Shown here: in pieces, positions 1 through 64,000 of the stretch
Layout of the letters: each line of letters begins with the position of its first letter
Numbering within the stretch: the stretch's first letter is position 1
From: Dioscorea cayenensis subsp. rotundata
Lineage: Eukaryota > Streptophyta > Magnoliopsida > Dioscoreales > Dioscoreaceae
Direction: 5' to 3'
NCBI RefSeq assembly: GCF_009730915.1
Contig: NC_052476.1
Location: 20,999,257-21,063,256 of the forward strand
Length of the DNA: 64,000 nucleotides
Program-made: the position numbers and the translations under genes
The notes under the pieces: model-generated
The model's database searches: none
What the model saw: only the letters and a program-made list of their open reading frames with translations
Told to the model about the DNA's origin: nothing

Positions 1-11637: not shown

Positions 11638-13046
11638 ATGTCCCGTCGCCGGCGAGCGGCGGAGCGGCGAATCCTCCAGCTCCTTCAAGACCAAAAAGCC
11701 CGCATCTTCACCGACGAGCTTCTCGCCCACATCCTCCGCCACCACCTCCACTTCTCCCCTTCTCTCCTCCTCTTCTTCAACTCCCTCCTCAAATCCCATT
11801 CTCTCTCTCCCTCCTCCTCCCACCTTTCCCTCCCTCTCTTCTCCCTTCTCCGCCACCTCTCCCTCTTCCCCAACCACCTCACCTTCCCTCCTCTCCTCAA
11901 ATCCCTCTCCAACCTCCGCCACCTCATCGCCGGCCAATCCATCCACGCCACCACCATCATCTCCGGCTTCCACTCCTACCCTTCCATCTCCATCGCCACT
12001 CTCGATCTCTACTCGTCTTGCCACCACCTCCACGACGCCCGCAATGTGTTCGACGAAATGCCCCACCGAGACGCCGTCGTCTGGAACATCCTCATCAACG
12101 CCTTCTCCAAAGCCGGCGACTTGCAAAACGCTTACCTCTTCTTCCGCCGCGCCGACCACCGCAACACTGTCACCTGGAACTCTATCATCAATGGCTTCGC
12201 CAAAGCTGGGAAGGATGAAGCCGCCATGGATCTCTTCAAGGAGATGTGGGATGCGGGGATTGAGCTTGATGACGCTACACTCGCCACCGTCTTGCCGGTG
12301 TGCGCCCGACTCGGCGCTGTCCACGCCGGGAGGTTGATCCACGACCACGCTCGCCGGCGAGGGCTATTGAAAGACGCCGTGAACAATGTCCATGTGCTGA
12401 ACTCTTTAATAGATATGTACTGTAAATGCGGGGACTTGGTCACTGCACGGAAGGTGTTTGATGAAATGCCCAAGAGAAGTGTGGTCTCATGGAATGCAAT
12501 GATCAATGGTTTGGGTTCAAATGGGCGTGGAGAAGATGGTTTGGAATTGTTTGAATCGATGATGAGGAGTGGTTTTCGGCCGAATGCCGGTACTTTTCTT
12601 GGAGTTCTTGGGTGTTGTAGGCACACGGGGATGGTCGGGAAAGGCCGGGAGGTGTTTAGGGTGATGGCGGCGGAGTATGGAGTGGAGCCCGGAGATTGAA
12701 CACTATGGTTGTATGGTTGATCTTCTCGGTAGATGCGGGTTTGTGAGGGAAGGTTATGAGTTGATTACTAGGATGACTATGAGGCCGAGTGCCGCAATTT
12801 GGGGAGCTCTTTTAGAGCTCTTGTAGGAACTACGGTGATGTCGAAATGGCGGTGGTGGCTGCAAAGGAGCTTGTAGAGGTTGAGCCTTGGAATTCTGGTA
12901 ACTATGTGTTGTTGTCCAATGTTTATGCGGAAGCTGGGAGATGGGAGGATGTGGAGAAGGTAAGGATTTCGATGAAGGAGCAGTGTGTAAAGAAGGCAGC
13001 GCCCGGACAGAGCTTGATAGGATTAAGCAGTAGTGTGGGTCTTTAA
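11638..13046 (+). CDS. PPR protein (E subclass), reading frame broken twice
   Basis: An intronless pentatricopeptide repeat gene; such proteins bind organelle RNA for editing, splicing or stability. The ATG at 11638 gives [19 protein letters not shown] motifs run through the body ([74 protein letters not shown]). An E/E+ tail ([20 protein letters not shown]) ends at TAA 13046, and no DYW deaminase domain follows. The frame shifts near 12693 (GAGCCCGGAGATTGAAC, one base too many before [16 protein letters not shown]). It shifts again near 12822, between WGALL and [10 protein letters not shown]. Homology is continuous across both breaks, so this is either a young pseudogene or, since single-base errors occur elsewhere in this assembly, an intact gene with sequence errors. 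The N-terminus is Ser/His/Leu-rich and could be an organelle transit peptide. Confidence 0.8.
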
Positions 13047-13644
13047 TAAGTAATACCAATACAGTGATAAGTCGTCAACATGTTCCTAACCTATTATTGT
13101 TATCGTCGATGGAAATAAACACAAGTTCAACATAGTTCTAGCCGGAGTTTGGCTGTGTTCCATATTTACTCTCAAGAATGCCTAAACCCTATATTTATTA
13201 TCAATGCCAAATTGACAAAATTTAACCAGTCAAGAATTCCGGTATTTTTCCAGTCTAGATGTCAAGCATGATCAAGTTATGTATTTGGTTCGGTGTCCTG
13301 AAATTTGTTCTGCATTAAGAAAGTTGAAAGCTATAAGAATTAATATTCAGTTGAAGTACCTGGACTTGCGCCTCAAGATACAGCAACTGGAGCTGCTACA
13401 ACATATTTCTTTTTACCTCCAACTTCGGCGTTCTCTAAATAATGTATGCATTGTGAGAATAATCAGTTGTGATGGAATAAAGTGTTATTTGGAAAAATAA
13501 GGTAAATGAGGTTGAATATAAGAAACTGCAGAACAAAAGTCAAATCAGTTATGTTACAGTGAAGAAGCTAAAAAAACATGGAAAGATACAATGGCTTGCT
13601 TCCATATGGTGAGAACTCAGATGTATCACATCCATCCAATTATT
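13047..13644. other. Intergenic between two convergent genes
   Basis: Shared downstream region of the PPR gene (+) and TAF13 (-). It is AT-rich, with short open frames that have no recognisable protein content. The TAF13 3' UTR should lie at its right side. Nothing else is visible. Confidence 0.5.
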
Positions 13645-15801
13645 TCAATCTGCAGTTGCTAGCTTTTCTTCGTCCACTTCAAATGCTTTTCTTGCTTGTT
13701 TCAGCTCTTCATTCATGGACAGTAATTCAGTACAACGATGGAGTTTGGGCATATCCTGGTTTTCAAACAGCAAGATATCAGCGGTTGCTAATTGCTTACC
13801 AAAACTGTCGGTTAGAAAACATTCTGATATAAAAAGCTTCATACAAGCTAAGTTTATTAGAATGACATCTAAAAATAATTGAAAGCCCGCATCTAAGACT
13901 GTATAACAAGGATGACATACTGGTTTGCGATCTTTGGGTTACACTATAGCTCTATATAGATGCTTCTTTGCATTCACTTTAACAGCTAAACCATAGATGT
14001 AATCTATGATAGGTTCCCAATAAATAGATTCCAATCATCTCAGACCTGACAAACATCAAGAAATGACATGTATACATTTTGCAGAATATTACCTTGCGAA
14101 TTAGATATAAAAAATCTTCAGTCAATAATTTCCCCCTTTTCGTTGCAACATCTTGGGCTTTATGAACCTGACAAGAATTGTAATTATAATTTTGGTCAGA
14201 TGAGTAGAGCCTTTGAAATCACTTCTATCAAAAGAGACATAAGCCATATTCAATGATCTAATGATGATGTTACATTAACTAAAGAGTAATGTTACTTATC
14301 CAAAGTAGGTATATCTGATAGACTTCCTCATTCATTAATTGCAGTTCAAGGTATATCAAGATCATGATGTTGGTGATCTCAAAAACAAAGATAATGGATG
14401 TCCATGAATTTGGAAAGTCTATTTGGTAAACTTAAGAGTGTACAAATAGCATTACTCAAAGGTACAGACCAAAAATTAACTAAATTCCATCTGAAGTGGA
14501 GATCATGCTCACCAAATCTGTAATATACTCAACAACAATGTCCTCCACTAATGCAACTGTTTCTGGTAATGGCTGCAAACCAAGGAAAGACGCCAATGAG
14601 TGGGCAAGAGACAGTTATTGTTACCAATAAGTCAAAGATAATATTGTCCATTAATAATCATGCGGTATCGATTAACTAATCTTCTTTCATGTGTATTCGT
14701 CTTTCTAAAAGAAGAAAAAACTCTTTTACCATTTCACAAGGCAGAATTCTTTTTCATCAAACCAACAGAAAGAGCCGTGAGTTCAACATAATTATAATGA
14801 TCCTACATTGTCTAATAAGCAAATGCGAAAAATAAACAAAGTAAAAGGGTTAACAATTAACACTTATCATCTAATAAATGATAGCATTTTATGTGTAACT
14901 AGAGTTTGTCATATTCATCAATATATCAACAGGTTGGGCATAAATAATCACGTATTAGACTACTTTTTATATTCAAGTTTCTTTTCTTGATTGTCTTCAT
15001 AAAGAGAAGAAAAAACACCCATAAACTATGAGTAATGAGTTCAACAGAAATGGTCCATAGTAGAAACCACACCATCTCATCTTCAGACCATGACCATAGA
15101 TTGTCTATGGAGATTTTGCAAACAATAGACAACCAGAAGCTTCAAGAATTAACACTAGCCTAATAACTAAGAAGAAGTTAGAAGCCACAAATATATAACT
15201 AGGGATAGTCATCACTATAAATAAATCAAAGGTAATATCTTTCCTAGGTTGCAGATATATAATCATTTACTTTCCTTTTTCTAATTATCTTTTGTATCAA
15301 TGAACAGTAACAAGACATCAAACTTGGGTTTCTCTTAAGAATTCAGCAGATGAGCAATACTATTTCAGTCTATTTTATCAATTTACTACAAGATTCAGGG
15401 AGCAACTCTAACTACAACACACAACACAACCAAAACTGCTAAATTTGCCCAAATTACTAAAACATGTGAAACAAGATAAAATGAGTTATTAAATCTAAAA
15501 AAAAATTGTGAATACGAAACAAGGTGTACTAATTCAAATTGGTAGAAGATAAATAGGGTTCTCACATTGGGATCATCGCCGAAACCATACATCATATGCT
15601 GCACTGCGGAATCAGAAAACAAAATCATATCAAAACATGGAGAGATGATCAATCAGAGATCAAGAGAAAGATGGATTAAGAGTATAGCATACGATCTTTC
15701 TGGAATACGCCGCGCTTGCGCTTGAGAGAGGAGGAATCGGAGGGTTGCTGAGACTGCCCAGCTCCTCCAGCTTTCCCCTTCCCCGATGATGGGTTGTGCA
15801 T
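13645..15801 (-). CDS. TAF13: TFIID subunit 13 (TAF13)
   Basis: Histone-fold subunit of the general transcription factor TFIID; it pairs with TAF11 in the nucleus during RNA polymerase II promoter recognition. Five exons join in frame: 15693-15801, 15566-15603, 14513-14572, 14093-14167 and 13645-13755. They give 130 residues, close to the Arabidopsis length. A low-complexity Ser/Gly/Gln leader (MHNPSSGKGKAGG) precedes KRKRGVFQKD and then LQHMMYGFGDDPNPLPETVA. The histone fold follows (VALVEDIVVEYITDL, KRGKLLTEDFLYLIRK, DMPKLHRCTELLSMNEELKQ) and the tail is ARKAFEVDEEKLATAD. The upstream region has a TATA-like ATATATATAAG near 15941 and two AAACCCTA telo-box-like elements. All splice sites look normal. 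Confidence 0.95.
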
Positions 15802-16513
15802 CGTGTTATCAAACCCTAGATTGACCAAAGCTTTGGAATTCTCGATCTCGGATTGAGAAAGAAAACCCTAATCCTTGAAAGGATTGGGGTATTTCGGAGA
15901 TCAACAAGCAGTGGTACTGGGAAACAGGGACGAGAGATCATATATATATAAGCGTGGAAATTTTACGTTTATGTCCAATGAAAAGTATGTAATTTTTTTA
16001 AGGTTTTTTTTACTTGCCACCCCTTAAAATATATATATATATATATATAAATAGTGAAATTTCCTGCCACCATCTCAACGTCAATGTTTTAAAATCCGGA
16101 TTAAACTGGATTGGAAATCGGTTGAGTGATCGGTTTACGGTTAAACAGGTTCAATCAGTCGGTTCAATTAAATTTGATTTTTTTAAAAATAAAATAATTT
16201 TAAAAAAATATATAAACATTAAAAATATTATGAAAATTAATAAATTATAAACAATATAAAAAATTTATTAATATGTATCAATCAAATCAAAGTTTTATTA
16301 TCAAAAGTGATAATTAAAAATTAATTATAAACTTTCAATCATCATAATTTCAAGAAATTCAACAAAAAAATAATAAAAATAGTGATTTATATTGAACAAA
16401 TAATAACTAACATCTATTAAGAAATATTTAATCTCTCTTCCAATTTTGCTTGTCATTTACCAAATATTTTTTTATGAAAAAATTTTAAAGTTATTTAAAA
16501 AAACAAAGAATGA
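15802..16513. other. Intergenic with TAF13 promoter and a MITE-like fragment
   Basis: The right side of the TAF13 leader lies at 15802-15950. At 16085-16180 a stretch beginning TCAATGTTTTAAAATCCGGA, with several GGTTCAAT/CGGTT motifs, resembles the left end of the element at 9365. Its right end is not found, so it is probably a truncated copy. The remainder is AT-rich with no gene. Confidence 0.4.
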
Positions 16514-16589
16514 TGGAGATGCGGGGTATCGATCCCCGTACCTCTCGCATGCTAAGCGAGCGCTCTACCATCTGAGCTACTACATCCCC
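16514..16589 (-). tRNA. tRNA-Ala (AGC) with a 3-nt insertion; possible pseudogene
   Basis: The gene reads GGGGATG-TAGTA-GCTC-AGATGGTA-GAGC. The anticodon stem CTCGC/GCGAG encloses loop TTAGCAT (anticodon AGC), the T arm is perfect (CGGGG-ATCGATA-CCCCG), and the acceptor 3' strand is CATCTCC with discriminator A. The canonical plant tRNA-Ala has two linker bases (TA) between the acceptor and D stems. Here there are five (TAGTA), a tandem TAG duplication making the gene 76 rather than 73 nt. The A box is shifted but present and the B box is intact, so it could be transcribed but may not fold or be charged normally. Confidence 0.85.
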
Positions 16590-16847
16590 ATTTTGTTAAT
16601 CAAGTGTACATTGATAAAAATAATCCTCCCAACGACATCACATAAACAGCCAGCCATACAAAAAGAGAACAAATGACTATTGGTCCATATTAAATAAAAT
16701 TAAATAAAGAACAAAAAAGAAACAATGTCATTTTTTTTAGTCAGTTTTCCATGAACCACGAGAGTTTTGTGCCATATCTTTCTGATTACCAATAAGAAAA
16801 GAAGATGAATGAAAAATGAGTTCCTTAACAAAAGATAACAGTATTGT

Positions 16848-19133
16848 CTACTTGATGTACTGGGAAATCCACTTGAAGCCCTCACCATAGCCCATCTTGC
16901 GCACAATGCTGCACATGAAAACCTCGAGAGGGCGAACATTCGACTCGGCAAGGTTTACTTTGCCCTTTCCAGTAGTGAAGTTGTTGAGACCAAGGCTGTA
17001 GCGTAGCTCCTCCTCGGATGCTGCATAAGGGATGTCGATCTTGTTCCCTAGCACAAGGAAAGGGACAGTCGCCAATGAGTCATCGGAGAGAAGTGCGTCC
17101 AGCTCCTTCTTAGACTCTGCAAACCTCTCTTTGTCGTAGGCATCTACCAAGTAAATCACCGCATCCACCTACAAAAGTCAGAAGCCAGCGTTTAACAAAA
17201 AAAAACCCAGTAGAACTATCAATGCATGGCTGGTGGAGAAAATAACAGCACAACCAAACAGATATCTTGCTTATTTCAAGCCGTATTAACTGACTTAGTA
17301 ATTGAAAATGATATAAGTGGTTTCTTTTTAATAAGTAGAGAAAAGTGAGGGAGACAATAAGAAAAGTCTAATAAATAATATTCTTATTAAGCAAAGAGAC
17401 TTGATTCTGATATCACTTAAAGAATAACATGGCATTTTCAAAGGATTATTGACATATTTTGATCACAAGATAACTCTTTAGAGTTGAGACACTTATGCTT
17501 ATAAGTTGTAACAATACAGTGAGCCCATGGTGTAGGGTGAGCATGTTGATTGGAAAGGCTTTAACAAACAAAGCTATTGATACCATAGGAGCATAATCAG
17601 CCCTATCATATGTTCATTAGATCAGTTTGAATGCAATGTTGATATCAAATCTGGATACTACACAGACAGGGCATCATATGATAAATCAAGGGAACACTCC
17701 TTGAACACCTTATATCGTCAGTCCTATCATCTGTTGATTATTAGATTTGTTTGAATAAAATGCTATCAAATAGGATATTCAATCTGGATACTACATAGAA
17801 AACATCATATGATAAATCAAGGGAACACTCCTTGAACACTGTATATCATCAGTCCTATCATCACTTGATTATTAGATTTGTCTGAATAAAATGCTTTCAA
17901 ATAGGATATTCAATCTGGATACTACATAGAAAACATCATATGATAAATCAAGGGTACACTCCTTAAACACCGTATATCGATAAGCATGTAGAGGTTCAAC
18001 AACCAATCATATCTACCTGGCAAGGTTAACCAAGTATCACTTTGAAAAGATATTTAAAAAAAAGGGCGTGATTGTTAATATCATAGGTATAACTTTGGAA
18101 AAAATTGGATTACACATTTACACTAAACATATGGAGATAAAAAATGGAGAAACGATGGTGAATCAAACACTACGAATTGAAGATTTCAGTTATTGAGTGG
18201 CATGTAAATTCAGATAACGAAGTGAATAAAGCAAACTTTACTTTGACCACGCAAATCCAAAGATGTAGAATCGACAGTACAAGATGGTAAATAGAATTAA
18301 CAGTAAAGAAAAAAAAAAAGATCTTCACTCATAAAAATTCATAAATGTTCTGACATTTCTTCTTCTCACTACTTGCTTATTCATTAACATGTTTTTGGAG
18401 ACAATGATACTAAATTGTAACCTTAAACAATTCTCTTCAACTCCATCTCAGATGTTGCAACTTGAGGTCGCAATTGATTGGAGAAAAATTTTAAACAAAA
18501 GGAAAAAAAAATGAATTTCAAGAAACGTAGAAGGGAAAAAAAAATCAAGAATTAAATGAACCTTTTTTCCTTGGATTTTCTCTGCCACTACATCAATAAA
18601 AACTCTCTCAAAACAACCCTAATTCAAGGTAAATAATCCAGCAATTAACTGAATAATTATATAAAAAAATGCATATTGATCCAATGGTCTATATCGATTG
18701 ATGAAGGATAATCAACGAAAAACAATTAAAAAAAATTACACAAAACTTTGTTCAGATCTCTAAGAACAAAAAAAATCAAACCTTAGCGTAGTAATCTTTC
18801 CAGACTCTGCGAGCGATCTGATGGCCTCCAAGATCGAAAGCTTTGAACTTGATCTTGCCGATGCTCAGCTCCTCCGACGTAGGGTACTGCGTTGGCTGAT
18901 GTTGCACCAATCTCTAAAATCCACAAAAATCCAATAATAAAAAACTTAGATAACCGAAAAAAGGCAAAAATTCTTCCAAAAAAACCAAACAAATGAGATC
19001 AAACCTCATCTTTGAGCATATGAAGCAGCGTGGTTTTTCCAGCGTTATCAAGCCCTAAAAACAAGATCTTGGCTTCCTTTTGCCAAAGCCCTAGGGAGGC
19101 GAGCACGCCATAGAACCAATCCACAAGAAACAT
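16848..19133 (-). CDS. SAR1: Small GTPase SAR1 (COPII coat initiation)
   Basis: SAR1 starts COPII vesicle budding at ER exit sites: once loaded with GTP by SEC12 it inserts its N-terminal helix into the membrane and recruits SEC23/24. Three coding exons (19005-19133, 18782-18913, 16848-17168) give 193 residues, exactly the family length. Visible parts are the amphipathic N-terminus [18 protein letters not shown]-loop GLDNAGKTT, switch I around [19 protein letters not shown] (G3), NKID (G4) and C-terminal [10 protein letters not shown]. All splice sites are canonical. The 1.6-kb second intron contains a three-copy ~130-bp tandem repeat. No defect is seen. Confidence 0.96.
17607..17990. repeat. 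Three-copy ~130-bp tandem repeat in SAR1 intron
   Basis: The motif CATCATATGATAAATCAAGG recurs at about 17672, 17803 and 17933, spaced about 130 bp. Copies two and three are nearly identical over their length (CAATCTGGATACTACATAGA, AACACTCCTTGAACAC). The first is more diverged and partial. Confidence 0.85.
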
Positions 19134-20259
19134 CGTCTCGCGGAGGCGATCAGGCCCCCAAAACCCACCACCAGATCGATCGAGAGCTCAGCGATATGGA
19201 ACCCTAACAAAGAAAGGAGATGATGGAAAACGTTTTCAATGGAGAACGGAAACGCGTTTAATTCGTTTCCAATGGGAAACGGAAATACCAAGATGTATGT
19301 AATGAATCCTTTGACCAATAGGAGAGCAGAGATTGGTCGGTGCCTCGTCACTGGATCAATCTTGGACGTCCGTTTGGAATCCTACGGCTATGAATGTTTC
19401 ATTGATTTGATGATGGTACAAGCGGATTCGGGTATGGGAGATCCTAAACGGATCTGGTGATCTTACCCGTTTTGATGCTACATTATACTTCTCGCACCAG
19501 TACAGTATATAATTCATTATTTTTGCAAAAATAGAATTTATTTTGGGATGTACAGTATATAATTCATTATGCTTGGCGAAGATTATCTTTAAAAGATTAG
19601 TAAAGCACCCGACTTGTCGAAAATTATCTTTTATTTGTTTGGCGCAAACTATCCTTAGAAAGTTAGTAAAATCACCGTAAGTAAAATCACCGTAACTGGT
19701 GGAACTCCATACTTGTTTGGTTTTTATTTTGTTACTAATTGATTTTCAAAAAAAAAAAAAAATCATGCATAGCTTGGTTTTAAAAATAAATAATGAGCAA
19801 TATAAATTATATATAATATTTTCAAGCAAAAAAACTTCCTAATTGGAAACGATATTATTGTGCATAGATGTCATTGTATTAACCTCAATCTGATGGTACT
19901 GCTTCAACAAAGAAAATACACACAAGTTGGGCAGAAGAAGTATACAAACATAAATCCAACAACCAATTCTTTGCTTCAAAAACATTGATCATAAGTTGCC
20001 AAAACTTACACATAATTTGAGATGAGGAAATAGTTCACAGGAGTTACAAAGAAAAACAAACAAAATTGATGATTTATTTATTATTATAAGTTCATCAGGA
20101 GGAAAAGAAAAGAAAAGAAAAATACAATGTTATTGGTGAAACTAGGTATGATTGATGGCGCTTTAGTCTCTTGTTGAAGGGTGGAATAGCAGACTCTTGA
20201 TGTAGGAGAAAATACTTGAAAGAGCTTCCTCCACGAAATGAGGTTGATTTTGCCGATGT
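19134..20259. other. Intergenic between SAR1 and LPD
   Basis: The left part is the SAR1 leader and promoter. Short direct repeats are visible: TTTCAATGGAGAACGGAAAC versus TTTCCAATGGGAAACGGAAA near 19234-19280, TACAGTATATAATTCATTAT twice (19501 and 19550), and GTAAAATCACCGTAA twice near 19667-19695. The right part (about 20100-20259) should be the LPD 3' UTR. No further gene is seen. Confidence 0.5.
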
Positions 20260-23200
20260 TTATGCTGCAACTGGTTCATTTACAGAATGAGATACTGCAC
20301 AATTCACCTGCCGAAACAACAGAAAAATCATACTGACTTATTTCTATGGACGTACTGGTTACATTGATAGGAATTAAAAAAAGTTAGATGACTTGTTATA
20401 AAAAATGTGATATAATTTGGCATATAGAGCAAGATACAAAGATAAAGGGAAATCATTTTGCAGTGATTGTATTGATGATATAATTTACTTTTTTCTTTCA
20501 TCATTTTATATCATTTAAGTAGGTTTTTCTTTTTCTCATTCTAAGATCTTATGATAGTGCATACCTTGGCAGATTTGAAGAGTTCGTCTAGAACTTCTGA
20601 TAAGGTTGGATGCGCGTGAACAGCAAATTTGATGTCCTGATGGGAAAAGAAAAAATGATAGCCCATGTGAGAAATTGTAACACTATTCAAACTCAACGTA
20701 CATTAAAACAAATGTCAGTGCATCTAGAAGTTGCGAGAGAACCATCAAAATCATAATATCATGAATGCATCAACAAAAACTAGGAATTTGACAAGCATAG
20801 TATGGCACATTTTCAACAAAGCAAATTGAACATAACATTTTAAGCAGACAGCATTGACCACCTGAATGCGTGTTCCTAAGGCTATGGCATTCGATGCTTC
20901 ATGAATGAGGTCTGCAGCATGAAGCCCTAATATATGAACTCCAAGAATCTCTCCCGTGTCAGGCCTGTAAATCAACTGCAATACCCAGAAAAAAAAAATC
21001 TATTTCTTGCTTTATATAAAATACATAAGCAATATGCAGGATTAAGGATTACCTTAGCAAGTCCTTCACCTTCATTTTCTGCTAAAGCTTTTGTGTTAGC
21101 CTTAAAACTTGTCTTTGCAATGCTTACTTCGAAACCCTCCTGTTCAGCTTTTTCCCTTGCTTGGGGCTGCATGAAAAGCCTGGATAAGTTCGTCCAATGT
21201 AAAAATCTATCGAGCAAAAAAAAAATATCATCATATGGTTGAAAAATAGAAAATGGGAACTTAGGAAAAGTTAAAATGTTAAGTGTTGCTCTCTCCCCCG
21301 GATTCTAGTCTACTGCACAATGTTGCAAACAAGGCATTCATTTTGGACGTTCCAATCACACTCAAAAAGTAACAGACATAGATCAAAATCATAGATCTTA
21401 AGTGCAATGTTTTGTGAGGTTAAAGCCCCACAGATTAATGAACCACACCATTAGTTCAGCTTTAAAATAAACCAAGAAGCTTGATGATACTTGGTACCTC
21501 TGTGAGTCCAACCATACTGATCTCAGGATGGGTAAAACAAGCAGCAGGAATGCTTAAATGATTCAGCACATTTTCCTTCCCACAAACACGCTCAACAACT
21601 GTTTCAGATAATACCAAGTCATAAACAAGTGAAACTGTTTTCCTAATAAAGAAGGTATTTACGTGATATGGCAGGAAACATAACATCTTAAACACCTGAA
21701 ATCCCCTGTGCACTAGCAGCATGAGCCAGCATCATTTTTCCATTAGCATCTCCGATGCAATATAAATGAGGAACCTATATCCAAGCTTGAAAGTTAATGA
21801 TGAGGATAGATAAATAACACATTGACATAAAGAAAAACCATTATAATCTTTAGAAGGAAGTTTGAAAATTTTAACTCAAATCGTGATTCTTATAAAACAG
21901 TACTAGGTGACAATATGGCAACTACAAATGAGCAAAGAAAAGCTTTCAACTCACCCGATTTCCACCAGCATCTAATACTTGCATATGATCATCAATTGGA
22001 GACGAAGCCACGCTGTGTGACTACATTTATCTAATAAGATAAGCCAAACCTATTTAGCAAATTACTGTTTTTAATACAAACTAGAAGTTGATATGAAAAG
22101 GTTAAAACTTGAATTACAAACATTTTCTAGGCCAAGTCCCTTGGTGAATGGAGCCCTTCCAGTTGCTATAAGGGCTGCATCTACCTGCAGAGTCGGAAAC
22201 AATACACAATGCAAAATTATACAAGAAAACAAGATCTAAATCATTCAAGAATAGTTTGTAAATTATCAAAAGACATCAAGTAATAAATGACCTCTAATGT
22301 ATCACTTGGCTCCTTTGTCTTTGCATCTATAAGCTCTATAAGCACAGGCCTTCCATCCTTTGCTGGTGTAATCTACAAAACCACAAAATAGTAAAAAAAG
22401 AAAAAAATGAAATTGTGTATATTCTTTCAAACAGTATACTGCAAATGAGCAACTAGTAATTACCTTCTTCGCAAATACTCCGGTATGATAATCGACATTC
22501 CTAGGATTAATAAGAATTCTCTGGGCCAACTTCCCTATCTCAGGATCGAAACCAGGCATCAGTTGATCTAAGGCCTCTACAAAAGTGACCTGTTGATAAA
22601 AAAAAATATCAATGAAAATAAGAGGAACAAGATAAAAAACAGTCAGCAGAAACCAAAGAAGAGGTGAATATATTCTAGCAAAAATCAGGTAAAAAGTCTA
22701 ACATAATCTATTTAAATGCTTTTGCCAACTTAAACTGAAACTAGGCTCTGAGATCTCTGGAGCTATCTGTTTCAACTACTGAGATGAAATGGGCAGGAGT
22801 AATTTCAATCCTAGATACTTTTGGTAGAAAATATACCATCCATCGAAGCATCAGGTTTATTTTAATAAATACCTCACTTCCAAGAGCCGTGTAGACATCA
22901 CTAAATTCAAGTCCAATATAACCACTTCCAACTATAGCTATCCAATCGGGTACCCATTCCAGTTTGAGTGCATGGTCACTTGTAAAAACAGTTTTCCCTG
23001 TGAAACGTAATTTGATAAGGTTTTAAATCATTAACACTACAAGAGACGGAAGCACCACAAGAAATCTGAATTTAACAGTAGTAATTTGTGTTACCGTCGA
23101 CTTCAATGCCATTGGGAACGAAAGGAACAGACCCAGTAGCAATAATAATGTCTTTAGCAGTTATTTCAGTTTCTGGAAACCCAGCTTTTCCGTATTTCAC

Positions 23201-25208
23201 CTTTTGGGGGCCCTGCATAGGCAAAATATCAACAATATAAGCAATACATTGAAAAGCATAATCACAAGTCGCTTACTAATGAAAATTGTCCAGGACGACA
23301 AGACACTCTCTAGCATGGGTTTTCGTGGTGGGTTAAATGTCTCCAACCATTTACTCACATGCATATTGGCTCTTTTCTCATCTAAAATATATAATGCCCT
23401 GGTTGCTATTTGCTAATGTGCAACCATTCTGATGTTGATACCTTTGATGACTTTACATTCATATACAGGAAATTAAAGTACTATGAATGGCTTACATACC
23501 ACAATAGAACCAACACCGTTCAGTATGTCAACACCTAAAGCTTTCAACGAGTTTGTCAAATTACTACGAATTTTTGAGGCAAGATTATTTGCATGATCAG
23601 CCACTCCTTGTCTGTCATAACCAGCAGATGAAACCTGAAAGCAATAATGTGTCATCATTAGAGGAGCAACTTCTTAAAAGCAATGACATTTCCTAAAAGT
23701 CAAATAAAAACAGCATCTCCTACCATACAATATATATATATATATATATTAGAAAAAGGAAGCCAAGGCCAAAAACATGTCTAACAGCGCCAGCAGAGTA
23801 AAAGTAAGAAATCAAGATTAGCACAAACAATGTTTAATACAAAAGATAGTGCAGCATATTATTGAAGGAAGTTAAAGCAAACTTGAGATCCTGAGTTTCA
23901 CAACAAGTAATGCATCAAAACAAAACAAACTTTCAGAATATATAATTACTTTGAACACATGAACTAGTTGCAGTCTTGCAGGGAAATAAAGCTCCCATTA
24001 CCTGTAAACCCAATGCCTTCAAGTGATGCTCACTTTGAAGCTCACGCATCCTACCACTCACCGCTAGAAGAGCTTTGGATGGAACACAACCTCTGTTCAC
24101 ACAAGTTCCTCCAATAACATCCCCTTCAATGATGGCAGTTTTCAAGCCCTGTAAAATAACTCCAGCGATGAGATAATACTAATCAGAACAAAATGTCGCT
24201 TAGACTTATTCTTGACTCTTCATGAGAAAGAAGTGTAAGATAGGGTAGAGCATTTTGTGTAGTAAATGAGAGTGGAAGAAGCAATAAAAGAAGACCCAAG
24301 GTTAAAAAAAAAAGTCATTTATATATATAAAAAACCAAACTACAGACAACTATGAGGTAGCAATTAATATTCCAAAAATCAACAACCGGAACAGGAACCT
24401 ACATGCCATCTAGACCGTTGATAAATAATCAAATGTTGGAAATTCAAGGCACAAAAGCCAAACCTGCACCTCCATCAACAAGAAATCTGCAACCTCATTC
24501 AGGCAAATGCAAGAAACTGAATTATATCCATAATGCTCTTGGAAAGAACAAGAATCCATTTTAGAAGAAACCCAAAGGGAAACACATGAATAATTACATA
24601 TTATCAATTGGACAGGTAGGACGCACAACTATACCGGCATAAAAAACCTACATAAATAAAATGAAAAACATCAAGAGACACGGATCAACAGAGAAGTAAC
24701 TGAAAATATTAACTGAAAAGGAATAATCTTTTCTCAATAAATCAAGCAACAAATAACTTTCACTTGGTTTACCTTAATGTGCACAATACCCAATGAAAAA
24801 AGAAATCGACAAAACCAAAGAAATGAAAACTTGCAAACATCCCCAAATCAAAAAAAAAATTTGGCACATAAAGTCTTCACATCTCTCTTTTAGAAAATGA
24901 AAATCAAGTACCTCCTCAACAGCGTGAAGAGCAGCACCATGGCCACCGACTCCAGCACCAATAATCACCAAATCATAATCAAAACCCTTGGAAGCACTAC
25001 CGTTGCCGGAAAGGGCAGCAGTCACCGTCCGCGAAACGGACCTCTGAATCCTCCCCAATCCAACCGACTTAACCGATCGAAACCCTAGAACCTCTCGCTT
25101 AAGCCCGCAAAAGCGCAGAGCCGAGGATTTTGAGAAGGACCCGAGCGCCGGATTGGATTTCGCAGAGATCACCGGGGAGGCGCAGGAGAGGGAAAGAGAG
25201 GCTTGCAT
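20260..25208 (-). CDS. LPD1: Dihydrolipoamide dehydrogenase, plastidial (E3 of pyruvate dehydrogenase)
   Basis: Flavoprotein E3 that reoxidises lipoyl groups of the plastid pyruvate dehydrogenase complex with NAD+, supplying acetyl-CoA for fatty acid synthesis. Fifteen exons join: 24912-25208, 24002-24148, 23500-23634, 23095-23212, 22873-22997, 22464-22589, 22292-22372, 22122-22184, 21955-22030, 21696-21774, 21498-21598, 21053-21166, 20862-20975, 20565-20636 and 20260-20307. They give about 564 residues. Visible parts are a Ser-rich transit peptide ([15 protein letters not shown]), FAD-binding [16 protein letters not shown], redox disulfide in [19 protein letters not shown]-binding [16 protein letters not shown] site [16 protein letters not shown] and catalytic [14 protein letters not shown]. 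Exon 9 is 76 nt where 75 are expected: an extra base at about 22000 breaks the frame between TQRGFV and [12 protein letters not shown]. This is probably an assembly error. LPD1 versus LPD2 cannot be told apart. Confidence 0.93.
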
Positions 25209-25414
25209 GGTGGGATCTAGGATTGAGAAAGACGAGGAATTGGAGAGGGATTTGGAGAAAAACTAGGGATTGAGAGGTTCACTCTCGAGAAGTCCGTCAA
25301 GAAGGCGGAGAGATCGAAGTGGAAGAAATGGAGAGCTCTTCCTTAGCTTAGTTGGCAGTGAATGGCTTGATCGGAGAATCATGACCATACATAAAACCTC
25401 GAGATTGGGATTGA

Positions 25415-26414
25415 NNNNNNNNNNNNNNNNNNNNNNNNNNNNNNNNNNNNNNNNNNNNNNNNNNNNNNNNNNNNNNNNNNNNNNNNNNNNNNNNNNNNNN
25501 NNNNNNNNNNNNNNNNNNNNNNNNNNNNNNNNNNNNNNNNNNNNNNNNNNNNNNNNNNNNNNNNNNNNNNNNNNNNNNNNNNNNNNNNNNNNNNNNNNNN
25601 NNNNNNNNNNNNNNNNNNNNNNNNNNNNNNNNNNNNNNNNNNNNNNNNNNNNNNNNNNNNNNNNNNNNNNNNNNNNNNNNNNNNNNNNNNNNNNNNNNNN
25701 NNNNNNNNNNNNNNNNNNNNNNNNNNNNNNNNNNNNNNNNNNNNNNNNNNNNNNNNNNNNNNNNNNNNNNNNNNNNNNNNNNNNNNNNNNNNNNNNNNNN
25801 NNNNNNNNNNNNNNNNNNNNNNNNNNNNNNNNNNNNNNNNNNNNNNNNNNNNNNNNNNNNNNNNNNNNNNNNNNNNNNNNNNNNNNNNNNNNNNNNNNNN
25901 NNNNNNNNNNNNNNNNNNNNNNNNNNNNNNNNNNNNNNNNNNNNNNNNNNNNNNNNNNNNNNNNNNNNNNNNNNNNNNNNNNNNNNNNNNNNNNNNNNNN
26001 NNNNNNNNNNNNNNNNNNNNNNNNNNNNNNNNNNNNNNNNNNNNNNNNNNNNNNNNNNNNNNNNNNNNNNNNNNNNNNNNNNNNNNNNNNNNNNNNNNNN
26101 NNNNNNNNNNNNNNNNNNNNNNNNNNNNNNNNNNNNNNNNNNNNNNNNNNNNNNNNNNNNNNNNNNNNNNNNNNNNNNNNNNNNNNNNNNNNNNNNNNNN
26201 NNNNNNNNNNNNNNNNNNNNNNNNNNNNNNNNNNNNNNNNNNNNNNNNNNNNNNNNNNNNNNNNNNNNNNNNNNNNNNNNNNNNNNNNNNNNNNNNNNNN
26301 NNNNNNNNNNNNNNNNNNNNNNNNNNNNNNNNNNNNNNNNNNNNNNNNNNNNNNNNNNNNNNNNNNNNNNNNNNNNNNNNNNNNNNNNNNNNNNNNNNNN
26401 NNNNNNNNNNNNNN
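25415..26414. other. Scaffold gap (1000 N)
   Basis: Exactly 1000 unknown bases, the usual placeholder for a gap of unknown size. Its left flank is single-copy LPD upstream sequence; its right flank is already inside the 1.54-kb array. The left boundary of the array, and possibly many more units, are therefore hidden here. Any open frame running through the Ns is meaningless. Confidence 0.99.
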
Positions 26415-29400
26415 CCCTTATTTTAATATTTTTAGTGTCGGTTTCTCCCTGTGTTATTAAAAAGTTAAATTCAAACTTCTATAAATACAAAAATTATAAT
26501 AAAAGTTTATGTGGGGTTTAGTACGATGGATTAATAATTATTAAAAGTAAAACGGCTGTTTCTGCAATCGCTCGATGATGATTCTTTATCAATAAATTGT
26601 TTGAATTTGCTAAATTGTTAATCCGCTAATTTAGATATTTTTGCAATTTCTGTAGAATTGTTTAATTTCTTGGTTAATCCTCTTGTTCAAATATCAAAGT
26701 TATACATCCTCACCCAATTTGATATCTTAGATTCGTATTGTCTTTTTTGTCAATGAATTGGGAGGGAAGAAGTCGAACTGATGGTGGTGGATTTTCCCTA
26801 TTTGAAACTTCCATCACTACTATATATATCCAAACTATGGCCTGTGGATTGATTCAAGGAATGTGATTCCAATTTTTCATAATTTTCGAAGTCTCCCGAA
26901 AGGTATTATCTCATTTTCAGGTTTCAAGTAAATACAAATCAAAATTCCACGTTGTATATATAAATCTACTCCTTGGAAGTGTTTGATTTATATTTGCTAC
27001 TCCATTTTATGTGTGTGCTTGGCGGCTGGAGGGACCTGGAGGGGCTGAGGGGCTGAGGGATCGAGGACCGGTTCCACGATTGGTAGGGGCCGAGTAAAAC
27101 TACAATAAATTTTATATTTCTAATAAATTTTATATTAGCTTTGCTTTTAAGTGTTATTTAGTGTATTTCTATTTTAATGTGGTGATTCAATATTTATTTA
27201 TATAAAATACTTGCTTAAATTTTTAAAAATCATGTTTTTATTTTTATTCTTTTCTTAATATTTGATTTTTTTAATTATATATAGTTCTTAAAAAATTATA
27301 TTATTTTAAAAATTATTTGACCCCGGTTCAACCTGCAACAACCCTCAATTTCCCCATCAGCTACTCCCTTCCGGGGTCGACGCCCGGTCCGCTGGCCCTT
27401 AAACCTTTGATTTTTTTTCTTTTTGCAAAGCTGTGTGGATTTCCTCCCATGCTAATTAAAAAAAAAAGTTAACTCAAACTTCAAGCAAATAATGAAATTA
27501 TGGGTAAAAAGCTATGTTTAGGCATCGGCGGATTAATAATTATTAAAAGTAAATCATTACTAAGTAATCTCACTAAAAATTTCAAAATTTCAAAATAATT
27601 GGTTGTCACAAGTTAGAAAATACCGCTTATAAGAGTGTTCTGAGAGAAACTGAATTTCAACGCTTCTCCTTCCTCTTCCCTTAAGCTTCCACTCGCCAAG
27701 GCGCTGGTGAAAGCACTCATCCACGCCGCCACCGGAGCCGCCGCCACCATCGGAGGGACGCCGTTGGTCTCCCTTACCAATAAGGGCATGGAGGCGCTTA
27801 TGGTCCTCCACCCATTTGGAGGCTGCCTATCTCCTCATCAAAAGCGAAATATGTTGTAGGTTGTTATAAATAACAATTACAAAAATTGCTTTAACGACAA
27901 AACTAACCTCGAAACAACCTCAAGTATTTTAATATTTTTAGTGTTTATTTCTCCTTAAAGTAATAAAAAGTTAATCTAAACTTCTAGCAACATAAAAAAT
28001 TATAATAAAAGTTTATAAGTTTATAATGATGGATTATAATTAAAAGTAACCATTGTCACAATCGTTTGAGCGCATGATTCTTTCATTTAAATTGTTTGAA
28101 TCAAGCAATTGTTAGAACCGCTAATTTAGAGATTTTTGCACCCCTGTAGAATTGTTTCAATTTTGTTAATCCTCTTGTTCAAATATCAAAGTTGGTGCTG
28201 ATCTCACTCAATTTGACATCTTAGATTCGTATTGTCTTTGTCAATGGGGAATTGGGAGTGAAGAAGTCGAATTGATGGTGGATTTTCTCCCCGTATTTGA
28301 AACTTCCATCACTACTATATATATCCAAATCATGGCCTGTGATTATCTAAGAATGTGATTCCACTCTTTTCAATTTTCTCGAAGTCTCCTGGAAAGGGTG
28401 TATTTTATCTCAATTCTTTTGTGTTTCCAAGTAAATATAAATCTGAAAACTTAATGTTGTACATATAAAATCTTACCTATGTTTGATTTATATTTGCTAC
28501 CCATTTTATGTGTGTGTGCTTGGCGGCCGGAGGGACTGGAGAGGGGCCGAGGGCCTGAGGGATCGTGGAGGGATCGGTTCCTACCGCCGATTGGTAGGGG
28601 TCGAGGGCAAAATGTCATAATAAATTTTATACTTCCCAATAAATTTTATATTAGTTTATTTTGTTATTTAGTGTATTTCTATTTTAATGTGGGTGTGATC
28701 TAATATTTATTTATATAAATACTTGCTTAAATTTTAGGAAACTGCGTTTTTATTTTTTATTCTTCAACATTTGATTTTTTTGAATTATATATAACTAAAA
28801 TTATTATTTTTAAAATTATTGACCCCTTGGCTCAACCTGGGCTTGAACCTCGACTGATCATACCCTTCTCCGGTCGATTACCATCTGCGTCTGAAAACTC
28901 TCGATTTTTTTCTTTTGCAAAGTTGTGTGATTCCCATATGCTAATTAAAAAAAAGTTAAATCTAAATTTCTACAAATACGAAAATTATAATAAAAGTTTA
29001 TAAGTTTAGCATCGATATGGATTAATAATTATTAAAAGTAAATCATTGTCATAATCACCAAATTTCAAAATTTCAAAATAATCATTGTCATAAGTTAGGA
29101 AAATACTCATTTATATAAGAGTGTCTTGAGAGAAATCAAATTTCAAATCGCCTCCTTCCTCTCTTCCCCAAGCTTCCACCTCGCCATGGCCAGTACTCTC
29201 TATCCACGCTGAGCCGCCGCCACCATCGGAGGGACGCCATGGTCTCTCTCCTCATGGTCAAGGAATGGAGGCGCTTATGGTCCTTCTTCCTCCCACCTAA
29301 TACTCTGAGGTCACCATCTCCCTCATCAAAAGCGTAAAATATGTTTGTAGAGTTGTTATAAACAACAATTACAAAATTAAGCTTTAACGATAAACCAACC

Positions 29401-32400
29401 CACTCGACAAACCTCAAGTATTTTAATATTTTAGTGTTTATTTCGCTGCAGTGCTAATAGTTAAATCTAAACTTCTACAAATGCTACATTATAATAAAAG
29501 CTTTACAAGTTTAGTACTGATGGCTAATAATTATTAAAAGGGAAATCTGGCTGTCACAATCGCCTCGACGATGGATCTTTCATTTAACAATTGCTGTTTG
29601 AATTTCAAGCCAATTGTTAATCAATAATTTAGATATTTTTGCAATTTCTCGTAGAATTGTTTCTGCTAATTTTGAAAGTTAATCCTCTTGTTCAAATATC
29701 AAAAGTTACATGATCCTCACTCTTAATTTGATATCTTAGATTCGATTGTCTTTTGTCAACAATGAATTGGGAGTGGAAGAAGCTGGAAATCGATGGTGTG
29801 GGATTTTCTCTCCTTGGTTTGAAACTTCCGAATCACCACTATATATATCCAAATCATGGCTCAGGGATTGATCCGCCAACAAAGATTCCAATTCTTTTCA
29901 ATCCTCTTGAAGTCTCCCCGAGAGCATTATCTCATTCTGTGTTTCCGTTAAGTAAATACAAATCTGAAAACCCAGTCGTTGTGTGTACATATAAAATCTT
30001 ACTCGATTGTGTGATTTTTATATTTGCTGACCCATCTTTATGTGTGCCAGTGTACTGGAGGGATCGGAGGGCCTGGAGGGCTGAGGGACCGAGGGACCGG
30101 GTTCACCGCCGACTGACTGTAGCCGAGGGCAAATGTCACACACAATTTTATACTTCCTAACAAATTTTATATTAGTTTATTTTTACGTTATTTACAGATT
30201 ACCTAATGTGGTGTGATTCAATACTCATTTATATAAAATATTACTTGCTTAAATAGAAATCATGTATTTTCTTTATTCTCTTAATATTTGATTTAATATA
30301 TAAATCATTACATTAGCTTTAAAATTATTGGACGGGTTCAAACTCCCGGCTTGAGACCCTTGACCTCGACCATGACCCTTCTCCTCCCGGTCGATGCCCG
30401 CCCAAGGGTTCTGGGAAAACCTTTGATCTCTATCGCGGTGCTGTGTGATTTCTCCCACATGCTAATTAGTTAAACTCAAACTTTCTACAACACGTAAAAT
30501 TATAATAAAAAGTTTACAAGTTTAGCACCGGCGGATTTTGGCTGAATTGATAAAAAGTAAATCATTGTCACACTTTCACCAAAATTTCAAAATTCTCAAA
30601 AATAATCATTGTCACGTTAGAAACATCGCCTATATAAGAGTGTCTCTCGAGAGAAATCGAAATTTCGTAAATCAGCTTCTCTCCTTCCTCTCTCTTCCCA
30701 AGCTTCCACCCGCCATGCGCGCGAGTAGCGTCTATCCTCACGCACGCCACCGAGCCGCCGCCACCATCGGAGGGACGCCGCTGGTCTCTCTCACACGAAC
30801 AAGGGCATGGAGGCGCCATGGGTCCTTCTCCCCACCCATTTGGAGGTCACTCATCTCTCCTCATCAAAAGCGAAAATAAGTTGTAGGTTGCTCGGTATAC
30901 AACAATTAGCAAAAATTGCCGTACGACATAAACCAACCTCGACAACTCCTCGTTAGTGAATATTTTAGTGTTTATTTCTCCCTGCAAAGCTAATAGTTAA
31001 ATCTCAAACTTGCTAAGCAAATACAGCAAAATCATAATAAAAAGTTTACAAGTTTAGCATTGATGGATTGATAACGTTTATTAAAAGTGTAAATTCATTG
31101 CATCCAATTCGCCGATGCATGATTCTTTTCAGTCGACAATTAAGTTTGAATTTCGCCAAACGCATCCGTCAATTTAGATATTTTAGCAAATTTCTCGTAG
31201 AATTGTTTCCACCCCTGAAAGTAACTTTCCCGTTCAAAATATCAAAGCCAGTGTCGATCTCTACCTCAATTTGATATCTTAGATCTCACATTGTCTTTCG
31301 TTTCAACGAACTAGGAGGAATAGTTTCGAACTGATGCGTGGTGGGATTTTCTCCTTATTTGAAACTCGATCCGATCACACTATATATATATCCAAATCAT
31401 GGCCTCGTGATCGATCCATGAACAAAGATTCCAATCTTTTCAATTTCTCTCTGGAAAGTCTCGGAAAGGCATTATCCTCTACCCTTTGTGTTTCGTTAGA
31501 AGTACATACAATCTGAAAATCTCAATGCTGTACATATATAAAATCTTACCATGTTTGACGGGAGGCTTCATACTCCATTTTATGTGTAAAAGCCATGACG
31601 TCGGAGGGACCTGGAGGGGCCGAGGGCCGAGGACCTGAGGGACCCGGGTTCCCAATGTCGATAGTAATGAGGCAAAACAAGGTCACAATAAATTTTATAC
31701 TTCTTAACAAATTTAGAGTATTAGTTTATTTTTATGTTATTTAAAGTGTATTTCCTATCTTTTAATGTGGGTGTGATTCAATAATATTTATTTTATATAA
31801 AATACTAAGCTACATCTTTTAGAAATCATGCTTTTATATTCCTTTCAATATTTGATTTTCACGTATATATAACTAAAAATTATATTATTTTAAAAATTGA
31901 TGCACCCCGCAACCTGCACGCAAACCCTTTGGACCCCCTCGCTCACATCCTTCTCCGTCGATGCCCGGTCCGCTGCACTCGAACCTTGATCGGCAGTTGT
32001 GTGATTTCTCATTACATGCCAATCAGTTACAACTAAACTCACAAACAGAAAATTATAATAAAAAGTTTACAAGTTTTAGCATCGATGGATTAATAATTAT
32101 TAAAAGTGAAACTCATTGTCACAATCAACAAAAATTTCAAAATTTTCGTAAAATAATCATTGTCAAGGTTAGAACATCATCACTAGTAGAGTGTCTTGAG
32201 AGAAATCGGAAATTTCAACGCCTCCCTTCCCTTCCCAAGCTTCCACTCACGTCGGGCGCGAGAAAGTACTCCTCATCCACGCCGCCACCGAGCCGTGCAC
32301 TACCCGAGGGACGCTGTCCTGGTCTTCCTCACGAACAAGGCATGGAGGCGTTATGGTCCTTCTCCCACCCATTTTGGAGGGCGTCACCATCTCTCCTCAT

Positions 32401-35312
32401 CAAAAGCGTAAAATATGTTGTAGGTTGTTATAAACAACAATTACAAAAATTGCTTTAACGACAAAACCAACCTCGAAAACAACCCCTGTTATTTTAATAT
32501 TTTTTAGTGTTTATTTCTCCCACGTGTGCTAATAAAAAAAAGTTAAATTCAAACTTCTACAAATACAAAAATTATAATAAAAAGTTTACAAGTTTAGCAT
32601 TGATGGATTAATAATTATTAAAAGTAAATCATTGTCACAATCGCCTGATGCATGATCTTTTTCATTTAACAATTGTTTGAATTTCAAGCAATTGTTAATC
32701 ATGCTAATTTAGATATTTTTCGCAATTTCGGTAGAATTGTTTCAATTTTTGTTAATCCTCTTGTTCAAATATCAAAAGTCACATGATCTCACTCAATTTG
32801 ATATCTTAGATTCGATTGTCTTTTTGTCAATGAATTGGGAGTGGAAGAAGTCGAATTGATGGTGGTGGGATTTTCTCCCTTATTTGAAAACTTCGATCAC
32901 CACTATATATATCCAAATCATGGCTCAGGATTGATTCATGAACAGCATCTCCAATTTTTCAATTTTCTTGGAAGTCTCCTGGGAAAGGTATTATCTCATT
33001 CTTTGTGTTTCGTTAAGTAAATACAAATCGAAAACCTAATGTCTAGTACTATAAAATCTTACTCATGTTTGATTTATATTTGCTACTCCATTTTATGTGT
33101 GTGTGTGCTTGGCGACTGAGGGACTGGAGGGGCCTGAGGGGCTGGAGGGATCGAGGGACGGGTTCCACGTGCCGATTAGGTAGTCGAGGGCAAAAATGTC
33201 ACAATAAATTTTATACTTCTCAATAAATTTTATATTAGTTTATTTTTATGTTATTTAGTGTATTTCTCATTTTTAATGTGGTGTGATTCAATATTTATTT
33301 ATATAAAATACTTGCTTAAATTTTTAGAAATCATGTTTTTATTTTTTATTCTTCAATATTTTGATTTTTAATTATATATAACTAAAAAAATTATATTATT
33401 TTTAAAAATTATTGACCCCTGCTCAACCCTGCTTGAACCCTCGACTGACTGCTACCCTTCTCCCAGGTCGATGCGCTCCAGTCCGTCTGAAAACCTTGAT
33501 CTTTTGCGTGTTGTGTGATTTCTCCCACATGCTAATTAAAAGTTAAATTCAAACTTCTACAAATACGAAAATTATAATAAAAAGTTTACAAGTTTAGCAT
33601 CGATGGATTAATAATTATTAAAAGTAAATCATTGTCACAATCACCAAAATTTCAAAATTTCAAAATAATCATTGTCACAAGTTAGAAAATACCGCTTATA
33701 TAAGAGTGTCTTGAGAGAAATCGAAATTTCAAATCGCCTCCCTTCCTCTCTCCCAAGCTTCCACCTCGCCATGGGCGCGAGAAAGCACCTCATCCACGCC
33801 GCCACTGGAGTCCGCCGCCACCATCGGAGGGGACGCTGCTGGTCTCTCCTCACGAACAAGGGCATGGAGGCGCTATGGTCCTTCTCCCACCCATTTGGAG
33901 GTCACCATCTCTCCCTCATCAAAAGCGTAAAATATGTTGTAGGTTGTTATAAACAACAATTACAAAAATTGCTTTAACGACAAAACCAACCTCGAAAACA
34001 ACCCCTGTTATTTTAATATTTTTTAGTGTTTATTTCTCCCCCGTGTGCTAATAAAAAAAAGTTAAATTCAAACTTCTACAAATACAAAAATTATAATAAA
34101 AAGTTTACAAGTTTAGCATTGATGGATTAATAATTATTAAAAGTAAATCATTGTCACAATCGCCTGATGCATGATCTTTCATTTAACAATTGTTTGAATT
34201 TCAAGCAATTGTTAATCTGTCAATTTAGATATTTTTGCAATTTCTGGTAGAATTGTTTCAATTTTGTTAATCCTCTTGTTCAAATATCAAAGTTACATGA
34301 TCTCACTCAATTTGATATCTTAGATTCGATTGTCTTTTGTCAATGAATTGGGAGTGGAAGAAGCTGGAATTGATGGTGGTGGGATTTTCTCCCTTATTTG
34401 AAACTTCTGATCACCACTATATATATCCAAATCATGGCTCAGGATTGATTCATGAACAGCATCTCCAATTTTTCAATTTTCTTGGAAGTCTCCTGGGAAA
34501 GGTATTATCTCATTCTTTGTGTTTCCTGTTAAGTAAATACAAATCTGAAAACCTAATGTTGTACATATAAAATCTTACTCATGTTTGATTTATATTTGCT
34601 ACTCCATTTTATGTGTGTGTGTGCTTGGCGGCTGGAGGGACTGGAGGGGCTGGAGGGGCCGGAGGGATCTGAGGGACCGTTCACGCCCGATTAGTGGTAG
34701 GTGAGGGCAAAATGTCACAATAAATTTTATACTTCTCAATAAATTTTATATTAGTTTATTTTTTTATGTTATTTAGTGTATTTCTCATTTTTTTAATGTG
34801 GTGTGATTCAATATTTATTTATATAAAAATACTTGCTTAAATTTTTTTAGAAATCATGTTTTTTTATTTTTTTATTCTTCAATATTTGATTTTTTTTAAT
34901 TATATATAACTAAAAATTATATTATTTTTAAAAATTATTGACCCCGGTTCAACCCAGTTGAACCCCTTGACCCCTGACCGCTACCCTTCTCCGGGTCGAT
35001 GCCCGGTCCAGCGTCTGAAAACCTTGATTTTTCTTTTTGCGGGTTGTGTGATTTCTCCCACATGCTAATTAAAAAGTTAAATTCAAACTTCTACAAATAC
35101 GAAAAATTATAATAAAAAAAGTTTACAAGTTTAGCATCGATGGATTAATAATTATTAAAAAGTAAATCATTGTCACAATCACCAAAAATTTCAAAAATTT
35201 CAAAAATAATCATTGTCACAAGTTAGAAAATACTGCCTATATAAGAGTGTCTTGAGAGAAATCGAAATTTCAAATCGCTCTCCCTTCCTCTTCCCGAAGC
35301 TTCCACCTCGCC

Positions 35313-35516
35313 ATGGGCGCGAGAAAGTACCTCATCCACGCCGCCGCTGGAGCTGCCGCCACCATCGGAGGGACGTCGTTGGTCTTCCTCACGAACAAGG
35401 GCATGGAGGCGCTATGGTCCTTCTCCCACCCATTTGGAGGTCACCATCTCTCCCTCATCAAAAGCGTAAAATATGTTGTAGGTTGTTATAAACAACAATT
35501 ACAAAAATTGCTTTAA
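35313..35516 (+). CDS. Short ORF of the array unit, intact copy 1
   Basis: A 67-aa frame starting MGARKYLIHAAAGAAATIGG. Residues 1-45 are close to exon 1 of the minus-strand gene at 45.8 kb (MSARKYLIQDAAGVAATVGG), including a Gly/Ala-rich stretch followed by TSLVFLTNKGMEAL that could be one membrane helix. After FSHPFGG the frame runs into non-homologous sequence (HHLSLIKSVKYVVGC), so the C-terminus is new or untranslated. A TATATAAG box lies about 75 bp upstream, and a pyrimidine-rich leader (CTCTCCCTTCCTCTTCCC) precedes the ATG. Function is unknown, and expression cannot be judged from sequence. Confidence 0.45.
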   Translation: MGARKYLIHAAAGAAATIGGTSLVFLTNKGMEALWSFSHPFGGHHLSLIKSVKYVVGCYKQQLQKLL

Positions 35517-38500
35517 CGACAAAACCAACCTCGAAAACAACCCCTGTTATTTTAATATTTTTTAGTGTTTATTTCTCCCCCGTGTGCTAATAAAAAAAAG
35601 TTAAATTCAAACTTCTACAAATACAAAAATTATAATAAAAAGTTTACAAGTTTAGCATTGATGGATTAATAATTATTAAAAGTAAATCATTGTCACAATC
35701 GCCTGATGCATGATCTTTCATTTAACAATTGTTTGAATTTCAAGCAATTGTTAATCTGTCAATTTAGATATTTTTGCAATTTCTGGTAGAATTGTTTCAA
35801 TTTTGTTAATCCTCTTGTTCAAATATCAAAGTTACATGATCTCACTCAATTTGATATCTTAGATTCGATTGTCTTTTTGTCAATGAATTGGGAGTGGAAG
35901 AAGTCTGGAATTGATGGTGGTGGGATTTTTCTCCCTTATTTGAAACTTCGATCACCACTATATATATCCAAATCATGGCTCGAGATTGATTCATGAACGA
36001 GCATCTCCAATTTTTTTCAATTTTCTTGGAAGTCTCACGGGAAAGGTATTATCTCATTCTTTGTGTTTCTGTTAAGTAAATACAAATCGAAAAACCTAAT
36101 GTTGTACATATAAAAATCTTACTCATGTTTGATTTATATTTGCTACTCCATTTTATGTGTGTGTGTGCTTGGCTGGAGGGACTGGAGGGACTGGAGGGGC
36201 TGGAGGGACTGGAGGGACTCGGTTCCATGACCCGATTAGTAGGGAGTGAGGGCAAAATGTCACAATAAATTTTATACTTCTCAATAAATTTTATATTAGT
36301 TTATTTTTTTATGTTATTTAGTGTATTTCTCATTTTTTTAATGTGGTGTGATTCAATATTTATTTATATAAAAATACTTGCTTAAATTTTTTTAGAAATC
36401 ATGTTTTTTTATTTTTTTTATTCTTCAATATTTGATTTTTTTAATTATATATAACTAAAAAAATTATATTATTTTTTTAAAAAAATTATTGACCCCGGTT
36501 CAACCCGAGTTGAACCCCTTGACCCTCGACAGCTACCCTTCTCGGGTCGATGCCCGGTCCGCGTCTGAAAACCTTGATTTTTTTTTTTTTGCAGGTTGTG
36601 TGATTTCTCCCACATGCTAATTAAAAAAAAAAAAGTTAAATTCAAACTTCTACAAATACGAAAAATTATAATAAAAAAAGTTTACAAGTTTAGCATCGAT
36701 GGATTAATAATTATTAAAAAGTAAATCATTGTCACAATCACCAAAAATTTCAAAAATTTCAAAAATAATCATTGTCACAAGTTAGAAAAATACGCCTATA
36801 TAAGAGTGTCTTGAGAGAAATCGAAAATTTCAAATCGCTCTCCCTTCCTCTTCCCGAAGCTTCCACCTCGCCATGGGCGCGAAAAGTACCTCATCCACGC
36901 CCGCCCGCTGGAGCCGCCGCCACCATCGGAGGGGACGTCGTTGGTCTTCCTCACGAACAAGGGCATGGAGGCGCTATGGTCCTTCTCCCACCCATTTGGA
37001 GGTCACCATCTCTCCCTCATCAAAAGCGTAAAATATGTTGTAGGTTGTTATAAACAACAATTACAAAAAAATTGCTTTAACGACAAAAACCAACCTCGAA
37101 AAACAACCCCTCGTTATTTTTAATATTTTTTTTAGTGTTTATTTCTCCCCGTGTGCTAATAAAAAAAGTTAAATTCAAACTTCTACAAATACAAAAAAAT
37201 TATAATAAAAAAGTTTACAAGTTTAGCATTGATGGATTAATAATTATTAAAAAGTAAATCATTGTCACAATCGCTTTCGATGCATGATCTTTTCATTTAA
37301 CAATTGTTTTGAATTTCAAGCAATTGTTAATCATCAATTTAGATATTTTTTTGCAATTTCGGTAGAATTGTTTCAATTTTTGTTAATCCTCTTGTTCAAA
37401 TATCAAAGTTACATGATCTCACTCAATTTGATATCTTAGATTCGATTGTCTTTTTGTCAATGAATTGGGAGTGGAAGAAAGTCTGGAATTGATGGTGGTG
37501 GGATTTTCTCCCTTATTTGAAACTTCTGATCACCACTATATATATCCAAATCATGGCTCAGGATTGATTCATGAACGACATCTCCAATTTTTTTCAATTT
37601 TTCTTGGAAGTCTCCCGGGAAAGGTATTATCTCATTCTTTGTGTTTCTGTTAAGTAAATACAAATCGAAAAACCTAATGTTGTACATATAAAAATCTTAC
37701 TCATGTTTGATTTATATTTGCTACTCCATTTTATGTGTGTGTGTGCTTGGCTCTGGAGGGACCTGGAGGGGCTGGAGGGGCTGGAGGGACTGGAGGGGAC
37801 CGGGTTCACGGCCGATTGGTAGAGTCGAGGGCAAAATGTCACAATAAATTTTATACTTCTCAATAAATTTTATATTAGTTTATTTTTTTATGTTATTTAG
37901 TGTATTTCTCATTTTTAATGTGGTGTGATTCAATATTTATTTATATAAAATACTTGCTTAAATTTTTAGAAATCATGTTTTTATTTTTTATTCTTCAATA
38001 TTTGATTTTTTTTAATTATATATAACTAAAAATTATATTATTTTTAAAAATTATTGACCCCGGTTCAACCCAGTTGAACCCCTTGACCCCTGACCGCTAC
38101 CCTTCTCCGGGTCGATGCCCGGTCCGCGTCTGAAAACCTTGATTTTTTTTTCTTTTGCAGGTTGTGTGATTTCTCCCACATGCTAATTAAAAAAAAAAAA
38201 GTTAAATTCAAACTTCTACAAATACGAAAATTATAATAAAAAGTTTACAAGTTTAGCATCGATGGATTAATAATTATTAAAAGTAAATCATTGTCACAAT
38301 CACCAAAAATTTCAAAAATTTCAAAAATAATCATTGTCACAAGTTAGAAAAATACGCCTATATAAGAGTGTCTTGAGAGAAATCGAAAATTTCAAATCGC
38401 TCTCCCTTCCTCTTCCCGAAGCTTCCACCTCGCCATGGGCGCGAGAGTACCTCATCCACGCCGCCCGGAGCTGCCGCCACCATCGGAGGGGACGTCGTTG

Positions 38501-39709
38501 GTCTTCCTCACGAACAAGGGCATGGAGGCGCTATGGTCCTTCTCCCACCCATTTGGAGGTCACCATCTCTCCCTCATCAAAAAGCGTAAAAATATGTTGT
38601 AGGTTGTTATAAACAACAATTACAAAAAAATTGCTTTTAACGACAAAAACCAACCTCGAAAAACAACCCCTCGTTATTTTAATATTTTTTTAGTGTTTAT
38701 TTCTCCCCGTGTGCTAATAAAAAAAGTTAAATTCAAACTTCTACAAATACAAAAAAATTATAATAAAAAAAGTTTACAAGTTTAGCATTGATGGATTAAT
38801 AATTATTAAAAAGTAAATCATTGTCACAATCGCTCGATGCATGATCTTTTCATTTAACAATTGTTTGAATTTCAAGCAATTGTTAATCATCAATTTAGAT
38901 ATTTTTTTGCAATTTCGGTAGAATTGTTTCAATTTTTGTTAATCCTCTTGTTCAAATATCAAAGTTACATGATCTCACTCAATTTGATATCTTAGATTCG
39001 ATTGTCTTTTGTCAATGAATTGGGAGTGGAAGAAGCTGGAATTGATGGTGGTGGGATTTTCTCCCTTATTTGAAACTTCTGATCACCACTATATATATCC
39101 AAATCATGGCTCAGGATTGATTCATGAACAGCATCTCCAATTTTTCAATTTTCTTGGAAGTCTCCTGGGAAAGGTATTATCTCATTCTTTGTGTTTCCTG
39201 TTAAGTAAATACAAATCTGAAAACCTAATGTTGTACATATAAAATCTTACTCATGTTTGATTTATATTTGCTACTCCATTTTATGTGTGTGTGTGCTTGG
39301 CGGCTGGAGGGACTGGAGGGGCTGGAGGGGCTGGAGGGACTGGTTCCGCCGGCCGATTGGTAGGGGGCTGAGGGCAAAATGTCACAATAAATTTTATACT
39401 TCTCAATAAATTTTATATTAGTTTATTTTTATGTTATTTAGTGTATTTCTCATTTTTAATGTGGTGTGATTCAATATTTATTTATATAAAATACTTGCTT
39501 AAATTTTTAGAAATCATGTTTTTATTTTTTATTCTTCAATATTTGATTTTTTTTAATTATATATAACTAAAAATTATATTATTTTTAAAAATTATTGACC
39601 CCGGTTCAACCCAGTTGAACCCCTTGACCCCTGACCGCTACCCTTCTCCGGGTCGATGCCCGGTCCGCGTCTGAAAACCTTGATTTTTTTTTCTTTTGCA
39701 GGTTGTGTG

Positions 39710-39842
39710 ATTTCTCCCACATGCTAATTAAAAAAAAAAAAGTTAAATTCAAACTTCTACAAATACGAAAATTATAATAAAAAGTTTACAAGTTTAGCAT
39801 CGATGGATTAATAATTATTAAAAGTAAATCATTGTCACAATC
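39710..39842 (+). repeat. Direct repeat A of the array unit (reference copy)
   Basis: 133 bp running from ATTTCTCCCACATGCTAATT to CATTGTCACAATC. It matches direct repeat B (40231-40363) almost base for base apart from CACATGC versus CCGTGTGC and homopolymer lengths. Together they bracket the promoter-plus-exon block. They lack the primer-binding site and polypurine tract that would suggest a TRIM or LTR element. Confidence 0.8.
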
Positions 39843-39896
39843 ACCAAAATTTCAAAATTTCAAAATAATCATTGTCACAAGTTAGAAAATACTGCC

Positions 39897-39904
39897 TATA
39901 TAAG
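39897..39904 (+). promoter_or_regulatory. TATA box of the array unit (reference copy)
   Basis: TATATAAG in the context ACTGCCTATATAAGAGTGTC, 68 bp upstream of the short-exon ATG. The same box occurs in nearly all units (e.g. 35239, 36798, 38360, 41439, 42980, 44519). The related gene at 45.8 kb has a weaker CCTATATTACGAG at the same place. The spacing fits a plant pol II core promoter with a short leader. Confidence 0.6.
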
Positions 39905-39971
39905 AGTGTCTTGAGAGAAATCGAAATTTCAAATCGCTCTCCCTTCCTCTTCCCGAAGCTTCCACCTCGCC

Positions 39972-40175
39972 ATGGGCGCGAGAAAGTACCTCATCCACGC
40001 CGCCGCTGGAGCTGCCGCCACCATCGGAGGGACGTCGTTGGTCTTCCTCACGAACAAGGGCATGGAGGCGCTATGGTCCTTCTCCCACCCATTTGGAGGT
40101 CACCATCTCTCCCTCATCAAAAGCGTAAAATATGTTGTAGGTTGTTATAAACAACAATTACAAAAATTGCTTTAA
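39972..40175 (+). CDS. Short ORF of the array unit, intact copy 2
   Basis: Encodes the same 67 residues as the copies at 35313 and 41514. TATATAAG lies at 39897-39904, 68 bp upstream of the ATG, with AAGCTTCCACCTCGCC directly before it. The block is flanked by the 133-bp direct repeats 39710-39842 and 40231-40363. The neighbouring units carry the same block with small indels that break the frame. Confidence 0.45.
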   Translation: MGARKYLIHAAAGAAATIGGTSLVFLTNKGMEALWSFSHPFGGHHLSLIKSVKYVVGCYKQQLQKLL

Positions 40176-40230
40176 CGACAAAACCAACCTCGAAAACAAC
40201 CCCTGTTATTTTAATATTTTTTTAGTGTTT

Positions 40231-40363
40231 ATTTCTCCCCGTGTGCTAATAAAAAAAGTTAAATTCAAACTTCTACAAATACAAAAAAATTATAATAAAA
40301 AAAGTTTACAAGTTTAGCATTGATGGATTAATAATTATTAAAAAGTAAATCATTGTCACAATC
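40231..40363 (+). repeat. Direct repeat B of the array unit (reference copy)
   Basis: Second 133-bp copy, downstream of the short exon. After it the unit continues with CGATGCATGATCTTTCATTT and then an AT-rich stretch leading to the HECT-derived segment. The A/B pair is present in every full unit. Confidence 0.8.
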
Positions 40364-40494
40364 GCTCGATGCATGATCTTTCATTTAACAATTGTTTGAA
40401 TTTCAAGCAATTGTTAATCATCAATTTAGATATTTTTTTGCAATTTCGGTAGAATTGTTTCAATTTTTGTTAATCCTCTTGTTCAAATATCAAA

Positions 40495-40835
40495 GTTACA
40501 TGATCTCACTCAATTTGATATCTTAGATTCGATTGTCTTTTTGTCAATGAATTGGGAGTGGAAGAAAGTCTGGAATTGATGGTGGTGGGATTTTTCTCCC
40601 TTATTTGAAACTTCGATCACCACTATATATATCCAAATCATGGCTCGAGGATTGATTCATGAACAGACATCTCCAATTTTTTTCAATTTTTCTTGGAAGT
40701 CTCCGGGAAAGGTATTATCTCATTCTTTGTGTTTCTGTTAAGTAAATACAAATCTGAAAACCTAATGTTGTACATATAAAAATCTTACTCATGTTTGATT
40801 TATATTTGCTACTCCATTTTATGTGTGTGTGTGTG
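40495..40835 (+). pseudogene. UPL7-derived HECT segment of the array unit (reference copy)
   Basis: After the acceptor-like GATATCTTAG the sequence encodes SFVNELG, then VEEAGIDGGGIF, the start of the HECT domain in UPL7-type ligases. About 210 bp, including the next intron, are missing relative to the copy at 50.8-51.1 kb. It then resumes in another frame with ETSDHHYIYPNHGSG and LIHEQHLQFF, then LGSLLGK and a donor-like GTATTAT. Frame and amino acids on both sides of the deletion are best kept in the unit at 38162-39702. The catalytic Cys lobe of HECT is not present. This is a fragment and cannot be a working ligase. Confidence 0.8.
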
Positions 40836-40930
40836 CTGGCGGCTGGAGGGGACTGGAGGGGTCTGGAGGGGACTGGAGGGACCTGGGTTCCACGGCCGAT
40901 TGAGTAGGGGTGAGGGCAAAATGTCACAAT
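40836..40930 (-). repeat. Minisatellite with inverted intron/exon-2 junction (reference copy)
   Basis: On the + strand this reads GGCTGGAGGGGACTGGAGGGG repeated with 9-11 bp periodicity, then a GGTTCC...CCGATT stretch and GAGGGCAAAATGTCACAAT. The same sequence at 45411-45491 forms the end of the intron and the first bases of exon 2 of the small minus-strand gene. Read in that direction the minisatellite is a CCCTCCAGT-type pyrimidine tract ending in the splice acceptor. Relative to the promoter/exon block, the piece is inverted in the array. Copy number of the 9-10 bp motif differs between units. Confidence 0.75.
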
Positions 40931-41225
40931 AAATTTTATACTTCTCAATAAATTTTATATTAGTTTATTTTTATGTTATTTAGTGTATTTCTCATTTTTA
41001 ATGTGGTGTGATTCAATATTTATTTATATAAAATACTTGCTTAAATTTTTAGAAATCATGTTTTTATTTTTTATTCTTCAATATTTGATTTTTTTTAATT
41101 ATATATAACTAAAAATTATATTATTTTTAAAAATTATTGACCCCGGTTCAACCCAGTTGAACCCCTTGACCCCTGACCGCTACCCTTCTCCGGGTCGATG
41201 CCCGGTCCGCGTCTGAAAACCTTGA
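40931..41225 (+). mobile_element. MITE half within the array unit (reference copy)
   Basis: Starts AATTTTATACTTCTCAATAA and ends GTCTGAAAACCTTGAT. It matches the right half of the element at 9365-9920 (TATTAGTTTATTTTTATG, AAATACTTGCTTAAATTTTT, ATTTTTAATTATATATAAC, GGGTCGATGCC). It also carries a TTGACCCCGGTTCAACCC stretch missing from that copy. No left terminal repeat is present in the unit, so the transposon end is captured, not whole. Confidence 0.7.
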
Positions 41226-41513
41226 TTTTTTTTTCTTTTGCAGGTTGTGTGATTTCTCCCACATGCTAATTAAAAAAAAAAAAGTTAAATTCAAACTTCT
41301 ACAAATACGAAAATTATAATAAAAAGTTTACAAGTTTAGCATCGATGGATTAATAATTATTAAAAGTAAATCATTGTCACAATCACCAAAATTTCAAAAT
41401 TTCAAAATAATCATTGTCACAAGTTAGAAAATACTGCCTATATAAGAGTGTCTTGAGAGAAATCGAAATTTCAAATCGCTCTCCCTTCCTCTTCCCGAAG
41501 CTTCCACCTCGCC

Positions 41514-41717
41514 ATGGGCGCGAGAAAGTACCTCATCCACGCCGCCGCTGGAGCTGCCGCCACCATCGGAGGGACGTCGTTGGTCTTCCTCACGAACAAG
41601 GGCATGGAGGCGCTATGGTCCTTCTCCCACCCATTTGGAGGTCACCATCTCTCCCTCATCAAAAGCGTAAAATATGTTGTAGGTTGTTATAAACAACAAT
41701 TACAAAAATTGCTTTAA
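41514..41717 (+). CDS. Short ORF of the array unit, intact copy 3
   Basis: Third copy with an unbroken 67-residue frame, identical at protein level to the copies at 35313 and 39972. Adjacent units 39703-41243 and 41244-42788 are almost the same over the exon block, so this pair looks recently duplicated or recently homogenised. It has the same upstream TATATAAG box and leader. Confidence 0.45.
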   Translation: MGARKYLIHAAAGAAATIGGTSLVFLTNKGMEALWSFSHPFGGHHLSLIKSVKYVVGCYKQQLQKLL

Positions 41718-44700
41718 CGACAAAACCAACCTCGAAAACAACCCCTGTTATTTTAATATTTTTTAGTGTTTATTTCTCCCCCGTGTGCTAATAAAAAAAA
41801 GTTAAATTCAAACTTCTACAAATACAAAAATTATAATAAAAAGTTTACAAGTTTAGCATTGATGGATTAATAATTATTAAAAGTAAATCATTGTCACAAT
41901 CGCCTGATGCATGATCTTTCATTTAACAATTGTTTGAATTTCAAGCAATTGTTAATCATCAATTTAGATATTTTTTTGCAATTTCGGTAGAATTGTTTCA
42001 ATTTTTGTTAATCCTCTTGTTCAAATATCAAAGTTACATGATCTCACTCAATTTGATATCTTAGATTCGATTGTCTTTTTGTCAATGAATTGGGAGTGGA
42101 AGAAGTCGGAATTGATGGTGGTGGGATTTTTCTCCCTTATTTGAAACTTCGATCACCACTATATATATCCAAATCATGGCTCAGGATTGATTCATGAACA
42201 AAGCATCTCCAATTTTTTTCAATTTTTCTTGGAAGTCTCCCGGGAAAGGTATTATCTCATTCTTTGTGTTTCCTGTTAAGTAAATACAAATCTGAAAACC
42301 TAATGTTGTACATATAAAATCTTACTCATGTTTGATTTATATTTGCTACTCCATTTTATGTGTGTGTGTGCTTGGCGGCTGGAGGGACTGGAGGGGCTGG
42401 AGGGGCTGGAGGGACTGGAGGGACTGGTTCCGCCGGCCGATTGGTAGGGGGCTGAGGGCAAAATGTCACAATAAATTTTATACTTCTCAATAAATTTTAT
42501 ATTAGTTTATTTTTATGTTATTTAGTGTATTTCTCATTTTTAATGTGGTGTGATTCAATATTTATTTATATAAAATACTTGCTTAAATTTTTAGAAATCA
42601 TGTTTTTATTTTTTATTCTTCAATATTTGATTTTTTTTAATTATATATAACTAAAAATTATATTATTTTTAAAAATTATTGACCCCGGTTCAACCCAGTT
42701 GAACCCCTTGACCCCTGACCGCTACCCTTCTCCGGGTCGATGCCCGGTCCGCGTCTGAAAACCTTGATTTTTTTTCTTTTTTGCGGGGTTGTGTGATTTC
42801 TCCCACATGCTAATTAAAAAGTTAAATTCAAACTTCTACAAATACGAAAAATTATAATAAAAAAAGTTTACAAGTTTAGCATCGATGGATTAATAATTAT
42901 TAAAAAGTAAATCATTGTCACAATCACCAAAATTTCAAAATTTCAAAATAATCATTGTCACAAGTTAGAAAATACTGCCTATATAAGAGTGTCTTGAGAG
43001 AAATCAAAATTTCAAATCGCTCTCCCTTCCTCTTCCCGAAGCTTCCACCTCGCCATGGGCGCGAGAGTACCTCATCCACGCCGCGCTGGAGCTGCCGCCA
43101 CCATCGGAGGGGACGTCGTTGGTCTTCCTCACGAACAAGGGCATGGAGGCGCTATGGTCCTTCTCCCACCCATTTGGAGGTCACCATCTCTCCCTCATCA
43201 AAAAGCGTAAAAATATGTTGTAGGTTGTTATAAACAACAATTACAAAAAAATTGCTTTAACGACAAAACCAACCTCGAAAAACAACCCCCTGTTATTTTT
43301 AATATTTTTTTTAGTGTTTATTTCTCCCCGTGTGCTAATAAAAAAAGTTAAATTCAAACTTCTACAAATACAAAAAAATTATAATAAAAAAAGTTTACAA
43401 GTTTAGCATTGATGGATTAATAATTATTAAAAGTAAATCATTGTCACAATCGCCTGATGCATGATCTTTCATTTAACAATTGTTTGAATTTCAAGCAATT
43501 GTTAATCTGTCAATTTAGATATTTTTGCAATTTCTGGTAGAATTGTTTCAATTTTGTTAATCCTCTTGTTCAAATATCAAAGTTACATGATCTCACTCAA
43601 TTTGATATCTTAGATTCGATTGTCTTTTTGTCAATGAATTGGGAGTGGAAGAAAGTCTGGAATTGATGGTGGTGGGATTTTTCTCCCTTATTTGAAACTT
43701 CTGATCACCACTATATATATCCAAATCATGGCTCAGGATTGATTCATGAACAGCATCTCCAATTTTTCAATTTTCTTGGAAGTCTCCCAGGGAAAGGTAT
43801 TATCTCATTCTTTGTGTTTCTGTTAAGTAAATACAAATCGAAAAACCTAATGTTGTACATATAAAAATCTTACTCATGTTTGATTTATATTTGCTACTCC
43901 ATTTTATGTGTGTGTGTGCTTGGCGGTGGAGGGACCTGGAGGGGTCGGAGGGACTGGTTCCGACGGGCCGATTAGTAGAGGGTGAGGGCAAAATGTCACA
44001 ATAAATTTTACACTTCTCAATAAATTTTATATTAGTTTATTTTTATGTTATTTAGTGTATTTCTCATTTTTAATGTGGTGTGATTCAATATTTATTTATA
44101 TAAAATACTTGCTTAAATTTTTAAAAATCATGTTTTTATTTTTTATTCTTCAATATTTGATTTTTTTAATTATATATAACTAAAAATTATATCATTTTTA
44201 ATAAAAATTATTGACCCCGGTTCAACCCAGTTGAACCCCTTGACCCCTGACCGCTACCCTTCTCCGGGTCGATGCCCGGTCCGCGTCTGAAAACCTTGAT
44301 TTTTTTTTCTTTTGCAGGTTGTGTGATTTCTCCCACATGCTAATTAAAAAAAAAAAAGTTAAATTCAAACTTCTACAAATACGAAAAATTATAATAAAAA
44401 AAGTTTACAAGTTTAGCATCGATGGATTAATAATTATTAAAAAGTAAATCATTGTCACAATCACCAAAAATTTCAAAAATTTCAAAATAATCATTGTCAC
44501 AAGTTAGAAAAATACGCCTATATAAGAGTGTCTTGAGAGAAATCGAAATTTCAAATCGCTCTCCTTCCTCTTCCCGAAGCTTCCACCTCGCCATGGGCGC
44601 GAGAAAGTACCTCATCCACGCCCGCCCTGGAGCTCGCCGCCACCATCGGAGGGGACGTCGTTGGTCTTCCTCACGAACAAGGGCATGGAGGCGCTATGGT

Positions 44701-44857
44701 CCTTCTCCCACCCATTTGGAGGTCACCATCTCTCCCTCATCAAAAGCGTAAAATATGTTGTAGGTTGTTATAAACAACAATTACAAAAATTGCTTTAACG
44801 ACAAAACCAACCTCGAAAACAACCCCTGTTGTTTTAATATTTTTTTAGTGTTTATAT

Positions 44858-45380
44858 TGGAAAGGAAAATTTTAAAAAAAACTTGTGATTTTAAATTGTT
44901 GAAGGTGGGATTGTATTTTTTTTTCGTTTGCAGGTTGTGTGATTTCTCCCGCATGCTAATAAAAAAAAGTTAAATTCAGTAATTCATATAAAATACTTCG
45001 TATTCGATAAGCAACGTGGCGTGATGTAAACATATATTATTTTTTACTTTTTGACTTAATATAAATTATTACATAAATTATTATTTTTAGATATATTCAT
45101 AATGAGGGAAAGAAGTGTCATTTATTGAATTAAATGAAAAATAACAAAGCCTTTTCAAAAAAAATTTATAAATGACACGCAAAATCCACCATTTTTCTCC
45201 CGATTCGAATCCAACCACTAAAAACTAGAACAACAACACCAAACACCCACTAAAACATCAAATAAACAAAACTAAAATATCACATAAATTAAAAACAAAT
45301 ACTGAATTACCAGATTAGAAGTTAGAAAATAAAAAAAAACCTAGCAAATCAATAGCCTTAGGGCCTGCAGCAGTTGAAGC
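44858..45380. other. Right flank of the array with a unit remnant
   Basis: The array breaks off inside the block after the short exon (TTTTTTTAGTGTTTATATTGG). At about 44915-44977 a short remnant of the unit reappears (TTTGCAGGTTGTGTGATTTC, then AAAGTTAAATTCA). The rest to 45380 is AT-rich and single-copy within this window. No gene is seen. Confidence 0.6.
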
Positions 45381-45806
45381 TTAGAGGCCATCCTTCTCCT
45401 TTTCTGCTTGGCGACTGGAGGGACTGGAGGGGCTGGAGGGACTGGTTCCGCCGGCCGATTGGTAGGGGGGCTGAGGGCAAAATGTCACAATTGAACCAAT
45501 CAAGTTTAGTCAATTGAATAGATTAAGTTTAGTAAAAGAAAATTAATTAGTTTGAACTTGTAGTTGGTATAAAGTTGTAGATTGTGATTTGTTAGTTTGA
45601 TTTTGTTTTAAAACAAGGTGTCAGTTTCTAGTTAAATGAGAATTTTAACATGGGTACCAGATTTACCTCGATAGAAGGGGTAGGTGTGACACATAGTGCT
45701 GGAAGAGGGCCTCCATGCCTTTGTTTGTGAGGAAGACCAAAGCCGTCCCTCCGACAGTGGCGGCAACTCCAGCAGCGTCCTGGATGAGATATTTTCTAGC
45801 GCTCAT
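45381..45806 (-). CDS. Small two-exon gene related to the array short exon
   Basis: Exon 1 is 45667-45806 (ATG at 45806: MSARKYLIQDAAGVAATVGG, then TALVFLTNKGMEALFQHYV), with donor GAG/GTAAAT. Exon 2 is 45381-45414, after acceptor CCCTCCAG/TCGCC, and gives RQAEKEKDGL and stop TAA at 45381. The 57-residue product has one likely membrane helix with Gly/Ala spacing and a short charged tail. I do not recognise the family. The leader from about 45890 and exon 1 are clearly related to the promoter/exon block of the array, and the intron end and exon 2 start to its inverted minisatellite piece. It may be the source gene or another daughter copy. The intron is 252 nt with canonical ends. Confidence 0.55.
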
Positions 45807-46627
45807 GGCGAGGTGGAAGCTTCGGGAAAGAAGAGCAAGAGGGAGGGAGAGAATGATTTGAAATTTTGAATTCTCAGGAACACTCGTAATATAGGCAGCC
45901 AAAAAAATGGGGGAGAGAACTATCCAAGTGGCATCGGGAAAATCCTGTTACACCGTTAGATGAATCTAACGGTTGATGGGTAATTAAAATATTTATGAAC
46001 AGTATAAGTGTTTGTAATTTTTTCAAATTGTGTTTTTTTTTATGGTCTTGCGAAATTGTGTTTTTTTATGGCTGCTTAATTTGATGAGAGGCATGGAGCG
46101 GGTGTATAAAACTGCTTCTTTGGCTCACCATAATAGTTGGGTAATTTCATATTTCCAGCTACAAATATCATGACATGTAGGTATTTATTACATCTATATT
46201 ATTGTTGTTGTTCAATGGCTTGTGTTATGTTATGTTTTTGTTAATGAGGAAAATAAAAAAATTCTCTGACATTTTTGTTGGCTCTAACCATGAAAGTCAT
46301 GCACTGAAGTTGTTCTTTGAAAATCATTCTAGAATTACACTTGCATTCTTTGATATGATAATTGAAAATTCAAATGAATGCTAGCTAGTTGACGGTATGT
46401 TGCATCATATATGTCAATAATATTAGTCAAGTACTTATATTAGACTATTTTTAGCATGTATGTTAATATATTGTCACATGGATTAGCTAACATAGGTTAG
46501 AATCCTCTGCTGTAATTTCAATAAATTCTCAATTCTCGAATGTGGGCTAAAAAAGCCCTTTAATATGAGAGAATTCATCTTCATTTTTTCTATCAGCTTG
46601 CATCTGATGAGTCTTAAATTACTGCAG
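45807..46627. other. Intergenic upstream of the small gene
   Basis: Holds the leader and probable promoter of the minus-strand small gene (CCTATATTACGAG near 45890) and then AT-rich sequence with no gene. Just before 46628, TTACTGCAG is the splice acceptor of the importin-alpha fragment; its earlier exons are missing. Confidence 0.5.
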
Positions 46628-47510
46628 TTTATCATCAATCAGAATGCACTTCCGTGTCTTCTAAACCTTCTGACGCACAATCATAAGAAAAGCATCAAGA
46701 AGGAAGCTTGCTGGACTATTTCAAACATCACAGCTGGAAATAAGGAGCAAATACAGGTACCCTATATAATCATTCTTTTGACCAATGTTTATAGTTTGTA
46801 CCTATAATGCCAACTTTTTTAAGATGACCGTCAAGTTGAGTTTTCACATAGTTCATAGTCCAAATTAGGCACTTAGAAGTTTTTTACCACCATGAAATAG
46901 TGCGATGAAAACACTGGAAGCTTATATTTTTCTAATTTTGAGAGTTAATCTTATTGCTGTTGGCAAATACTTCAGATTACCTTTGATATTTATTGCTTTC
47001 AAACATGATCCCCTGTAGATAGGCGTCGATCATCTTTGGTGTCAACTTTGTATCTCTGATTCTGCTTGATAACTATACTCTTCCATCTTTCTGTCAGGCT
47101 GTAATTACTGCTGATATCATTGGTCCATTAGTACATCTTCTCCAAACTGCTGAGTTTGACATCAAGAAAGAGGCTGCCTGGGCCATCTCAAATGCTACTT
47201 CAGGTGGCACCCATGATCAAATAAAGTAATGTTGAATGCGCATCACGTTTATTCTACCATTAAGAATTGTATTTAAGCCCAAATTTAGCCTATAAGCTGT
47301 ATTCAAGTCTAAGGCCTTTTCATTAACATGGTTTATCATGGCAGGTTTTTAGTCAGTCAGGGTTGCATCAAGCCCTTGTGTGATCTCCTAGTGTGCCCAG
47401 ACCCGAGAATTGTCACAGTTTGCTTGGAAGGGCTGGAAAACATCCTGAAGGTTGGTGAAGCTGAGAAGAATGCAGGCACCACTGGAGGCGTGAATCTCTA
47501 TGCTGCTTGA
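46628..47510 (+). pseudogene. Importin subunit alpha, fragment (late ARM repeats)
   Basis: Three exons with normal GT-AG introns: 46628-46756 ([20 protein letters not shown], then [20 protein letters not shown]), 47098-47225 ([20 protein letters not shown], then [19 protein letters not shown]) and 47345-47510 ([20 protein letters not shown], then [14 protein letters not shown]). These are the last ARM repeats of the nuclear import adaptor, which binds classical nuclear localisation signals. The N-terminal importin-beta binding domain and first ARM repeats are absent. The frame stops at GGVNLYAA, before the acidic C-terminus the family normally has. The introns are kept, so this is a DNA-level fragment, not a retrocopy. 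Confidence 0.85.
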
Positions 47511-47749
47511 TATAGGCAAATTACATTTTACAGTTAAGATTATTCTATGAATTTTGTGGAAATCCCAATTAATGAAAACTTATGAAATTATTCAATTACT
47601 CAATATCATATAGGACATATATAGATTTCTCTGACTTTATATTGATATCTGTTAACTGGCCATGATAAATGCATGACTATCCTGCAGCAGCAATTCTATT
47701 AGAGGATATTTTTTTCTGATTACGCTTGTTGGTTGCCGCTTTTGTTTAG

Positions 47750-50700
47750 GCTTTTTCAACTCATGGACTGGGCACACATTATATCCATCAAGCCATGCAA
47801 GTGTGCTCCCACCAGATATATATCTCCTGAGTATCCAGGGAATGCTTGTCTGCTTGGAAATTTACTAGAAGCTGCCAGTGATGCTTTGCCTTTGCTGAGG
47901 TGTGACTTCCATGAGGTGTGGATGTCTTTTGTTACATCAAGAACCTTGATCACTATCTGTTAATATTGCTTCTTCTTTCTTGTTTTTGTGGCCTGGGTTA
48001 ACTTCTCTTTGATAGTTGTTTCTTTGTGTGAATCAGGCAATGGATTTTTTGGCTGTCAACTTTTCTGTTGGAGGCACTTCCAGCAGCTTCAAGGTTATCA
48101 GCTAGAGAAAGTAAGATAAGCATGCTTTTGGCATGCATTAAGTGTTACTTGATATATATATATATATGTGTTTTCTTAAGTTGATCCTTCATCTCATCAT
48201 CGCATTCTAATCATTGGGCTTTGAGATATCTCTAACTTTTTAAATTTGCTTGTGTTTGTCAAATGTCTCTGATTGATCAGAATCAAATGAAAATGGCATG
48301 GTTCTGGATGAAGAATCCATAAGAACACTTGTGTCAGACTTAGGGAAGCAGATATCAAATGCAGTAGATTCACGTCTTCTTCAGCACTTGGGATGCCATT
48401 CCAAATAATTTTCTTTCTGAGGTGTACTCCTATTTTACCATGCTTTACTTTTCTGGTGTGATATGAAAATTGTACATTAATTTCTCAACAGGTCAATGTT
48501 TTGTTCAGAGATACTTCACTCATTAATTCTTTAGAAAAAGATGTACCATTATCTGATAGAGAGGTTGAAGACACTGGTGCAATATGTGCTTTCCTTCATG
48601 TTATTTTCAACACACTGCCAATTCCAATTGAACGCATCATGACGGGATTAGCTTATAGGACTGAAATTGTTCGTGTACTTTGGCGATTTATAAAACTCAG
48701 CCATGAGAATCATATGGATGGCCATCTTCATCAAAGTTCACAGGATATTTATCTGGAGATGCTCCTGGTTGGCTTTTGCCTTCAGCTGTTTTCTGTCCTG
48801 TGTACAAGTAAGATAATTTGCTTCGTGGTTTTTACTATCTAATTAGAATGGTCATTTGTTTGTTTAACCTTGTTTTAGCTACTAAGTGTCCTTTTTATTG
48901 GTGTGTCATCTGTCAGTCACCACTAAAAACTGAATATTACCCTAGTTTACTTTTACCACACTCTTGGTGATTCATCAGTAGATAATGAAGAATTCTATGA
49001 GCAGGAGAAACCACTCTCTCTTAAAGATATCAGGTTTCTAATTACCATTTTAAAGCAGGTAACTTCTTGTGAATGTATAGTAATATTTCTGGATTATATT
49101 TGCAAATAGTAAATTGCCACCTTTCTACTTTAAATATTAAAATGAGCTTCAGGCCCTATGGCAACTCCTATGGACAATACCTTCAAATCTGCCGGCCCTC
49201 ACAGAAGTCTCTGGTTGCCGGTTGGACTCTCTGACCAGAAGAAGCTTCTCATGGAATTTATAAGATATAGGGTTGGAATTGTGATATCTGAACTGCTGAG
49301 CCAGGTGAGTGAAGCTATGAAGTTTAATTCCTTTTATTAATCTTTGCAAATTGTCATCAGACTTTGATGACCATTTTATTCTGCACATTTGTTTGTTCAC
49401 TGAACACTGCCTACTTGATTAAACTGGTGGTTTTATTATATATGCATTCCTGCAGGTAATAACTGATTCTTCATCCTCATGGACATATCTGATTTCATTG
49501 AGTCTGTTAATGCCATATTGAATTCTTGTACACCACAATTAATAGTTCAGCCAACTTTTTGGGGAAACCAACCAAGGTTTGGTCATGGCCAAGTAGAAAT
49601 GGACCCTAGCTGTGGGTACTTAGCAAAAAGAGAGCCCTTTTTAGTTCAAAATGAATGAGAACAAAGAAATAAATAACAAATCTGGATTTTTGGATTTTTT
49701 ATCATGCAATTGACCATAAAATTAGTTCCATTTGGCTTAGTCAAAGATTAGATAGTGGTGTTAAATGATAAGGTTCAGTTTTGACGAGACAATGAGTTAT
49801 AATGGAATGATCTGCTGTCCACCATCTGCCATGAAACAATTTCTTTGTGATCATGGCTGCATTTTGCTCTCCCTCTTTTCCAATACTTAACAATAAATCT
49901 TCCTCACTTCTTTCTGCTTCTAATTTTTTCATTAAAAGTGAAACCTTTGAAATTGGACATCAAAAGTCAATGTAATCTTAAATTTTGGTTGAAGGAGTAA
50001 TCATCTAACGTAATCATGAGTTTCGGTTCTACAAATGATGCTTACCATCCAAATTCATTGCACTACTGCAGCTGCAAGACTGGAACAATATATAGAAGGG
50101 CATTCACATCCTCGGTTGTCTTTCAGTCCCAGGAAGCAAGTAGTGAAAATTTCATTTCTCAGGTGAATTTCTTCACTGATCATTTTGTTGCTATACATAA
50201 ATGTTGTTGATATAAATTTTCTTTTCTTTCCAGGCATTACTTGGAAATAGTAAAGCATCTGAAATTTTAAAACAAGCTCCTTTTCTTGTGCCATTCACAA
50301 GCCAGGTTAGAATATTCACTGTGAGTATATATTTTCATCTCAGACTGGGCTCAAAAGTTGTTTCTTGATTCCACTTAGAATCTGCCTTGTTACTTCTCAC
50401 CTAATTTTAACTGAAGAAATATCTTATTTAGAGCTCACTAGTATTTTTCTGTGCCAGCAATTTAATTAATCTTTATTATTTCTTTAAGCAGTCGCAACTA
50501 GCAGCTTCTAAGGAAAGAAATGGAGCTGGACTTCATCCTGGCTTAGGCAGATCTCGTTTTAAAATAAGAAGGGACCGAATTCTTGAAGATGCATTTAGTC
50601 AACTGAGTGCTTTTTGTCTGAGGAAGATCTTCGAGGATTGGTATGTTGCTATAATGGTTAGCATCTTCTTGCATGTGAAGGTTTCACAGAACACAGCTAG

Positions 50701-51139
50701 CATCTATATATGAAAATAGTTCTTAATTAGTTTTGAAGTTGAAGAAGTTACATGATCTCACTCAATTTGATATCTTAGATTCTGAGTGTCTTTTGTCAAT
50801 GAATTGATGGTGGTGGGATTTTCAAAGATTTTATATATGGAGAACATGCATTACTCATGTAGCATGCATTTGACGTCCAGTATATATGGCCTATTTAAGG
50901 TTTCATATATTCTTCCTGCATTATATATATTGCCCTTTTTCAATTGTTTACTAGGCACTTGTGCATTCAATTTTAACTTATTGGTCTTTTAGTTTTGTCT
51001 TTTCTGTGCAATTGTACTTCTGATCATCATTCTCCCTTTTGGAAACTTCTGATCACTACTATATCCAAATCCTGGCTCAGGATTGATTCATGAACAGCAT
51101 CTCCAATTTTTCCATTTTCTTGGAAGTCTCTTGGGAAAG
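47750..51139 (+). pseudogene. UPL7-like HECT E3 ubiquitin ligase, decayed and truncated
   Basis: Exon-like blocks in UPL7 order: 47750-47915 (RYISPEYPGNACLLGNLLEA), 48037-48110 (LLEALP, AASRLSARE in a shifted frame), 48281-48393 (LVSDLGKQISNAVDSRLLQ), 48492-48807 (GAICAFLHVIFNTLPIPIER, IMTGLAYRTEIVRVLW), 48979-49058 (NEEFYEQEKPLSLKDIRFLI), 49153-49304 (ALWQLLW, LLMEFIRYRVGIVISELLSQ), 50234-50305 (ASEILKQAPFLVPFTSQ), 50492-50640 (FKIRRDRILEDAFSQLSA), 50777-50899 (start of the HECT domain) and 51043-51139 (GSGLIHEQHLQFFHFLGSLL). At least five blocks contain frame changes. The N-terminus and the rest of HECT, with its catalytic Cys, are missing. Splice sites are mostly kept. The assignment rests on remembered family sequence and block order. 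Confidence 0.75.
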
Positions 51140-51263
51140 GTAATATTATCTCATTCTTTGTGTGTTCCTGTTAAGTAAATACAAATCTGAAAACCTAATG
51201 CTGTACATATAAAATCTTAGTCATGTTTGATTTATATTTGCTAGCTACTCCATTTTATGTGCG
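51140..51263 (+). other. UPL7 intron piece shared with the array units
   Basis: From the donor (GGGAAAGGTAAT) to CCATTTTATGTG this intron sequence is found in every array unit (AATACAAATCTGAAAACCTA, TTTGATTTATATTTGCTA). Similarity stops where the array switches to the minisatellite, at TGTGTGTG. That marks one breakpoint of the segment captured by the unit. Confidence 0.75.
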
Positions 51264-52390
51264 TGCGTGTATATATATTTATATATAGTTCCATGATCAT
51301 TGGATTGTATTCACTTTTGCTTTTGTTCTTCTTGTCTGTGGATTAATGTAGCTAAGTATATATATTTAAATATATTTTGCTTACATCTTGTTTGATTAGC
51401 ATATATTTTTGCTTATGTAATTGCCATTACCTTGTTTGATTTTTTGTTACTACTGTTGATGTTTTATGCAAGTCTTTTCAAATTTTCAGGCGACAGAACT
51501 TGCAAAACAAACACAACAATAAGACAACAAAATTAAAAAACATAATTGGAAAGAACTTGCAAAACAAACACAACAATAAGACGACAAAATAAAAAGACAA
51601 AAGCGGAAAGACAACATGACACTAGCTACACCAGCGGTGTGAAAGTCCACAAACAACAACAAAGAAACGAACAAAAGGATAAAAAGCACAAAACAAGCGA
51701 AAGACTCCCAGCCCAAGCCTGAGAAGACGAAGAACACCAAAAGCAGCAAGTAAAACACAATTGAACCAAAATCCACGAAACAAAATCAATGAAAACTACC
51801 AAATAGCAGAGAATTCTAAAGCCTAAAACTAAACAAACACTCCATTGATCGGAAAAACTCAACAAAGCTTTAGATCGAAACAAAGAATCGGTGTTCAATT
51901 CCAATGGAAAAGCCAATCAGGAACACGCACCTCAGCCGGTGCGAAGGAGACGAAAGCAACGACGAAGAGCTCCAAAATGAGAACACTTGATATATAATTA
52001 TATATATGACCCAGGTTTGGATGTGTTCAATCGCCGAGTAAGCTTACCGCTGAAAAAATAGCGGGAGCGCCACGTGTCATAATCCTGGAACTAAAGTTTG
52101 GTACTCGTTTAGTGACTCACGCATGTGATTGGATGGTTTAAGTGGGTGTAGGTCCCACAACAGGTTCGGATGATGGTTTTCCTCTCAGATCCGATATACA
52201 ACCAATCCGAATCCAATTAGTTTGAACGGATTCGGATGCGGGTTGGGCATTCCTCTCGGATCCGACTGCATAGCGGGTCTCAGTTTCGGATCTAATCCGA
52301 GATCTAGTGCATCTCAACCGCATATCTAGATTACGGAGCGATCCCGAGGTACTTCAACGGTCACGATTTGATAAAAGGACAAGCTCACAA
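51264..52390. other. Intergenic with a 56-bp tandem duplication and an unclassified AC-rich block
   Basis: GAACTTGCAAAACAAACACA starts at about 51497 and again at about 51553, a 56-bp direct duplication. It opens an AC-rich block running to about 51985 that reads on the minus strand as a T-rich leader (TTCTCAGGCTTGGGCTGGGA). This could be an old non-coding transposon or UTR; I cannot classify it. From 52140 to 52390 GC content rises and the promoter of the next gene should begin. Confidence 0.35.
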
Positions 52391-54248
52391 CGCTTACTCG
52401 TGCCCCTTTCTCTCACTCTCCATCTTCTCTCTTGTTTGGCCCTGGAGAAAATTTAGGGTTTCGGCTTGGCATCCAAGCTCGAGGTATTGCTCTTGATCCC
52501 GTGTTGTGAATGATTTTTCTGATGATTTTATTGAATTTATGTGCTAAATCTGAGATTTTGAACCTTGGAGACATGGTGCTTTGTGGATTTACTGCTTTTT
52601 TTATGGGGAATTTTAGATTTGATTTCAAATCTTAAGGCATAATCTTGTAGACGTTGCTTGTATCTTGAATATATGGAATTTTGTTGATGTTATTGTTCTG
52701 ATGCAAATTCTTCAAGGTTTTCATTGATTGTAGTTGTTTGATGTGTTTGTGACTCTCCTTATTTCTCTTGCTTATTAATTTTGTTTATTTTTATCATTTT
52801 CTTTGATCTTTTAGTTATAGTTTGGAAATTCTTCATGGGTGTGTTTGGATTCATGGAACTATGGGAGAAGCCTGGATGAAATCCCTTTTCTTTGGCTTAA
52901 CTTGTGTGTGTTTATATGAAATCTTTGTGATCTTGAAATTTGAATTCTTTTTTTTTTTCCTGCTTTATGCTTCAGGTTTTTTTTTCAAAGATTTTTTGGT
53001 TAATGAGCAAATGAAGATTTCCCTGGCCTTCAATTTAATTGCAGGAGTTTTATTCGGTTGGAATTTGGAACATGTGAAATTTTGCTTCATTGTGGCCTCT
53101 TGAATACTAAATGGCCTGCATTTACTGGAACTTTTTTGTTTCAGTGAGCTTTTTTAAGATGGAATTTAATTGGATACTTAACTCCAACTTCCCTTTTGAT
53201 TATCGCAATGGCTTTCAAAATTTTGTCGTGTCTTTCTCGAACTAATCTCATAGCCTCAATTTATCGTTTGGTTTTTTCCGGCCCGCTTGACTTGAGTTCT
53301 AGTTTAAATAGCTGACTTCAGGCTTAAAGTCTATTATGCTTATGCACTGTATCAAAGTGAAAGGAAATTTGTTTTTAAAGTGTAGTTATCATTTTGTAGG
53401 GCAGTTAAGCTGCCCTCATTTAAGGCATGTCGAACAACAATGACGCTGCTGCTGACCGAATCAAGGCAGCAGCTCTATCAGCTACTAAAGGTCTGAGTAG
53501 AGCTCAAGCCGAGAGGGCAGCTGCGGCAGCCGCACGTAATGTGAATGCTTATGGACAAAAGGAAGAAGGGCCAAGCAGATGGCAGGAGCGGAAGGAAGCC
53601 AAGCGCCAGATGTATCTGATGAGCACGGAGAAAGCTGTAAAATTGGGGGAGAGGAAAGATTTGAAAGTTTCTGGTGGTTCCACCACGGCATCGTATGCTC
53701 AGTGTCAGAAGTGTTTTCAGGCTGGTCATTGGACATACGAGTGTAAGAACGAACGGGTCTACATGCCTCGTCCCTCTCGATCACAGCTCCTGAAGAATCC
53801 CAAGCTGAAGTCTACCATCCAAGTTTCTTTCGAGGGCAATCCGGACTATGAAAAGGAACAAACCCGGGAGAAGGAAGACAAGAAGGTGAGGAGCAAGAAT
53901 GAAGACAAAGGTAATAAGAGTCGGAGAAGGAGCAAGAGGAAGCATCGGTCATCAGATACAGAGTCGGAAGAAGATTCCAGTGAAGCTTCGGTTTTTGAGA
54001 CAGACAGCAAGTCCTCAGTGACTGGTTCTGATGATTCTTCTGCTGAGAGTAGTTCAAGCTATAGTTCTTCGGACTCGGAGGAGCGACGGAGGAGGAGGAG
54101 GAAGCACAAGAAGAGAAGGCACCATCGGAGGTATAGCTCATCATCTGATTCTTCTGAATCAGAGTCGGCTTCTGATAGTGATACCGATGATAAGAACAGC
54201 AGGAGAAAGAGCAAGAGCAAGAGCAAGAGGCACAACCGAAAGCACTAA
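52391..54248 (+). CDS. ZCCHC10-like zinc-knuckle protein with SR-rich tail
   Basis: The coding sequence is one exon, 53427-54248, of 273 residues. A 5' leader exon appears to end at 52483 (GCTCGAG/GTATTG), followed by a ~0.9-kb leader intron with acceptor TTTTGTAG at 53399. The N-terminus is Ala-rich and helical (AQAERAAAAAARNVNAYGQK). A single CCHC zinc knuckle is C93-x2-C96-x4-H101-x4-C106 (CQKCFQAGHWTYEC), followed by RPSRSQLLKNPKLK. The C-terminal ~130 residues are charged and Ser-rich (SRRRSKRKHRSS, SYSSSDSEERRRRRR), like SR-type nuclear proteins. The family has been linked to RNA binding; a nuclear role is inferred from the basic/Ser tail. The frame is intact. Confidence 0.8.
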
Positions 54249-55960
54249 AATGAATGATATGTGTCTTTTTCTTTCTATTTGTAAGCTGTATCTGTAGGAT
54301 TAGTCTGTGTTCTACTTCTTTTCTGGATGTGTTGATTTAGCATTGCAGTGTTTGTTTAGAAGCTCTGAATTCTGGATTGATTTCTGTCTCTCAAATGCTT
54401 ATATGAAAATTATGTCATGACTGTGAGGCTTTGGTTTTCCTATTTATATAATTTCAAGCATTTCACTTTAGTGTTATTTTTTGAAGTTAAAAACATTGAT
54501 CAAGTTTGAGTTGTATATTTATTTACTTCAGTAATCAGTGTTTGTAAACTTATATACATGCAATTGTTTAATACCGGACTTCCAAATGGTGCGAGTGCCA
54601 CACTGAAGAAAGCTCTGCCTCATCTCTTTGTGGACTACTTGTGTGTTGCTTGGTTATTTGTTTATGTTATTATCTCTCTGTGCTATTCATTTCACTAGTT
54701 GTACTTCTTTCTTCTCTGTATCTTTGTCACTTCTTTGTGATTTGGTATTTTTTTTTTAAATTTAATTTATGCTGTTTATTTCTGTTTTTCAAAAATACTT
54801 GTACAATATATATATATATATATATTATAATTTCTATAATAGGAGAGGTGGACCGGATGGTATTTAATTCATGTCTTAGGGTTCGTTTGATTCGTTAAAG
54901 AGAACAGCACAAGCAGTACAGTACAAACAGTTAAAGTACAACACATGTGCTTGTATTGTTCTATGTTTGTGTTTGATTTGCATAGTATATTTAACAAAAT
55001 AGTAAATTACGATAATACCTTTTTATTATTCTATATTTATTTTATAATAAAAAATATACAATAATATTTTATGAAAATCTTACTAAATTTTACAACACCC
55101 AACAACATAGCAACAAATTAAATAGGGACAATTTTGTCATAAGTTATCCTGTACTTCGCAAAAAATTTTGTACCGTGATTTTAACAGTACAAAAAAATTA
55201 AAAAGTTGTGCTGTACCAACTTGGTAGTTTGTGTTGTACTCCTGTTTCATTTGTAAATCAAACGCATAATAATAGAAATTATCCTGTACTGTTCCTTAAA
55301 ATCTTGTGTATCAAATGGACCTTTAAATAAGAGAAGAGTGTTTGTCTACAGAGTTTTTTTGGAATCCTCTTTTGATGCGAGACTCGTCTCTTTTTAATTT
55401 CGGGTTGAGGAGGCCTTCATCCCAAATTCCAATTTAATTCTATATATTTATCTCCGTGAGAGGGCATATTCAAGGCAATAATTCATTTATTCATATTTTT
55501 TTACAGACTTATTCAAAACAATAATTCACACATAATAGAGATGCTAACATGTACTTATTGTTTTTTTTATAAAAACCACACACACAATGGGTAATTCAAA
55601 ATGTAAAGAGCTGAGAGAGAACAGTGAAGGGACTCACCCGGTAATTAAACCAAAACAAAACCAATTCAATGGTTTTAATGCAATAAATGACAATAAATAC
55701 CAGAATTTCACAATGCTTTGAATAAAGTGTCCAGCAATTAAAGTGAAGAAGAAGACCCCACCAAAACAAAGACTTTACCAGAATACATTTATAATGTATT
55801 TATTTCTCTCTAAATACACATACCAAGAACTCTAGACCAATCCAAACAACAACACTTTCATCATCAGCATCAGCAGCAGCAGCAGCAGCAGCAGCAAAAT
55901 CACCACCAAAAGAAGGAAGAAAGAGAAGGAAATTAGAATAAAAGCATCAGCAGCCAACCA
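54249..55960. other. Intergenic with a probable MITE at 54876-55326
   Basis: Begins with the 3' UTR of the zinc-knuckle gene and a (TA)n microsatellite at about 54807-54826. Positions 54876-55326 look like an inverted-repeat element: TTAGGGTTCGTTTGATTCG at the left, TTAAAGGTCCATTTGATAC as the reverse complement of the right end, and ACAGTAC motifs in both arms. From about 55800 the RPB9 promoter and leader begin, with an (AGC)n run at 55867-55895. Confidence 0.5.
55867..55895 (+). repeat. AGC trinucleotide microsatellite in the RPB9 leader
   Basis: CATCAGCATC followed by about nine AGC units, about 70 bp upstream of the RPB9 ATG and so probably within its 5' UTR. It is a likely length-polymorphic site. 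Confidence 0.8.
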
Positions 55961-58900
55961 TGAGTACCATGAAGTTTTGCCGAGAATGGTAAGCATCATC
56001 AACCACCCGAAAAGACTTTTCCCATTCCCTTCCTCTTTCTTCTCATCATCACTGATCTTACTGAGATCTTTTCACTGTGCAGCAACAACATTCTGTATCC
56101 CAAGGAAGATAGGGAGCAGAAAGTTCTCCTCTTTGCCTGCCGCAACTGTGATCATCAGGCCAGTTTTAACTTTTTTAATTTTCTTAATTTTGGGGGGTTT
56201 TGGAAGTTGAAGTGGAAATTAGTACTGATTCTGGTGATTTGTGATTGGATTCAGGAAGTTGCTGATAATAACTGTGTGTATAGGAATGTTATACACCATG
56301 CTCCTGGTGAGTTCACTCAAGTTCTTCAAGATGTTGCTGCTGATCCAACTCTTCCTCGCACTAAGAGTGTTAGATGTTCTGTTTGTAATCATCCTGAAGC
56401 TGTCTTCTTCCAGGTCTCTCTCTTTTTTTTTTTTCTCTCTTCTTTTTATGGATTCATCTTTGGCTTTGAAAAGTTAGCATCTTGCTTAATTCCCTGTGTG
56501 TGTGTGTGTGTGTTTATTTGCTTATATACTAACATATAGAATGAGCGACCTTACTCTGGTTCATGTTTACGCTTTATTCTCCTAAATGTCCTTTATGTGT
56601 GTCTATGTGTTGTTGATTGATCTTTAGCTTTGAACAGTTAGCTTCCTGCTTCTTTCTTATTGTGTGCTTTATGTGCTTGTAGACTAACATATAGGATAAG
56701 CAACCTTATTCTAGTTCATATCTACACTTTATTCTCCTAAATTTCCTTTGTGTGTGTCTGTGTATTGTATATATTGATCTTTAGCTTTGCAAAGTTAGTG
56801 CTGTGCTTGAATCTTAGTATGTGTTCCTTTGCTTACATATATATTCTAACATATACATTGAGCAACCTTATTCTATATTCTTTGAAATTTCCTTTGTGTG
56901 TGTCTGTGTATTGTAGATTGATCTTCAGCTTTGAAAAGTTAGCATCTTGCTGGAATCGTAATATGAGTTTTATTTGCTTGTATACTAATGTATTGAATGA
57001 ACAACCTCATTCTAGTCCGTGCTTACACTTCATTCTCCAAAATTTCCTGTGTGTGCCCATGTATTTTAGATTGATATTTAGCTTTGAAAAGTTAAAGTCT
57101 TGCTTGAATCTTAAGGTGTGTTTTGTTTGCTTATATACAAATATAGAGAACGAGCAACCTTATTCTAGTTCATGTTTACACTTTATTCTCTTAAATTTCC
57201 TTTGTGTGCGTCTGTCTTTGTATGTATTGATCTTTAGCTTTGCAAAGTTAGCGTCTTGCTTAAATCTTAGTGTGTGTTTTATTTGCTTATGTACTAACAT
57301 AGAGAACGAGCAACCTTATTCTAGTTCAAGTTTACACTTTATTCTCCTAAATTTCCTTTGTGTGCATCTGTCTTTGTATATATTGATCTTTAACTTTGCA
57401 AAGTTAGCGTCTTGCTTGAATCTTAGTGTGTGTTTTATTTGCTTATGTACTAACATAGAGAACAAGCAACCTTATTCTAGTTCAATGTTTACACTTTATT
57501 CTCCTAAATTTCCTTTGTGTGCATCTGTCTTTGTATATATTACTCTTTAGCTTTGCAAAGTTAGCGTCTTGCTTGAATCTTAGTGTGTGTTTTATTTGCT
57601 TATGTACTAACATAGAGAACAAGCAACCTTATTCTAGTTCAATGTTTACACTTTATTCTCCTAAATTTCCTTTGTGTGCGTCTGTCTTTGTATATATTAC
57701 TCTTTAGCTTTGCAAAGTTAGCGTCTTGCTTGAATCTTAGTCTGTGTTTTATTTGCTTATGTACTAACATAGAGAACAAGCAACCTTATTCTAGTTCAAT
57801 GTTTACACTTTATTCTCCTAAATTTCCTTTGTGTGCATCTGTCTTTGTATATATTACTCTTTAGCTTTGCAAAGTTAGCGTCTTGCTTGAATCTTAGTGT
57901 GTGTTTTATTTGCTTATATACTAACATATAGAATGAGCAACCTTATCCTAGTTCATATCTACACCTTCTTCTCCTAAATTTCCTTTGTGTATCTGTGGAT
58001 TGTGGATTGATCTTTGGCTTTGAAAAGTTAGCATCTTGCTTGAATCTTAGTGTGTGTTATATTTGCTTGTATACGAGCAAACTTATTCTAATTCATGTTT
58101 GCACTTCATTCTCCTAAATTTCCTTTGTGTTGCGTACTGAGGATTGTGGATTGATTTTTAGCTTTGAAAAGTTTCAAAAATAGTGATTTTTTCGATGGTT
58201 AGTTACAAATGGGTGAACATTGAGTGATAAATTTCATTGTTAATTTCATCTCTCTTTTATGAATTGATCTTTATCTTTGAAAAGTTTTGCAACTTGGTTC
58301 AATCTTAACATGTTTGTGTTACTTTGGTTATATCCTAATATTGAATGCACAACCTTATCCTAGTTCATATTTATATTCTCCAAAGTTTTGAATAATGTTG
58401 TTTTTCGATGTTCTGTTAAAATTGGATCAATGTTAACCAATGAATCTCATTGTTCTTTCATCTCTGTTCTTATGGACTGATCTTCAGGATTGAAAAGTTA
58501 AATCTCAGTTCATTCTTAGGAAATTTTAATGCTTTGATTTCTTCTTAAGATGTCAGTATGCATATTATTACTGAACATCGATGATACACACATACAGACA
58601 CACACATGTATATCAGAGGTCTTGTCCCTTATAAATTCAAGTTTATGTTCACTCTATGTTCTCCAAGTTTCACGAATGTCGATGTTTTCATGGACTGATC
58701 TTTCGCGTAGAAAAGATAACATTTTGCTTCATCCGTCTGAGATTGTTAGACATACATATTAGTACATTAAAATTTTAAACTTTTTAGATTTCTGGTTACA
58801 ATGCTTTTGTGTAATACTATAAAATGTTTGGATATTCAGCTTTTAATTGAGACTAAGAGATTTAATCCTTGTTTTTCATATCTAAATACATAGCTAATTG

Positions 58901-58991
58901 TTTTTTTCAGGCTACGGCGAGGGGTGAAGAAGGTATGACCCTGTTCTTCGTCTGTTGTAATCCAAGTTGTGGACATCGGTGGAGAGATTGA
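55961..58991 (+). CDS. NRPB9: DNA-directed RNA polymerase II subunit RPB9
   Basis: Small zinc-ribbon subunit of RNA polymerase II, needed for start-site choice, fidelity and cleavage of backtracked RNA. Exons 55961-55989, 56083-56158, 56255-56413 and 58911-58991 give 114 residues, the family length. Zinc ribbon 1 uses C7-x2-C10 (FCREC) and C29-x2-C32 (ACRNCDHQ). Zinc ribbon 2 uses CSVC (76-79) and [11 protein letters not shown] (to C108). The conserved [12 protein letters not shown] is present. Intron 2 must begin right after CATCAG to keep the frame, giving a GC donor (GCCAGT) instead of GT. Intron 3 is 2.5 kb and mostly tandem repeats. A polyadenylation-like AATAAA lies near 59111. Otherwise intact. 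Confidence 0.95.
56430..58500 (+). repeat. ~157-bp tandem repeat filling RPB9 intron 3
   Basis: CTTTGAAAAGTTAGCATCTT-like motifs recur at about 56466, 56630, 56785, 56930, 57083, 57238, 57396, 57553, 57710, 57867 and 58019, then degenerate copies to 58500. The period is 153-158 bp. The central copies (57240-57900) are nearly identical (AACATAGAGAACAAGCAACC, TTCCTTTGTGTGCATCTGTC), while the edge copies have decayed. This gradient is typical of unequal exchange in the middle of an array. Confidence 0.9.
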
Positions 58992-59210
58992 TTGCTCGAG
59001 TTCTGTTTGTCCACCGGCTCATCATTTTTCGCCAGCGCTTCTATTTATCTTGTTCTGTTGTAAACTATCAAATGATTGAGATTCTGAAAACCCTAATTTG
59101 ACAGATCCTCAATAAAACTATGCCTTGCTTTGTGTCCTTTTATGTTCTCTTTCCGTATTCTCAATGGCTTCATTCTGAAATTCATACTGAATCAATGTTC
59201 ATGCTCTATT

Positions 59211-59429
59211 GTCAACGATCTTTGGGTCTATTGGTACACGGGTCGCCGATAGAGCTCTCACCGAGTGGTGAAAGTTCGATTCTCGGCTGAGGGCACATTT
59301 CTGAGAGTTGTGTATGGATGGTTCTAGCGCCCACGTGAGTGCGGCCCTGTCCCCACTTGTTCCACCGAGGCTTGTGCACGTCCATGGGTCTCTAGTGGGT
59401 TTGCCCCGCTCCTTTTCCCAAAAAAAAAA
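59211..59429 (+). mobile_element. SINE (tRNA-derived) with 17-bp target duplications
   Basis: A ~219-bp element with a tRNA-like head (GGTACACGGGTCGCCGATAG, B box AAGTTCGATTCTC), a non-tRNA body (GCCCACGTGAGTGCGGCCCT, GTCCATGGGTCTCTAGTGGG) and a short poly(A) tail. It is bounded by AATGTTCATGCTCTATT (59194-59210) and AATGTTCATGTTCTATT (59430-59446), one mismatch in 17, which fixes both ends. It inserted downstream of RPB9 in the same direction. The near-perfect duplication suggests a fairly young insertion. Confidence 0.9.
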
Positions 59430-59638
59430 AATGTTCATGTTCTATTTCATGAATGCCATGTTTCAAACATGTCATGCCGAAATTTACATCGACAGTGATT
59501 CTGTTTCACAATCTACAAGCCAAATTCTATGTAATCAGACAATATATATCGAAAAATTTCAGACAGTTCTCAACATTTCATCACATTTGCAGTAATCATC
59601 AATGATCATGATCGATACAAATTATCAATCCATCGCCA

Positions 59639-61679
59639 TCATTCCTTCGCCCACAAAGGAAGAGGCGAACGAAAACAAAGAGGCAAACCAGAAACAGGAT
59701 GATCAAAAGCCAAGTTTTCAGCATGAAGAGCATGGAAATCAAACTCGATGCCCTTCCACTCAATCACACCTCCATACTTAACATCTCCTCTGATCGGAAT
59801 TCCAAGATACTGACAATGAAGCCGAATCTGATGAGTTCTACCGCTCTGCGGCCAAGCTCTTATCAATATCTCATCTTTGCCGAAACCACTTTCATCTGCC
59901 TTACTTTCGACAGTTACATCCAAATCATCACCCGGGTTGTTCTTCTGCCCATTGATTGATAAAACTTCGAAGCAAGTCATCATGTCCTTCACCATCGATC
60001 CACCCGGAAGAGTTCGACCGACATCTGACTTGGAATACACGCGCCATGCACCGAACTTGGACCGGCCATGGCCGGAGCTTATGGTTAGCTTCTTCCACTT
60101 GGGTGCATGGCCAATGCAGAGAGCAATATATGATTTCTTCACTTTGTGATCAGTGAATGCTTTCACTAACTTTGCTGCTACTTTGTTTGATTTGGTTATC
60201 ACCATTAAACCACTTGTGTCTCTGTCTAACCTGTTGGCAAGATGAAGTGCATTGTCTTCACTTGTTCCATTTCCTGCATTTTCACAATCAAATACATTAT
60301 TTCTTAGAACTTTTTACAAGCTTTATACCGTCATTGTCCGATTCAACCCAAAAGCTTAAACTCATTTTAATGAGAGACTCACACTTACATATTCGATTTA
60401 TATTTTCTAAATTAACTGATTTGGAACTATTCTTTACTTTAACACAAACCAAACCTGATTCCATAATAATATTATAAATCTTTGTTAAGTAGCTTGAAAC
60501 AAAGCTAATGGTCTTATTTTCCTGGTTTAACACCCTTAATCTCATTCTAGAACTAGAAAATTTGTTAGTATTAGCTTATTCCTGGAATAAGAGTTAACCA
60601 TAACTTTAAAAATTCCCAACTTTTTATTTCCATTCTATAAAATTTTAGGAAACTAAATATAAAACTCCATTTAGTATAAATGAATGTATGTACAATGTGT
60701 ATATATATTCCAAATAATAAATTCTGTGGTTCTGTACCTAACAAAGTAAAACTATACATAATTCCTTAAGGTATGAATTGGCTCAATCAGTGCATACTTG
60801 CGTATGTATGTATGTATTCTGGTAAGTTGTATGACATTTGTAATGAAATGATTCAGAGTGAAAATGAATATAACATTCATGCAAATATATCCAATATAGT
60901 ATATATATAAGGACCGGTAATCTAGAGACATTTCACAGTAACAGTTTTATTATAAAATATAACTCCAGAGAGTGGAGTCAGCATCACTAACCCTAACCTC
61001 ATCTCCAGAATTAGTAATGAAACAATAGTCGGTTGTGGGGATGTTCCTAGATTTATTTTTGGGGGCATCCCAGAAAACATATTGTCTATATACATATTAG
61101 GGGTCTTATACATACAATTCCAAAACCAAAATACATACAAAATAAAATTCCATTAATGCAGGCATTTATGTGTATATATATACATACCATTTTGGCCTTA
61201 GACAGGTAAATTAAAAAAAAAAAAAAATTTGATAACAATATATTCATACAAATATTCAAGTTTTGAAGGTTAATGGGAAAAAAAAAACCATTTTTATTTT
61301 AAGAATTTTAATATTAGAAATAAAATAATAAAAAAAAAAGATTCAATAACCGCAAGGTGATCTTACCGGAGGGCGGAGGAGCCTTATCGGAGAGAGTTTT
61401 GAGAAGGGTTTCGCAGTAGATCCCCGAGGGCTTGTTCACGACCACCATCGACTCATCTTCGAATACGACGTCGCCGGCGCCGAGCTCGTACGCCCCTGAC
61501 CTCGCCGCCGCCGTCATCGCCCTCCTCAGCTCCACATCCTTCGATATCGCCGGGTACGGCGGCGTCATCGGTGTTGGAAACCCGCTCGCCGCCGCTGCCA
61601 TGGCTTGGGATCGATGAGAGATCGTCGGTGCTAGGGTTTTGAAGGGTAGTGGTACTGGTAGTGCTGTGCGTGGTGGCAT
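59639..61679 (-). CDS. RNA pseudouridine synthase 1-like (RluA family)
   Basis: Pseudouridine synthase of the RsuA/RluA superfamily, isomerising uridine in RNA. Two exons (61367-61679 and 59639-60273) join in phase 1 to give 315 residues. Visible parts are a Pro/Ala-rich start, motif I (VVFEDESMVVVNKPSGIYCE), the catalytic loop LANRLDRDTSGLMVITKSN (Asp in RLD; Asn replaces the bacterial His of HRLD), KSYIALCIGHAP, and the C-terminal motif GRTHQIRLHCQYLGIPIRGD with LHAENLAFDHP. The start could be MPPRTALP at 61679 or the later MAAAASGFPTP. Which RNA and compartment it serves is not visible. No defect is seen. The 1.1-kb intron is AT-rich with no recognisable element. Confidence 0.9.
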
Positions 61680-61689
61680 TTTCGTAATT

Positions 61690-62370
61690 TAGACGATGAG
61701 GTTGGCCACGGGTCGGATTCGGGTTGGATTCTTATAGATCCGATAAGAAGACGGTTTCGAAATCCAAACGTGTTTCAACTCTCAAGCTCGTTTGTGTGGG
61801 CTTTGAAGGTGCGATCTTGTTTCCCTTGATTTGTTCTTTAATTTGATTGTTTTTTTGAAGGTTATTTTGGGAGTTGGATCGATGTGGTGAGGTTGAATGA
61901 GTGAATTTCATTGTTGATTTTGTCTATTTTTGGTAGGATTTGTAGATTTTCTTCTTTTTTTTTAAAAATTTTTTTTGGGAACTGGAACGATTTCTGGGGA
62001 ATCAAGTTGGTGATTTCGTTTAGGGTTTGAAGGTTTGTGATTGTTTTTCTTATGATTTTGTTTTGATTCATAGGATCATAAGGTCACTAAATTGGATTCA
62101 AAATTTGTTTTTTTTTATTTGTAGTGTTGGATTTGGATGGAGTTCTGATTAATGAACAAGAATTGAATCCATGAGCATAAATGTGTTTGTTTTGAGGACT
62201 ATTGCATGCTAAATGGAGTGTTTGATTGAAATTATTCTTCTGTTTGTTTGAATAAAAACAATCTGAATTTTCAAGAGTAAGATTCTTGAGAATTTTGGGT
62301 TACTACGTCTTTGAGATGTTTGATTCCACTAATTACTCTACATTTAGTTTATATTTGTGCTTTTTTGCAG
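61690..62370 (+). other. 5' leader and first intron of the next gene
   Basis: Divergent promoter region between the pseudouridine synthase and the plus-strand gene. A leader exon appears to end at about 61807 (TTTGAAG/GTGCGA), and the intron acceptor TTTTGCAG lies at 62370. The intron is T-rich with no coding content. Confidence 0.5.
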
Positions 62371-62423
62371 ATTAACCTTTGAGTGAAGCTTTGATAAATT
62401 GTTTCAAGTTCAATTTGAGTTCA

Positions 62424-62528
62424 ATGGATTCTTCTGTAATAACACCAGAAGATGTGCTTGAATCTCTTATGAATGATGGAACTATTGATGCTATTCGACT
62501 GAAGATAATCAATCAGCTCAAGGCCAAT
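62424..62528 (+). CDS. First coding exon of a possible BOD1/SHG1-like protein (partial)
   Basis: ATG at 62424 with donor CCAAT/GTAAGC at 62528, giving 35 residues: MDSSVITPEDVLESLMNDGT, then DAIRLKIINQLKAN. The short helical motif 'DGT-DAxRLKIIxQLKAN' recalls the N-terminal BOD1/SHG1 region found in plant homologues, associated in other eukaryotes with COMPASS/SET1 complexes or kinetochore regulation. I assign it tentatively from this one exon. Later exons are not visible before the window end, and the following 900 bp are tandem repeats in the intron. Confidence 0.45.
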
Positions 62529-62599
62529 GTAAGCTTGTTTTCTATTTATAGCATAATAAATGAGATTTTCATATCCTGAATTTTCCGTGCCTGATGATT

Positions 62600-63440
62600 T
62601 AATGCAAGATTAAAGCTCTATTATCCAAAGATATGATGTTTTTGTGCTTTCAGATCATCTGTTGTTGTTTTATGTTCTATGTTTCTGTAATAGATGAGAT
62701 TTTCATATCCTGAATTTTCCATGTCTATTGATTTAATGCAAGATTAAGCTCTATTATTGTTTCAAAGATTGCATTTGGATAAAGATATGATATTCTTGTG
62801 CTTTCAGATCATCTGCTGTTGTTTTATGTTTCTGTATATAGCATGATATATGGGAATTTCATATCCTGAATTTTCTATGTCTGTTGTGTTAATGCAATAT
62901 TAAGCTCCAATATGCTTTCGAAGATTGCATTTTGGTAAAGATATGATGTTCTTGTTCTTTCAGATCATCTGCTGTAGTTTCATGTTTCTATATATGGCAT
63001 GATAGATGGGAATTTTATATCCTGAATTTTCCATGTATGTCCATTATTCTTTTAAAGATTGCATTTGGATAAAGATATGATGTTCTTGAGCTTTTAGATC
63101 ATCTGTTGTTGTTTTATGTTTCTGTATATAGCATGATAGATGAGAATTTCATATCCTGAATTTTCCATGTCTGTCTGTTGTGTTAATGCAAGATTAAGCT
63201 CCAATATGCTTTCGAAGATTGCATTTTGGTAAAGATATGATGTTCTTGTGCTTTCAGATCATCAGCTGTTGTTTCATGTTTCTATATATATAGCATGATA
63301 GATGGGAATTTCATATTGTGAATTTGCCATTTCTGTTGTGTTAATGCAAGATTAAGCTCCATTATGCTTTCAAACATTGCATTTCGGTAAAGATGTGATG
63401 TTCTTGAGCTTTTAGATCATCTGTTGTTGTTTTATGTCCA
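62600..63440 (+). repeat. ~155-bp tandem repeat in the intron of the BOD1-like gene
   Basis: TTTCAGATCATCTG-type motifs recur at about 62651, 62804, 62959, 63094, 63254 and 63411, with AAAGATATGATGTTCTTG before and GGGAATTTCATATCCTGAAT after each. The spacing is 135-160 bp. Copies differ by small indels. Confidence 0.85.
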
Positions 63441-64000
63441 CATGGATCCAGTACATTGCTCCTTGATTATTAGGTGTGTGCCATGTGGTGGTTAACATTT
63501 AAGATGAATGAATCTGATTTATCTTTGTCGCCACACTGTGTATATCTATTAACTTTTTTGGAAAGAACTCGATGTAGGTGAAACTTATATCCATTTGAAG
63601 ATAATTATGTTTTGATCTTCATATTACATTCCCATGTGACCAGCAAAATGATGCTTAATTTGTAAAAAGATATATAGAGTAGCAGGTCCTTTGTTTGCCA
63701 TTTACGTCAGCAAATCTGATTCTCATTGTTTTAGTTTGGATGAAAAGTTAATTTTGCTTGTTGAGAATTTTGATTGAATTTCTTCATGTGCTTAGCTGGA
63801 GACTCTTCAGTTAAATTACTGTTTTATTGTGGGAAGAACCTTCTGTTAAAAATTAAAGAAAATAATTACAAAAATAGAAAACTTTTTTTTCAATTCTAAG
63901 AGAAGGTTGGTCTTGCTTTCTGTTTATATATTATCAAACAGTCTGTCCTTTTTTAATGTGCCATTAAACACATCTATATTATTGTGGGAAGAACCTTCTA
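63441..64000 (+). other. Intron sequence at the window end
   Basis: AT-rich, no exon recognised. ATTGTGGGAAGAACCTTCT occurs twice (about 63825 and 63980), so another tandem repeat may begin here and continue outside the window. Confidence 0.5.

Follow-up and report, generated by a model that had tools for sequence, protein, structure and literature searches.

A tandem array of mosaic units made of gene fragments and half a MITE in yam: a probable young satellite born at its own locus

Introduction

Among described repeats, the rye B-chromosome sequences E3900 and D1100 come close to the locus analysed here. Their repeats, arranged in tandem with units 3.9 and 1.1 kb long, are seemingly built from varied element fragments, including mobile elements, according to the part of the report available (PMC6210368), and the yam array resembles them in having tandem units patched from diverse fragments. 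It differs in that relatives of its gene pieces lie less than 7 kb away, and in that E3900 and D1100 are reported there as transcribed, with euchromatic marks, whereas here we infer methylation. For the maize B repeat CL-1, the excerpt available names a retrotransposon and a MITE as sources and, unlike the units here, no gene exons. In MITE-derived satellites such as Xstir of Xenopus, a MITE likewise contributes to a tandem repeat, as excerpted in PMC12628747, but in yam the MITE half makes up under one fifth of the unit, the remainder being mostly gene-derived or of unassigned source.

Three further systems combine gene pieces with rearrangement or transposons. The tandem Su(Ste) units of Drosophila, as the available section of the source has it, join a promoter, part of a gene and a transposon piece (PMC7874207), as the units here do; Su(Ste) is, however, an animal, Y-linked locus with a demonstrated piRNA function. 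At the FOLT2 locus of Arabidopsis, a rearrangement likewise holds functional and truncated gene copies, and a paralogue is methylated in trans (PMC5257005); the excerpted account describes no satellite-like mosaic array, and function was tested there. Finally, plant TIR elements are well known to capture gene fragments, and Pack-type TIR elements, as presented in the extract of PMC13317346, carry gene fragments beside TIR transposon sequence, as our units do, although each of our units has only one terminus. Among the matches listed for gene-derived tandem units or UPL7, no title or abstract opening pointed to a report of this array.

Results

Self-BLAST of the window (the whole 64-kb stretch of DNA analysed) placed 26418-44855 in tandem register at multiples of ~1.54 kb. 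The array is real: self-BLAST and unit anchors delimit 12 complete units repeated head to tail, as in a satellite, bearing out an earlier note on this DNA that had counted at least 12 tandem copies. A further unit starts at 44829 and breaks off at 44855.

26418-44855, plus strand: tandem array; 12 complete units of 1494-1567 bp, to 44828, then 27 bp of another
26418, 27924, 29418, 30953, 32489, 34008, 35547, 37114, 38674, 40206, 41748, 43293: starts of units u01 to u12
25415-26414, no strand: N gap of 1000 bases, adjoining the array's left edge

Unit sequence begins 3 bp right of the gap, which hides the array's left end, so that the 12 units are those visible. We set aside the gap-edge bases as proof of a preceding unit, since just 3 bases stand before the chosen unit start, and likewise the right flank past 44855 as an ancestral duplication junction, since a truncated 13th unit is equally likely by alignment. 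An Rfam search of 38600-46200 gave no matches up to E 0.1, and a plasmid collection queried with one unit gave no match.

Each unit runs from a first internal-repeat copy (a1) through a piece without assigned source, two HECT fragments (B1, B2), an antisense exon-2 fragment (C), half a MITE (E) and a second internal-repeat copy (a2) to a promoter with exon 1 (D). Coordinates are given for u06, in which the HECT pieces and a 67-aa ORF read through without a break.

34008-35546, plus strand: unit u06
34008-34163, plus strand: a1, first internal-repeat copy, 94% to a2 over 119 columns
34290-34387, plus strand: B1, HECT-gene exon piece (VNELGVEEAGIDGGGIF), 95% to 50745-50806 and 22/22 to 50801-50822
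34388-34622, plus strand: B2, HECT exon and intron piece, 89% to 51030-51269
34623-34720, minus strand: C, small-gene intron end and proline-repeat exon-2 piece, antisense
34721-35026, plus strand: E, MITE right half with right terminus, 19/215 substitutions (measured on u09)
35027-35183, plus strand: a2, second internal-repeat copy, upstream of D
35233-35413, plus strand: D, TATA box, leader and exon 1 of a small-gene paralogue, with the 67-aa ORF from 35313

The unit therefore draws on unrelated sources (a HECT gene, a small-gene family and a MITE), and the mosaic proposed in the earlier note, of a promoter with exon, a HECT fragment, an inverted intron/exon-2 piece and a transposon half, is confirmed as sequence matches well beyond chance. 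That note had not included the internal duplication of 119 bp (unit positions 42-158 and 1067-1184, 94%), its further copy beyond the array, the N gap or the raw-read-like errors of the left third.

The relatives of these pieces in the window are as follows.

9366-9920, no strand: MITE copy with imperfect terminal repeats (terminal repeat alignment), relative of E
44915-44978, plus strand: a3, internal-repeat copy lying beyond the array and lacking the transposon half, 90% over 69 columns
45405-45491, minus strand: relative of C, intron end and exon 2 start of the intact small gene
45667-45806, minus strand: coding part of exon 1 of the small gene, with putative exon 2 from 45470 downwards and one frame across the join
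50745-51269, plus strand: decayed HECT-gene copy, relative of B1 and B2

Relatives of a1/a2, B1, B2, C and D all lie at most 6.4 kb right of the array, a3 being ~60 bp past its right end; the matches at 45405-45491, 45706-45898 and 50745-51269 agree with the earlier claim that relatives of the gene pieces would be found within 7 kb rightward. Left of the array, no matches below E 1e-3 fall outside the transposon piece, whose consensus segments 735-916 and 974-1018 match 9706-9920 (E 8e-58 and 7e-8). Of the exact 21-mers in common with units 5-12 or the consensus, the 117 found in 44880-64000 lie without exception between 44927 and 51243, and the 11 found in 1-25414 all belong to the MITE copy.

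The HECT gene behind B1 and B2 is presumably UPL7. Consensus 285-346 matches 50745-50806 (E 6e-21) and consensus 385-623 matches 51030-51269 (E 6e-85), with 1/74 substitutions to the flank copy for B1 and 7/222 for B2 (measured on u09). HECT ligases account for 14 of the 15 matches up to E 1 in a PDB search with B2 (best E 0.019); Pfam scored B2 at 12 bits, short of its 23.9 cut-off, and gave nothing for the other HECT pieces, and one frame of 50400-51399 gave no PDB matches. The units keep a 22-23-bp out-of-frame stretch, read through in u06 and u09, that is missing from the neighbouring HECT copy, which is thus a decayed sister and not an intact parent.

As for the small two-exon gene, consensus 622-657 and 650-723 match 45405-45491 (E 4e-11 and 1e-23; 1/83 substitutions for C, measured on u11), and consensus 1233-1414 matches 45898-45706, inverted (E 8e-45). 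D differs from the copy at 45.7-45.9 kb by 20/174 substitutions, or 11.5% (measured on u09), across promoter and exon 1, with pS 0.39 and pN 0.08 over 34 codons of exon 1, while the exon-2 region of the same gene is 1.2% from the unit, indicating that the neighbour is a paralogue of D and not its donor; no donor of D was found in the 64-kb window. The earlier idea of local assembly consequently holds for the HECT and antisense exon-2 pieces, which are 1.2-3.2% from copies 0.6-6.4 kb away, and gains from the position of a3 near the array, but it does not extend to the promoter/exon-1 piece.

Sequence quality changes sharply along the array.

26418-32320, no strand: stretch of raw-read quality covering units 1-3 and most of unit 4, with 209 edits/kb relative to the consensus, of which 72% are indels

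At a single point near 32,320, an edit density of 209/kb gives way to 35/kb. Units 1-4, compared in pairs, have 38-57 edits in common out of 265-328 each, and of the pairwise edits 23-36 are absent from the clean units (raw counts). Units 1-4 look 20-30% diverged, and we considered an age gradient along the array; the abrupt change, the predominance of indels and the few edits common to pairs led us to reject it. In units 6-12, homopolymer indels make up 171/326 edits, and with the VNTR excluded just 17 substitution edits separate these units from the consensus. Fourteen of them, as judged by eye, have a CTG/CAG, CG or homopolymer context, and the other three, outside such error-prone contexts, all belong to the edge unit u12 and are not seen in u06-u11. 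Much of the unit-to-unit divergence therefore looks technical, that is, like sequencing error, and unpolished repeats can, as the case shows, display divergence gradients and ORF breaks that are not real. The recency of the amplification is soft in turn, because multi-mapped reads used in polishing can raise the apparent similarity of copies above the true one.

The errors are concentrated in a particular context. Outside the VNTR in units 6-12, 14 of 15 CTG/CAG sites vary, compared with 3 of 48 ATG/CAT sites, and CTG/CAG accounts for 14 of 30 variant clusters, a number reached in none of 5000 permutations (random mean 1.9). CCG/CGG is enriched too (17/87 edits in 4.5% of positions), and most changes at footprint sites are indels instead of C-to-T substitutions. 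A control in two further repeats of the window, with CTG/CAG varying at 0/1 and 4/9 sites and with one aligned copy double, is too small to weigh. The pattern resembles modification-driven nanopore errors such as those at GCAGC and GCTGG in Listeria, for which the available part of the study leaves the causal modification unnamed and gives no difference in 5mC counts between good and bad genomes (PMC10687267). It suggests that the array is CHG-methylated, though linking the CTG/CAG errors to 5mC is our own step, and that errors clustered at CTG/CAG might reveal methylated repeats without extra data.

Discussion

We consider it probable that the locus is a complex gene-fragment satellite, born in place, tandemly amplified and probably silenced, and not a set of genes; a young silenced satellite repeat is the most likely identity of the array. 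Fragments of the small two-exon gene and of a HECT gene that has since decayed would have been joined at the locus by end-joining or template switching, beside a resident small-gene paralogue carrying a MITE insertion, and the mosaic would then have been amplified recently through unequal exchange or rolling-circle re-insertion. The array would now be a CHG-methylated, homogenising and probably silent repeat. Satellites whose parent sequences can be identified are few; with relatives of its gene pieces so close by, this one would allow the joining, the transposon insertion and the amplification to be dated in order.

The half MITE with its right terminus, beside gene pieces in every unit, could also point to gene capture by a transposon (a Helitron or a Pack-type TIR element), followed by insertion at this site and amplification, but we regard this as unlikely. 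The unit has a right terminus only: the best score for a left terminal repeat, 22, falls short of the five highest scores among 200 shuffles (29-33). With its second terminus missing, we do not take the unit for a Pack-type element; Helitron ends were checked by eye. The terminus is moreover internal and followed by a2, whereas a3, outside the array, has the same flank without it. Multiplication of one or a few units by the assembler is very improbable, even with an N gap at the edge and a raw-quality left third: that stretch holds nearly four tandem units with most edits unshared, as expected from reads crossing them, and u12 has its three private substitutions. The assembly artefact that the earlier note named as a counter-case thus applies to the left third's excess divergence, which looks like poor sequence, and not to the tandem arrangement.

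That note had also left a choice between a new gene family and a gene-born satellite, and had assigned every unit a TATA box and a short ORF. The TATA box (TATATAAG) reads in 10 of the 12 units, u01 and u04 being the exceptions, but the 67-aa frame is identical in only three (u06, u09, u10). These features, with the low pN relative to pS, would fit a nascent family of units expressed from their own promoters, a reading we hold to be decidedly unlikely. The pS/pN contrast concerns the parent genes and not the array, and the ORF lacks exon 2 and, as we read it, runs into an apparent intron. The frame is broken or different in 9/12 units, and where the units are clean this happens mainly at CTG and GC-rich sites; because the break sites vary between units at such positions, this count is no measure of the true ORF state. 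The gene-family half of the earlier alternative is weakened because the CTG/CAG footprint suggests CHG methylation.

Silencing might, on the other hand, extend beyond the satellite itself. It is possible that the array silences the intact neighbour gene in trans, but that its small RNAs target the intact small gene as well as functional HECT (UPL7-like) paralogues is quite unlikely; we are also doubtful of the fuller version, a recent natural epigenetic suppressor, densely CHG-methylated, whose small RNAs would silence the adjacent small gene and HECT paralogues elsewhere. Were it true, the assembly itself would preserve a methylation map in the form of the CTG/CAG basecalling-error footprint. 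Inverted matches inside the unit up to E 1 are confined to the internal repeats, the unsourced piece and E, which leaves the coding pieces outside any hairpin, and the exon-2 match is in part a 9-bp VNTR. Rearranged gene copies are nevertheless known to silence, FOLT2 acting on FOLT1 (PMC5257005) and Su(Ste) on Stellate (PMC7874207), in the excerpts available, and exact matches to the putative targets do exist: 43 21-mers and 36 24-mers in 45413-45491, at the small gene's exon-2 start and intron end, and 60 21-mers in the HECT copy.

A tandem array of twelve mosaic units

Self-comparison of the window resolved 26418-44855 as a single head-to-tail array. Anchors at the unit boundary delimit twelve complete units (u01-u12), each 1494-1567 bp long, followed by the opening 27 bp of a further one, which bears out the tandem amplification to at least 12 copies claimed in the earlier note. 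Because unit sequence starts 3 bp right of an N gap of 1000 bases (25415-26414), the array's left end is not in view and the length resolved here is a minimum. The composition proposed before, a mosaic of a HECT piece, an inverted exon-2 piece, a promoter with an exon, and a transposon half, was recovered piece by piece in the consensus.

Pieces of the unit, in consensus coordinates
1-157: a1, copy of an internal repeat
285-385: B1, piece of HECT-gene exon
386-622: B2, HECT exon and intron piece
620-711: 9-bp VNTR
623-722: C, antisense, intron end and proline-repeat exon 2 of the small gene
723-1017: E, right half of a MITE
1018-1184: a2, second copy of the internal repeat (94% identity with a1 in 119 aligned columns)
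1233-1414: D, TATA box, leader and exon 1 from the small gene's family
1415-1547: tail

For positions 158-284, no relative with E < 0.1 was found within the window. The HECT pieces give the unbroken reading VNELGVEEAGIDGGGIF and GSGLIHEQHLQFFNFLGSLLGK in u06 and u09. B2 resembles HECT ligases weakly but consistently: they make up 14 of the 15 PDB sequences listed for it at E ≤ 1, the best having E 0.019, and its Pfam HECT score is 12 bits, under the cut-off. Like the earlier note, we take the gene behind the B pieces to be UPL7. The VNTR, CTGGAGGGA, is the small gene's proline repeat in antisense reading, and a 67-aa frame is identical across u06, u09, and u10. The unit was also considered as a Pack-type transposon and rejected, a second terminus not being found.

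Relatives and probable parents of the pieces

Features flanking the array
23990-24184, - strand: dihydrolipoyl-dehydrogenase-like exon, left of the N gap (best E 1.8e-6)
44915-44978: a3, third copy of the internal repeat
45341-45806, - strand: small gene, apparently two exons, 89 codons (end 45341 by hand count)
46625-47447, + strand: importin-alpha-like armadillo repeats, upstream of the decayed HECT copy

The relatives of C and D lie in one gene (45.9-45.3 kb, - strand), which from its sequence looks intact, with exon 1 coding at 45806-45667 and a putative exon 2 from 45470; a single reading frame spans the exon junction and ends in a stop. No Pfam family above cut-off was found for it, and it looks like an uncharacterised two-exon gene. 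Comparing one unit with each flank copy (u09, but u11 for C), we counted substitutions at 1/74 positions for B1, 7/222 for B2, 1/83 for C, 20/174 for D, and 19/215 for E; D of u06 differs from the small gene over 34 codons with pS 0.39 and pN 0.08. Since C is near-identical to the small gene and D is not, their origins would differ: C would derive from the small gene itself or from a copy made very recently, whereas the source of D would be an old paralogue that probably sat at the array. Local assembly, as previously claimed, is thus supported for C and the B pieces, which differ little from their relatives, but D would not have been copied from the small gene.

The HECT copy (50.7-51.3 kb) lacks a 22-23-bp stretch (22 bp in the u06 reading) that the units keep between two GAATTG repeats, and we regard it as a sister of the source that has decayed, not as an intact parent. 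A + strand search of 46000-60401 gave no Pfam HECT match at E limits of 0.1 and 0.01, although Pfam also misses the units' short pieces. Importin alpha-1A chains, presumably from rice, are among the 60 matches listed for the importin-alpha-like gene; this gene and the dihydrolipoyl-dehydrogenase-like exon suggest that the window is plant DNA. The a3 match starts within about 1 base of the point where the unit's MITE ends, and a3 carries no MITE. Left of the array, no matches below E 1e-3 were found within the window outside E, whose matches lie at 9706-9920 and 16180-16267. Taken together, the parent comparisons, a3 without the MITE, and the restriction of left-side matches to E support assembly of the mosaic at its present locus.

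Apparent divergence between units

Counted against a consensus made from units 6-12, edit density changes at a single position, ~32,320, within unit 4, with 209/kb to the left of it and 35/kb to the right (log-likelihood gain 615); indels constitute 72% of the 1236 edits on the left. Units 1-4 are 69-76% identical among themselves (substitutions only) and each 75-84% identical to units 5-12, a pattern that fits mostly private changes; pairs of them have 38-57 edits in common. In units 6-12, which are near-identical as assembled, 171 of 326 edits are homopolymer (≥4) indels. Among the 87 edits remaining after these, with the VNTR excluded, 43 fall at or adjoining CTG or CAG (5.1% of positions) and 17 at CCG or CGG (4.5%); the CTG/CAG enrichment is weaker in units 1-4 (116/923 edits). 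CTG/CAG sites are variable in 14/15 cases versus 3/48 for ATG/CAT, with TTG/CAA at 3/78, GAT/ATC at 9/49, and TCA/TGA at 7/65. They account for 14 of 30 variant clusters, where random placement gives 1.9 on average and none of 5000 permutations attained 14. Indels predominate among the changes, for example CTG to CG or CAG to CGAG. As a control, two other repeats of the window have CTG/CAG variable at 0/1 and 4/9 sites, numbers too small for a comparison. The unit-to-unit divergence looks largely technical.

From these patterns, we infer an assembly from nanopore reads and a CHG-methylated array. For Listeria, nanopore errors driven by modification have been described at GCAGC and GCTGG; that study did not identify the causal modification, and its 5mC counts did not distinguish good from bad genomes (PMC10687267). 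Methylation-caused base errors in Klebsiella are mentioned in a plant nanopore review (PMC7501810).

Origin and possible activity of the array

In the scenario we favor, gene pieces would have been joined locally into the mosaic unit, which would later have been amplified through unequal exchange or rolling-circle re-insertion, and the array would then have been silenced with CHG methylation; its TATA box and 67-aa frame would be relics of the parent gene. Alternatively, the intact small gene might be a target of small RNAs from the array, since the two have 36 exact 24-mers in common (45413-45491). Such action is reported for FOLT2 on FOLT1 (PMC5257005) and for Su(Ste) on Stellate (PMC7874207). 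Trans-action of this kind by the array, if true, would be of more consequence than a silenced relic.

Mosaic satellites of fragments are a known kind. E3900 and D1100, repeats of the rye B chromosome, are likewise kb-sized tandem units seemingly assembled from fragments, and a MITE participated in maize CL-1 (PMC6210368). What the present case contributes is that the gene pieces have relatives no more than 7 kb away, all of them, within the window, to the right of the array.

Other repeats and features of the window

The MITE at 9366-9920 has imperfect terminal inverted repeats, and the sequences on either side of it, GATAATGT and AATAATTT, could represent an 8-bp target duplication that has since decayed. 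A 131-bp repeat occupies 17641-17979 (2.6 copies, 91% matches), a second tandem array with a period of ~157 bp and copies ~78-90% alike spans 56438-58173, and the third tandem repeat, at 62539-63437, is nested, its periods running from ~134 to 450 bp. Genes for tRNA-Pro (cgg; 10118-10190) and tRNA-Ala (agc; 16514-16587) are on the - strand, and a zf-CCHC_3 zinc-knuckle match (64.5 bits) is on the + strand at 53697-53801.
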